Assembly: GCA_964006375.1 (NCBI GenBank)
Contig: OZ023263.1
Coordinates: 138,960,173 to 139,024,172, forward strand
Direction of reading: 5' to 3'
Source of the DNA: Tillus elongatus
Taxonomy: Eukaryota; Arthropoda; Insecta; Coleoptera; Cleridae
Length of the DNA: 64,000 nucleotides
Each line of letters begins with the position of its first letter. Position 1 is the stretch's first letter. Below, piece by piece: positions 1-64,000 of this stretch. Position numbers and translations under genes: made by a program. The notes beneath the pieces are model-generated. The model did not search any database. It saw only the letters and a program-made list of their open reading frames with translations, and was not told the origin of the DNA.

Positions 1-504
1 ATGTATCATTTGTAGGTACATATTTACAGATGAACAGGGAAAAAATGTATATAATTGTGTTATTTTCTATAATTTTTTATTTTTCGATTTTATTTTCGTT
101 CTTAACTATTCTCAATTTTTTCACTTTTCTGGTTTATAAAAGATTTAATCGTTACATTTATAAACTTTTCGAAAAATAACTTACAACATTTATTGGTGAC
201 AATTCCATATATTTTTCTTAATATTGGAATTAATATAACTTGTACCTTGATTTATAATATTTACACTTTTAAAGAAAATCTTCCATGCACTTTTTAAAAT
301 TTTATTAATTTATCAGTTGCTTCGTTAGGCATTTCTTTGAAAAAATACAAAAATGAGTACTCCATAAAGTTTTTCAGTTCATATGAATGTCTCATACAGC
401 ATTACAATGATGTTTGTGTGCAGTGGTTTGCACACCTCGCTTAACATGAAATACATAACATTCAACCTTTTTGACTAAATTAGTATTATTGACATCGAGA
501 ATAT
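1..504. other. AT-rich noncoding sequence
   Basis: I see no coding potential, RNA gene or recognisable repeat here. By position it is probably an upstream intron of the RhoGEF-like gene whose exon begins at 2755. Confidence 0.4.
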
Positions 505-1122
505 TAAAAAAGTCTGGACGCAGCAAGTGCGTTATGGTAGTGAATTTTCATAGAAATGATCTGGCACAAAATATTTTATTATAACTTTTTTTTTCTGTAA
601 CATAGAACTCTTAATTTTGGTGTAGGGTTTACTTTTTATATCGTAAACCTACCTACCAAATTTGGTTATCATAGATTATTTATTTCTTAAGATAAAAAAA
701 TTTTTCAAATGAAAACTCAAAATTTTACCGGAAAACGTCGTCCGATTTTTTTGATTAACGAACTTGTCAAAGCCATTTACAAAAGGAAGGTACATGCCAA
801 ATTTTATCAAAATCGACTTATTATTCTTTGAGATAAAATTTTTTTTCGAATGAAAACTCAACATTTTCCCGGAAAACCTCTTCAGATTTTTCTGACTAAC
901 AAACCTGTCAAAGCCATTTACAAAGGGAAGGTACATGCCAAATTTTATTAAAATCGGCTTATTACTTTTTGAGATAAGAATTTTTTTTGAATGAAAACTC
1001 AAAATTTTCCCGGAAAACCTCGTCCGATTTTCCTGACTAACGAACTTATCCAAGCCATTTACAAAAGAAACGTACATGCCAAATTTTATCAAAATCGGCC
1101 CATTATTTTTTGAGTTATCGGT

Positions 1123-1189
<67 letters not shown>

Positions 1190-1330
1190 ACATATAAAAA
1201 TTGAAACTGACCTCGGATATGGGTTCTAGGGGTCCTAGATCGCGCTCATTTGAAGAAATTTTTTCAAAATTCAAAAGTCGAGATCTCCTCATTAGTGAAT
1301 TTTTTCTAAGAAAATTCACTAAAAGCAGTG
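505..1330 (-). repeat. (TA)n-centred dispersed repeat, copy A
   Basis: From left to right this copy has a terminal-type motif GGACGCAGCAAGTGCG (about 513), a body containing about 3.3 tandem copies of a unit of roughly 126 bp (690-1115), the (TA)n array 1125-1184, and a flank ending in a hairpin (about 1294-1326) whose arms read TTAGTGAATTTT and AAAATTCACTAA. The same body and hairpin arms recur around the TA arrays near 15.2, 19.8, 29.0, 29.5 and 40.7 kb. The open frame at 676-1092 is only the translation of the tandem unit and is not a gene. The superfamily is unknown. Confidence 0.7.
1125..1184. repeat. (TA)n microsatellite
   Basis: Uninterrupted TA dinucleotides inside repeat copy A. Confidence 0.95.
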
Positions 1331-1384
1331 CCGTAGCCTGGGGGGGCCCATGTAGCCTGTGCACCACCCCCCAAAATCGATAAT

Positions 1385-1806
1385 TGACCCACATATGTTA
1401 AATTTGCAATGGGTGGAAAGACACGAATAGACTTCAATATTTGTTGATGCTTTTTTGAAATTGTAAGTGCCTTGCAAGAACTCATGTTAGAACAACATAA
1501 CGAAGCTGCTGATCAGATATACAAATAACTTTGTGGCTTTCCATTTCTAATCACTATATGCATAATGGGAAAAGTTCTTAAAATAACATTTTATTTCAAA
1601 ATTGGTTAAATGAAAGAGACTCCAAAATAATCATTTAGAAGCACAAAAGAAATGTTCTGCAGAATTATTTCCTACTATTAGAGTGTTGTTGACCTGTGAC
1701 TACAGCATCAATCGAAAGGAGCTTTCCTACTCTGAAGAGAATCAAAACATACTTAAGAAATTCCAGTTTGGCTCTCATGAACATTCACAGGAACATAAAT
1801 ATTGAA
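1385..1806 (+). pseudogene. hAT-type transposase C-terminal remnant
   Basis: The + strand reads, with several frameshifts and stops, as the C-terminal part of a hAT transposase. Visible pieces are an LQWVERHE-like segment near 1408 and, at 1698-1806, the dimerisation-domain signature TASIERSF followed by TLKRIKTYLRN and LALMNIH, ending at a TAA stop. The signature sits at the very C-terminus, as is usual for hAT and zinc-finger MYM/TTF-type relatives. The N-terminal BED finger and the DDE core are absent, so this is a dead fragment lying upstream of the host exon. Confidence 0.72.
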
Positions 1807-2754
1807 TAAAGAAAGACACCTGGATTTTAAATTATGATGACTTAAAAAAAATATGTGTAGCCTGCCACATACCTATAAATAAGGAACTCTACCTTAGACG
1901 AAGGGAAACTTGTGAACAATACAAATAATATGTTTATTATTTGATAATGTTTTCTGTCAACCTGTTTCAATATATCCCGAGCCACTTCTTGACAGGTGCA
2001 CACCCCCACTCCCCAGCCCCCAAACACTTTTAGCAGTGCCTATGACACTGTTAAAAGCACGCTGCATTGACACTTTAAGATATTTACTTGTTATTTTTGG
2101 CATTTAAAACAAAATATGCCATAATGTACCTCTTCATTTCCATCAGCTGATGGCTGCAACAATTGGCCATAAAGTTACAAATCTTAAAATGCAGCAAAAT
2201 TTGGTGAAACTTCACACACAATAATAAAAACACGCATCACACAAGTTCAACAATGCAAAATTATATACTGCTTCATTCTAACAACTAGAGTGCTACAGTG
2301 TACATACAATTACATATTACCATCTACATACAGGAATTATTTAAAATGATACTTTCGGTTTGTACAGTATTTTCTAAGCCCTTATTCTTGTAATCTTTTC
2401 ATTACTTCTTCATAAAGTGTTTTCTTCAATGTCTGCAATAAGACAACGGTCATTTATTATGGAAGAGAAAGTTACTTATACCTAACTTTACACTTTACTA
2501 GTTTTCTGACTTATGTTTATAAGAAAATTTATAATTTCAGTCAGTCCAGAATAAATAAAAAATAAATTTGAATACCATTTTTTAGAAAGCTCTTCTAAAA
2601 AAATAATATGACAGCTTCTATAAAATATTGTTTAAATGTAATCCAGAATTTTAAATTTCTTTAACTATGCCAAGTAACGTGATTTTAATTTAATTTTATA
2701 GAATCATTTCAATTCTCTTTTGGCCTCTATTAAATCTACTTAATTTTTTTTCAG
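1807..2754. other. intronic sequence before host exon
   Basis: AT-rich sequence without recognisable genes. It ends in a polypyrimidine tract and a cag acceptor at 2752-2754, immediately before the host exon. Confidence 0.5.
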
Positions 2755-2983
2755 ACTTCCAACTTAATGTTAGTGGAACATGTCCGAGGTGAGCCTTTAT
2801 CCTTTCAAGTGCTACCATTTGACAATCCTCGTTTGGCATGTACACTAAAAGCCAGATCTCCACAGCACAAACGAGAATGGACGTTACAAATCAAGAGGAT
2901 CATAATGGAGAATTATACAGCAGAAATCCCATCACATGCCAGACAACTGGTTTTACAGCTTGGCCAAGATATACACGAGACTG
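2755..2983 (+). CDS. PLEKHG1/2/3-like RhoGEF, internal exon (PH domain end)
   Basis: This exon codes for the C-terminal half of a pleckstrin-homology domain and the helix that follows it. It starts after the acceptor tttttttcag in phase 0 with TSNLMLVEHV. It includes the PH C-terminal helix signature around EWTLQIKRIIMEN, followed by IPSHARQLVLQLG. That combination is characteristic of the PLEKHG1-3 family of Dbl-type RhoGEFs, in which the PH domain supports nucleotide exchange on Rho GTPases at membranes. The exon ends at the donor G|GTAAG (2984), leaving one base of a split codon. The exon at 23020 supplies the other two bases (GAT), so the reading frame is preserved. The DH domain must lie upstream of the window. 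The exact paralogue is not resolved. Confidence 0.85.
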
Positions 2984-3353
2984 GTAAGGACATAATAAAG
3001 TGTAAATAAGCAGGTTGGATACTGCATGTCTATCTGTGAAATGCTGATTTTAAATATGTGAATGATTTTAGATCTATATTTGGTCATGAAATAGCTTTTC
3101 TGATTCAGTTAGTTTTTTTTCAATTGTTGACTTTCCTTACTAGCTTATGTAATAATGTGTTTGAGTTCAATGTTTTTAAGTAAATAGATAGATTTGCTGT
3201 GATATTTTAGGTCTACAAGTTTTTATAAAGATTTCTCACAATTTTGATTCAAAAGTTACTGATACTGTACTTGAAATAATCCATTTGTTTAACTATAAGA
3301 TAATACAATTTATTATGCCTTTCATTTGTTTTTCTAAATTGGGTAAAAAAAGA
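2984..3353. other. start of 20-kb host intron
   Basis: The donor GTAAG lies at 2984-2988. The sequence after it is AT-rich and unrecognised. Confidence 0.6.
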
Positions 3354-3392
3354 TTCGGGCACAGTAAATGCGTTATAGTAACGAATTTTCCC
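3354..3392 (+). repeat. diverged MITE terminal motif
   Basis: About 38 bp resemble the MITE terminus found at 20824 and 30605 (GGGCACAGTAAATGCG in place of GGACGCAGCAAGTGCG). No partner terminus is visible nearby. Confidence 0.5.
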
Positions 3393-3429
3393 AAAAAAAA
3401 AAAAAAAATTAGCTGAAAGATATTGAAGA

Positions 3430-3605
3430 GCTTCAAAAAAATTAGAAGACTATGATGATAAAGATTTAGAAGATGAAGCGGACACTGAGGGCGAACATAA
3501 AATTGAATTTCATCAAGAAGAGTCAGAGATGGAAGACTATGATGAATATGATAAACATCATAATGGGGAGTTGCTAATTTGTTTTAATAGTAGAGACACA
3601 GAAGA
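3430..3605 (+). pseudogene. possible piggyBac-like transposase N-terminal remnant, left part
   Basis: This is an open, strongly acidic reading frame (runs of D and E such as DLEDEADTEGE) that leads into CFNSRDTED. After removal of the copia element and one copy of its target duplication, it continues at 8606 without frameshift as TWNKISLHKG. An acidic N-terminus followed by a short SRD..TxWxK-type segment is what the start of piggyBac-family transposases looks like. The downstream part is soon broken by stops. The family assignment is tentative; frame continuity across the insertion is the strongest evidence that this was coding. Confidence 0.45.
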
Positions 3606-3868
3606 TATTGAAAATTGGATTGTTTACAATTTTAGCGGGGTTTACTTCTATAATAACTAAATGAACACGTCTGATCATTTAATAACACACACGTTATCAC
3701 CATTTATTATTGTATATGTCTGTTTACATTTTGTGACAAGAATGACACTTAAGGCTAATGACAAGTGTGACATATGGTACATGAACAGAATAGCTTGGTA
3801 ATTGTAACACTGTTGACAGTGGCGCGTATATTTAAAAATGTCATGTTCGTTTCAGATTACCTTCAACA
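3606..3868 (-). repeat. copia 3' LTR
   Basis: Direct repeat of 8343-8605. It ends in CTTCAACA, the inverted counterpart of the TGTTGAA that starts the other LTR. Confidence 0.93.
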
Positions 3869-3878
3869 CCTCCCCTCG
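3869..3878 (-). other. copia polypurine tract
   Basis: The - strand reads GAGGGGAGG directly before the 3' LTR, the expected place for plus-strand DNA priming. Confidence 0.75.
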
Positions 3879-4141
3879 GACATTACATTTTTATTCAATA
3901 TAACCTAAAACGAACCCTCAGACAAAGCATCAAAAATACGAGAAATTACTGAAAAACATATTATTACTGAAACTAAAAGACACTCCTAAAAAAAAACTAA
4001 ACTTGATAACATAACTGACAGCTGAGCCAAAACATCATACTGTAAATTATTAGCTTATAAGAAAAATTAGATCAGAACTTTAGTAACTAAAATTATGCAG
4101 GTAAGGGTAATATGGTCTTCCCTTGTCAAAACATGCACGAT

Positions 4142-7100
4142 TCAACACAAACCGATTGATTGATTAATAATTTTCATTTTTGGACCAGATAGAGCTTTAG
4201 TAAATAAATCTGCTTTGTTCTGACAAGATGTTACATACTCAAATTTCACTTTCCCCAAATCTACTGCTTCCCTTACACAATGATACTTTGCTTTGAAATG
4301 TTTATTTTTCTTTGTAACGATGTCACTTATAGAATTTGCTATAGCACTTTGGTTATCTGCATAAATGATCACTGGTTCACTCAAAAAGGTCTCTTGGTCT
4401 ATTTCCATGAAAAAATTAATTAACCATTCGTATTCACAAACTGCTTCATGCATAGCAACATATTCTGACTGAGATGTGGATGTTGATACTGATGTCTGCT
4501 TCTGGCTGGTCCATCCAACAGCCCCACTTGCAAAGATTATCACTTTGCCTGAAACTGATCTAGCTTTTTCATCATCGCCGGCAAAATCTGCATCACAATA
4601 TATTTTCAAATCTTGGTCAGTTTTCTGATACTTCAAAACTAGTTTTCTAGTCTTCTTTAAATATTTAAAAATATGTTTCACCTCCATCCAATGATGTGTA
4701 GTTGGTCTTTCACAATATCTAGATACTTTACCTACAGCAAAGGCAATGTCTGGTCGTGTTCCATTGGCCAAATATAGTAAAGAACCAACTGCCTTCCGGT
4801 ACAACTTTTGATCACATAGTGTATCATCTGAAGGTTCGGAGGAGATGACTCCCAAAGGTAAAGGGGTAGGTTTACCAATGCAATTCTCCATTCCAAATTC
4901 TCTCAGTATCTCATCTATATAGTGTATCTGATCTATAGTCAATACATCCCTGTTCGGCCTAGTAATGTGCAAGGATAATAACATATGAGCTGCTCCCAAA
5001 AATTTCACCTGTAATTTATTGGATAAAATCTCTTTAAAAAAATTAATGTCTTCTTTCATGCCAAAAACCACAATATCATCAACATAAACAGCTAATATCA
5101 GGGTTTGACTAACATAGACGCATGGGTCAGACAATAATCTTCTAAAGTTCAGCTGTATGAGGATATTACTGAGGCATTTGTACCACTGACTTGCTGATTG
5201 TGGTAAACCATACACACTTTTGTTTAGTCTACAAACATGTTCATCTGGTTGACTCCTGTTTAATTCATAACCAGGTGGCTGCTGCATATAAATGATGTCA
5301 TTCAAATCACTATTTAAATAAGCTGATACGACATCAACTTGTTCTACATCCCAGGAATATTCACATGCTAATGCTAGTAAGATTCTAAGTGAATGCTTCC
5401 TGACTACTGGACTATCAATTTTATCGGAAAAATCTATACCTGCTACAAGATTAAAACCTCTTGCCACGAGTCTTGCTTTATGTTTCAGGATCTGTCCATC
5501 ATTATCCCTCTTTAATTTAAATACCCATTTTGCACTAACTATGTTTTCTTCTACAGGTCGCTTCACTACTTCCCAAACATTGTTTCGTTTCATATTTGCT
5601 ATTTCCTCATCCATAGCCCTCTTCCATTCCTTGCTGTCCTTACTTGCTAAGGCTTCTTCCCTGTTCTTTGGCTCAATAGCTTCATTAGCATAGTAGGGAC
5701 CTGCAACAATTGTATGACAACATATACAACCTTTAGGTGGTTTTCTGTTTCGACTGCTCCTTCCACTGGCTATACTTGGCTCTTCAACATCTGTCTCATT
5801 GTATGTTACATCTGAGTGGGAATTCAGTTCCATTCTGGCCTGCACTTGTGCTGGTTTACCTGGTATATTTTGCATAATTGCTTCTGCCCCTTCATGCCCT
5901 TGGTAAAGTTGCTCGTGCTGAACCTCCCCTGAAGCCATGGTTATGGTGACCTCATCCTTTTCACCTTCTCCAGTGTCTTCTCTTAAAAACACAGAACTCG
6001 GTATCTCTAATTTCATTGGAAAGACCTCTTCTTGGAATCTGACATCTCTTCTGTTAATAATAATTTTTCTATCCAGACTCCACAGTCTATATCCTTTAAC
6101 ATTGTCAGGATAACCAAGCAATACACATTTCTCTGCTTTGTTCCCAAATTTAGAGCGACCTATTGATAGACACCAGGTTAAGCATCCAAACACTCTCAAA
6201 TAATTCAAATCTCTTGGCTCCAGCTTCCTCTTGTTCCACAGTTCAAAAGGTATTTGGTGTCCTATTGAAGCGGATGGGCATAGATTTCTAGTTTTTACTG
6301 CAGTTGAAAGTGGTTCTGCCCAAAAACGTTTATCCAGTCCAGATTGTATTAACATACATCGAACCATAGTTTCTAACGTGTAGTTTTGTCGCTCTGCACG
6401 TCCATTCTGAGAAGGAGAATTTGGACATGATTTTCGATGTTTTATATTACATATATTTAGATGTTCCTCAAACCCTTTGCTGCAATACTCTCCACCATTG
6501 TCAGTTTGAAGTTCTTTAATATTTAATTGATGATGCAATTCAGCCTTACCCTGGTATTTGCAAAATTCTGGAAACACATCACTTTTTCTCTCAATAGGTA
6601 TGGCGGTCACATAATTTGTCTGTTCGTCTAAAAAGGTAACAAAGTAATTTGCATTACCATAAGATGTTAAAAATGGTCCCGCTACATCAGAATGTATTCT
6701 TTCCAACGGTTCTGTTGCTTGCTGGTGTTGTTTCTCAGGAAATGCCTTCTTCTTGATTTTTGCACGAATACATACTTCACAATCTTTTACTCCTTCATTA
6801 CTCCTGGGTACATCTTCTAGTGGTGGAATTTTCTCTAAAGCATTGTTGTGCAAATGCCCAAATCTTTCATGCCAGGTTCGAATTGAAACATTTGCAGTCT
6901 TCTCTTCCTTGTAAAACATTGGTAAATTTGAGTCTTCGGTAAATAAATGATAAACTCTTCCGATTCTGTGAGCAGTAAACATAATTTCGTTATTTCTTAT
7001 GAGAGATAATCTCCCATTACTGCCTCTAACGCTCAGACCCTTTTCTTCCAGAGTGCCCAGTGATATGAGATTATCTTTGAGTGTAGGAACAAATAAAACA

Positions 7101-8224
7101 TTTGTGAACTTAATTCTCTGCCCTCCACATTCATCTGACAGATTCAAAGTAACTGAACCAATACCTCTCACCTGTACATAGATTCCATCTGCTACATGTG
7201 CTTTGTCTTTTATAACTTGAAAATCTTCAATAATATCTCTTTGGTAAGTCATGTGATCTGATGCTCCTGAATCAACTAACCAAGAGTGAGCCTGCTCTCC
7301 ATTTCTAATAATATTCAATATCTGGATTGGTTTTTCTGCACATGTGGTTGTAACAGCTGATACTTGTCTGTCCTCTCTGCGATCCTGATCATTATTTTTC
7401 TCTCTCTCCTTATATTCGTGTTGGTTAAATCTTCTTAGTTCTTTGTGGTTCCTTTCTGCTTCAAACCTTGGACAATTTGCAGAAATGTGTCCTTTTTCTC
7501 TACAGGCGAAGCAAATCACGAACTTTGTATTTTTGTTACTGCTATTATTAATACTTCCTTGGCTGTATTTACTTTGGTGTGTTACTTTCATAGCAGCTAT
7601 TTTCTCTTCAACTTCGTCTTCACCGTTTCTTATTCTCCTTTCTTCAATAAGTAATTTTGACTTTACTGTTGCCACGGATAATGACAGGTGTTCATCATCC
7701 ACCAACCTATCTAAACTGCGAACCAAGCCTTCAAATTTTGGTAGTGGCAATCCAGCTAGCATAATGGCGGCAATTGTCTTGTCGTTAAATTCAAATCCCG
7801 CCTTTTTAATTTTTCTCTCCATCATTTGGATTTTATTTATATAATTTAAAACTGTTGTGTGCTCATCTAGCCTAATATTGATCAACTCCTTGAACATATG
7901 GACCGTATTGAAAAGGCCAAAACTGGATGTTAATTCCTCCAATTTATGGTAGGCTTCGTTTGCATTTGTCAAGTCACCGATGTCGGACAGGAACATGGTG
8001 GACACGGATTTAAGTATATAGCACATTGCTGTTTGGTTAATTTTATTACGTCTTCTAAGTTCTGCCGCATCGGGCACAAAATCGTCCTCATCGTTGTAAC
8101 CTTCAATACCTTCGTAAGCGTCTCTTAACATAAGGTTTGCCTTCAGCTCAATCGACCATTCATAAAAATTGTCCATCGTCAATTTTTTCATGCGAACGAC
8201 TTCCTCGTTCATTATATCGGCCAT
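4142..8224 (-). CDS. copia Gag-Pol polyprotein
   Basis: This single 1,360-residue frame carries all copia functions in order. An N-terminal UBN2-type Gag domain (residues about 10-200) is followed by a CCHC zinc knuckle (238-251, CFACREKGHISANC) and an aspartic protease with DSG at 318-320. The integrase follows, with the D,D,E triad visible in HSDVAGP, TDNGGEY and QNGRAERQ. The reverse transcriptase has catalytic YVDD near residue 1046. The C-terminal RNase H starts with YCDADFAGD. There is no internal stop or frameshift. The start ATG lies 118 bp inside the 5' LTR edge. This pol order (PR-IN-RT-RH) is diagnostic of Pseudoviridae-type elements. Confidence 0.95.
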   Translation of the reverse strand: MADIMNEEVVRMKKLTMDNFYEWSIELKANLMLRDAYEGIEGYNDEDDFVPDAAELRRRNKINQTAMCYILKSVSTMFLSDIGDLTNANEAYHKLEELTSSFGLFNTVHMFKELINIRLDEHTTVLNYINKIQMMERKIKKAGFEFNDKTIAAIMLAGLPLPKFEGLVRSLDRLVDDEHLSLSVATVKSKLLIEERRIRNGEDEVEEKIAAMKVTHQSKYSQGSINNSSNKNTKFVICFACREKGHISANCPRFEAERNHKELRRFNQHEYKEREKNNDQDRREDRQVSAVTTTCAEKPIQILNIIRNGEQAHSWLVDSGASDHMTYQRDIIEDFQVIKDKAHVADGIYVQVRGIGSVTLNLSDECGGQRIKFTNVLFVPTLKDNLISLGTLEEKGLSVRGSNGRLSLIRNNEIMFTAHRIGRVYHLFTEDSNLPMFYKEEKTANVSIRTWHERFGHLHNNALEKIPPLEDVPRSNEGVKDCEVCIRAKIKKKAFPEKQHQQATEPLERIHSDVAGPFLTSYGNANYFVTFLDEQTNYVTAIPIERKSDVFPEFCKYQGKAELHHQLNIKELQTDNGGEYCSKGFEEHLNICNIKHRKSCPNSPSQNGRAERQNYTLETMVRCMLIQSGLDKRFWAEPLSTAVKTRNLCPSASIGHQIPFELWNKRKLEPRDLNYLRVFGCLTWCLSIGRSKFGNKAEKCVLLGYPDNVKGYRLWSLDRKIIINRRDVRFQEEVFPMKLEIPSSVFLREDTGEGEKDEVTITMASGEVQHEQLYQGHEGAEAIMQNIPGKPAQVQARMELNSHSDVTYNETDVEEPSIASGRSSRNRKPPKGCICCHTIVAGPYYANEAIEPKNREEALASKDSKEWKRAMDEEIANMKRNNVWEVVKRPVEENIVSAKWVFKLKRDNDGQILKHKARLVARGFNLVAGIDFSDKIDSPVVRKHSLRILLALACEYSWDVEQVDVVSAYLNSDLNDIIYMQQPPGYELNRSQPDEHVCRLNKSVYGLPQSASQWYKCLSNILIQLNFRRLLSDPCVYVSQTLILAVYVDDIVVFGMKEDINFFKEILSNKLQVKFLGAAHMLLSLHITRPNRDVLTIDQIHYIDEILREFGMENCIGKPTPLPLGVISSEPSDDTLCDQKLYRKAVGSLLYLANGTRPDIAFAVGKVSRYCERPTTHHWMEVKHIFKYLKKTRKLVLKYQKTDQDLKIYCDADFAGDDEKARSVSGKVIIFASGAVGWTSQKQTSVSTSTSQSEYVAMHEAVCEYEWLINFFMEIDQETFLSEPVIIYADNQSAIANSISDIVTKKNKHFKAKYHCVREAVDLGKVKFEYVTSCQNKADLFTKALSGPKMKIINQSIGLC

Positions 8225-8328
8225 TTTAGAATAAGAAAATGAACTTCCGCTACAACGTCTGTTATTCTATTATGTTAGTACACTTCATGCACTTGATACT
8301 ACCCGCAAATTGTATTACATAAAGCGCC

Positions 8329-8342
8329 TAAGTCTCATAATC
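8329..8342 (-). other. copia primer-binding site (internal tRNA-Met)
   Basis: Just inside the 5' LTR, the + strand reads AGTCTCATAATC and continues with TG of the LTR. This equals the anticodon arm of metazoan elongator tRNA-Met, not its 3' CCA end. Priming by a cleaved or half tRNA is known for copia, so the element RNA would pair with the anticodon region. Confidence 0.65.
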
Positions 8343-8605
8343 TGTTGAAAATTGGATTGTTTACAATTTTAGCGGGGTTTACTTCTATAATAACTAAATG
8401 AACACGTCTGATCATTTAATAACACACACGTTATCACCATTTATTATTGTATATGTCTGTTTACATTTTGTGACAAGAATGACACTTAAGGCTAATGACA
8501 AGTGTGACATATGGTACATGAACAGAATAGCTTGGTAATTGTAACACTGTTGACAGTGGCGCGTATATTTAAAAATGTCATGTTCGTTTCAGATTACCTT
8601 CAACA
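8343..8605 (-). repeat. copia 5' LTR
   Basis: Direct repeat of 3606-3868, bounded by TGTTGAA and TTCAACA. It holds the promoter for the - strand transcript by family rule; I did not identify a distinct TATA box. Confidence 0.93.
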
Positions 8606-8720
8606 GATACCTGGAACAAAATCAGCCTTCACAAAGGTATAGGTGCTTCCAGAACGACCCAGACATCTCTGTCTGATCAGGGATGATATTTTGAATATTA
8701 TTCTGAGAGCATCAAAACAT
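8606..8720 (+). pseudogene. possible piggyBac-like remnant, right part
   Basis: The frame from 3605 resumes here (TWNKISLHKG, then TTQTSLSD) and reaches a stop within about 90 bp. It is separated from its left half by the copia insertion. Confidence 0.4.
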
Positions 8721-9627
8721 TTTTCGTGTAAGAGAGTAGGATGCGCGGTATACCGATTGATCTTATTGACTTCAAATATTTTTTATGTCTTTTGATTCTA
8801 CCAGCAGTTCACCGGAAATGTCTACAATTCAACATTCGAACTACTCATGAACAAAGAAGAGAGTTAAGCTTGCAGCTATTCGCAAAGAATTCAAGAAATT
8901 CGCAATAATTGTAAAAAGAGAGTTATTCATTAAGCGATAATGTTACAATTGATGAGAAACTAAAGGGATACAGTTCAGAGACATACGCTGTATTAGAGTG
9001 GTTATTTGCACAAACAATAAACCTTCAGATGTTGTACTGAGATTTTACCAACCTGTTTAGTATCAGAGAAAAATATAAAGACAGACAACTGATTCACCAG
9101 TCTTGGGTTGGTTAAGGCGTTAAGAAGTAAAACCTAAGTTATATTGGAACAAAAAAAGCTCTAAATTTCTGTAGAGTTCGCCATAGGTGCGAGAAGAGCA
9201 GTCAAGCGCATCTTGTTTGGTTCAGAAAAACCTTACGTTGGCACCCTAAACTTTCAAGCTGATTTCATCAAATCTTCATAGTTTTAAATTCAGATGTTTT
9301 TTTTATGCTACATAAGAATGAGAATGTTATAATTTATTTCCATTTATTGCTTATGACTGATGACGTCACAATGATATGATGTATTTTAACTTCTTTTATG
9401 ACATGATTTTCTAAGTTCCTGAATCTACTACTATCCAATTACCTAGAATACATAAATTGTTTAAGGCATTTTTTTTATAGGCATTAGTCTATCCTGATTG
9501 ATATATACCAATTTTGTGCAACATATAATAAGAAGTTCGCTTACTTCGTATTATATTAATAGTTTTCTGTAGTTATTACCACTCATAACAGATGGCTTTC
9601 ACTTGTGATGGAACTGAAGGTTTTAGG
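8721..9627. other. intronic sequence, nothing recognised
   Basis: No open frame of note, no inverted repeat and no match to the other repeats of the window was seen. Confidence 0.4.
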
Positions 9628-9882
9628 AAACTAAAAACATTTTAGACAAGTGCTTTCTTCTTAGAACTCTAGTTTTAGTAGTTTTTTAAAATATAAATGG
9701 ATAATACTTGGTCACTCTAAACAACCCTGTATAATTTGCAAGTAATTAAAAGTAGAGTATGTAAATATTTAATATTTACTTAACTCTGTGCTCTAATCAT
9801 AATGTTCTTCGAAACGGTGGTAGGGTGTAACTACTTCCTGATCTCAGTATTGCCAAACCAAGCTGAATATAATGAAAATGTT
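9628..9882 (+). repeat. dispersed repeat, copy 1 (pair with 21147-21393)
   Basis: This segment aligns along its length with 21147-21393: both share the ACATTTTAGACA start, CTCTAGTTTTAGTAG, CAACCCTGTATAATTTGC and GGTGGTAGGGTG. Both copies lie next to a MITE terminus, so they may be part of one larger element. Confidence 0.75.
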
Positions 9883-9889
9883 CGGGACG

Positions 9890-9935
9890 CAGCAAGTGCA
9901 TTATAGTAGCGAATTTTCATAAGATTCGTCACTAT
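9890..9935 (+). repeat. solo MITE terminus
   Basis: GGGACGCAGCAAGTGC followed by a GCGAATTTTCAT-type end matches the terminal repeats of the MITEs at 20824-21139 and 30338-30640. No second terminus is seen close by. Confidence 0.6.
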
Positions 9936-10179
9936 TGAAAAAATAGTTCCCAAAAAATAAACAACGATTTAAAAGAAAATAAATTAAAAATGAAAGCAAA
10001 ATAATAATAAATGGTAAAATTAATTGAACGAGAGTCTTCTAATTATGGCAATACAATCAGAAATTAGAATTGTTCAAAATAATATATTATTTAATACATA
10101 TAGATGATAGATGTAAGATTTCCATTATAATATTATTATGATACTGTGAAGGCCGATACTTGATGTAAATCCGTTGTCA

Positions 10180-10375
10180 ACTTAGGTAAATGAACAAATT
10201 GATTTACACTATTTTATAGAATGTATATGTATAACTGCTGCAGTTTCGCTGGCGTGCTCAGTTTTATCAAATACTTCCATTCTGTATTTGATAAAGCTAA
10301 GCACGTCAGCGAAACGGCAGCAGCATATACATTCTATAAAATAGTGTAAATCAATTTGTTCATTTAGACCTAAGT
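10180..10375. repeat. foldback (near-palindromic) element
   Basis: Two arms of about 92-95 bp are inverted copies of each other around a 9-base spacer at 10275-10283. The outer ends are ACTTAGGT and ACCTAAGT; the inner ends are TCAAATAC and GTATTTGA. Mismatches are few and mostly near the centre. A transcript or single strand would fold into a hairpin almost the whole length of the element. It looks like a foldback MITE; no target duplication was identified. Confidence 0.8.
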
Positions 10376-11928
10376 ATACTATTATTACATGTCAGCTGTT
10401 TTGTCCCGATGTGGTTTTTGTAGTAATGTGCCATAGTTAACAAGTTAATTGATAAATACTGAAAATATATTTACCCACCTGAAAATTTAGGTCCTTTCCT
10501 GAAACATTAATGATTTTTGTATCTAGTTGAATATACAAATGAGCAAAAGCTATAAATGAAAGAGAAAGAAGATGATAATGGGAAGAATAATAATACAGAA
10601 AGTCTGACAATTGAAAAGTGACAGCTGAAATCCTTCAATTTTGAATTATAACCTTGGAATATTCTATATTGTAAGATTCTAACTTATACCCGACCTCTAA
10701 AAATGTAATGTTTCTTTGTATTATTCGACACACCGTGAAAAAAAGCAAAGTTTTCTCATTTTGCAAAAATCAGAATGTGTCATGCAAATATTGTGGAAAA
10801 AGTTTTTGAATGAAAATTAAATGACTGATCATTCAATAAACCGGGTTTCCGAACAGTTTAAACCAGGCCCTTGTACCAGCAGTATATGTTAGTGGATCGC
10901 CACTATCTTTAGTTGATCGTTATTGTGGCTTAAGTTTTTTAAGAAATTAAGGCCATTTTATTAATTGCCTACCCGAAGTGTCTCCACGAACTTTAGATTA
11001 ACAATAACATGAAATTCAAAACGCATTAGTTCTGAACTGGCCCAAGCAAAACATCTCATCTTCAATGCAACAGATGGGAGCAATATCCGCAAAGAAATTA
11101 TAGCCAACTTTATAATATGCAATCCTGAACCAGTATTAGTAAGGTTTGTCCCTAGTGTAGAACATAAACACATACGGGAATATTTAGCCAGAGAGAGTTC
11201 AACAGTTATTGAGCAGTATAGTGCTGAAAAATTCTTTGTCGTCAGGAGACAATGCGTCAAACATGGAAAAAGCATTTAGTTTACTAGTCAAGAAATAACA
11301 ATCTTGTGCCTTTAGGTTGTGTTTGTTACACTTGCAATTCTTATCTGACATACTAACCTGCCAGTCTGCACAAGTATTTTTAACCTGTACACAAACCATA
11401 AAGACTATAAAGAATGTGCATGTTCTGAACACATTGTTTGCAAAGGTAAATAACTATAAAATATAAGGATTATCTTGACACTGCCATGAAAAATCCATTG
11501 GGGAACCTATTTAAATACTCGAAAAAGTATTTCTACATGTAAAAATACATTACAAACATTAGCAGTCAATGAACAGCCTGCAAAACATTTACACAATGAA
11601 CTGAAAGCAGCCCCAGCTTACAAAAACTTAAGAAAGTACTGTGTTACTCGGACAAGCAAAACAATGGCATTGGGCTCGATAAATCTAGCAGCTACACTTT
11701 TAGACAGCTCAAGTCAAACATGTTACTTAAGTTCTCATGAACAGGCGGAGGCAATGAAGTTTATCCATAAAGTTTTACAATCCAAGAATACAGATACAAA
11801 CAGAATTACATCCGAGTTGACTAATTACTGCGCAAGAGAATGAAGACTATGGAGCAAGCAGTTTGTGCGGTGGAAATAAATTTATCACAGTAGTTCCCTT
11901 TCAGAACTTGTAGTATGCATATTAACTG
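10376..11928. other. intronic sequence with decayed coding-like pieces
   Basis: Short + strand stretches (for example about 11080-11275 and 11560-11840) read as protein-like sequence interrupted by stops, suggesting a very old transposon. I could not assign a family. Confidence 0.3.
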
Positions 11929-11939
11929 CACTGTGAGCT

Positions 11940-12196
11940 GAGGTTAGGTTCGGTTTGAATGTGAGTGGTCCATATCGGTCCCTCCACCGTGACCATAAGG
12001 TCTATTGTGGCTCACGCCTAATGTCTATATTTCGGCCAACAAATCCAGCCTCCTACAGAGGTCGATAACCTTTGTGGGCGAAAGTTGATCCAGATCCTCT
12101 GGAGCAAGCTTTACCTTGCCAAAGAGCAGGTGTCTAGTCCTGTCCGCTGCCGGACAGGAACACAGCACGTGCTCTGCTGTCTCGTGATTCTCCATA
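11940..12196 (-). mobile_element. 5'-truncated R1/I-type LINE fragment with TSD
   Basis: The - strand encodes the C-terminal CCHC-like tail of a LINE ORF2 (CMENHETAEHVLCSCPA, then DLDQLSP), followed by a short 3' UTR containing GGTTAGGTT. The fragment is framed by a perfect 11-bp duplication CACTGTGAGCT at 11929-11939 and 12197-12207. It is therefore a complete insertion of about 257 bp made by target-primed reverse transcription that stopped early. Confidence 0.82.
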
Positions 12197-12207
12197 CACT
12201 GTGAGCT

Positions 12208-12809
12208 TAGCTGCAACTGAAAGATCATTTAGTACGTTTAATTGGATTTATAATAAAACGATGCGGTTTTACTCATAAACCACATGACATATTCACAATC
12301 TGATTGTTGATAAATTTAAATTGAAGTACTTTCAGAAAAACAACTATATATTTAAGGTATAAATAATTGGGCTGCTTTTGTAAAATCTTGATAAATAAAT
12401 TATTATACACAAAAAAGTAAGTATTAAGCAAAATAAAAATGCCACAGAAAACTTCAGAGAAACAAGTTTTTAACTGTACTATTATAAACTATATGTTTGG
12501 AAGAAATACATTGAGTGTTGAAATTAGTATTAGGTAAAGCAAACACTATAGTAAAAGGTTATGAAATGTTAGAAACTTTTTTTCATTGAATTTATATTTT
12601 ATATTCTGTAATTTGCTGGAATTATAAAAAATGCGAAAAACCATAGTGTATATGAAATAACAATAAAGAAATAAAAAACTACACAGTATAATTTCACAAT
12701 GCAGTAAGAGCAATTAACAGGAGCTTTTCCTCTGCTTTTTAGCGAATTTTTATTCTAAAAAAATCGCAAAGAAAGTTTTTATTTTAAAAAAATCATAGAG
12801 AGGTAGTGA
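12208..12809. other. intronic AT-rich sequence
   Basis: No gene or repeat recognised. Confidence 0.4.
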
Positions 12810-15010
12810 GACTTTGCAAATTTTTGGCTGTGACGCGCCTGGGAAGGATGCGCTCAGATGCTGAAACCAGACCACGACCTTTGAAAATTGTGTTGCAAAG
12901 TCAGGACGCAGCATGAAGAGTTTTGAGGGGCAAGACTCGGCTGGCTGGGGATTCACGGTACGGTAATATAAAAATTCATGACGTCCAGGCAGCTCAACTA
13001 CCTGAACCATTTGAGAGACACTTTGCAAGGGCGTGTTGACGCGGGGGAGACAAATTTGACCATTAAGTACAAAAATGGTGTTCCTTATATAGTTCAAGCA
13101 AATATCCAAAAAAACTGACGGCTTCTGCGATAGACTGGACTTTACATTACACCAATATTAATTTTCTGTTAGCCAAGTTTGATGTGTTTTAAATTTTTGT
13201 TCAGACATATCAGCCAGCTTGTATGTTTCTAGCGGAAACACGGCTGTCTTCTTCTGTACTAGACAGCCTAATTGCGGTACCAGATTATTCAGTTTACCGC
13301 ATATACATAAGGGATGCCGTTTGTGAGGATTTCCGGATTCAGACTGTCCCTTTTAGCAGTCCCGGCTGCGAATGCATTGCAATGAATCTGTCTTCTTCGA
13401 CGCTGTCATTCACTGTTGCTTGTGTTTACAGACCTTTCCCTCGACCAAAGGTCCATCTTGACAGGCCACTATTTCATGCTGTGGGCCATCTCGCAGAACT
13501 TCATCATAATCTGGTGCTGGTCGGTGACTTTAACATGCCCTATGTCACTTGGCCAGTTTGATGCGTCATCCCAACCACTTATCGAAGCAATGGAGAAGGG
13601 AGGCCTCGTACAGCATGTATCTTGCAACACCAGATTTAGAGTAAATCAACATCCGTCCCTCCTCGACCTTTCATTTACCAATGCCAGCGAACGTATTACC
13701 GCTGCCAAATACTTGCCACCATTCACAAAATCGGACCATTGTGTGTTGTCCTTCACCCTACAAGCTGTAACTCGGCCACCTAACACCCGAAACAACCTCA
13801 AAATTCTTAAAGTCGTTGACTATGAGCAGTTAAGTCAAGCACTTTCTTTGCTAGATTGGGATGGCATCCTAAGTGGCCTCTAGGTGAGCGAGCAATGGAA
13901 CTATCTTTATCTGGTTTTATTTGATAATATCGATAAGTATTCTCATAGCAGAGTCATTAAAGTTAACCTCACTAAGCCCTGGATAACAAAATCCCTTTCA
14001 GAATTAATCCGTAGAAAGTATTTGACCGAGTACCTTTGAGGTGCCTTTGTGCAAAGCTGCCATCTTGCGGAATTGGTGGAGATCTGCTTTTGTGGATTAG
14101 AGCTTTCCTGCGTAACCGAACTTTTCGTGTACGCATGAATGGTGCATATTCTGCTCCTCGACCTGTGGTGAGTGGTGTTCCCCAAGGCTCAGTCCTCGGG
14201 CTCCTGCTGTTCTTGGTATACACCAACGATCTCCCACTGATTATCAGGTCTGAATGTGCTTCTTTTGCAGACGACATCAAGTTATACAACGACCCACTCG
14301 TTTATCACAGTGATATCAAGGAAGCCCTGCTTAAGCTGGATGATTGGTGCAAGTCATGGTTGCTTTCCCTGAACGCGTCAAAGTGTTCAGTGTTGCACAT
14401 TGGCAGAAACAATCCCAAAATACCATACTACATTACTGGAACTCAGGGTGCAACAGTTAATCAACAGTCATCGTTACTGAAGACTTGAACTGGTCTGCAC
14501 ATGTGTCCAGTATCTGTTCCAAAGCAAATCGTATCCTGTACATGATCCGTAAGTTTTTTCACCATATTAACCCTCAGTGTGCTACACTTGTGTACACTAC
14601 ATACATTAGACCTCTAATGGAGTATTGTGGGCCAGCCTGGTACCCAGATCTATCAAGAGACAATGACTGACTGGAAAGAGTGCAGTGAGCAGCAAGTCGA
14701 CTACTTTATGGCATTCTTAAGCCTAGCTATGAGGTTAGGTTACAAATCTGGGACATGACATCATTTGCTGAGACATGAACGAGGTGACCTGATTTTCACG
14801 TATCGTGTCTTACATGGCCTCACAGGAATACCGTTGGATAGCCTGTTTACTCGGAATTCAGACAGTCATCTCCGTTGGCATGAATACAAACTTTCCAGAG
14901 AGGCGTTCAGTGTTCGTTGTCGACAGAACTTTCTTCCAAATCGAGTGTTTGGCAGTTGAAACAGTCTGCCTTCTTCAGTAGTGAGCGCATCATCTGTGAA
15001 TATCTTTAAA
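12810..15010 (+). mobile_element. decayed CR1/Jockey-type LINE (copy 1)
   Basis: A + strand non-LTR element. The C-terminal end of an ORF1 RNA-binding protein is readable at 12810-13115 in two frames (RMRSDAETRPRPLK, later NLTIKYKNGVPYIVQ). It is followed by an ORF2 whose endonuclease and reverse transcriptase are broken by frameshifts and an internal deletion. The element ends close to repeat B, and its 3' end is not precisely defined. Confidence 0.78.
13223..14960 (+). pseudogene. LINE ORF2 (endonuclease-reverse transcriptase), broken
   Basis: Pieces lie in order on the + strand. The APE-type endonuclease has ETRL near 13235 and LVGDFNMP near 13520; after a frameshift it ends with LDLSFTNA and KSDHCVL (13660-13750). 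A deletion around 13880-14030 removes the RT fingers. RT resumes at 14036 with GVPQGSVLG and catalytic FADDIKLY near 14265. The thumb and C-terminal region continue at 14485-14670 and 14765-14959 in other frames. At least four frame breaks make it inactive. CR1/Jockey group placement is by motif style only. Confidence 0.8.
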
Positions 15011-15159
15011 AGACAATATGACCTAATGTGACTTTCGTATTCGAAAGTTTTGTTTGTGTTTGTAAGTTTAGTAATTTTTCTGATTTGTGCTATGTTCTGG
15101 TTGTGCGCATCTAGCCATTGCAAACACGGACTCTATAGGATTTATCCTCTGCCCGTATT

Positions 15160-15570
<411 letters not shown>

Positions 15571-15865
15571 GCCTTATTTCCATATTTTAAATGATGGTAA
15601 ACAGAGAATAGTTGCTCTTTTGTTTTGTGTCGTTTTGAGCTGTTTTTTTGTGCTTGATTTTGCTGATTTTTTCTGCAGTGCTTGTGTGTGAGACACTGTT
15701 GGTTGTGCTGCATGTTATTTTGCATGTACTAGTTGACAAACTACCAGAAATTTGTGGTTTTCTATTGAGGTTTGGACAAGAGCTGAATAAAAACTTATCT
15801 AGTGATAGAGATAAGGATTCCAACAGTTGATTGTTTTTGGTTGTTAGTAATATACACTGCCTACC

Positions 15866-16850
15866 ATGGAATGTGCGGGATGCAAGAATACACTGTCATC
15901 TGAAGAAGTGAAATTGAAAATGGTTTGTGACTGTTGCAGTGCTGCTTATTGTTCCGGCTGCTCTGGACTTAATGCCACTGAAAGCAGGGTCACTCGGATG
16001 GCTGCTGGCAACAAGAAGATGAAATTCTACTGTGATGATTGTCTCCTAATTGTAAATGACCGTATCTCTAATTTTAAGGCTTGTTCTAGTGAGTTGGTCA
16101 GGAAGTTTGTTTATGATTTGAATATTGTGGGAGATGAAATTGTGCGTCAAATGAGGCAGGTCTTTGATGAGCAGATTCATGCTTTGAGTAAAGAGTTTTC
16201 ACATGAAATATCTAAAATGAAAACTCAGATCGATGTCTTGACTAAGTCTAATGTTGACCTGTTGAGGTGTAGTGAGGGTCATGAGGAGGGCAGAGGGAGC
16301 GGTTTGTCCAGGTCTGGTCCTCCTGTTAAGCCAGCTACCAGTGTTACTAAGGCAGGTTGCCCCAGAGAGTGCACGATACAGACATCAACCAGGAAGCAGA
16401 TATCCAGGGCAGGCGGCATTACTTCGGTTTCTGGGCAGGCACAGGGATCTTCTTCGGCTTTTGATGGTGATACTCGTCGCTCCAAGGGACCTGTGAGGAT
16501 TCCAGTGTCGGCTGTTCATGGGCCTGTTGGACGTATGGCCCCCATCATGTAAGGGTAGTTCCACTTCTATTCTGCAGCACTTCGGAGACGATGGATACAC
16601 GTTAATAGTGTGCAGCCAGGCACTACTGTTGAGCAGATTGCCAATTATATCAAGGATGAGTTAGGCGTGTAAGAAGTAAATATACTGCCTTTGACTTCTA
16701 ATGACAATTACTGCTCTTTCAAGGTTGGTGTCCTTGATCAGGATTTTGATTTAATGATTAATGAAGAAAAATGGCCTACTAACATAGCTATAAGAGAATT
16801 TGTTACCCACTCTCGGGGCGGCGCATCTTATTTTCCGGGGACGGCGCCGC
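15866..16850 (+). pseudogene. LINE ORF1 with PHD-like zinc finger
   Basis: The first frame (15866-16552, 228 residues) starts MECAGCKNTL. It carries a C4-H/C-C2-type zinc finger in residues 3-60 (CAGC, CDCC, CSGC, CDDC), then a predicted coiled-coil (about residues 85-130) and a low-complexity linker. A stop interrupts the frame. The C-terminal domain continues in other frames at about 16580-16850 (WIHVNSVQPGTTVEQIANYI, later EKWPTNIAIREF), which is typical of insect LINE ORF1 proteins. The protein would coat element RNA in cytoplasmic RNPs. Confidence 0.75.
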
Positions 16851-16889
16851 CATTGGGGGAGAACTAGTATCTGACTGCTGCCTGATTTA

Positions 16890-18975
16890 TTTTTAGAATG
16901 TAAGAGGTCTTCGCAGTAAAGTTGACGAGTTTTTTAGAAGTACACTTGCTTGCAATTATGAAATCATTGTGTTTACTGAAACATGGCTTAATTGTGATTT
17001 TTTAAACAGTGAACTTTTTAGCAATAATGATGTACCTTTTCGCAGAGATAGGGACCTGTTTTAACTGGTTTTTGCAGAGGTGGTGGTGTTCTCATAGCTC
17101 TTTCGGATAAGCTGAATGGATCTGTGATTGACGCTGTATCGGTTCCTTTCCTTATTATGAAGACTTATGGATCAAAATGGATTTATACGACAATAAATTA
17201 GTGTTTGCGGTGGTATATTTGCCTCATAATTCTTGTTTTGAGGCATAACAAAGTTTTGTCAACAAGTATGAACACTTAAAAAATACGTATAGTGGATCTA
17301 AGTTTTTGATTTTTCGTGATTTTAATCTGCCACATATTAGTTTGGTTTTGTGAAGATGATTTTATTGTGCCTCATTGTGGACAGAATATATGTGCTGAGA
17401 TTGTGACTGACTCAATGTACTTCCTGGAAATGGAACAAATTAATGCTGTGCAGAATTCTAATGATAAAATCCTAGATCTAGCCTTTTCTGACTTCCACGA
17501 AGTCACAGTTGAAGAGAGTACAAATCCTTTATCTCGAGTTGATCTGCATCATCCTCCTTTGGAAGTGACAGTTAGTTTTACGTATCTTCCTTCACTCAGG
17601 AGTGAAACTCAAGTTGAAATATTTGATTTTGACAAAGCTGACTATGCTTTGTGTGAATCAGTGTTTCTTGGATTATGACTGGTCTTTTATTGATTACTCA
17701 AGTGATCTTGATCTGTTAACACATCAGTTTTACAATGTGTTGTACAAGGCTATTAGCCAAAATGTTCCATCTAAAACAGTGAAAAGTTCTAAATATTCTC
17801 GGTGGTTTGATTCGGAGCTTTGTAGTCATCACTGAAAAAAAAAGTTACCGTAAATTTAAAAGAACTGGTCTTGAATCTGATTATATGAAATATTCTAATC
17901 TTAGACGTGAACACATCAGTTTTACAATGTGTTGTACAAGGCTATTAGCCAAAATGTTCCATCTAAAACAGTGAAAAGTTCTAAATATCCTCGGTGGTTT
18001 GATTCGGAGCTTTGTAAACTCATCATTGAAAAAAATAAAAGTTACCGTAAATTTAAAAGAACTGGTCTTGAATCTGATTATATGAAATATTCTAATCTTA
18101 GACGTGATACAGAGTATCACATTGACTACAATTATTTACAGTTTGTGACTAGTACAGAGCAGATCATTCAGTCTGATGTCAGACAGTTCTGGTCTTTCGT
18201 TAATTCCTTGAGGAAGGACTCTGGGATTCCGAATAGAATGAGTTTTAATAATGCAATATATAATAATGAGTCTAATATAGCAGACTCCTTTGCTGCACAT
18301 TTTCAATCCTGTTATTCTGACCATGGTTCCATTGATGTTGACTTTTGTGATGTATGTAATATACAGTCTGCACATACCCTTTCTTTGCATATTTTTACAA
18401 TTGAGGAAATCGAGGATAAAATTGACTCCACTAGATGACAAAAAACGAGCTGGTTTGGATGGTATTCCTTCTTCATTTTTGAAAAATTGTCGACACTCTT
18501 TGAGCGGCCCTTTGTGTAGTATCTTTCAAAGGTTTTTCAATTCCGGTTTTTGCCCCTCACTCTGGAAGTTGTCTACTCTGATCCTCATTCACAAATCAGG
18601 TGATAAGACACAAGTTGTCAATTATAGAGGTGTTTCAATTGAACCTGTAATACTGAAACTATTTGAATCTATCATTGCGGATGAGATTTTAAATATTTTG
18701 AAACACAGTATCGTTGGTGAGCAGCATGGTTTCTGTTGTGGAAGGTCAACAGTCACTTATCTCGCCATTTTTAAATCTTACGTTGCGGATGCATTGGAGA
18801 CTGGTAAACAAGTTGATGTTATATACACTGATGTATCAAAGGCTTTTGACAGTGTGTGTCATACCCTTCTTCTGCAAAAATTGTTTGCAATGGTCACCTG
18901 TGGTTGTTATCTTCTGTGGATTCGATCTTACCTGTCTGACGGTGATATCTTTTATATTGCTATGTCTAGGATGAA
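16890..18975 (+). pseudogene. LINE ORF2 (endonuclease-RT), broken
   Basis: The endonuclease start reads NVRGLRSKVDEF then VFTETWLN (about 16900-16990). The HHPPL region (about 17545) marks its C-terminal end. RT sequence begins near 18420 with KRAGLDGIPSSFLKN and continues with NYRGVSIEPVILKLFE and YTDVSKAFDSV (about 18820), then stops before the catalytic YxDD box. A tandem duplication (17719-18106) and many frameshifts add damage. Confidence 0.78.
17719..18106 (+). repeat. tandem duplication inside LINE ORF2
   Basis: A segment of about 192 bp (ACACATCAGTTTTACAATG to CTTAGACGTGA) occurs twice head-to-tail, with the second copy starting at 17911. The copies differ by a few bases and small indels. 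Confidence 0.88.
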
Positions 18976-19100
18976 AACTGTCTTCAAGACAGTGATTTTG
19001 TTACTTTTGAGTTATTTTTTTTTTTTTTTTTTTATTATTATTTTTAAGTACCATTTGGAATGGTTTAATTCTGGAGGTGCAAATTTAAATAAATAAATAA

Positions 19101-19296
19101 AGTTAAAAGTCAAAATTGATAATTATGATCTGTGTCTAAGTCGTTATTTTCCTCCATTTCGTTAAAATATTAGCAAAAAAATCCATTGTAAATGAAAATT
19201 GTTTGGTATAAATAATAAAGACGTTAGAAAATTAATATAGTAGCTTATATACAGGCTAGTGTATATAACTGCTAGTACATACATCTATCATGTCAA
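19101..19296. other. short unannotated spacer
   Basis: AT-rich sequence between the LINE tail and the tRNA-like block; nothing recognised. Confidence 0.4.
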
Positions 19297-19380
19297 CGAT
19301 GGTGCAGTGGTCTAAGCGGTTGCATCAGATAATCCACTCCTATAATAAGACGAGTTCTAATCCTAGTTAGTGACTTCACT
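19297..19380 (+). repeat. tRNA-derived sequence (SINE head or tRNA pseudogene)
   Basis: The sequence carries an A box-like TGGTCTAAGCGG, as in tRNA-Leu/Ser-type genes, and a B box-like AGTTCTAATCC about 45 bp later. The acceptor ends do not pair well and the B box departs from GGTTCGAATCC, so a functional tRNA is unlikely. It fits the 5' head of a SINE or a tRNA pseudogene. Confidence 0.5.
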
Positions 19381-19644
19381 TTGTATCAATTTTTTTTACT
19401 CTTTCATTTCATTTTACCATTATATGTTCAGATTGTAGTCATTCTAATGAAATTTTTGGCGAGTTTTTGTATAAAAAATAATCTAATAAATAGGAGATGT
19501 AAAGCTTTAAGACTTAGTTCACTTTGAATAGCATATCTGGTTATTTGTTCTTGCCCTAACTTAGTGAAACCGTTCCATATTTAATACAGTCTTTGACTTT
19601 TCCCGTGGCTTCACAAGTAGTTATTTTTTTCTGTAACCGATTTT

Positions 19645-19790
19645 AATTTTTTTAGTGAATTTTCTTTAAAAAATTCACTAATGAGGAGATCGTGACTTTT
19701 GAATTTTTAAAATCTCTTCAAATGAACACGTATAGGCCCCCTATAATGCATATCCGTGGCCAGTTTCAATTTTTATCTGTTTATATATAA

Positions 19791-19877
<87 letters not shown>

Positions 19878-20600
19878 GATACCTCAAAAAATAATGGGCC
19901 TATTTTGATTAAATTTGGTGAGCACCTTTCTAAGTGAAGAAACCTGTGATGAGCACTGATAAGTACACTTAGAGAACCCTAATCACCACAGCACATTTTT
20001 TAAAACCTGACGATAATTTCAATAACGAAGTTAGCGAGCGTCATCAGAGGGTGAAAAATTCTGGGTACCTTCCTTTTGCAAATGTTTCGTTAGCCAAGAA
20101 AATCAGCTAGTTTTTCTCCGAAAATTTTGTGCTTTCTTTAGAAAAAGGTTTAAAGACAAAAGTTATAGGTATTTAAAAAAAAGGGTTTCCTCTTAGAACT
20201 TCAAAGTCGTGAGTTGAAACGTCAAAATTGGCAACATTTGGGCAAAGAGCGTGAAACGAATACGGGTTATGTAGAGAAAATATAGCGAGAAGAGTGTTTT
20301 GCAAACCCTTAAGTTTCAGCTTCAACCGTAATTGCCCTTTTTACTAAAATATTAGCAGAAAATTTATTTTATATAGACCCTTTGTCTCATGCTTTGGCAG
20401 TAGCTTCAATTATAGAGTTTATTGTTTAATGGTCTATAATTTTTAGCGAATGTTTGTAGAAAAAATTCGTTAATGAGGAGACCACCACTTTTGAATTTCG
20501 AAAAGATTTCTTCAAATGAGCGTGAACTAGACTCCTTAGAACCCATATCCGGGGTTAGTTTCAGTTTTTATCTGTTTTCATATATACAGACATGACAGAT
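19645..20600 (+). repeat. (TA)n-centred dispersed repeat, copy C
   Basis: It starts with the family hairpin TTAGTGAATTTTCTTTAAAA (19653-19682), then the CTTCAAATGA..CATATCCGTGG flank, the (TA)n array 19800-19875, and the ATAATGGGCC body. The long distal part (20160-20430) is shared with the copy at 29820-30100. A second hairpin-like flank begins at about 20447 and runs to about 20590, as if a further copy were fused without its TA array. Confidence 0.75.
19800..19875. repeat. (TA)n microsatellite
   Basis: TA dinucleotides in repeat copy C. Confidence 0.95.
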
Positions 20601-20823
20601 TTCTACGGTAAACCATAATATAGCAGTTATTATACAAGATACGAGTAAAAATTGTATTTGTTAATTATAGGCTGTCTTGAGCTTCATGCTCTAACATTAG
20701 TTTTACAATCATAGGTGGCCCATAAGTTGCTGGTGGTGCAAAATTTTTTTTAATCGAACACCTTATATTATTAGATTTTTGCTTTTCCATCGAAATATAA
20801 TACATGTTTGTAAGAAAAGAAAC

Positions 20824-21139
20824 TCAGGACGCAGAAAGTGCGTTATGGCAACGAATTTTCATTATGTTTCAAATTTCAATAGCTCAATTTGTTATTAACT
20901 ATTAAAATTCAGTGACTAGGAAACAGTTTTTTCGGGAACATTTTGAGTTTATTTTCGAAAATTTTTTGTCATTTTCAAACAATAACGTTATTTTGATGAA
21001 ATATGCTACATGTTTCTACTACATAGGTTATACTGGTAACCAAATTTCATGCTTGCGTTCTTTAAAAGAAAAGATATATTTGCTGTTGAAAACATTTTAA
21101 CGAAAATTCACTACCATAACGCACTTGCTGCGTCCAGAC
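20824..21139. mobile_element. MITE with about 38-bp terminal inverted repeats
   Basis: The left end (GGACGCAGAAAGTGCG then CGAATTTTCAT) and the right end (complement of GGACGCAGCAAGTGCG, at 21098-21137) are inverted copies. The internal 240 bp are AT-rich and noncoding, with TTTTTTCGGGAACATTTTGA and a GGTTATACTGGTAACCAAAT palindromic motif. A second full copy lies at 30338-30640, and solo ends occur at about 513, 3354, 9893 and 27848. Confidence 0.82.
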
Positions 21140-21146
21140 TTTTATA

Positions 21147-21393
21147 AAACTAGAAACATTTTAGACAGGTGATTCTTGTCAGAACTCTAGTTTTAGTAGT
21201 TTTTTAATAAGTGGATAATAACTGGTCACAGTAAACAACCCTGTATAATTTGCAATTAATTAAAAGTAGAGTATGTATATATTTATTATCACCTAATTCT
21301 GTGTTGCAATTATAATGTTCTTCAAAAGGGTGGTAGGGTGCAACTTCTTTCTGACCTCAGCGTTGCCAAACAAGGCTGACTAAAATAAAAATG
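21147..21393 (+). repeat. dispersed repeat, copy 2 (pair with 9628-9882)
   Basis: Homologous over its full length to 9628-9882. It starts directly beside the MITE end. Confidence 0.75.
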
Positions 21394-21703
21394 AAAACAA
21401 GACATAGTGCTACAAAAATGTTATTCACAAAAAATGATTTGCAATTTCATTGAGAGTCCCAGTTAATTACAAATGGAAACAAAATTAAAATTATCAAAAA
21501 AACATTTCAATACAGTGGGATAACATTTGTTACAGTATTTAGGACTTTATATTAAAATATATTCTATTATCTGTGAAAGGTTCCTCTTAAATATACTAAG
21601 TTCACATTAGCTATGTTTTAAAGTCTCTAACCGAAACTAGGTTCTTATTCTCTCTACGTTAAGCCAATTTTCTTTAGCTCTGTTTTGACTACCACAAGTG
21701 TGA

Positions 21704-22505
21704 CCCACAGCACCCTCCACTCAAATATACAATATTCTAAGCCTGTCTCTTTAGCCCAATTAGGTGAGGATCGCAGACTCATGGAGGGTTCTGTCTGTGG
21801 ATCTCCAAAAAATATTAGACTGGGGAAGTAGAAATCTTGTACAATTCAACCTCACCAAATCACAGTCTTGGTTTCTTTCTCATAAGAGATACACCAGCCT
21901 TAGACCCATCACAATAAACAACCAAGTTATTCAAAGTAATGAGTCCTTTTCACTTGTTGGCATTTCTGTGTATCGAAATCTCAATTGGCACCAACAAGTC
22001 ACATCAATTGCAGAAGCGGCTGCTAAGAAATTAGGTTTCCTCTCCCGGGCGCGCAAATACTTTTCACCAGCTAATCTCTATACCTTATATACTTCACAAA
22101 TAAGACCAAACCTCGAATACTGCTGCCACATCTGGGGTTGCCCACCGAAGTGCCGTTGGTGACCTCTCTCTCTTTAATAGATATCTGCACGGGCACTGCT
22201 CAGAGTGGAGCTTTCTTCCATAGTTCCTCCACCTGCTGCCCCCAACAGATCTACCAGGGGGAACGGAGCGAATGCACCCTTTTACTGTCCAGGTCACCAG
22301 GCATAGAACATCTTGTTATGCCCGCTCTTTTGTCCCGAGGACTTTCAAGTTGTGGAATTCCTTGTCAGCACATGTTTTTTCTTCTCCCCCGAACCTTCAA
22401 GTCCAGAATTAACGAGTTGCATCTTTCCTCCTTGTCGACACCCACGGTACAATAGTATTTAGGCTGTAAGCCCTCGTGGTGTGTTGTTGAATTTAAAAAA
22501 AAACA
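21704..22505 (+). mobile_element. 5'-truncated CR1/Jockey-type LINE fragment
   Basis: The fragment begins inside the RT (STLHSNIQ-like) and continues through VDLQKILDWGSRNLVQFN, LNWHQQVTSIAEAAAKKLGF and IRPNLEYCCHIWG. A small deletion near 22135 removes part of the thumb. The C-terminal region and the 3' UTR (GGCTGTAAGCCCTCGTGGTG) are followed by an A-rich tail. It belongs to the same family as the - strand LINE at 55625-57665. Confidence 0.82.
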
Positions 22506-22560
22506 TTATTAAGGTATAAGAACAGTAAAACTGGTCTAAATGTAGTATTTGGGACTTTTG

Positions 22561-22564
<4 letters not shown>

Positions 22565-22651
<87 letters not shown>
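22565..22651. repeat. (TA)n microsatellite
   Basis: TA dinucleotide array. Its flanks are not the usual family hairpin arms. Confidence 0.95.
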
Positions 22652-22653
<2 letters not shown>

Positions 22654-22654
22654 A

Positions 22655-23019
22655 TATACCCAAATATATTACTTGTGATATGTTCCTTTTGAACGTATTA
22701 AGTATGACATCAGCTGTGGGTGTATATCTAAAACAAACTAAGTCCTAATTCTTTTTATATTTAGACAATTTTCTTTATTTGCCCTTTGACTATCAGAGGT
22801 GTGACACACACTACTGAGGTCTAATAATACCAAAACCAGTCTGTGTCTCTTGTGATGATCAAAATGCACATAACATACACATTTAGGTTCCTCTTGTGTT
22901 AATGGTCCTGCAATTGAATATTTGCTTTCTATTATAGTTGAGTAAATATAGTTACATAAAGTAAATGCTAACCAACATGCCCAGTACCAAGTTGGTTTTA
23001 AAGCAATTACTTTTTTCAG
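22655..23019. other. end of host intron A
   Basis: About 22670-22810 resembles 21590-21704, so the LINE at 21704 sits inside a diverged duplicated repeat. The acceptor ttttttcag lies at 23011-23019. Confidence 0.5.
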
Positions 23020-23674
23020 ATGATGTAGCAGACAAATGGTCACCATTGAAGCATCACCTAACCCCACACTATTTGGAACGCAGAAGTAGAGTGAGAAAAT
23101 CTAGAGATCTTAGCAATAGAAGAGCAACGTCTCAAGATAGAGCATTCCCATCCTTAGGTAACTGGAGGAGAAAATCAGAACCTAGTATGATACCTCAATA
23201 TAATACAAAAACACTGCCCAAAAAGATCTCAAAAATAAAGAAAGCCAAAGAAAGCGGGTCTACATTCTATACAGACCTTTTTGATTCAGAAACATGCAAT
23301 ATACAGGGGGAGTCATTTGAAAGCCTGCCAGAAAACGAGGGCGATTTTAAGGTGTCTTCTGATAATGTTGATGATATGAAAGAAAACAAAACGCCAATAG
23401 TTCCTGACAATATCGAAAAAATTGTTTCCGATTTATTAATGGAGAACAGTGAATTTCAAAAGGTGTTGTACAGGCAAAGGCGAAAGTTACGTGATAGTGA
23501 GCCTGATGCTACTATTTGGTTAAAAGAAGAACGTCCAGAGTTACCTGCTAAAGCTGATTCTTTACCACGATCTTTCCAATTAAATGATCAAATTAATTCA
23601 GTTGAGGTGGGAAATGAAACATCAAAAAAAGAAAAAGATTCAGTGAAAGAGAACTCAGAAGGAAAACAAGAAAT
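23020..23674 (+). CDS. PLEKHG1/2/3-like RhoGEF, penultimate coding exon
   Basis: The exon follows the acceptor ttttttcag and begins with the two bases that complete the split codon of the 2755-2983 exon. It codes for about 218 residues: DVADKWSPLKHHLTPHYLER, a basic segment (RRSRVRKSRDLSNRR), a conserved-looking NWRRKSEP, then acidic and low-complexity sequence. The SPxxxxxLTPHYLERRSR and RRKSEP segments sit where PLEKHG proteins have their post-PH phosphorylation-rich region. The donor AT|GTAAG at 23675 leaves two bases of a codon, which the exon at 53988 completes. The remainder appears disordered, and no further domain is seen. Confidence 0.85.
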
Positions 23675-24128
23675 GTAAGTTTTTTTCTCTTAACTTCTTT
23701 TTGATAAAATTGCTTTCCAATATACTTATTGCAATCAATTATTTAACTTTTTTTTGTGAACCATACTCACTTAATACAAAACAGTAGTAATGACTTGCAG
23801 ATAAAAATCGCTAGTTGGCTGGTAATAATAAAAATAATAGTATACTACAGCAATGCTACATTTACAAAGTTATTAATGGAATTTGTCTAAATACATAGAC
23901 ATCTCAAGCCAAGTAGCATTAGTCATGTCAACAGCTCTGCAGGTAAAACAGCAGTTTGCTTTACAGAGGGTCCTAGATTGGCATGTTACTGTAACAAGGC
24001 TGTTTTTCGAAAATTATAAATAATTTACTCCATACATACTGAGAACAAAAAAATGTCAATCCTTTTTACGTAAGAGAAGGTTGAACAGGTTTTTCTGCTT
24101 CTTAGCAATGGTCATTCGCCATTCGCCA
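23675..24128. other. start of 30-kb host intron B
   Basis: The donor GTAAGT lies at 23675-23680. The rest is AT-rich and unrecognised. Confidence 0.6.
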
Positions 24129-24345
24129 TAGTCCCAGAAACAGGCAGCTGTTTGATAAAGAAATAATTAGATTTATTAGTGAAATCAGTAGCCTTTTTTT
24201 TATTATATCCAAAATATTATCTTTGGTCTGTCTTTTGTCGTAGTCCCAGAAATAGGCGATTGTTAAATAAAGAATTTATTAGAATCAGTAGTGAAATCAG
24301 TAGCCTTTTCTGATTATGTCCAAAATATTATCCTTGTTTTTTATA
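24129..24345 (+). repeat. tandem duplication, period about 112 bp
   Basis: Two copies of a unit containing TAGTCCCAGAAA, GTGAAATCAGTAGCC and TCCAAAATATTAT start at 24129 and 24241. The first copy is poly(T)-expanded. Confidence 0.8.
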
Positions 24346-24647
24346 CTGCAAAGGTTTATTGATTTTTACAGAATAGCTGTCTTAATTATCTATTTGAATA
24401 TTATTTCTATATTATATTTGTACTGTGATATATTTTCTAATATATAAATTTTCTGGATTTATTATTTGTAACACAGTTTTAGAAGCAGCTTTAATATTTT
24501 TTCTATACATCTAAACTATGCATTTCTTGAAACCATTTTTTAATTGTTAGAATATACTAGATTTTACTGGAGACACATCACTTTAGGGTTAGTACAGTTT
24601 GTTATAACAAGGAATCAGTGATTCCCCAATACTACTTACAATCAGGT

Positions 24648-24649
<2 letters not shown>

Positions 24650-24729
<80 letters not shown>
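24650..24729. repeat. (TA)n microsatellite
   Basis: TA dinucleotide array that abuts the 3' truncation side of the gypsy fragment. Confidence 0.95.
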
Positions 24730-24732
<3 letters not shown>

Positions 24733-24833
24733 AAAAGTCACAACATTTGCAAATCGTATAAAAATACCAATTTCGTGTCAAAATATAAATAAATAAACGA
24801 AATAAACATGCCTACATGCGCAAACAAACGTTC

Positions 24834-26160
24834 TCAGTCAGTTACTATCTTAAATGGGATTCCTAAAAGATAAGCCCTAAATTTTTTGACTGACTCAATT
24901 GTGGCCAAAACTTCTGGTTCATAGCTATGAAGCTTTTCTTGAGCAGCTGTTGTTTTTCTACTCATGTAGTAAATTGGATGTAGCTTCTTCCTGCAATAAT
25001 GCAGAACCAAAACCATGTTTACTTGCATCAGTGTGCAATTCAGTACGCGCGTCTTGTCTGTAAATATGTAACACTGGTTTAGTTGTAAGGACCGTTTTCA
25101 ATTTTCCGAAAGCTTGTTCTTGTTGTATTCCAAAAGAGAAATTCGTCCCAATTTCAATAAGTCACTTAAAGGTTTTGCAATGATCGAATACGATGGAATG
25201 TACCTTCGAAAATACCCGGTCAGTCCTAGAAAACTTTGAACGTCTTTGACACATCTGGGAATTGGAATTTTTTCAACCGCTAGCGTCTTCGCAGGCGACG
25301 GCTGGATCGTACCATTTTCAATTATGTAGCCAAGGAATTCAACTTTTGAGCATAAGAACTGATATTTCTTGAATTTTGGTTCAAGACCATATTTGTTCGC
25401 CGTCTCTAAGACAATTCCTAGTCTTTCTAATGCTTGGACTTCATCTTTGGAGGGTATTATAATATCATCCATATACGGGATCGCTCTATTTTTAATCATC
25501 AGATGTCTGAAGACTTCATTTATTAATCTTTGAAATACGCTTGGACTAGTACATAATCCAAAGGGGGTTTTGCAGAATTCGTATTGTCTGTCGTGTGTTA
25601 CGAATGCCGTGTATTTGCGACTGTTTTCCTCTACGGGAACATGGAAAAATCTGTTCTTCAGGTCAATCGTCGTGAACGTTTTGGCGTTTTGCAATTTGTC
25701 CAAAACGTCGTCGATGAGTGGAAGGGGAAATCTGTCTTTGATTATTTTCTTATACAGTTTCTGATTATTTTCTTATACAGTTTCCTGTAATCTACTATCA
25801 TCTTTTTTTCGAACTAGTACAATGGGACTGGCGAAATCAGAACAACTAGGTCTAATTACACCTTCTTTCAACCAATCGTCAATTTGTTTTTCGACAATGC
25901 GTCTTTCTGGCATTGGTAGACGTCTTGGACTCTCATAGATTGGACCTTCACTACTGAAAATTATTTTCATCTGTACACCAATTTCTTCCGTCTTTTCTGG
26001 GATATAATTTTGCACCATACTTTCCAAATTTTTCTTTATGTTTGAATCTTGTATGTGGCTGACGTCGATTTCCTTTTCAGATACAATAATTTTTATTTGC
26101 ATCATAGAATTGCTTTCGTTAAGTTTGTGAATCACCATTCCGTCACGAGACATCTACGTC
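24834..26160 (-). pseudogene. Ty3/gypsy pol fragment (RT-RNase H), broken
   Basis: Reading on the - strand, the N-terminal RT region (25773-26153) has the DWLKEGVIRPSCSDFASPIVLVRKKD segment. RT proper (25098-25703) follows with FFHVPVEENSRKYTAFVT, FGLCTSPSVFQRL, catalytic YMDD and GYFRRYIPSY. After a frameshift, RNase H follows with HTDASKHGFG (about 25030) and PIYYMSRKTT. A tandem duplication of about 26 bp (TGATTATTTTCTTATACAGT at about 25739 and 25765) breaks the frame between the two RT blocks. Integrase and both LTRs are not recognised. The fragment is inactive. Confidence 0.88.
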
Positions 26161-27394
26161 TTTTGATAATCAGTCGTCGTTTTATTAACTTCAAATAAGA
26201 TATCAAATGTCGATAATAAATTCTGAAACTGTGGTATCACTCGTATCTGAAACAATGTGCGTGCCTCTAATGTGTTTTCTGAGCAAAATAATATACGCGC
26301 TAAATGAAAAAAAATTTAAAGTAACTGAATTCGAACGACTCTCGTCGGAAGTATTTTACAAAATTAATGACAATAATAAAGATTTAATGATATGCTGAAA
26401 TAACAAATTCTAATCGATTGGAAACAAATATAAAAGGACTAAATATTCCACTAGTTAAATTATTCAAAATCAGAAACAGTTCTTTCAAAGAAACATCTAT
26501 GGCACTGATCTGTGGTCTACGTGATACTGACAAAATCAAATAAAGTACAGCTTCAAAACAGGAACCCTAAAAGTGGTCCTCTTTGTACGATGACGTCCGT
26601 CCTTGAGCGGCGTGAAAGTCGATGACTGGCGCCAAGATATCTTCCTTTATAGCGTGGGATAGTGAGATGTAACATCCAGGTATAACATCTATCTGTGGAT
26701 GGGTCAGCGTTTCTTGCAACGGCTTTGTGATGCACTTTTCTTTGTCATGGACCAATTCACCAATTCTGATTTACTTAAATTTGTTTCCTCAATTTAAAAG
26801 TTTGGAATTTTCGACAATACACTGAACTATTTTTATGGTAGATGGTTTCGCACTTCGTTTATCGGTTTTCAATATTACGATAAAAAGTAATAAATCGTAC
26901 ACTTCGGAAAGTTCAGTTCGAAACTTTATTTCGATTCTTCGTCGCGTTTATTCGAATCACGGCGGTATAATATCACTTTATATCATAGAATTCTCGTACG
27001 TATTTTACTTCACTATTTCACACGTTTCGCAATCCGTTTCACATGCTGGGAGAGCTCCCAATTTTATGGTGTTAGGGCTGACAAAAATAATTCTCCCGAC
27101 GTTTTGGCTTTTCGTTTTATTTTAAATCTAGGGGTATATCACACTTTAATATTTATAATATTGAAGTAACTAAATTAATAAGAGATAACTTGTGATATAT
27201 ATGATACAAAGGGATAAGTAATGCTTCGCTAGAGAGTCATTCTTTTGAGATGCTCCCTGCCTCATGTCGTACGTCGTTCCCCTGTGCTTCTCCCCAGAAC
27301 GGAAATGCCTCCCCGTCAAAACAGGCTGGCCACACGTAACTGTTTTACTTCGAGCAGCTTTCGAATAATCATAGGCGATTCGTGAGGGTGGATC

Positions 27395-27396
<2 letters not shown>
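26161..27396. other. unassigned sequence, possibly 5' part of the gypsy element
   Basis: The + strand has protein-like stretches at 26207-26398 and 26415-26540 that are not recognised. At about 27069, TGTTAGGGCTGACAAAA could start an LTR on the gypsy 5' side, but no second copy is present to confirm it. Confidence 0.3.

Positions 27397-27485
<89 letters not shown>
27397..27485. repeat. (TA)n microsatellite
   Basis: TA dinucleotide array. Confidence 0.95.
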
Positions 27486-27488
<3 letters not shown>

Positions 27489-27844
27489 GTGCAGCTGGAT
27501 TGGTAAATAGCAAAAAGGAGATACAAAAACTGTTATCAACACAGAAATGTGATCAACCTAAGAAAAGCTTTTAAATAAGCCAATTGCTGTGATAGATAAT
27601 GGTATCTACCAAAGTAATTTTAAAAACTTTAATAGGGAAAACTGACACTCAATAGTGATTAAACCAAAAAGTATAACATTTTAGTTAATACCATAGCAAT
27701 GAATTAGTGGCACATTGTACTTAAAAACAATAATATTTGATTGGTGGGATAACTGTGACAAATATTACAATGCTCTGTTGCCACCACATAAATGACTGAC
27801 TGACAGCTGATTTGATGCCACCTTATAGATTAATCATCTAAAAT
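27486..27844. other. intronic sequence
   Basis: Nothing recognised. Confidence 0.4.
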
Positions 27845-28515
27845 TTCGGGATGCAGCTAGTGGGCTATGCTGGCACATTTTTATTAAATGCTTCAAACTT
27901 CAATTACTCAATTTGCTATTAGCCTAAAAAGTTGAAATTTGGTATATAGTAAGCCTTTAGGCCAGGGCAACATACTTACCAAATTTTATCAAAATAACGT
28001 TATTTTTTTAAGATACAATTTTTTTTCAGAAAAATCAACTTTACTTTAGAAAAACTAGTCTGACCGAGCTGGCTAACGAACTTGTCCGCGCTCTTAACAA
28101 AGTGAAGATATGTGCCAAGTTTCGTTCAAATCAGTTTACTATTTTTTGAGTTACCACTCGGACACACACGACCGCACGCACACACTCACTCACACGCATG
28201 CACGCACGGACACACGCACACACATAGGTGGCCCATTGAAAACAATCTGGCAGCCAAAACTGCCAGGAAAATATTTTGTCGGAAAAAAAAACCCGAAACA
28301 CGTCAAGTTTGCTTTTTAGGGAGACAAGTTTTGCTGCAAAAAGTATAACTCAAACTTTGCTTTCCTAAGCGGAGGTGTCATCCCTCAATTTTTTTTTCAA
28401 ATGGGAATAGGAGTCATGTGAGAGCTTTTGATTCCCTATACATTACTTTTTTATTTTTGTCATTTCCTCTATTCGTTTAGAAGATATGGATTTTTGAAAT
28501 ATCACTAATGCATTT
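27845..28515 (+). repeat. dispersed repeat F, copy 1 (CA-rich centre)
   Basis: It starts with a diverged MITE-type terminus (GGGATGCAGCTAGTGGGC). The body resembles the TA-family body (ACCAAATTTTATCAAAATAACG, later TTTTTTGAGTTACCACTCGG). A CA/CG-rich microsatellite follows at about 28161-28224, then a right part from GGTGGCCCATT onward that recurs in inverted orientation at 30641-30948. Confidence 0.7.
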
Positions 28516-28809
28516 CCCAAGAATTTCTTAATGTTTGTGTTGAGCCTCACCAGCGCCCACTACAAGATAAAAATGTCGTTAAAGGCTTGCGTAGGTAATA
28601 AAAAGTTTTTTAGATTAAGGGGCTCCAAAAAAATATTCATCAAATGTTTGTACAATTGTATGGAAGTTGGTGGTGCTCAATTTGAACATTTATTGGATGA
28701 AAGCTTAATTCGTTGGTATGTTGGTTTGTTGCTTTAATAGTATAATTGGTCCTAATTATTTTCAGCATTTACTTCAATACTATGCTAAGTTTTTAAGTGA
28801 AACAATTTA
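28516..28809. other. short unassigned segment
   Basis: A 68-residue frame at 28531-28737 has no recognisable features. No support for a gene. Confidence 0.3.
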
Positions 28810-30300
<1,491 letters not shown>

Positions 30301-30337
30301 TAATCGAACACGCCTTATGTTATTGCATTTTTCCATC

Positions 30338-30640
30338 GAAACGCAACAAGTGCGTTATGATAGCGAATTGTCATTAAATGCTCAATTTGCTATTAACCTA
30401 TAAGGTTGACCAAGAAAACAGTTTTTTCGGGAACACTTTAAGTTTACTTTCGGAAGTTTTTGTACATTTTCAAAAAATAAAGTTATTTTGATGAAACATG
30501 GCACATTGTTTCTACTATATAGGTTATACTGGTAACCAAATTTCATGCCAGCTTTCTTAAAAAAAAACATATTTGCTATTAAAAACATTTTAATGGAAAT
30601 TCACTACCATAACGCACTTGCTGCGTCCAGACTTTTTATT
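30338..30640. mobile_element. MITE, second full copy
   Basis: The left end ACGCAACAAGTGCGTTATGA and the right end, the complement of GGACGCAGCAAGTGCG (30605-30637), form terminal inverted repeats. The interior shares TTTTTTCGGGAACA and GGTTATACTGGTAACCAAAT with the copy at 20824-21139. Confidence 0.82.
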
Positions 30641-30947
30641 TTCTCGGGAAATTCGTTACAGATATTTTAAAACTCCATATCTTCTAAACGAATAGACCGA
30701 ATTTAAAAAATAATAAAGCAGTGTATAGGGAATCAACAGCTCTTTTCAAGGAGCTATCACATGACCCCTATTTCCATTTAAAAAAATGACGGATTACACC
30801 CCCGCTTAGTACGGTAAAGTTTGGGTTATAATTTTTGCGGCAAAATTTGTCCCCCTCCCAATCAAACTTGACGTGTTACAGGTTTTTTCGCCAAAATCAG
30901 TTCCTCGTAGTCACGGCTGCCAGCTCATTTTTAATGGGCCACCTGTT

Positions 30948-30948
<1 letters not shown>
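30641..30948 (-). repeat. dispersed repeat F, copy 2
   Basis: Inverted copy of 28228-28512. Shared blocks are GGTGGCCCATT, ACACGTCAAGTTTG, GTCATGTGA and TTCCCTATACA, and it keeps the TTCGTTTAGAAGATATGGA motif. Confidence 0.8.

Positions 30949-31036
<88 letters not shown>
30949..31036. repeat. (TA)n microsatellite
   Basis: TA array directly before the LTR-like segment and the Polinton-like element. A second TA array (40602-40733) lies on the far side. Confidence 0.95.
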
Positions 31037-31040
<4 letters not shown>

Positions 31041-31176
31041 ACGTTCTATGGGGTTCTGGATTTGCTGACTAACAAAACACAGCTTTTCAAACTACTATTT
31101 TATTATAACCAAGTATTTTCCAACACCAGTATCAACGAAAATATTTCTCTCTCTTACTAAATGTCCATACAACTAT
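31037..31176 (+). repeat. possible solo LTR, left piece (split by Polinton-like element)
   Basis: It starts TGTTACGTTCTATGGG straight after the TA array and runs to the 6-bp target duplication. The continuation at 40293-40601 ends ACAAATGTAAC against another TA array. TGTTAC and GTAAC at the outer ends would fit gypsy-type LTR termini, with a total length of about 448 bp. There is no internal confirmation. Confidence 0.35.
31171..31176. repeat. 6-bp target-site duplication (left)
   Basis: AACTAT, identical to 40293-40298. Six-base duplications are the rule for Polinton/Maverick integration. Confidence 0.85.
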
Positions 31177-31822
31177 AGTAGATAGTGGGACACCTGGGCT
31201 CATCCCCTCCACTTTTTACTGCGCATGCGCGAGTCATCATGCGCATGCGCTGACCTGCGCAGACCTGTGACAGTTGACAGCTGACCTGTCAGATTTGACA
31301 GGTGTCAAATGTCACTGACCTGACAGCTGTCAGCTGTCAGCTAACCTGACAGCTGTCAACGTCAGCTGTCACCTGACCTGACATGTGTCAACGTCAAATG
31401 TCACCTGACCTGTCAGATGACGTCACAAGCATTCCAAGATGGCTGACCTGTCATAGACAGCTGCAACCCCGGGTTCTCTCTATGGAACTAACCTGTGATG
31501 ACGTCACAAGCATTCCAAGATGGCTGACCTGTCATAGACAGTTGCAATCCGGGTTCTCTCTCTATGGAACTAACCTGAGATGACGTCACAAGCGTTCCAA
31601 GATGTCTGACCTGTGTGTCCATAGATATCTACAAGTCAGGTTAGCTCTCCATGTGTGTTTGTCTGATTGTTTATTAAGGTTATGTATTTGTTTATTAAGG
31701 TTATGTTCGCTCACGTGTCATCTGTTTGTTTATTAAGGTTATGTTTGTATTTGTTTATTAAGGTTATGTTCACACACGTGTTGATTACCAGTCATATGAT
31801 TGTTTGTTAAGGTTATGTATTT
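31177..31822. repeat. left terminal inverted repeat of Polinton-like element
   Basis: About 646 bp matching the inverted sequence 39647-40292. Paired coordinates always sum to 71469 at the points checked, so there are no net indels, and the stretches I compared were identical. The repeat contains GCGCATGCGC palindromes, several GACAGCTGTC palindromes, three CRE-like TGACGTCA sites and AAGGTTATG-type short repeats. Confidence 0.93.
31417..31650 (+). repeat. tandem 81/82-bp units with CRE-like sites in the TIR
   Basis: TGACGTCA occurs at 31418, 31499 and 31581, each followed by CACAAGC, TTCCAAGATG and TCTCTATGGAAC-type sequence. This gives about 2.8 tandem units of 81-82 bp. The right TIR carries the mirror image at about 39819-40052. 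TGACGTCA is the canonical CREB/ATF site, so a promoter or enhancer role is possible but inferred. Confidence 0.7.
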
Positions 31823-31963
31823 TGTTTATTAAGGTTAGGTGTTCGTAAACACAGCTGTTTGGTTTGTTTATTGTGTTGTTGTTGTTGTTAAGGTGTATTG
31901 AAGTTTGTTAGGGTATTTCGTTTTTGGCGGGAAATTTGAATTTGTTTGAAAATTTCTGTCTGT

Positions 31964-32067
31964 TGTGTCCAGTGATATGACTCATTGAGCTAGAGAATAT
32001 TCTATTTGTAAAGTTGTAGAGTGTAGAGAATATTCTCTAGCTCGATGGGAGACATCTGTTGGACACA
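31964..32067. repeat. internal stem-loop near the left TIR
   Basis: Arms of about 40 bases run from TGTGTCC to GAGCTAGAGAATATTCT and back (AGAATATTCTCTAGCTC to GGACACA), around a loop of about 21 bases. It lies just inside the left TIR. Confidence 0.75.
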
Positions 32068-32160
32068 GTCATTCGGTTTAGTCACACACACACATACATA
32101 TATGAGGAAGATATATTGAGCGGGTAATTTAAAATTTTGAATTTAATTTGAAATATGATT

Positions 32161-32254
32161 TTTGAAAGAAAAGCGTTCGCCTGAAATTAGATTGAATTAG
32201 ATTCGAACCCCCAACCATACAGCTTACTAAGATATGCAAACGTCCCTAAACCGA
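32161..32254 (-). repeat. subterminal block shared with the right arm (tRNA-like)
   Basis: Inverted partner of 39366-39460: both have TTGAAAGAAAAG, TTCGCCTGAA, a TTCGAACCC/TTTGAACCC segment and GTCCCTAAACC. On the - strand the GGTTCGAATCT part resembles a pol III B box. Further partners lie deeper (32779-32845 with 39133-39190), so the arms extend as imperfect inverted repeats beyond the 646-bp TIR. Confidence 0.6.
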
Positions 32255-33180
32255 TTATGCTATTCAGACATACGATGAAAGTTTGTTATCAGTGGGTATA
32301 TATAAAACAAAAACCTGTTACATAAAACGAGTTTATGAGGGTGCTGAGTTTGTGTGTGTGGGCAAAGGTGGTATCTCTATTACATTCCAATTTGAATAAT
32401 AGGAACTGTAATGTTAAAAACAATTGTTTATATTTTATAGTAAAAAGAAATTTAAAAGACGTTCCAATTTACCTATCTAATATCATTTTAATAACAAAAA
32501 ACGTTTGAAGTAAACTATATCAATAAGAAAAACGTATTTACATCTAGATATGTTAATGAGATTATTTTAATAGCCTAATAAAACTCGGGGACTTGGTTTT
32601 ATTGCCGTCGTGTTTGTTTATGTTAGTGTGTTTGTATTTTGAATGAATGAATCTAAATTTATATAGGGAGTGATCAAAAACACACAAGTAACAAAACTCG
32701 ATTTAAAACAACTAAATTAACTTTGATATACGAGGATTGTTTGATAAGTAATGTTTGTATGTAAACATAAATAATATAATAGTATACTTACATACAGCAA
32801 GAGACGTCATACTTGTTTCACGGCTTAGCACACACTAACGTATGTTGAGGTCTTGAATGGGGGCGCTTATAGAAATAACACAGTTGTTTAATGACATCCA
32901 CTTGAACCAAACAAAACATATAGACGCTGTTGTTGATTGTTAACACACACACACACACACGTCATGACAGCTCGAAGTCTTTGCTTAGACTGACAGAGCT
33001 GTGTAATAAAAGACAGACAGACAATTGATTGCCCAACAAGTATCATATAGAACCTTGCTTGAGCTTGTACAGCTGTTTAACAAACACGTCATGACAGCTC
33101 GAAGTCTTTGCTTAGACTGACAGACAGAAAGGGGTTAATAAAAATGCAACAAAATAAAAATAAAACAACTGTTTTACATA
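32255..33180. other. noncoding left arm of Polinton-like element
   Basis: No gene is seen. It contains a short CA run (32944-32960) and a direct repeat of TCATGACAGCTCGAAGTCTT with TTGCTTAGACTGACAG at about 32962 and 33087. Confidence 0.6.
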
Positions 33181-33242
33181 CAATAAAAATTTATTAGGAT
33201 TAATTAAGTTGTACATATTGATACATAAATGACATACTATTA

Positions 33243-34448
33243 TTACATAATGGCTCTAACGATGCCCGTTAGAGGTTTATATTCCATTACACTGTCATGA
33301 ATAACCAGACAATAAACACGAGTATTTTTTGGGAAGTTGGCGTGACTCATAAACTCCACCTTAATGTCCACCGTTGAAGACTTGATTGACTCGTTCTGGT
33401 GCTGACAGTCAATCACAAATAGAGCTCTGTCTTTAAACTCGTCATAATTCAAGATAGGCTCCGACATGTTTTTATAACAGAAGCTTTTTTGAAAATCTGT
33501 ATACATGTTATAGGCTTCTGCATATTTCGATTTCTCAAAATCCATATTCATAGATTCATAAGGGTAGCATTCTGAATTTAGAAACACTCGAAGGTCCATC
33601 ATACCAATGTTATCGAAATAGTCTGACCTCTTCTTCACGTTATCCTTACGATCTGTTTGAAATGCTATAATCACATATCGAGGTCTTTCCAAGTTGGTTG
33701 CAGTTTTAACAGCCCACACATCTCTGTTGATATCTCTGAGTGCTGGTAACTCGTATATGTCCCATTTACGGTATGCGAGAAATATAGAGGTGTCTTTGGC
33801 TATTTTATCCATCAGTTCCAATTTCATTTTATCATTGGGAAATACATGTTTTACCTTTAAAAACATATTGGTTACGGTAATTTTTGCTCGTGCCGTACCT
33901 GTGCTGTAATAGCCATTGGAATCGTTTCGACTTCTTGTAAAGCGGAAAGTATGTTTGCCACAGAGAACTCCTTTGAAATGATGAAAGAAACTGAAGAGGA
34001 ACCAGACAGGTATGAGCATGTGAAACTTGTTATCATTTAAGGTGATGTGCTCCGACGACACATTCAGACCGGCGTTGCTAAGAGATTGGGCTTCATTCTT
34101 ACTGAACGATAGCAGACTTTTGATGATGGTTGTGGTGTATGGGTCTCGCACTCGTTCCACTTCCTTGTTATTTAACTCATAGGTCATTGATTCAAACAGA
34201 GCTGCTCCTCCATTATTTGACAGATAACAAGCACCAGTGGCATTTTGGATTGCTACAGGTTCCAGAGCACCTTCGATTATTAGAGCTGACTCGGCCAGAC
34301 ATACGAACGCATCTTGTTGGTTGATGGCTATTTCAATTTCATCGCTGTTACCAAACGATTTAGTTGGTGAATAGTAAGAGCGCAGCTCTTCTCGATCGAT
34401 GCCATCATCAAACACGGGTTCTTTGAATATTTCTAGTTTTGACGACAT
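33243..34448 (-). CDS. double-jelly-roll major capsid-like protein
   Basis: A - strand frame of 401 residues counted from the internal ATG at 34448 (MSSKLEIFKE). A further 31 residues upstream are open (to 34541), but the internal start fits the family better because the upstream part is basic and unrelated-looking. The product reads as the double-jelly-roll-like capsid family found in Polinton-like and adintovirus-like elements of invertebrates. Visible hallmarks are an N-terminal YYSPTKSFGNSDEIEI segment, a central KWDIYELPALRD region, RPRYVIIAFQTDR, and the C-terminal NSECYPYESMN and CLVIHDSVMEY. It would form the hexagonal capsomers. The frame is intact, and AATAAA follows on the - strand at 33190-33195. 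Family assignment is from memory of these motifs without alignment. Confidence 0.8.
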   Translation of the reverse strand: MSSKLEIFKEPVFDDGIDREELRSYYSPTKSFGNSDEIEIAINQQDAFVCLAESALIIEGALEPVAIQNATGACYLSNNGGAALFESMTYELNNKEVERVRDPYTTTIIKSLLSFSKNEAQSLSNAGLNVSSEHITLNDNKFHMLIPVWFLFSFFHHFKGVLCGKHTFRFTRSRNDSNGYYSTGTARAKITVTNMFLKVKHVFPNDKMKLELMDKIAKDTSIFLAYRKWDIYELPALRDINRDVWAVKTATNLERPRYVIIAFQTDRKDNVKKRSDYFDNIGMMDLRVFLNSECYPYESMNMDFEKSKYAEAYNMYTDFQKSFCYKNMSEPILNYDEFKDRALFVIDCQHQNESIKSSTVDIKVEFMSHANFPKNTRVYCLVIHDSVMEYKPLTGIVRAIM

Positions 34449-34570
34449 GATAACCCAGGCTTTGCAGGAACTCAATATTATCGGGACGAAGCGTACCCTT
34501 TGACGTGTCTGACTCAACTGAATTTGATGTGGTAGATGCACTTGCTTTTATATCCTTGAAGACCAACATA

Positions 34571-35281
34571 CTAAGCAACTTTTATAAGTTTCAAGCGAAC
34601 AGACACCTCTTCACCTTGAAAGTTGACAGGAACTGAATCTTGGTCGACGATGTCGATGCTTATATTGGAAATCTCTTGCTTGTTCACCGGCAAGTAAATT
34701 AAATTTTTAGGTTCTATGTCGATTGCGTAGCCAGGATCAACCATCGGAGCAAACTCATACAGCGTATGTGAGGGTTGTCCGTTATAATAGGAACCAGACA
34801 CGATATTGGTTTCGATGCGAATCTGTCTAACATCCACTATATCAACAGGTAAATCAGATTCATAAAAGGTGTCCGGCTGAAGAACTTGTTTTGAAAAGCC
34901 CAACATTCGCCCAATCGAACCATCAAATTCAAAACTGACATTTGTATAACACTTTAGTCTGCATTTGATGGTGTTCGGATTAGGTCTCAGAATCAGAGCC
35001 TGTTGCTTTTGTTCGTGTGTTGCTGTAGCACCAACAAGTTCATTTTGAAGTAACTCTTCCAAGTGTGTTATTTCATAAGCACCGGTGGGTATCGTGATGG
35101 TTCGCCAACCGGTTCCTTCTTTTACATGAAATTTGTTTTTACCTTCATAGATGTTGGGTATGTTGTTGTAGGTGTGAAAGCCTATCAAGGCAACAGCATA
35201 ATTACCATCCAAAACAATTGGTGGATGGTAGTCTGACGACAGATGGGAGCTGCGGTCTTTCAACACAAAGGTGTGCGCCAT
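34571..35281 (-). CDS. penton-like minor capsid protein
   Basis: An intact 236-residue - strand frame with ATG at 35281. The N-terminus AHTFVLKDRSS followed by IVLDGNYAVALIGFHTYNNI is the pattern of penton-like (single jelly-roll) minor capsid proteins of Maverick and adintovirus-type elements. The remainder is rich in beta-strand-like sequence with no transmembrane segment. It lies 122 bp upstream of the major capsid ATG and 32 bp downstream of the pVI-like gene on the same strand, forming a three-gene capsid block. In the virion it would close the five-fold vertices. Confidence 0.72.
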   Translation of the reverse strand: MAHTFVLKDRSSHLSSDYHPPIVLDGNYAVALIGFHTYNNIPNIYEGKNKFHVKEGTGWRTITIPTGAYEITHLEELLQNELVGATATHEQKQQALILRPNPNTIKCRLKCYTNVSFEFDGSIGRMLGFSKQVLQPDTFYESDLPVDIVDVRQIRIETNIVSGSYYNGQPSHTLYEFAPMVDPGYAIDIEPKNLIYLPVNKQEISNISIDIVDQDSVPVNFQGEEVSVRLKLIKVA

Positions 35282-35313
35282 GACTGATACACACAGGCTA
35301 CTGTTTCAGTCTT

Positions 35314-35634
35314 TTATTGCATTGGTTTTTGCAGATACAACCCATAACCGTAGCGCTGTTTCTTGAGATACATGCCTTTGCCCAGTCTCTTGCATTTTGG
35401 CTTAAATTTCAAGCCACTCCCTCTCCTACCCATCGCGATGGCTTCCATTGTTTTGTTGTGTCGTTCTTCCTCCTCTAGTTTCTGTTTCGCAGACTTGGCA
35501 TCGTTCACGGCTTTGGCAATACCTGCAGCACCGCCACCCAGAGCTCCTAGTGCTGACAGCCCACCAAATATAAGAGGCAACAACGGAAGGAAGCCTCCAC
35601 TTTTAGGTATTGGAATAACTCGAGGTTTCTGCAC
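35314..35634 (-). CDS. pVI/pX-like small capsid-associated protein
   Basis: A 106-residue - strand frame. Residues about 14-46 are hydrophobic and rich in Gly and Ala (LPLIFGGLSALGALGGGAAG), followed by an amphipathic charged helix (KSAKQKLEEEERHNK). The C-terminus is basic with Gly/Tyr repeats (GKGMYLKKQRYGYGLYLQKP). A short membrane-active helix plus a basic GxGLYL-type tail is the usual look of the pVI/pX-like proteins encoded next to capsid genes in Maverick, adintovirus and Polinton-like elements. The stop codon overlaps an AATAAA signal (35313-35318 on the complement). Confidence 0.65.
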   Translation of the reverse strand: MQKPRVIPIPKSGGFLPLLPLIFGGLSALGALGGGAAGIAKAVNDAKSAKQKLEEEERHNKTMEAIAMGRRGSGLKFKPKCKRLGKGMYLKKQRYGYGLYLQKPMQ

Positions 35635-35981
35635 ATTCTTACGTCCACCAATGTTTCTAACAATTGTATGAGCTATATCAAATACGGCGTTCGCTGTTGG
35701 AATAAGGTTTCTATCTTTTATAACTTCCTCAATCAGACTTAGTATGTTTTTAAATGGGGACCTTCTTCTTTGGCTTCGAGTTGATTACATAAAACCCCTC
35801 ATCAAGTTTTCTGTTAACTTTCATGGTGTTTGTAACGCTAGCAACGTTTCAGCAAAACCTGTATCTGTCTTTGTTAATAACAACCCTCACTCTGTGACAC
35901 CAACATGCATACTGACTGGGTGTCTCACTTGCATTCATATATATATACACACCCAAAAAATATAGTTTAGTTTAAGTTAAG
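35635..35981. promoter_or_regulatory. divergent intergenic region between the two gene blocks
   Basis: 347 bp lie between the - strand capsid block and the + strand ATPase gene, so promoters for both directions are expected here. TATATATATAC at about 35939 lies 43 bp before the ATPase ATG and could serve as a TATA box. A + strand stretch at 35744-35965 is open but has no recognisable feature. Confidence 0.4.
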
Positions 35982-36677
35982 ATGCGTACCAGCAAACACG
36001 CTTCTGCCTTACCCATTACAAATATAGACGATGTTGTTACGGACACAGCTCAACAACAACTGAGGCATGGTCCTCTCTTTCCAAACACCGTTCGCTGTAT
36101 CATATGTGGTCCGAGTGGGTGTGGTAAAACTAATGTCATGCTGAGTTTATTGTTTGAAGCAAACGGTTTAAAATTTGATAACGTGTATGTGTATTCAAAG
36201 TCTCTGTATCAACCGAAATACAAGATGTTAAAGGAGGTGATGAATGCAACAAAAGGTGTTGGTTACTATCCTTATAGAGAAAACGATGAAATATTAGATC
36301 CGGCAGATGCCAAGGACAACTCTGTGTTTATATTTGATGATGTAGCTTGTGACAAACAAGATAAAATAAGAGCATACTTCAGTATGGGCAGACATAAGAA
36401 TATTGATTCATTCTATCTCTGTCAAACATATACACGAATACCCAAGCATCTGGTACGTGACAACACCAATGTTATTGTGTTATTCAAGCAAGATGAAACC
36501 AATTTAAAACATGTGTACGACGATCATGTAACCACCGATATGGACTTTAAACAATTTAAAACTATCTGCCACCAATGCTGGAAAGATAATAAGTATGGTG
36601 TGTTGGTGATTGTGAAGGAAAACGATGTACACAAAGGTCGATATAGAAAAGGATTCGATAGATATATATTATTCTAA
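35982..36677 (+). CDS. A32-type (FtsK/HerA superfamily) genome-packaging ATPase
   Basis: An intact 231-residue frame. Walker A is GPSGCGKT at residues 43-50, Walker B is VFIFDD at 115-120, and QTYTRIPK (148-155) matches the polar sensor region that follows Walker B in this superfamily. The length fits the short packaging ATPases of Polintons, adintoviruses and virophages, which pump DNA into preformed capsids. It is the first gene of the + strand block. The 13-bp minisatellite begins 20 bp after its stop. Its presence beside capsid genes argues that the element was, or derives from, a virion-forming virus. Confidence 0.87.
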   Translation: MRTSKHASALPITNIDDVVTDTAQQQLRHGPLFPNTVRCIICGPSGCGKTNVMLSLLFEANGLKFDNVYVYSKSLYQPKYKMLKEVMNATKGVGYYPYRENDEILDPADAKDNSVFIFDDVACDKQDKIRAYFSMGRHKNIDSFYLCQTYTRIPKHLVRDNTNVIVLFKQDETNLKHVYDDHVTTDMDFKQFKTICHQCWKDNKYGVLVIVKENDVHKGRYRKGFDRYILF

Positions 36678-36696
36678 CAATGGTAGACAGGACAGT

Positions 36697-37363
36697 CAGC
36701 TGTCTAACACAGCTGTCATACAGGTGTCTAACACAGGTGTCTAACACAGCTGTCTAACACAGCTGTCTAAGACAGCTGTCTAAGACAGCTGTCTAACACA
36801 GCTGTCTAAGACAGCTGTCTAACACAGCTGTCTAACACAGCTGTCTAAGACAGCTGTCTAACACAGCTGTCTAAGACAGCTGTCTAAGACAGCTGTCTAA
36901 GACAGCTGTCTAACACAGCTGTCTAAGACAGCTGTCTAACACAGCTGTCTAAGACAGCTGTCTAACACAGCTGTCTAAGACAGCTGTCTAAGACAGCTGT
37001 CTAACACAGCTGTCTAAGACAGCTGTCTAAGACAGCTGTCTAACACAGCTGTCTAAGACAGCTGTCTAAGACAGCTGTCTAACACAGCTGTCTAAGACAG
37101 CTGTCTAAGACAGCTGTCTAACACAGCTGTCTAAGACAGCTGTCTAACACAGCTGTCTAACACAGCTGTCTAAGACAGCTGTCTAAGACAGCTGTCTAAC
37201 ACAGCTGTCTAAGACAGCTGTCTAACATAGCTGTCTAACATAGCTGTCTAAGACAGCTGTCTAAGACAGCTGTCTAAGACAGCTGTCTAACACAGCTGTC
37301 TAAGACAGCTGTCTAACACAGCTGTCTAACACAGCTGTCTAACACAGCTGTCTAACACAGCCA
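36697..37363 (+). repeat. 13-bp palindromic minisatellite (about 50 units)
   Basis: About 50 head-to-tail units of GACAGCTGTCTAA or CACAGCTGTCTAA fill this segment; only the first base alternates in most units, with a few TACAGCTGT or ACAGGTGT variants at the edges. Each G-type unit contains the 10-bp palindrome GACAGCTGTC, which also occurs repeatedly in the TIRs. No reading frame through it looks real. Confidence 0.95.
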
Positions 37364-37446
37364 GACATCGTGATAAATAAGAAGGCATGTACCGTGACAG
37401 AGTCAGTATATGTTAAACCACCACACAACCTGTATCGCTCAAACAA

Positions 37447-38616
37447 ATGATTAGACCGACTGGTAACACCAAAAACAGTTGTAGCACAATGGAAGTGTTG
37501 GGTAAGGAAGAGCGAAAAGTTAAGAAAAGGATTTTACAACTTGCTGACAATATTCGAAAAAAACATTTAATGCTTAAACTTAACAGAGCTGAGAATGATG
37601 ATGCTCTGCAACGTTTATATAAACCTCTTGTTGAGCCCCTAAGTGAAATATCTAAAAACACAGCAGCACTGCAGCAGCAACAGCCATCGCAACCACCAAA
37701 GGTTGAACAAATCAAAGACGAAGTCGATATACCAGAAACGAAACCCCAAGTACAGTTCCTTAAAGACCATGAAGTTTTTGAAGCTGAACCAAGGGAAGAG
37801 GCTGAGGCGACAAGTTCCGATGAGGACATCCCAACATTTGAAGAGCTTGAGGCAGACCTACAAACTGTCACAACCAACCCTGCATATCAAGAATTTTTGG
37901 AGCAATATCCTGACCGAGTTCGATATTATGTAGACAAGTATTTTACTGAACCACCGAGGCTTGCTACTATTGATCAAACGTATGGTGCTCGCTACGCTAA
38001 AGATACTGGTAGCTGGAGTCTTGGCAACAAACACTTGGACTTTACTGATGCTGAGATTCAACTGGGCCAAAGGAGATACCCGCAAACACAAGGTTTGCTA
38101 GAATTGATATTTATGAAAACACCTAGAGGGTATACCTATGATGATCTTCAACACTATAGAGATATTCTAGAAGCAACTAGTGTTCATAAAATGAACTATG
38201 ATCCTAACGCACGAACCAAGGGTTGTTCCTCTGAAAAGTATCTGACTCTAATAAAACCAGTGATAAATCCACGAGGTCGTAGATCCTCAACACCTCAAGG
38301 TTTTGGTTACACCTACGAGGAAGACGATGACGACAGCACCGACAGACATCTTAACAAAAAACAAAGGACTGAACTTAAAACTCAGAGTGATAAGAGCAGC
38401 GATAGCAACGGCATGAGCCCTAACAACAACATCAGCACCAACAACTATATGATACAAAATAACAAACAAATAGCCTATGTGTATTGGAATGACATAAACG
38501 AGTTGGTTGACAGACTTAGACTTTTAGTGGCTTCCCAAGTTGCAGGTAATACTGCTCATAACAACGAAATTCAGTCAATCTTGGAAGAACTAAAAGAAGC
38601 TAGTGTTATCACCTAG
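37447..38616 (+). CDS. DUF8207-like protein of Polinton-like elements
   Basis: An intact 389-residue frame; the start may instead be the ATG at 37489 (MEVLGKEERK). It has an N-terminal basic coiled-coil-like segment (residues 15-65) ending in LYKPLVEPLSEI, and a Q/P-rich and acidic linker (75-140). A globular core (about 150-275) has YVDKYF, YGARYAKDTGSW, LGNKHLDF, GLLELIFMKTPRGYTYDDL and LIKPV. An Asn/Ser-rich spacer and a C-terminal helix follow. This arrangement is what I recall as DUF8207, a family of unknown function that travels with double-jelly-roll capsid genes in arthropod elements. Function unknown; a structural or scaffold role is only a guess. AATAAA lies at 38748-38753. Confidence 0.65.
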   Translation: MIRPTGNTKNSCSTMEVLGKEERKVKKRILQLADNIRKKHLMLKLNRAENDDALQRLYKPLVEPLSEISKNTAALQQQQPSQPPKVEQIKDEVDIPETKPQVQFLKDHEVFEAEPREEAEATSSDEDIPTFEELEADLQTVTTNPAYQEFLEQYPDRVRYYVDKYFTEPPRLATIDQTYGARYAKDTGSWSLGNKHLDFTDAEIQLGQRRYPQTQGLLELIFMKTPRGYTYDDLQHYRDILEATSVHKMNYDPNARTKGCSSEKYLTLIKPVINPRGRRSSTPQGFGYTYEEDDDDSTDRHLNKKQRTELKTQSDKSSDSNGMSPNNNISTNNYMIQNNKQIAYVYWNDINELVDRLRLLVASQVAGNTAHNNEIQSILEELKEASVIT

Positions 38617-39646
38617 TAAGCCCACAGCCATGAAGAGACACCGACGACAACAACAACAACAGCACCAACGCAACACTGAACCATCTAATGTTAATAATTC
38701 TATAAATGTATTCCAACAAAGAGTTTACATACTTGTACTTAGAATCAAATAAAAGTCTTTGTTAAAATTAATGTGTTTTTATTTTGTAATACAATTAAAA
38801 AGTATGTCTTAAAGCAATAATATCCTGAACAAACTTATCTTGTGGTACATCTGCTAAAATACATGGATGATGTCATACTTCTAATGACTGTATTCTAGAC
38901 AAGCTCAAACACGAATAATGTGGGGTTATTGAACAGATATAACACAAGGTCATCAACTGACAGGTTGTTTACCTTTAAGAGGGCCTCTCTCTTGTGTATA
39001 TTAAACAGATACACAGACAAGCTCAAACACGATCAAGGTTAACAACTGTAAAACGTTGTTTATCCTTTGTAAGGCCTCTCTCTCTTACATCAGTTTGTTT
39101 CCTCAATACAAGAGACAGAGACACTTGTTCAGTATGTGTTAAGTCGTGAAACAAGGATGACGTCTCTTGCTGTATGTAAGTACACTCTTCTTATTATGTC
39201 TGTTTGCATTCAAATAACAAATACAAACATAACCTTACTAAACAATCAGATGATTGGTAATCAACATGTATACAAACACCTAACCTCATATGTCAACAAC
39301 AACTGGCTTTGTTTTATATATACAACAGCGAACAAACTTTTAACGTGTGTGTCTGTGGAGCTATTGGTTTAGGGACAGTGTATATCTGAGAAAGCTGTCT
39401 ATGGCCGATTCGAGGTTCGTGGGTTCAAATCTAAGTTCAGGCGAATGCTTTTCTTTCAAATACACATGCATCTGTCAGTCTAAGCATGGTTGGAAAATAA
39501 GAAAACTAAAGAGCTGATTGCCTATTACAACAGTCTGCTAAAGGAAGAGTCAGGGTATCTGAATACCGATACCCTCAATATTTCAACTGAGGGAGCCCAC
39601 TTAGAGTTATCGCCAGGCTTATTATGTCTGTTTGCATTCAAATAAC
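38617..39646. other. noncoding right arm of Polinton-like element
   Basis: No gene seen. It contains two diverged copies of a segment (39189-39265 and 39617-39690: TTATTATGTCTGTTTGCATT, then AATAACAAATAC, then GGTAATCAACA), repeats of GACAAGCTCAAACACGA (about 38898 and 39017), and the inverted partners of left-arm blocks (39133-39190, 39366-39460). Confidence 0.65.
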
Positions 39647-40292
39647 AAATACATAACCTTAACAAACAATCATATGACTGGTAATCAACACGTGTGTGAA
39701 CATAACCTTAATAAACAAATACAAACATAACCTTAATAAACAAACAGATGACACGTGAGCGAACATAACCTTAATAAACAAATACATAACCTTAATAAAC
39801 AATCAGACAAACACACATGGAGAGCTAACCTGACTTGTAGATATCTATGGACACACAGGTCAGACATCTTGGAACGCTTGTGACGTCATCTCAGGTTAGT
39901 TCCATAGAGAGAGAACCCGGATTGCAACTGTCTATGACAGGTCAGCCATCTTGGAATGCTTGTGACGTCATCACAGGTTAGTTCCATAGAGAGAACCCGG
40001 GGTTGCAGCTGTCTATGACAGGTCAGCCATCTTGGAATGCTTGTGACGTCATCTGACAGGTCAGGTGACATTTGACGTTGACACATGTCAGGTCAGGTGA
40101 CAGCTGACGTTGACAGCTGTCAGGTTAGCTGACAGCTGACAGCTGTCAGGTCAGTGACATTTGACACCTGTCAAATCTGACAGGTCAGCTGTCAACTGTC
40201 ACAGGTCTGCGCAGGTCAGCGCATGCGCATGATGACTCGCGCATGCGCAGTAAAAAGTGGAGGGGATGAGCCCAGGTGTCCCACTATCTACT
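39647..40292. repeat. right terminal inverted repeat of Polinton-like element
   Basis: Inverted copy of 31177-31822, ending CCACTATCTACT before the AACTAT target duplication. Confidence 0.93.
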
Positions 40293-40298
40293 AACTAT
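40293..40298. repeat. 6-bp target-site duplication (right)
   Basis: AACTAT, matching 31171-31176. Confidence 0.85.
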
Positions 40299-40870
<572 letters not shown>

Positions 40871-40992
40871 AACAAAATAATTTAAAAAATGTGCCATATA
40901 ATGAACCAGTGCGTATAAAAAAAGTAACTTTCATATATCACTGATTTAGTAATGTACTGCTTGGATTGTCTGATTAGCTATGCTGCAGTTTT

Positions 40993-41282
40993 TTGTTTTG
41001 TTTCTTTAACGTCGGTCTATTTCCGCGACTAAGATCAATCACCAACGCCAGGGAGCAGTTTCACCTCACTATCCCGGAAATTTTGCTGAACCCCTGACTT
41101 TTTGTAATGAGGGTAGGGATGGTTAACGTGCCCAACATCTCACGGACACTGGACCGACGGTTTTACGCCCTCTCCAAAGGGCAGAACGTGCAGACATTCA
41201 ACTTGCTCAAATACAATGCCAAAACCTCAATTGATGTTAATGTTACAGTATGTACTGAAAAAGTTGAAAAGAGAACCCTGAT
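40993..41282 (-). repeat. SINE fragment (family shared with 49393-49741)
   Basis: On the - strand the body matches the SINE at 49393: AGTGAGGTGAAACTGCTCCC, CGCGGAAATAGACCGACGTT and the CACTTTTTCAGTACA-type block. The tRNA-like head is missing because a gypsy LTR begins at 41279. Confidence 0.75.
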
Positions 41283-41560
41283 GTGTCTTTAATATTTGAG
41301 GTGCGTGGGTGAGTGATACACTTTATGACATTGCACTGATGTATTACTGTTACATGAAATTAATTGCAGATACACGAATTATACAATCGGTTTGTTGAGC
41401 TGTGCCTTGTTACAGCTTGATGCTACGAATGGCCGGCGACTTGGAGGGAAGAATGAAAATTCTTAACGTGCACATGCGCATTTGCTTATAATAATTGTAA
41501 CAATAATATTAGGAGGAAAATACAATAATAATAATAGTATTAAGAGGCAATTACATATCA
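41279..41560 (-). repeat. Ty3/gypsy LTR (3')
   Basis: 282 bp from TGATGTGTC to ATTACATATCA, so TG..CA ends on the - strand. Next to it, on the pol side, the - strand reads AAAAGGGGGAAA, a polypurine tract. No second LTR is found nearby. Confidence 0.6.
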
Positions 41561-41589
41561 TATTTCCCCCTTTTATCTTAAAACTATTT

Positions 41590-42120
41590 TTAAATGTTTT
41601 GGTATCTGACAGGACGCTTTATTGTACGTTGTGGTCTAGATGCTTTCCTGTCTTCATTATTGATGGTTTCAAAATAATCTGCAGGTAGACCAATAATGTC
41701 TAGGAGTTCACCTGTTGTATACTCCCTATTCAATTGGCAACTACTTGTTTCACCACTGTCACTACTGTTATTCACAATTAAAGATTTCGCACTGTTTGCA
41801 TTTTCATTATTCACGTTAGAGTTACTATCTACCTTAGGACTATTATGTACATGTATATCATCTGGATAATAAGGATATGTGATAGAAGCAAAGATTGGTA
41901 AATTAGTTTGTTGACCAGGTCGCTCTGTTCCTGTAGGAAATTTTGCGCTTCTAGAAATCATTTGATTTGTATGACGCTTCCATGTAGCACCATTTTTACT
42001 TTTACAAAAATATGTACATTTGCGAACTTTTTTGTCAACAATAGCTGGTGACCATCCTTTCTTATTAGCAATTCTGTAATTTCTTATCATTACCTCATCC
42101 CCTATTTCGAACGTTCGGAA
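41590..42120 (-). pseudogene. Ty3/gypsy integrase C-terminal fragment
   Basis: The - strand frame opens without its own start at about 42120 (FEIGDEVMIRNYR) and continues through NKKGWSPAIVDKK and GATWKRHTNQMI, the chromodomain-proximal GPY-like end of gypsy integrases. A long Asn/Ser-rich tail follows and the frame stops at 41590. All upstream pol is missing, so this is a 5'-truncated copy ending in the LTR at 41279. Confidence 0.72.
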
Positions 42121-42126
42121 CTGAGA

Positions 42127-42270
42127 CTCAGTTATACAATGCCAGAACCTCGGTTGATGTTAATCTTACAGTTTGTACTGAAAAAGTGAAAGGAGAACCC
42201 TGAGATCAAACCCGGTACCTTTCGGTTTAGAGGCACACATTCTTACCACTGAGCCACTGAGGATTTGATT
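42127..42270 (-). repeat. SINE head fragment, tRNA-like
   Basis: On the - strand it reads as a tRNA-like head with A box TGGCTCAGTGG and B box-like GGGTTTGATCTCAG, followed by the CACTTTTTCAGTACAAACTG block of the same SINE family. It overlaps in content with the copy ending at 41282, so it is a separate copy. Confidence 0.7.
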
Positions 42271-44414
42271 ATCTTATTTGCAATAAAGTAATTACCTAAA
42301 ATATATGGCCAGTGATCACATCGTGGTAGTCTCCCATGTCGTGATAGCACAATACCTACTCCTATGCTCACTTTCTCACTATTATTTTATTTGAACTTAT
42401 GTATTTTTTGTTTTGTTTGTTAATTTGTTACTACAAATTTCACACCCATTACGGGTAATGTGTACATGTTGTATGAAACAAATAAAGCATTATGTATATT
42501 GCACATCCTTAAATCTAATTTCTTCTTTTTTTACTGCGTGGCGCGAAGGGCACAAAGAAAATTCAAATCTCGACTAAACAAGTTTATTCCATGATCTCAA
42601 GAATGGACAAGACATTTTAAAATACCCTAATAGTAAAGATTCCGATTACACGAGGCAAGCCAAACATATTCATCAATAAATTAAGAACGTGTTACCTAAA
42701 GAGCCTGTAATGAGCGCTGATTCCCTGTTCGTAAATAAGACGAGCCGTTACTGATCTGCAATGAACATACACTCCTCTACGCCGAGCAACGCTAGAATAA
42801 TGTGGTTTCCGTTATTTGAATGTGATAATTATTTGGTTTTCAGTTATGATTTTTAAGTTAACCTTTAGTTTTCGTTCATTCTCAATTTCATTTATAGATA
42901 TATGTTTTCGTAGGTGGATAACCACAAATATAGAGTGCTCAGAGAAGATAGTGACACATAATCGCAATTTGTCCGCTTCTTGTCTTCTCGTGCTGAAATG
43001 CAATCAACCATATCACACATATAGAATTTACGTGGGCGTTAGTTTATCTACCGACTCCTCTCCATGTCCGGCTTATTAGTTATTTCACCCAATGCATGCT
43101 AAATTGCCATTTGCACTTCCATCTTGCACAAAATCTATGTTGTATTTATTGGCTAAAGTTGTGTTGCTTCGTTATTGAGATCTTAGATCTATCGTTGGGG
43201 TGCCATGCTATTGCGGTCTTATGACATACACTTGGGCAGCTCAGGAAATTCAAGATTCATTTAGACATGCTAACCCCTTTTTTACTTAGTAAGCAATTGC
43301 CGGAAGACATGGTGGGAAGTCGCCAAAATAACAACATTACATGAGTTCAGCTTTAACGTGGTGAGCCAGCGTGCGTTACGGGATTTCTTTTCTTATTTTA
43401 GCCACCAATGTACTCTTTCCCCTTTTTAGGTGAATAAACCCTTTTAATCCTACCTAGAACATTTAGAGACCTGCCTGTGTAACGTCAGAAAAATGGCATA
43501 TATGTAAACCCTAACTATTTCAACATTAACTAGCCCTGACCTATAATAATACAAATAAGCAGAAAGAGCGCCTACGCCCTACTAAGTTATAACACACCTT
43601 TGAAATTTTACTACGCTAAAGTTCAGTTTGTCAACAAACATGTTTATTTGAACATCGTCCGCGTGATGTCGGTATTTTGACCTACTGGTTCATCATCCAT
43701 GACCTCAAGTTATTTCAGAATAACTTGACCTATCTTATAACTAACAAAAGTATGCTTGGTGTACTAAGCTGGGGGAGACAAATCACATTTACAATAACAT
43801 GTTCGCTAGCATATAACCGACGGGACGTCGGCGTTGTGCCAAATCCAACCAATGTCTACATAGTTCTTTCTGTTCCGCGGTAATTTAAAATAAGCATAAG
43901 GGATGTACAAATGTCGTCAAGCCAAAGGCATCAAGTATGTGTTTTAACATAAGCCCTAATTGAGGACATTTCTTCAATTCCCTAGTTCAGTTGCTGCATT
44001 AAACATGATTTCAATATTAATATCTTAACACTCCCTATACTGGAGCACCTTCTCCGTGTTTAGGAGAAGAATGACACAAGAATATAAACTGAAGTCTTTA
44101 CGGGACCCCCGACATCGCGATTGTCATGAGCTTTAATTTCAATCATACTCTGGTATTAGCATATAAGTAAGTAAAGAAACTCACCCTCTGTCTCGCTGTT
44201 GGACATCGCTCTCAGTCAGCTAACTTGGAGGTGTTACTATTTAACGACGAGATATAGAGGTATTATGGTGATCTTCGCTGCAAAGACTCAGGTTTCTGTA
44301 GCTTGGCAGTAATTAATAGGTGATCACCAGCTAGTGGAGATAAACAGTGATGACTGGTAGGACTGAATGCTCGGATTCGAGAAAAGACTGTGCCCGTGAA
44401 GAAGACGTGGCTGG
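42271..44414. other. intronic sequence, nothing recognised
   Basis: More GC-balanced than the surroundings, with no convincing frame. It may be part of a degraded LTR element that includes the tandem array that follows. Confidence 0.35.
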
Positions 44415-44965
44415 TGATGAGTGCCTACTTCTGAAATAACTCGGTAATGTACAATCTCCACGTACCTCTGGGAGACACACGTGGGATCTATCGCACGCGA
44501 ACCTGTCTTTTCATAAGAGCCGAGTAACTAGAATAGGTAAAAGATATGCGGACCTGTGAAATAATGCGGCAATGTCCAATCTCCACGAGTCCCTTAGAGA
44601 CAGGCGTGCGGTCTATCGGACATGAGCAGGACTTTTCACAAGGGCAGCGTAATTAGAAAATTAAAAAGTTAAGTCGCTAGTAATAACTGCGGACCTGTGA
44701 AATAACGCGACAATGTCCAATCTCCACAAGTCCCTTAGAGACAGGCGTGGAGTCTATTGGACAAGTGCAGGTCTTCTCACAAGGGCAGTGTAATAAGACA
44801 ATTGAAAACGTAGGTGGCCAGTAATAACTGCGAACCTGTGAAATAACGCGGCAATGTCCAATCTCCAAGAGTCCCTTAGAGACAGGCGTGGGGTCTCTCG
44901 GACAAGAGCAGATCTTCTCACAAGTGCAGCGTAATTAAAAATTTGAAAGACGGAGCCGGTAATGA
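44415..44965 (+). repeat. tandem array, period about 141 bp, about 4 units
   Basis: Units carry GACCTGTGAAATAA (44551, 44692, 44832), CAATGTCCAATCTCCA, GTCCCTTAGAGACAGGCGTG and TCACAAGGGCAG. The first unit is the most diverged. GTCCCTTAGAGAC is partly self-complementary. Its role is unknown; such arrays occur in LTR and leader regions of retroelements and in satellites. Confidence 0.88.
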
Positions 44966-46329
44966 AAGCCTAATTGGTATAGTTGCAGCATGGTAAAATA
45001 GGGAGACTCCGTTTGATTTTTCATACGAAATACCCTCGCTTTTATATGATTCCGACACCCCTTCCAACTGTGAGGGTCGCCAACGCCGGTTGATTAGGGC
45101 GAGAGTCCCGTGTTCCTAATCGAGCATATGTAATACAAGACGACATTAGGCTTATATTTCCGTGCATTTGCATGTTCGCGCTAATATTAAGTTTCCCTAT
45201 TGACTCTACATTCTCATAAGGTTAGCTTCACAACAATTACATAATATTCTAACAACTTATAAATTTACACAGAAAATTACTTCATGTCCTACAAGGGTAC
45301 TTATTCTCATTACTAATTACAATATTCTACATAATCAACACCAGACAACTAGGGCATCAGGGAAAAGTTTAATTTATCTGTTAAAATACATTTACAAAAC
45401 ATATTGTCTAATATTTATTTCATGAAGCACAGTATCAGTGACAATTTCAATTTGTCTGTTAAAATATATTTACAAATATAGTCGCTACTATTTATTTCAT
45501 GAAGCATTTCCACCTGTCCTATTATTAAATAAGTTTTCTTTATAGACTGCATGAAGCAAGGAATAATTAGACCTATACAATTTCTCCACCCGGCCGGATA
45601 CTACAAAAAAATACCACGTCTTGTCGTTAACCATAATATTATATTTTTCTTTTAATTAAATGACACAAGTATAACTTTGATTCCTTGCATGAACAAGTAT
45701 ATACGAACAAACATAATACATTGATTTTTGATTCAATGACTGACGCCTAACTATTAATTACTTGTATGAATAAACATAATGCATTAATTTTTATCTAGTA
45801 CTAGTAAAGCTGATTTTGTCATCGAAACGATTGTCAGCCAAAGAACTGTATGGTGATGAATCGAGTTCTCGAAATTGTACTTATCAGTGTTCACCACAGG
45901 TTCTAACCCTCAACAAATTACAGTAAGAGCATTTGTTAGTATATAATATTCTGCCTAGTCGTTTCTAAAGTTACATGTGCGTGTGTACCTTTCTACCTGT
46001 AAATTACATGCTAAATATTACCCCTAAACAACAGAGTTTGTGTTTAAAATCAACAGTTCCCTCTGTAAATTACGTAACTAAAGCGATGCATGGGTTTCAT
46101 ATTGCGACAGGGTGTACGTTCGTACATTACTTATTTGCAGTATTCAGTATGTTATGACTTTACTGGCTATTTGTGCAATTATTTTCTATGCATTCTAAAT
46201 GAGACACAAATATTCCATGCTAGAGTTTTTCTTATCGCAGATTCCGTCTGCAGGCTATCATGACCCCGTCTAGAGTGATGTTATTTGTCTGTGTCCCCTT
46301 AGACGGTGCATCTAACGGTGATATCTCCT
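44966..46329. other. intronic sequence
   Basis: Nothing recognised apart from short direct repeats near 45366-45530 (TTCATGAAGCA and TCTGTTAAAATA). Confidence 0.4.
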
Positions 46330-46725
46330 TTTATCTATGGCCTGCTTAAATGAAAACAATCTAATAACCTTAAACGAAATGGATTTTTGTTGTCTGCCTC
46401 CCTACACATGGTTATTAAAACAACACTTTTACAATGTATAATCTAGTTCGGCCAGCTTATCTGGCTAAGCTTTTTTTTACAGAAAACAGACACACACACT
46501 GCAATTTTTTCATGTCTTTACAAGCAAATCCGTGAAGCCGACCTCCAATATTAACTACACCGCGACATGATGGAAATGCCACACAAAATATAATTGAAAC
46601 TTATAGGTATTTATTATTTACTTAAATTCTAGCATCGAACCCGTGGATGGAGAAACAATTATACTTATGATAAAATTAGTAAGATTTACCGTATACAGAA
46701 CGTCCAAAAGCTGGGACGTCTCATA
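46330..46725 (+). repeat. direct repeat, left copy (pair with 48015-48420)
   Basis: About 395 bp align with 48015-48420 at high identity: TATGGCCT.CTTAAATG, ACAATCTAATAACCT, TACACATG.TTATTAAAAC, GACATGATGGAAATGCCACA and CGTCCAAAAGCTGGGACG. The copies enclose a gypsy integrase fragment, which suggests LTR-like or duplicated flanks. Confidence 0.85.
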
Positions 46726-47510
46726 GCCTCCCAAATTTTTTTTAACTTGAGAGCCTCCTATCGAGAGTTGAAAAATGTTAATTAGCACAGGGAATATACA
46801 CGCATGTACCTGAAACCACAAGACAATTATGGACATTTTAATAAGCATATTTGTTGCTGTTCTGTTTCTTCCTCTTCCCATCGCCCTTTCTTTTTATTAT
46901 TATTTTTTACTACACTCCGCGACTGGCACAAATGCTACCCCTGACACAGCCGGGTATACATATTAAGTCAGCATGTCGTATAGTTACCTTGTCAGCAGTG
47001 GGATAGCGACGTCCTTTCATACCGGAGTCCCTCTCCTCTCCTGCCAATAACACAACTTACGCACTGCCACGCGACACTATACCATACACACTGTCACCTG
47101 AGGGACCCCTCCTCTGGTGGTTCCTAGCTCGACTCCCCTTGCCTTTCCTCCTTTGCTGTTTCCTCCTCTTCCTTATATTCCGCGACAGGGTTGACTCAAG
47201 ATTCTCCTTCGCTCCACATACTTCTTTACAAAGTTAAATATTTTGTTAAATGCCCCGTCTACCTCCATCTGCACTGCAGAATCACTTAGTCACAGACACA
47301 CCCCCTGTGTTTTCCCCACGTTCCCGCTCATTACTTATGTCCACCCGTTCTATGCTGGACGTTATATTCTCGACAAATCCCTCAAGTTCGGTTTCACTGT
47401 CAGGTCTAAATAGCTCTAACAGTTTCTCTTTAGGTGCACGAGACATCGTTTCGAACTAGACTGATGTAGCTTCACTCTCCTATCATGTTCTTATAGGCCA
47501 GCTGCGTGCC
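46726..47510. other. unassigned interior between direct repeats
   Basis: On the - strand a short frame beginning MSRAPKEKLLELFR (about 47449) runs for about 55 residues. Its family is unknown. No other feature. Confidence 0.3.
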
Positions 47511-47960
47511 CTAGACTCGATATGGAACCAAATTCCTGCTGTTAAAACAACCCTTAAGTGTCCCTGTGTCCGGGGTGGCTATCTCGAATGCATTAGGATG
47601 CACCACCTTAATTACCACATATGGTCCATCATATAGAAGGTTAAATTTGTGAGTCTGTCCAGCGGCGGTACATGAGGGGGTATTTAGTTTCAATAAAACT
47701 AAGTCACCAGTCCTGAACAAATAGGCAGGTCTTCTTTGTTGCTTCTTTCTGGCATTTGCCATTTTATTTAAATGTCTGCGGGCTTGGTCATATATATCCG
47801 GCAGGGACATTTCTACATCAGGTGATACAAGCCTCTCCAGCGCATCGCTCAATGCAAAGCTTTGTCTTACTCCGGTTACAATGTAATTTGGAGGTAGTGC
47901 AGTACTGGTGTACGGGGCACATTTTAGACAATTTTCTATATTCTCAACGTATTGGGTTCA
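47511..47960 (-). pseudogene. Ty3/gypsy integrase C-terminal fragment (second lineage)
   Basis: The - strand frame (start before 47852, with readable sequence up to about 47960) has ALPPNYIVTG, then FRTGDLVLLKLN, KFNLLYDGPYVVIKVVHPNAFEI and SRNLVPYRV. This is the typical SH3-like/GPY end of a gypsy integrase that binds DNA. It differs clearly from the fragment at 41590. The integrase core is absent. Confidence 0.8.
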
Positions 47961-48014
47961 GGCTGAATGATGATTGTGGCAATATGCACGAAATAACCTT
48001 CCTAACTCCTTCAT

Positions 48015-48420
48015 CTCCCTTTATTTATGGCCTACTTAAATGCAAACAATCTAATAACCTAAAACGAAATAGATTTTTTTTGTCACCCTCCCTACACATG
48101 TTTATTAAAACAACACTTTTACAATGTATAATCTAGTTCAGGTAGCTTATCTGACTTTAAGCTTTTTTTTATACAGAAACAAACACACACAAAGCATTTT
48201 TTTTTCATTTCATTACAAGCCAATTCATGAAGCCGACCCCCAATATTAACTACACCGTGACATGATGGAAATGCCACACAAAATAGAATTGCAAATTATA
48301 GGTACTTATTATTTACTTAAATTCTAGCATCGGCACCTGTGGATGGAGAATCAATTATATTTATGATAAAATTAGTAAGATTTACAGTGTACAGCACGTC
48401 CAAAAGCTGGGACGTCTCAA
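48015..48420 (+). repeat. direct repeat, right copy
   Basis: Partner of 46330-46725. Confidence 0.85.
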
Positions 48421-49180
48421 TATTTATGTTGATTTTGTGCATAGATTTTTGTACTAAGTGGGAGGTATTGGAGCAATAAAAAAAAGTAAATTTTGAAAGA
48501 GACAGACCTAGTAAAACTATATGCATTTAGATATTGACCATCCTTAGAAACACATACTGAATTCACTCTCATTAGAGCTCATGAGTGTGATATACTAATG
48601 ACAATCAAAATACATTCAAAGTGATTCGGCTAAGGTAGCCAGTCTCAGAGAATAATGTGAGCTGCATGACAGAGTTCCCATCTTGCACACAGTTCTATGT
48701 ATAACATGTTGTGTTTATTAAAGTTGTTACCTAGTTACACACCGAGATGGCAACTCTGTCATACAGCCCACAAAGACACACCACATTACCTTTGTAAAGT
48801 ATAATTTTGTTCAACTTTTATGTAGTTAGATCTCTATGCTTTATGTTTCTTTAATAATTATTTCTGTTCCTGCTTACCAATAAGTGTTGTATGTATTATT
48901 ATTTCTTCTCTGGATTGTAGATAAAATTTGGAAAAGATTTGCTTACTGACAATCTACAATCTTATGTAAGTGGTAATGTAATCTGTAAGTAGACTGAATA
49001 GACTGAAAAGTAAGCTACAATAATTGCACTATTTATATTCTGCAATTTAAGGTGAATTTGAAGTTGGAATAGTAAACAACTATTCATTCAGTAATAGGTA
49101 CCCATAACATGCCCAAACACAGTATGTATGTTATGTATAATGAAATATCTAATGATGACCCAGGTCATTTAACATTTAAA
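48421..49180. other. intronic sequence
   Basis: AT-rich; no gene recognised. Confidence 0.4.
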
Positions 49181-49392
49181 TATGAGGTCTGATCGAAAAG
49201 TTCTAGGAGTATTTCAATTGCACAGCAACCAAATGGCAGGACTGTTTTACACATAATCTCATGAGTAACCAGCTGTTTGTTGATTGTTGTTATGCCAACT
49301 CATTGTGGAGCTATGGTTGGTTGTTTAAAAGCATTTTTGTGTGTCTGGCGATTTTGTGGTGAGTTACCTCTAAAGAGCAGAGTATCAACTTT

Positions 49393-49741
49393 GCCTTGGT
49401 GGTTTACTGGTTAAGAACTTGAGCCTGTGGACCCAAGGGTTCTGGGCTCGACTCCCAGTAGGGGATCATTTCACTTTTTCAATACAAACTGTAAAATATC
49501 ATCAACCGAAGTTGTGACATTGTGTTTCAGCAAATTGAAGGCCTGCACGTTCTGCCTTTGAGGAGGCGTTAAGTCTTAGATCCCGTGTACCATGTGATTT
49601 TGGGCACGTTAAAGATCTCTACCCTTGTTACATAAAGGCAGGGGTTCGGCTACATTTCTAGGATAGTGAGGTGAAACTGCTCGCTGGCCGTCGGTGATTG
49701 GCCATAGTCGCGGAAATAGACCGACGTAAAAAAATCGTCTT
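49393..49741 (+). repeat. tRNA-derived SINE
   Basis: The head contains A box TGGTTTACTGG and B box-like GGGCTCGACTCCC, spaced as in a tRNA. The body follows: CACTTTTTCAATACAAACTG, GGCACGTTAAAGATCTCTAC, AGTGAGGTGAAACTGCTCGC and CGCGGAAATAGACCGACGT. Two other copies on the - strand lie at 40993-41282 and 42127-42270. It would be transcribed by pol III and mobilised by a LINE. Confidence 0.8.
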
Positions 49742-49754
49742 AAGTTGGGAGATT
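49742..49754. repeat. LINE target-site duplication (left)
   Basis: AAGTTGGGAGATT, repeated exactly at 52895-52907. Confidence 0.85.
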
Positions 49755-49869
49755 TTTTTTTTCCCTCAGGGCTCGTCCGCGGCCTTGCCGCCCCGATAGC
49801 ACCGCAACCCTTGGTTGATTGTGCATACCCTTAGTCTTACTCCACCCATTCTAAGATCACTGTGCCTTG

Positions 49870-50860
49870 AACTAGTCTGCACAGCGATTGGTAGGGTGAA
49901 GTTTTATATTGCTCTGTCTCCGGTCTAGAGTGACCGTAGATCAGTTGTCTTTTCCGGTCCAGAGCTATACACTCACACAAGATGTGCTGGGCTGATTCCT
50001 CCCCCTCGCCGCAGAGTGCATGCGAGGTCCCCTTCGAACCGCCCCATTTTATGCAGGTGTTTCTTGACGGCCATGTGTCCCGTCAAGAGACCTGTTGTGT
50101 TTCTGAGCTGTCCTCTGCTAAGGTTTAGCAGCTCCACAGCTCTCTTTGAACTGGGTCCGTCAATTATTGACTTCCCATGTCTGAGCCCTGGACAGTCCGC
50201 CCAGTACACCTTGTGTTGGTTTCTGACCCAGGACTTAATGGCTCCCCTGGGAGTGCTCTTTGACACGCCCAGAGCCGGTTCTGGTCCCATAAATGGTTCT
50301 GCTGACCCTCTCTTCGCGAGACTGTCAGCTTCTTCACTGCCTTTAACCCCCGAGTGACCCGGCACCCAGATGAGGGTCACCTCATTCTGCCCAGCCAGGT
50401 CGCTCGTCTCGTCTCGGCACTCACTCACCAGCCAGGAATTTACCCGTGGGCTACTTAGTGCCTTAAGGGCTGCCTGGCTGTCTGTGGCTATGAGGATCCG
50501 CTTGTTGGTGTAGCCCCTCCTCTTGTTCTCCCGCACACAGTGCAGGATGGCGTACATCTCGGCCTGAAACACCGTTGCATGAGCTCCGAGGGAAATACTA
50601 TGACTTACCCTCGGTCCTTCCGAGTAAACACCTGCCCCCGTCCCACGCTCCCCGCCAGATCCATCCGTGAACCAGACGAGCGCGTCCCGTGGCATGCCCG
50701 GCGTCTCCTCCCGCCATGCCTCGCGATCAGGAATTTCCACTGTAAAGTTGTTTTCCCTGCACATTCGCGGGCTCGCGAAGTCTGACCTCATTTCAAGCAT
50801 GGGCTCCTTCACGATCTCCTGAATTTTGCAGTGGCCCCTGAAGCCTGGGTTGATCTTCAG
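49870..50860 (-). pseudogene. LINE RNase H domain and zinc-knuckle tail
   Basis: After a frameshift relative to the RT (about 50865), a frame encodes an RNase H with the catalytic residues in place: WFTDGSGG (D), QAEMYAIL (E), IATDSQAAL (D) and HSGVKGSEEADSLA (D). A second frameshift near 50020 moves the C-terminal CCHC tail (ALCGEGEESAQHILCEC) into another frame. The element ORF ends at about 49840. I- and R1-group elements carry RNase H after RT. Confidence 0.82.
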
Positions 50861-50861
50861 T

Positions 50862-52451
50862 CTACCATTGCAGGCTAGTCTGTATAGTCCTAGCCTCTCC
50901 CGTAATAACTAAGTGTAGGGGGGGTAGATCCAGCAACACCTCCATGGCGGCTGTTGGGGTTGAAGACATGGCTCCTGTGATGCCTAGGCAAGCCATCCTT
51001 TGGATCTTGCCTAGTTTTTGTTTGGCACTGGATTGTGTCACCTTAGGCCACCAGACCAGTGCCGCATATGTTAACGATGGTCTGACCACCCTTGTGTACA
51101 GCCAGTGGGCTATACTAGGTCTTAGTCCCCACGTTTTTCCATATAGCCGCCTAGTGACGGCTAAGGTCATGACTGCCTTACGCAGTATTTTTCCAATGTG
51201 ACCATTCCAGGTTAGCTTAGAGTCCAATACGACCCCAAGATATTTTACCTCCCTGGCGATTGGAACGCTCCTACCGTATAGAGTGAGAGTTCTGTGGCTT
51301 TCACACTTCCTCCTCCTCGTAAACGGCACGACGGTTGCTTTCTCGGGGCTCACCCCGAGCCCTTGATCAACCGTGCACCCTTCCACCACTTTCAGTGCAG
51401 TCTGCATACGCTCCCACACTGCCTGTGTGACCTTTCCTCGGACTATGATGACAATGTCGTCCGCATAGCCCTGTACCTCATACCCCCCTCCCGAGAGCCC
51501 CCCCAGCAGGCCGTCCACGACTAGACACCAGAGCAAGGGAGACACAACGCTCCCCTGCGGACACCCCGCCGCGACCCCCGCCAGCAGAGTCCCTCCCGCG
51601 AGTGAGGTGAACACCGCCCTGTCCCTGAGCATGGAACCGATCCACCTGCAGCAGGTCTCCTCTATTCCACGCTCCCGGGCAGCTGCCAGAACCGATCCGA
51701 ACGAGGTGTTGCTAAAGGCCCCCTCTATGTCTAGGAAGGCCCCCAGCGCCACCTCCTTGTTCTCCAGCGTATTCTCCAGTTTCAGCACCAGTTGGTGCAG
51801 TGCTGTTTCTGTTGAGAATCCTGCTCTGTATGCATATTGTCCGCAGTGTAGAGGATATGCTTCCAGTACACCGCCCCTAATGTGCCGGTCGAGCAGTTTT
51901 TCCACTGTTTTCAGCAAGAAGGACATGAGACTTATTGGCCTCAGGGACTTTGTCTGGTCTGTTGGACGCCCAGGTTTAGGAATAAATACAACCCTGGCCA
52001 GTCTCCATGCCCTCGGAATGTACCCCAGAGACAGGCTGGCCCTCATAATGAGGGTAAGCACCGGCGCCAGTATATCTATCCCCTGTTGGAGCATGATGGG
52101 CATTATTCCATCAAATCCCGGCGATTTGTATGGCTTAAAGCTGTTAATGGCCCATCTGATTTTGCTCCAGGTAACCACCTCTTTAGCGACTGTCCAGTCT
52201 ACTCTAGATGCCCGCCTATAAGGCGCCTCTATTTCTGAGTGTTCCCAGTCCGGAGGTGATTGGTTTATTATGTTACAGCCGGGGAAGTGCGTCTGGAGTA
52301 AAATTTCCATAGTTTCCTCCCCCGAGCTTGTAAAGCCTCCCGTGGGTGTTCTAAGGGAGCCTATGTTAGTCTGAGGGCCTTTAGACAGGATCTTGTGTAG
52401 TCGAGCACTCTCGGACGTGTTTTCCACTTCTTCGCAGTGCCTCCTCCACGA
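50862..52451 (-). pseudogene. LINE reverse transcriptase
   Basis: A 521-residue open stretch. It contains KPYKSPGFDGIMP (residues 98-110), FLDIEGAFSN (231-240), GCPQGSVVSPLLW (288-300), catalytic YADD at 321-324, and the thumb. It is in frame with the endonuclease piece upstream but separated from it by one TAG stop at 52449-52451. It also runs out of frame at its 3' end, so the copy is inactive. Confidence 0.85.
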
Positions 52452-52894
52452 CTACTTCTTGGCGTCCCTCAGTCTTTTGTTATAGGTCGATAGGGCCTGT
52501 CTATATTCATCCCATGCTCCCGACCTTTTGGCCGCGTTAAACAGCTTACGAACCTGCGTCCTCCTTTGCCTGAGGTCCTCGTTCCACCACAGGACGTTCC
52601 TGGTGGACACCCTCATTTTCAGGGGGCAGTTGGCGTTATAGGCCGAGGTAATTGCGTCTCGCAATTGGACTGCTGCAATCTCGAGGTCTATTGAATTTTT
52701 TATGGTACTCTTAACCCCCCGCAGTTCCACAGCCAGGTCTGCCCTGTAGGCTTCCCAGTCCGCCTTGCGGGGGTCCCGGTACCATACCGTTTCTCTTTCG
52801 ACTTTGGCGATTTCAAACCGGATGTATCTGTGGTCTGAGCTACTCACTTCCCCAGACACAGCCCAGCTTTTAACAAAGTCACCCAGAAACTGGG
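52452..52894 (-). pseudogene. LINE endonuclease C-terminal part and linker
   Basis: It begins at the truncation point with LGDFVKSWAVSG, followed by SSDHRYIRFEI (the conserved SDH of APE endonucleases) and a basic helical linker with WWNEDLRQRR. It ends at the in-frame TAG before the RT. Codons upstream of 52894 belong to the target site. Confidence 0.82.
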
Positions 52895-52907
52895 AAGTTG
52901 GGAGATT
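52895..52907. repeat. LINE target-site duplication (right)
   Basis: AAGTTGGGAGATT, as at 49742-49754. Confidence 0.85.
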
Positions 52908-53362
52908 ATTCACAGAAACTTTTCAAATGATGCAACCTGCTTACAGGTATGAAATTTTGAGTATCTAGGGTGCCCACGAATAATTTTAAAAGTTCATGGA
53001 AGTCCGGCAATTAGTCAGAGACCACAGTCATTTTGGACAACTGTCAACATCTACTAAGGGTGTCATGTTGCGCGAGTGTATAAACTTGTGCAGCCAAATT
53101 GTTGAATAACTATCTGATGAATGGCTAAAGAGTGGAACACTTCGTTTTGTTTCTGTTTCTTCAAAAATCGCTAAAGCTTAACTAGATACTGAAGACACTT
53201 TTTCTACATGCTTTCAGCAGTGGAAGCTTTTTTGGGAGGAGTGTATGATCAAGCAAGTGACTCCCCTGTACTCACTTTGAAGGGAATGAGGGTGAATGGG
53301 TTATACTGTTTCTCAGTTTATTTATAAAAAAATTGATCTTGAAACTTTATGTCGGACCTCAT

Positions 53363-53987
53363 ACTTGTTTGTAAGTTTTACTTTTTTCTGATTATCATTG
53401 ATAAACAATATATATTTAACATTTGGTTCAATGTAAAGGAAAGAGAATGAAAATGTATGAAGACAATCACACATAAAATGTAAACTATCATATATATCTT
53501 TGACAAGCACTGTACTTGATATTGCAAGTCTCAGTTACAAACTATAAATCCTACTGCTTTACAAATATCCGTTACTTCAAATATCTTAAAATGCCATCTG
53601 TAAAAGGTGCATCTTACTAATTTTGCAGCTAATATAATATATCTTGCCTGCATCATCACTAATCTATTCTCATCTGAAGAAAGCTGACTGCACCTAACAA
53701 CTCATTGCTGACTTCCTGGCTGCTAGCTGCTCAAGTTAATTTTAATTTGATTTTCATGTTAGATTTTTATCCTGAATTTTTCCTCCTGTCCATTCATATG
53801 CTTGTATATAAAAAAGTTAATTAAAACATTAGGTCCTATTATTAAACGACAACAGACACCCATTTAAACATTTGTTAGAATAATTACTACCTATTATCAG
53901 CTTGGAACTTATGAATTACTGATATTCTGATAAAAGTACAGTTTGTATTTTGCCAAATAGGTTAAAAATTATCTGTTTTTGTTTCAG
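53363..53987. other. end of host intron B
   Basis: AT-rich sequence that ends in the polypyrimidine tract and acceptor ctgtttttgtttcag (53973-53987). Confidence 0.7.
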
Positions 53988-55065
53988 TGATCTTTCATCT
54001 CAAGTAGCTGATGAACATGACTATCCAGAACACAAAATTTATAGAAATACAGGAATTAGAACAAGTCTGCTGCAGCGTTTTCGTGCCATGATCTCAGAAC
54101 AACAAAGAAAAGGTAGTAAATATCCACTGCACAAGCAGGGCTCAAAGAGTATGGGTGAGAAGCTAGCTCATCCAGATTATGTAGATCCAAAAAAGTTATT
54201 TATGAACAACTCTCTTAGCTCCAGTAGCTTGACTATAACTGGGGGCTTAGAAGATAGATTATATGATTTTCCAGATGAACCAGAACGCTTAGATATGACA
54301 ATAAATGAGAGCGAAGTACTTACAGAATTTGAGAAACGCCTTCAACAAAGTACAAATGTTTGCAAGAGTGATCAGGTGGAAAGAGATACTGGACAAAGTA
54401 ATTGTAGCAGTTCTAGTCATAGACTAAATGATGAGTCTGATAGCACAATAAAAACAAACACAATTAAGTCTAGTCAAAATTCCGATAGCTACTATGAGAG
54501 ACTTTTAGATGAAAAGTTGGTAGAAGAATATGTTAAAGATACAAGTGGAAAACAAATTCTAAAACAGGATAGTTTTAAAAATAGTAAGTCTGAAGAATTT
54601 ACGTTAACAAGGAAACAAGTCACATATCAAGAGTTGACAAAAGATGTTGCGAAAAGTGATTATGAAGTTTCTAAATCCTTAACTGATACTTCAGTTCATA
54701 TTGTGACGAAAGTAAACTCTCAAAAATCGGAATCCCTTGTTATTGAACAAGAAAATAATTACTTAGAGAGTAAAAATCAACCAAGTCCAACAGTTGCAAA
54801 TAACAAAGCAGTATTAAAAAGACCAACAAAAGTGCCCCCGCCAGTTCCAGTTAAGCCCACACGTTTAATAAATACAAATAATATTAACTTTAATTTTGAC
54901 CAGCATGAAATCAAACCTAGGGACATAGGAAATATCAGTAATCATAATATGTCACATATAAATGCTCAACATATATCAACTTGTAATGAGGCTGTAAATT
55001 CTGTATTAATAAACAGTACAAATTCCAGAAGTTGGGTTAAAGCAATGGTTGATCGGTTTGAATGA
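53988..55065 (+). CDS. PLEKHG1/2/3-like RhoGEF, terminal coding exon
   Basis: It starts after the acceptor tttcag with the single base that completes the codon left by the 23674 exon end (giving Ile), then DLSSQVADEHDYPEH. About 358 residues of mostly disordered, Ser/Asn-rich sequence follow. A conserved-looking segment is YRNTGIRTSLLQRFRAMISEQ near the start. There is a proline motif KVPPPVPVKP (about 54827-54856) that could bind SH3 domains. The C-terminus NSRSWVKAMVDRFE is followed by TGA. No further catalytic domain is present. With the two upstream exons it gives the post-PH tail of the protein, about 650 residues in all. Confidence 0.85.
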
Positions 55066-55624
55066 TATTCAGAGAATTATTAAAATAAGAAAAATCAACA
55101 GTTTTTATTGTGCTATAATTTGGCTGTTATTGTTATGTTTTTGTAAATGTATATTATGACTATATATATATATGTATGAGAATGACCTTTAAAGTTTTTT
55201 TCTACAAAATATAAATGTTTACACTTTACATTTTCAAAATAAAATATATTAGATATATTTTTGATTGTAAATTGTTAAGTACTAGATATTTATGAATATA
55301 GACAATAATTATTTATTATTAAGATGTGCCAAAATGATAATAACATCCCAGTAGTTTTAAAGAATGTTGTCAAAAACTGTGTGGAAATAGTTTTTTAAGA
55401 TAAAAAATAAATGACTGAAGAATTAGATTGTATTTTATTTTTGCTTCTGTTTCCTGAAGTATAATTCTTTTATGTGAAATCTTTTTGTTTATAAATTACT
55501 ATTATTTTGTATTATCATCATTTATCATCATAAATGACAAAAACCAGCTTTCCATTTTGAGTAGGTATCCATTTTTATTGAACTTGCTATTTTTGTTATT
55601 GATGGTATTGTGATTTTATTTTTT
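55066..55624 (+). other. host gene 3' UTR and downstream sequence with poly(A) signals
   Basis: AATAAA occurs at 55238-55243 and 55406-55411. The first is the likelier end of the transcript given the 170-bp UTR. The rest is AT-rich. Confidence 0.6.
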
Positions 55625-57665
55625 TATTTATTTTTATTTCAACAACACACCACGAGGGCGTACAGCCTAAATACTATCGTACCGTGGGTGTCGACAAGGA
55701 GGAAAGAGGCAACTTGTTAATTCTGGACTTGAAGGTTTGGAGGTTTGGGGGAGAAGGAAAAACATGTGCCGCCAAGGAATTCCACAACTTGGAAGTCCTC
55801 GGGAAAAAAGAGCGGGCATAACAAGATGTTCGATGTTTGGTGACCTGGACAGTGAAAGGGTGCATTCGCTCTGTCCCTGGTCGATCTGTTGGGGGTAGCA
55901 GGTGGAGGAACTATGGAAGAAAGCTCCTCTGAGCAGTGCCCGTGCAGATATCTATAAAAGAGAGAGAGGTCACCAACGGCACGTCGGTGGGCAAGCGATG
56001 GCAGCCTTTGGGTGAGGGTAGGGTCACCGATGAGACGTATAGCTCTCTTCTGAATGGAGTCCAGGATAGCGAGTGTAGAAGCGGCAGCAGCACCCCAGAT
56101 GTGGGAGCAGTATTCGAGGTTTGGTCTTATTTGTGAAGTATATAAAATATAGAGATTAGCTGGTGAAAAGTATTTGCGAGCGCGGAAGAGAAAACCTAAT
56201 TTCTTAGCAGCCGCTTCTGCAATTGATGTGACATGTTGGTGCCAATTGAGATTTCGATCCACAGAAATGCCAACAAGTGAAAAGGACTCATTACTTTGAA
56301 TAACTTGGTTGTTTATTGTGATGGGTCTAGGGCTGGTGTATCTCTTATGAGAAAGAAATCAAGACTGTGATTTGGTGGGGTTGAATTGTACAAGATTTCT
56401 ACTTCCCCAGTCTAATATTTTTTGGAGATCCACAGAGATAGAACCCTCAATGAGTCTGCGATCCTCATCTAATTGGGCTAAAGAGACAGGCTTAGAATAT
56501 TGTATATTTGAGTGGAGGGTGCTGTCGTCCGTGTAACTGTGAACTGCGTTGGATGTACTAGAGAGGAGGTCATTGATATGGAGAAGAAACAAAGTAGGGG
56601 CTAAAGCTGAACCTTGACGAACTCCTGCATTATTTGGATACAGTTTAGAGGAATGGCCATCCACGACAACAGAAATGCTCCGGTTGGAGAGGAAATTTGC
56701 TGTCCACATACAGAGTTTTGGTGGTAGGCCATAGGTCGGTAGTTTATTAAGCAGTGCTGCGTGCCAGACCTGGTCGAATGCTTTGGATATGTCTAGAGCG
56801 ACAATCTGGGATTCGTCGTGTAGTTCCATAGACTTGTTCCAAGAATGGGTGACAAAGGAAAGGAGGTCGGCAGTTGATCTGCGCTGACGGAATCCATACT
56901 GCCTGTCGTGAATTAGACTGTGTTTTTCAAGAAATTTTAGTAATTCGGTGTTTATATACTTTTCCATCACTTTAGAGATGACTGAAAGGAGAGAAATAGG
57001 CCTGTAGTTGCTAGGAAGCGCTTTCAATCCTTTCTTGGGGACGGGTTGTACTCGAGCCGTTTTCCAGTTACTGGGCAATATGCCTCTATTGTAAGATGTT
57101 TGAAACAGACGAGTCAGGACAGGAGCAAGGTTTGGTGCGCATTTTTTGAGAACAATTGCTGGGATCTCGTCAAGGCCAGAGGCTTTCCTGGTATTAAGAG
57201 AAAGAGCATCTTTTGTACCTTTTTAGTTTTGAAAATGATATCTGTCATTTTATGCGTGATATTGGGGACTGTTTGTGGTTGAACATTTGGAGGTGGGTTG
57301 AGAGTAGAATTGCCGGCGAACAACGAGGCAAAAAGTTCAGCCTTGCCCAGGGCGGTAGAAACAATTTCATCCCCTGAGACAAGAGGTGGGAACGTGCTCT
57401 TGCAGAAATTATTCCCAATAGATTTAGCAAGAGTCCAGAACGGTTTGCTGCCGCTGGAGCTTAAGAGGACTTTGTTTTTGATGTGGTTATTAAACGAGTT
57501 TTTGGCCTCAGAAAGAATGTGGATATAGCGGTTTCTTGCGTCGTTAAATGCTTGACGGTTTTCTTGACTGGGATTGTGTAGAAGCTTTTTGTGAGCTTTG
57601 ACCTTTTCAAGTCTGGCCTTGTCACAGGATTTCGAGAACCAGGGCTTTTGAGTGGCTGCAGAGGT
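55625..57665 (-). mobile_element. 5'-truncated CR1/Jockey-type LINE (same family as 21704)
   Basis: The - strand reads, from about 57665, the ORF2 linker (PWFSKSCDKARLEK, SGSKPFWTLAKSIGN) and, after frameshifts, the RT (56359-57078). The RT has LPSNYRPISLLSVISKVMEK, ALDISKAFDQVWH, GVRQGSALAPTLF and SYTDDSTL in the catalytic position. The thumb and C-terminal part (55717-56262) have LNWHQHVTSIAEAAAKKLGF and IRPNLEYCSHIWG. The 3' UTR ends in a TAAA-rich tail at 55625. A stop replaces the codon after FNPTKSQS. Confidence 0.87.
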
Positions 57666-57679
57666 TTTCTGTGTACGTG

Positions 57680-57845
57680 GTATAAATAATTATCGACCTA
57701 TCTGTATAAATCCAAACATCTCTAAGGTTATAGAAAAAATAATTGCTGCAAGGGTGCTTGATTTTTTTCTCATCTATGTGAATGAGGTACTGAGTCTAAC
57801 ACCACATAGAACGATCTTGTTCGCTGATGACACCTCATTTGTAGT
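57680..57845 (+). pseudogene. chimeric LINE RT scrap
   Basis: On the + strand a short frame joins NNYRPICINPNISKVIEKII (RT motif 2 region) directly to IYVNEVLSL and LFADDTSF (catalytic box). This skips the roughly 100 residues that normally lie between. It is interrupted on its 3' side by the BEL element LTR at 57846. Confidence 0.7.
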
Positions 57846-58126
57846 TGTTTTATTAAATAAATGGAATTAAATTGTGCTGGTGAATAGGTATGTAGTGGAA
57901 AGAAATTGAATCGATTGATAGTAACACTTTGTTTATTAATTGTAAAAGCGATGTTCACTGTTCTGCGGTCGGAATATGAGAGAGCAAAAATGGTGATTGA
58001 TGTTACAAAATAATTATGTAGCGACTGCGCAGTATCTTGTCGTGTTGCTACTGATTTAGACAGTGTTGCCACGTTAGGCAAAATTTCAGTAAAAATAAAA
58101 TATACATAATATCAAAAGTATTAACA
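57846..58126 (-). repeat. BEL 3' LTR
   Basis: 281 bp with TGTTTTATT at the outer end and AGTATTAACA at the inner end. Confidence 0.88.
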
Positions 58127-58130
58127 TAAA

Positions 58131-58142
58131 CTCCCCCCTTTG
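58131..58142 (-). other. BEL polypurine tract
   Basis: The - strand reads CAAAGGGGGGAG four bases before the 3' LTR. Confidence 0.75.
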
Positions 58143-58274
58143 AAGGGAACCTTCAAAAGACAATAGGAAACAAGTTCATTATTCTAGTGAAATTATTACA
58201 ATAACAGAAACATAGCACTGTAAGATTAAAACAAATAATGTTAATTGTTCTTTAAATTACACACAGATAGTAGT

Positions 58275-59465
58275 TTATTTTGTGGCACTTATTTCTTCTT
58301 CAATAGGAAGTGGGCACAAATGTCTGACTGAACGCACAATAATCTTGGTTGAAGTTTTCACTTCTACCACCCTGGAGATACCATCCTTGCTGTTGAACAA
58401 TCGTACAATGCGACCCATTGGCCAGTTACATGGTGGCTGGTGATCATTTTTAATAAGAATTAGAGATCCGACCTTGACTGGATTTGTTGTATCCTTCCAT
58501 TTGTATTGTTGATGTAGTTGTGAGATATATTCTTTCGTGAATCGACCCCAAAACTCTTGGTACAGCCGTTGTATATCTTGGAATCGTGACAATCGGTTGG
58601 TTGGCAACTCTGTTAAGTCAGCATTGGGCAGCGTTGTTGTAGGGCGTCCAATAAGGAAATGGGAAGGGGTTATTGGTTGAAGGTCATTAGGATCATTTGA
58701 TAATGAATAGAGAGGCCGAGAGTTTAATACCCCTTCAATTTGTATAAGTAATGAATTGAAGTCCTCATAAACGAGTTTTTTATTAATCATCATTCTTTTT
58801 AAATGGAATTTCATACTTTTAACGGCTGCCTCCCAGAGACCTCCAAAATGAGGTGTATAAGGAGGGATAAAGTGCCATCTTATGGTATTTTGAGCAAGGT
58901 AGTCATTAATAAAATTTTTATTGTTAAATAGAAAATGGCCTAGTTCTTTTAGTTCGTTTGGAGCCCCAATGAAGGTACTGCCGTTGTCCGAATAAATTTC
59001 TGATGGCAATCCTCGCCTTGAAATAAACCTCTTGAGGCAAGATAAAAAACATTCACTCGTTAAATTGGAAACTAACTCTAAATGTACTGCCTTTGTGCAA
59101 AAGCACACGAAAACACATACATAGCCTTTCACAATTTTGGATCCTCGTCCAAATTTGTCCTTTAACAGGAAAGGACCAGCATAGTCGATACCAGTATATT
59201 GAAATGGCAGAGACGGTCTGACTCTGTTATCAGGTAGGCTAGACATTGGGTAAGTAGAGAATGAAGGATTAAATTTGAAGCAAGTCATACAAGCTTTAGT
59301 TACTTTGCGTGCTAAATTACAACCACCCACAGGCCAGTAAAATTGTCTGATTGAGGCCAAAAGTAGTTGAGGCCCTGGGTGTAGAAGTATAATATGTTTG
59401 TGATTGAAAATAAGCCTTGTAAGGACATGATTTGACATTAGAAGTACAGGATGTTTTTTATTCAT
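58275..59465 (-). CDS. BEL integrase with zinc-binding head and DUF5641 tail
   Basis: A 396-residue frame whose ATG overlaps the stop of the upstream frame (ATGA at 59462-59465). Its beginning reads NKKHPVLL, which in BEL elements lies inside the polyprotein, so it is not a natural protein start. The integrase zinc-binding head (HH..ACMTC, to residue 63) precedes a DDE core with D94 (GIDYAGPF), D160 (SDNGSTF) and E212 (GGLWEAAVKS). The C-terminal DUF5641 domain (WGRFTKEYISQL, PVKVGSLILIKND, WPMGRIV) follows. The core residues are all present. Confidence 0.88.
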   Translation of the reverse strand: MNKKHPVLLMSNHVLTRLIFNHKHIILLHPGPQLLLASIRQFYWPVGGCNLARKVTKACMTCFKFNPSFSTYPMSSLPDNRVRPSLPFQYTGIDYAGPFLLKDKFGRGSKIVKGYVCVFVCFCTKAVHLELVSNLTSECFLSCLKRFISRRGLPSEIYSDNGSTFIGAPNELKELGHFLFNNKNFINDYLAQNTIRWHFIPPYTPHFGGLWEAAVKSMKFHLKRMMINKKLVYEDFNSLLIQIEGVLNSRPLYSLSNDPNDLQPITPSHFLIGRPTTTLPNADLTELPTNRLSRFQDIQRLYQEFWGRFTKEYISQLHQQYKWKDTTNPVKVGSLILIKNDHQPPCNWPMGRIVRLFNSKDGISRVVEVKTSTKIIVRSVRHLCPLPIEEEISATK

Positions 59466-62400
59466 ATCTTGAACCTTAGTCTACCTCCTACACGGATTAA
59501 TCCGTTCTTATCAATAAATGGTGTTAAGCTAGAGAATTTATGTTTATTCGACAAGGAATGATCAGATCTCAAGGTAGTTATCACATCTGGAAAGGATTCC
59601 TTTTGCGCTAATTTAAGTAAAATTGTGTGAGCATTATCCAACTCAGAAACGGTTAATGGTCCGAATACACGGTCTCGTGATTCTTTTCTAGCATTTGTTG
59701 CAAATCTTATACAGTAACTGGTAACTCTTTGTAATTTTATAAAACTAGAAAACTTATTAAATAGTGAAAATTGTTCAACTGACGTTACATTCAATACATT
59801 CACATTAACATTACTCTTTTTCATTTCGGGTACATCGTCTGACAAATTTAGGACAGGAGGATTATTCAACAGGTGTTCGATAGAACCTGATAGAAAACTA
59901 GGGCCTTGCCACCAAAGCTTCAAGTGAATAATATTTTCTGGTAATATTCCCCTAGTAGCTATATCAGCGGGATTTTCTTTGGTGTTAATATAATGCCAGT
60001 TATTGACATCAGTAAGTGTCTGAATTTTAGAAACGCGGTTTGCAACAAACATTTGCAATAGAATAGGTTCCTTTTTAAGCCAGCATAATACAATTTGTGA
60101 ATCTGTCCAATAATAAATAGGCACCGTGAGCGAAGTAGAATCGATAATTTTTTTAATTAATTGAGCGCCTAAATGTGCAGCACATAGCTCGAGTCTAGGA
60201 ATTGTTAATAATTTTAATGGAGACACTTTGGTCTTTGAGCACAATAAATGTGCTTTAATATTCCCGTCTGGATTTATGCTTCGCAGATAGACACAACTAG
60301 CATAGGCGTATAAAGACGCATCACAAAAACAATGAATATCCAGCAAAATGTGCGTTTTACCTATGGTCATTCTTGGGATTGAAAGTTTATTTAATTCCGA
60401 CAAATGGTTATAAAATTGAGTCCATTTAATGAACAATTCTTTGGGAATTATTTCATCCCAAGAAATTTTCAATTTCCATAGCTCCTGTATTAAAATTTTT
60501 GAAATTATGACCACTGGCCCCAAAAGACCAAGCGGGTCATATATTTGAGATATAATAGATAGAACTTGTCTTTTTGTAATATTGTTATTTAATTGAAAAT
60601 TGTCAGTTTGAATTTTGTATTTTAATACATCTTGCTTACTGACCCATTGAACTCCCAGTGTTTTGAAGCTCTCGGATTCACCTAAATTTAAAATGGAACT
60701 CGGAATATTACTAGATTTAACATTCTTCAAAATGCGTTGATCACTTGAGATCCACTTCCGAAGTATGAAATTGGCCGATTTTAGGATATCAAAAATATTT
60801 TTACATCTTTCTTGTAATTCAGTAATATCATTAGAACCTGTTAAAAGGTCGTCCACGTAAAAATCATTTAAAATAGTATGAGAAGCACTAGGAAACGAAT
60901 CTTTATTTACAATTGCTAATTGATTAATGCACTTGATAGCAAGATATGGGGCTGCTGTAGTACCATATGTGACAGTGTTCAGTTGATAAGTTGACAACTC
61001 GTCACTTGTATTGTCCCTCCAAATTATTAGCTGTAGAGGTCTATGATCTTTATGCATTAAGATTTGTCTGTACATCATTGAAACGTCAGCAGATACTACA
61101 TACTTGTATAACCTGAATCTAATTAGTATGTCAAAAATATCATTCTGTACCTTAGGTCCCGCATATTGCAAATCGTTAAGAGACCACCCAGAGTCAGTGG
61201 AACAAGAGCCGTCAAATACCACCCGCAATTTTGTTGTGATACTTGACTCTTTAAATACACCATGATGTGGCAAATAGTAATTTGGAATCGGTAAATCTCG
61301 TTCATAAATTTTAGTCATGTGACCCAAATCTATATATTCACTTATAAAGGTTTTATAACTTTTATGAAAATTGGCATTGGAAGAGAATCGCCTTTCCAGT
61401 GAAAAATATCGTCGAATAGCTGTCTCTCTAGAATCTCCGAGAAGACTAGGTGATCTTTTAAAAGGGAATTTCACTACAAATTGTCCTTTATTATCCCTTG
61501 TAGTATTTTTTGCAAAGAGTTCTTCGCAATGAAGATCATCGGTTGACAAAGAAATAGGTTCGTTGATTTCATTAATTTCCCAAAATCGACGTAGTTGCGA
61601 ATCTTCAGGTACAGTTTTTGAAAAATTGCAAACAGAATTTAAAATTGAATTGGAAATTGTACCAGAAACAATCCAGCCTAGTTTCGTGTTTTGCAATATG
61701 GGACCATCGTTAGATAATTTTATTTTCCCGTCTAATAATAAATCCCAAAATAGTGATGCACCGATCAACATATCGATATCATTACATAAATAGAAATCTG
61801 GATCAGATAAACTGATGTTCGTTGGAATACTGATGCTTGATAAATTGATACTCTCTGAAGGAATGGTTGTTGTTATTACAGGTGTGACATAGCAACATAA
61901 GTGGCATTGATAATTGTTAACATTTGAATGGATAACAATTGTAGTCTTTCTTGTAAGGTTGGATACAACCTGATTGATTCCCATAATTGATAAATTGGTA
62001 GGGACCAGTTCTAAACCTAATCGTTTGCAACAATTATCACTAATTAAATTGGATTGCGCTCCCGAATCCAATAATGCCCTACATAATTGAAAATTGCCTT
62101 TATTATCTTTCACGTTAAATGTAACAGTGGATAATAGTACCGATGAATTGTAAACATCATTATTAGGTAAAAATCGATGACTTGCTTGAAATAGAACATT
62201 GGATTGATTTGAATTAGTTGTCGATTGTCTAGCTATTTGTGAATCATTAGAATGGTTAGCGTTATTATGATTACTTGATTCGTTAAAATCATAGTGAAGA
62301 AGTGTATTATGTTTTCGCCTGCATTTTCTACAGCTTCCAATATTGCATGTCTCTTTAGCATGACCAATACGCAAACAGTTTGAACACAGATTGAATGTTC

Positions 62401-63520
62401 TTACCTTGCCCCATCGTTCTTTAGTACTTAATTGTAAAAATTCTGGGCACGTATAAATAGTGTGCTCCCCCTTGCAGTAATTACATTTTAAAGAAATTGT
62501 TGTTGTTAAGTGTACTTGAGAACGAGGCTGATATTCCTTAAAACCCATATTATTCTGATGCGAGTATGGCTTATTAGTTCGAGACTGTGAATGAGGTTCT
62601 TCCATGGATTCCAGGATATCTTGCCTAGCTTTTAGAAATTCTAAGAATGCATTCAAAGTTGGTAGTTCTAAACTTGTGTGAAACTCCTTCCATTTATTTT
62701 GCGTAATTTTGTCTAGTTTATTATAAATGACATGAATAACAGTCATATCCCATAAGGAATCCTTGGAAAGACTCATCCCGTCAAGAGCCGTCAGGTGCTT
62801 TGATATTTCATCAAGCATTGTTCGAAATTGAATAAAAGTACTTTTATTAATTGAATTGATGTTAAAAATTGATTTTATGTGAGTGTCTATGAGGAACTTT
62901 TTTTTATCAAATTTATCACAAAGCACCCGCCATGCTTCTTTATAATCTTGTGATGCATCACAACCGGCAATAGTTCGCCTTGCGTACCCCTCTAAAGCAG
63001 CCTTCAAGAAATTGTATTTCTGGCCATCGTTTAAAGTTTGATTGGAATCAATAGTAGTAATGAAGCTCTTTTTAAATTCTAACCATTGTTCATAGTCACC
63101 ATTAAAAACCGGAAGTTTGATTTTCGGCAAGAGAAAATTCTGTAAAGAATTAAATGCAACATGTGTTTGAGTATTTGGATCATTAACCAGGGATGTATCT
63201 ACACTTGAGGAAGAAGCTAATTTATTATCAATATATTGCTTTAAAAATGACACTGCTTTATAGTATTTGTTTTCAAACGGTTCACGTTCGTCATAATGCC
63301 CCTCTAATTCCCCTTCATCACAATTCTGCTCTATTAACTTCTGTACCTCTTCAAAATCGGAAATTATCAGTAGACTATTTTCATACCTTAATTGAGCATC
63401 CTGAACTTCAGGCGCAGAGGTACCCACAACAATGGAAGAAATATATTTTTCAATTGTAGTTAATCTTTTTTTAATTGAAGCTCGATTTCGAGTTAATTGC
63501 TGAAGATTTACTTCCGTCAT
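59462..63520 (-). CDS. BEL/Pao Gag-protease-RT-RNase H polyprotein
   Basis: A 1,352-residue frame. The N-terminal Gag (DUF1759-like, residues about 100-300, with KLPVFNGDYEQWLEFK) is followed by cysteine/histidine knuckles (about 350-410: CNYCKGEHTIYTC, CSNCLRIGHAKETC, CRKCRRKH). The aspartic protease has DSGAQ near residue 485. RT contains LRVVFDGSCS, SADVSMMYRQI and catalytic YVDD near residue 887. RNase H starts near HCFCDASLYAYAS. It ends at TGA after VGGRLRFK, where BEL proteins normally continue into the integrase head, so a single frameshift splits the polyprotein. Confidence 0.9.
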   Translation of the reverse strand: MTEVNLQQLTRNRASIKKRLTTIEKYISSIVVGTSAPEVQDAQLRYENSLLIISDFEEVQKLIEQNCDEGELEGHYDEREPFENKYYKAVSFLKQYIDNKLASSSSVDTSLVNDPNTQTHVAFNSLQNFLLPKIKLPVFNGDYEQWLEFKKSFITTIDSNQTLNDGQKYNFLKAALEGYARRTIAGCDASQDYKEAWRVLCDKFDKKKFLIDTHIKSIFNINSINKSTFIQFRTMLDEISKHLTALDGMSLSKDSLWDMTVIHVIYNKLDKITQNKWKEFHTSLELPTLNAFLEFLKARQDILESMEEPHSQSRTNKPYSHQNNMGFKEYQPRSQVHLTTTISLKCNYCKGEHTIYTCPEFLQLSTKERWGKVRTFNLCSNCLRIGHAKETCNIGSCRKCRRKHNTLLHYDFNESSNHNNANHSNDSQIARQSTTNSNQSNVLFQASHRFLPNNDVYNSSVLLSTVTFNVKDNKGNFQLCRALLDSGAQSNLISDNCCKRLGLELVPTNLSIMGINQVVSNLTRKTTIVIHSNVNNYQCHLCCYVTPVITTTIPSESINLSSISIPTNISLSDPDFYLCNDIDMLIGASLFWDLLLDGKIKLSNDGPILQNTKLGWIVSGTISNSILNSVCNFSKTVPEDSQLRRFWEINEINEPISLSTDDLHCEELFAKNTTRDNKGQFVVKFPFKRSPSLLGDSRETAIRRYFSLERRFSSNANFHKSYKTFISEYIDLGHMTKIYERDLPIPNYYLPHHGVFKESSITTKLRVVFDGSCSTDSGWSLNDLQYAGPKVQNDIFDILIRFRLYKYVVSADVSMMYRQILMHKDHRPLQLIIWRDNTSDELSTYQLNTVTYGTTAAPYLAIKCINQLAIVNKDSFPSASHTILNDFYVDDLLTGSNDITELQERCKNIFDILKSANFILRKWISSDQRILKNVKSSNIPSSILNLGESESFKTLGVQWVSKQDVLKYKIQTDNFQLNNNITKRQVLSIISQIYDPLGLLGPVVIISKILIQELWKLKISWDEIIPKELFIKWTQFYNHLSELNKLSIPRMTIGKTHILLDIHCFCDASLYAYASCVYLRSINPDGNIKAHLLCSKTKVSPLKLLTIPRLELCAAHLGAQLIKKIIDSTSLTVPIYYWTDSQIVLCWLKKEPILLQMFVANRVSKIQTLTDVNNWHYINTKENPADIATRGILPENIIHLKLWWQGPSFLSGSIEHLLNNPPVLNLSDDVPEMKKSNVNVNVLNVTSVEQFSLFNKFSSFIKLQRVTSYCIRFATNARKESRDRVFGPLTVSELDNAHTILLKLAQKESFPDVITTLRSDHSLSNKHKFSSLTPFIDKNGLIRVGGRLRFKI

Positions 63521-63885
63521 AATTGAAACTAAATTGAAAATTGATTTAAATAGATAAATTCAGGTAATACCTACCTATTAGAAATTGAAAATATATTTGA
63601 GTCAGAATAACAATTGAAGGCAGTAAACTCTCAAAACCAAAATCTTTTGCTTTAAAATAGAAAGATAATAGGAACAGCAAAAATAAGCTTAATAATAACA
63701 GGATTTGGAACGTGGATAAGATAAATGCTTTGTAATTGGGATGGACTAACCTGTACGCCGTACGGCGTTACCTCGTGGTCTTCTCGTCTGCACGTGTCCG
63801 TAATTTGGCACTTTTGGCTTGCTTGTAACACAAAAAACTCGTCTATCACTCGTGAAATTGAATTAATAAATCGCTTTCCACTACA
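63521..63885 (-). other. BEL leader between primer site and Gag start
   Basis: Untranslated leader on the - strand. Small frames here are not supported. Confidence 0.6.
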
Positions 63886-63902
63886 TCCGGCTCGAAGGAC
63901 CA
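63886..63902 (-). other. BEL primer-binding site, tRNA-Tyr
   Basis: The + strand TCCGGCTCGAAGGACCA equals the 3' end (with CCA) of metazoan tRNA-Tyr, so the element RNA is complementary to it. Two bases separate it from the 5' LTR at 63905. Confidence 0.82.
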
Positions 63903-63904
63903 AA

Positions 63905-64000
63905 TGTTTTATTAAATAAATGGAATTAAATTGTGCTGGTGAATAGGTATGTAGTGGAAAGAAATTGAATCGATTGATAGTAACACTTTGTTTATGAATT
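63905..64000 (-). repeat. BEL 5' LTR (partial)
   Basis: The first 96 bp match 57846-57941. The remainder lies beyond the window. Confidence 0.9.

What the first reader, a model, noticed from the sequence alone, without database searches (positions are those of the whole stretch)
31177..40292. 9.1-kb Polinton-like element that keeps the virion module but lacks polymerase, integrase and protease
Seen: long TIRs starting AG, an exact 6-bp target duplication (AACTAT), and open frames for a double-jelly-roll capsid, penton-like protein, pVI/pX-like protein, packaging ATPase and DUF8207-like protein. Known: Polintons/Mavericks and adintoviruses of 12-25 kb or more carry pPolB and an RVE integrase, make 6-bp duplications, and have TIRs. 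Inferred: this is a compact lineage or deletion derivative that is packaged and integrated in trans, a satellite-like capsid-encoding element, or it uses a host or unrecognised replication system. TIRs that look identical where compared, and five undamaged frames, point to recent activity.
Basis: partly seen in the sequence, partly recalled or inferred. Interest (0 to 1): 0.88.

Follow-up and report, generated by a model that had tools for sequence, protein, structure and literature searches.

The report
Capsid-only Polinton in an insect genome
A chromosome, probably an insect's, carries a recent 9.1-kb insertion of a virus-like transposon that kept its particle-building genes but lacks the polymerase, integrase and protease its relatives normally carry, so it probably borrowed another element's enzymes to move.

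Summary
Window 31177-40292 is a 9,116-bp element with 646-bp terminal inverted repeats identical at 646 of 646 positions and an exact AACTAT duplication. It encodes a double-jelly-roll capsid protein and an A32-type packaging ATPase, a penton confirmed by structure prediction and a DUF8207-family protein. The pX/pVI-like frame has no in-frame ATG. No stop-free run over 99 codons lies in the unassigned gaps, so no intact polymerase fits. One penton relative in the same small tree group carries a weakly matched adenain-like protease segment directly upstream, so the protease was more likely lost than never present. Best reading: a non-autonomous Polinton/eupolintovirus derivative, shortened before insertion and recently copied and integrated in trans by a full-length relative. 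That step is inferred. Deletion after insertion, or a dedicated satellite or two-part lineage, is not excluded. The decisive host-genome search did not complete (11 tries). Virion genes without recognisable PolB and integrase are already mentioned in print (PMC11071296), so this is a new variant of a known kind.

The parts
31171..31176 (.). left copy of 6-bp target duplication AACTAT
31177..31822 (+). left terminal inverted repeat, 646 bp, starts AG; holds 21-32-bp CAGCTGTC-bearing repeats, an 81-bp tandem repeat and a 21-bp AT-rich repeat
32161..32311 (+). subterminal stretch, decayed inverted similarity (76%) to 39460-39308
32754..32839 (+). subterminal stretch, inverted similarity (85%) to 39214-39127
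33243..34448 (-). major capsid protein, double jelly roll, 401 aa from ATG
   Evidence: PF21738 E=2.5e-77; 70 homologues E<=1e-3; start codon
34571..35281 (-). penton protein, 236 aa
35314..35784 (-). pVI/pX-like minor virion protein frame (156 aa stop to stop); no in-frame ATG, start unknown or frame broken; named from position and composition only, no homologue search was run
35785..35981 (.). 197-bp divergent intergenic region between the leftward and rightward genes (promoters inferred)
35982..36677 (+). packaging ATPase, 231 aa, P-loop GPSGCGKT
   Evidence: Pox_A32 PF04665 E=3.6e-9
36697..37361 (+). 13-bp minisatellite, 51.3 copies, same CAGCTGTC core as TIR repeats
37447..38616 (+). DUF8207-family protein, 389 aa, long N-terminal helix, conserved middle and C-terminal parts, function unknown
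   Evidence: 476 homologues, all of the 120 listed carry PF26634; model pLDDT 74.1
39127..39214 (-). subterminal partner of 32754-32839
39308..39460 (-). subterminal partner of 32161-32311
39647..40292 (-). right terminal inverted repeat, 646 bp, identical to the left
40293..40298 (.). right copy of target duplication AACTAT

Best explanation
A non-autonomous Polinton/Maverick (eupolintovirus) derivative in an insect, probably a beetle. It lacks the replication and integration genes (pPolB, RVE integrase) and the maturation protease but keeps capsid, penton, packaging ATPase and DUF8207 genes, with a doubtful pX-like gene. Shown: boundaries, gene content, identical TIRs, target duplication. 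Inferred: a full-length relative in the same cell supplied pPolB (protein-primed copying from the TIR ends, which keeps the arms identical) and integrase (6-bp staggered insertion at the AG ends), so the already shortened form was the thing inserted. Whether it is also packaged is open.
For: Perfect TIRs and exact TSD. Virion proteins of the insect Polinton kind: DJR capsid, penton with mavirus/adenovirus fold that also matches a Drosophila-associated adintovirus 2 protein at rank 40 of the viral library (E=2.4e-6), A32 ATPase. No room or frame for pPolB, integrase or protease. P0203, in the same 8-row penton group, has a protease-like segment in the order protease-penton, which makes loss the simpler polarity. 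No remnant of the missing genes was recognised although the ends are too young to have diverged, which suggests that the reduction came before the insertion. Penton (2 of 46) and DUF8207 (0 of 41) agree with their families at conserved columns. Possible helpers exist in beetles: more than 1000 contigs of Colorado potato beetle data were assigned to Adintoviridae, with integrase, PolB and structural proteins (PMC9963324, passages).
Against: No helper or second copy was seen: the genome search did not complete, so mobility of the short form is unproven; a full-length element deleted after insertion would leave the same ends. Polarity rests on one relative, a Peptidase_C5 match below its cut-off (E=0.028, 14.6 bits against 21.3) and a tree fork under 95 in a quick tree. 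The capsid departs at 7 of 44 conserved columns, third highest of 54 rows, the penton end branch is long (1.06 against a median of 0.31), and the pX-like frame may be broken, so decay is possible.
Confidence: 0.6

Rival explanations
1. A full-length Polinton inserted here and was cut down in place by later deletions (or the assembly collapsed it); the short form never moved.
For: Single locus seen; TIR and TSD do not tell which length was inserted; pX-like frame may be damaged; capsid departures 7 of 44. The minisatellite 36697-37361 and the gaps could be scars.
Against: Ends are identical over 646 bp, yet three genes are missing without recognisable remnants; one or more large losses would be needed in a short time while four frames stayed open.
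Confidence: 0.22
2. A lasting satellite or two-part lineage: elements that always carry only the virion module, paired with partner elements that carry pPolB and integrase, both recognised by shared TIR motifs and packaged alike.
For: Capsid, penton, ATPase and DUF8207 kept while the replication set is gone; penton and DUF8207 look constrained; a capsid is of no use to a pure transposon. Decayed inverted similarity reaches about 1.6 kb (left) and 1.1 kb (right) from the ends, so the five genes sit between related flanks. The CAGCTGTC core is shared by the TIRs and the internal 13-bp array.
Against: Only one copy seen; a near penton relative carries a protease-like segment; no partner was found, and none could be looked for in the host genome.
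Confidence: 0.12
3. An autonomous element that replicates with an unrecognised protein (DUF8207 the only candidate) and a host recombinase.
For: The DUF8207 protein has no known function and no credible PDB match; it agrees with its family at 41 of 41 conserved columns.
Against: No Pfam or PDB match points to a catalytic activity; nothing in my calls ties DUF8207 to replication; 6-bp duplication and AG ends fit the Polinton integrase (recalled).
Confidence: 0.04

Closest known systems
Polintons/Mavericks, family Eupolintoviridae (renamed from Adintoviridae; PMC12451622, passages), e.g. Sf Maverick 1 and 2 (PMC5803895, passages) and Drosophila-associated adintoviruses of 13.3-14.6 kb (PMC8363768, passages)
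   Same: DJR capsid, penton fold, A32-type ATPase; TIRs and 6-bp duplication (typical features, recalled)
   Different: 9.1 kb; no pPolB, no RVE integrase, no protease
Capsid-less Polintons (PMC4028283, passages: nine elements without a capsid gene also lacked protease and ATPase)
   Same: modular loss of one half of the gene set
   Different: mirror image: here the virion half is kept and the replication half is missing
Polinton-like viruses (PMC11071308, passages: mostly lack pPolB and RVE integrase and encode other replication proteins)
   Same: DJR capsid without pPolB or RVE integrase
   Different: PLVs carry another replication protein; none is recognised here
Meldviruses with adenovirus-class virion proteins but no recognisable PolB/integrase (PMC11071296, section 16 read, Figure 7 legend seen)
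   Same: animal-associated virion genes without PolB and RVE integrase
   Different: the example in the legend, Meld19810, carries a primase-helicase and a tyrosine recombinase; none is recognised here
Mavirus and other virophages
   Same: mavirus penton is the best PDB match; dependence on a helper (by analogy)
   Different: virophages carry their own replication genes and protease (recalled)
Bidnaviridae (recalled; PMC4061559 seen only in a search listing)
   Same: precedent for a split genome with a Polinton-type pPolB
   Different: single-stranded DNA, parvovirus-like capsid; no split is shown here

Membership tests
[quoted passage not shown]
   largest unassigned stretch 1420 bp with longest stop-free run 62 aa; no Pfam match in the pieces scanned
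Polinton/Maverick (Eupolintoviridae) | RVE integrase | tested here: not met
   no stop-free run over 99 aa in the gaps; no Pfam match in 9 of 9 pieces scanned
Polinton/Maverick (Eupolintoviridae) | adenovirus-like protease | tested here: not met
   no frame left for it; a protease-like segment precedes the penton in relative P0203
Polinton/Maverick (Eupolintoviridae) | double-jelly-roll major capsid protein | tested here: met
   PF21738 E=2.5e-77
Polinton/Maverick (Eupolintoviridae) | jelly-roll penton | tested here: met
Polinton/Maverick (Eupolintoviridae) | FtsK/HerA-like packaging ATPase | tested here: met
   Pox_A32 E=3.6e-9
Polinton/Maverick (Eupolintoviridae) | long TIRs starting AG with 6-bp target duplication (recalled as typical) | tested here: met
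Polinton/Maverick (Eupolintoviridae) | close relatives are complete Polintons | tested here: inconclusive
   one relative shows a protease-like segment, below Pfam's cut-off; genomic context of relatives not available; viral contigs and genome contigs held none
Non-autonomous (trans-mobilised) Polinton | same TIR shared with a full-length helper in the host | not tested
Virophage | own replication gene and protease (recalled) | tested here: not met
   no frame for either was found
Virophage | dependence on a giant virus | not testable with these tools
   none

The most novel reading that the evidence does not exclude
A two-part virus of insects: capsid-coding elements such as this one and separate pPolB/integrase elements live in the same genomes, share terminal recognition motifs (the CAGCTGTC arrays), and are replicated, packaged and integrated together, so that this is a satellite that supplies the shell instead of stealing it.
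Probability: 0.12. Interest if true: 0.85.

Novelty: new variant of a known kind. Interest (0 to 1): 0.52.

Why it matters
Some Polintons are known to lack their capsid genes and live on as transposons. An element that keeps only the particle genes is the reverse case, and if the short form moves, the capsid must be worth keeping without a replicase. That makes a question testable: do Polinton particles form and matter in living animals? It also supplies a locus with young ends for looking at helper dependence.

Full report
What is there. The element runs from 31177 to 40292 (9,116 bp). Its two terminal inverted repeats of 646 bp are identical at every position, and ungapped identity falls to 30% over the next 200 bp inside them. 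AACTAT flanks both ends. With 0 differences in 646 positions the 95% upper bound on divergence is about 0.5%; with a recalled insect neutral rate of a few substitutions per billion sites per year the insertion is younger than roughly a million years, unless the arms were converted or collapsed in assembly.

Genes. Leftward: capsid 33243-34448 (DJR-like domain E=2.5e-77; 401 aa from ATG), penton 34571-35281, pX/pVI-like frame 35314-35784. Rightward: ATPase 35982-36677 (Pox_A32 E=3.6e-9) and DUF8207-family protein 37447-38616. The capsid has 70 homologues at E<=1e-3, 30-53% identical; named ones come from beetles (Sitophilus, Onthophagus, Phaedon, Zygogramma) and ants (Monomorium, Vollenhovia). 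The penton has 146 homologues, of which 120 were listed, up to 55% identical. DUF8207 has 476 homologues; all of the 120 listed carry PF26634. The host is therefore inferred to be an insect, probably a beetle; it was not identified.

The doubtful frame. The pX-like frame is 156 aa from stop to stop but has no methionine before its conserved part. The nearest ATG upstream, in another frame, opens a short frame that ends at a stop. This may be decay, splicing or recoding. No homologue search was run with this frame or with the ATPase (the three protein searches went to capsid, DUF8207 and penton), so the pX-like name rests on position and composition.

What is missing. Unassigned stretches are 1420, 197, 769 and 1030 bp, and their longest stop-free runs are 62, 59, 35 and 99 aa; for the 1420- and 1030-bp gaps 70.5% and 6.5% of 200 letter shuffles reach as much. 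Nine of the longer frames in these two gaps gave no polymerase, integrase or protease match in Pfam; three had sub-threshold matches (CotD 0.036, DUF3920 0.034, KilA-N 0.12) that I do not credit. A polymerase gene of about 3.5 kb as in Sf Mavericks (PMC5803895, passages) cannot fit.

Polarity. P0203 joins a 98-residue N-terminal extension to a penton 52% identical to ours. Pfam places the extension weakly on adenovirus endoprotease (E=0.028, below the cut-off), and by eye it shows the H, D and C positions expected of adenain-like proteases (motif recalled; sequence). In a quick tree of 120 rows (the window and 119 of the 120 listed homologues) P0203 falls in the same group of 8 rows as the window's penton (support 88; the smallest group with support of 95 or more that holds the window has 59 rows). 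By path it is among the five nearest rows, not the nearest. So at least one near relative seems to keep the protease beside the penton, and its absence here is more simply a loss. It was the only one of the 120 listed homologues whose extension showed such a segment. The tree also gives our penton a long end branch (1.06; median 0.31).

Constraint. At columns conserved in 90% or more of the other rows the window departs at 2 of 46 (penton, 26th of 65 rows), 0 of 41 (DUF8207, 16th of 30) and 7 of 44 (capsid, third of 54). Against 16 of its closest listed homologues the capsid departs at 4 of 24 columns on which those all agree, equalled by two rows and exceeded by one. So penton and DUF8207 look constrained; the capsid is less convincing.

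Noncoding anatomy. The CAGCTGTC core occurs 8 times in each TIR, 72 times (both strands) in the 13-bp minisatellite region, 0 times in the other parts of the element that were counted, 3 times in the 31-kb left flank and 0 in the 24-kb right flank. Inside the perfect TIRs the two subterminal regions share decayed inverted similarity (85% over 88 columns, 76% over 160 columns). This suggests that longer ancestral repeats were renewed only at the ends, or that the ends were shortened. A role of the arrays as binding sites is a guess.

How it most likely works. Shown: a recent Polinton-style insertion without the enzymes that make one. Inferred: a helper's pPolB copied it from the TIRs and a helper's integrase inserted it. 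Elements with integrase, PolB and structural proteins are reported in plenty in another beetle (PMC9963324, passages), so helpers are plausible. That no remnant of the lost genes was recognised despite young ends suggests that the reduction came before the insertion, but this is not proof; deletion afterwards is put at about one in five. Whether it is packaged cannot be told.

Known or new. Polintons that lack the capsid module and keep the transposon half are published (PMC4028283, passages). Polinton-like viruses without pPolB and RVE integrase but with other replication proteins are known (PMC11071308, passages). Animal-associated virion genes without recognisable PolB and integrase are mentioned in PMC11071296 (section 16 read), with an example that has another replication set. 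By the definition of adintoviruses given there (PolB, hexon, integrase) this element is not a member, though it is built from their parts. I found no paper in the library on a non-autonomous Polinton by six such names nor on DUF8207; two key papers were not held. I rate it a new variant of a known kind.

Limits. The genome search did not answer in 11 tries, so copy number, helper and host remain unknown, and the trans-mobilisation step rests on inference.

Noticed in passing
3608-8605: Copia-like retrotransposon (named by eye) with two identical 261-bp LTRs (3608-3868, 8345-8605) and a 1374-aa open frame on the minus strand (4142-8266): a recent insertion.
   Followed up: partly
57846-64000: BEL/Pao-like retrotransposon frames (named by eye; 59462-63559 and 58275-59480, minus strand), with a 96-bp 99% repeat at 57846-57941 and 63905-64000, cut by the window end.
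   Followed up: no
36697-37361: 13-bp minisatellite of 51 units between ATPase and DUF8207 genes sharing the CAGCTGTC core with the TIR arrays; could be an iteron-like binding array or simple expansion.
   Followed up: partly
21707-22503 and 55627-56525: Inverted pair of related stretches (91-96% identical) that read as LINE reverse transcriptase by eye.
   Followed up: no
30950-31036 and about 40599-40737: Long AT dinucleotide runs lie within about 140 bp of the left end and 300 bp of the right end of the element.
   Followed up: no
protein P0203: A relative encodes an adenain-like protease segment fused or read through into the penton.
   Followed up: yes
proteins P0024, P0061, P0063, P0064: Phaedon gene models join other sequence, in two cases host-type domains (SAM, homeodomain), to the second half of a capsid protein, each starting near capsid residue 178-189; likely annotation artefacts, but the repeated junction might mark a splice acceptor in the capsid gene.
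   Followed up: no
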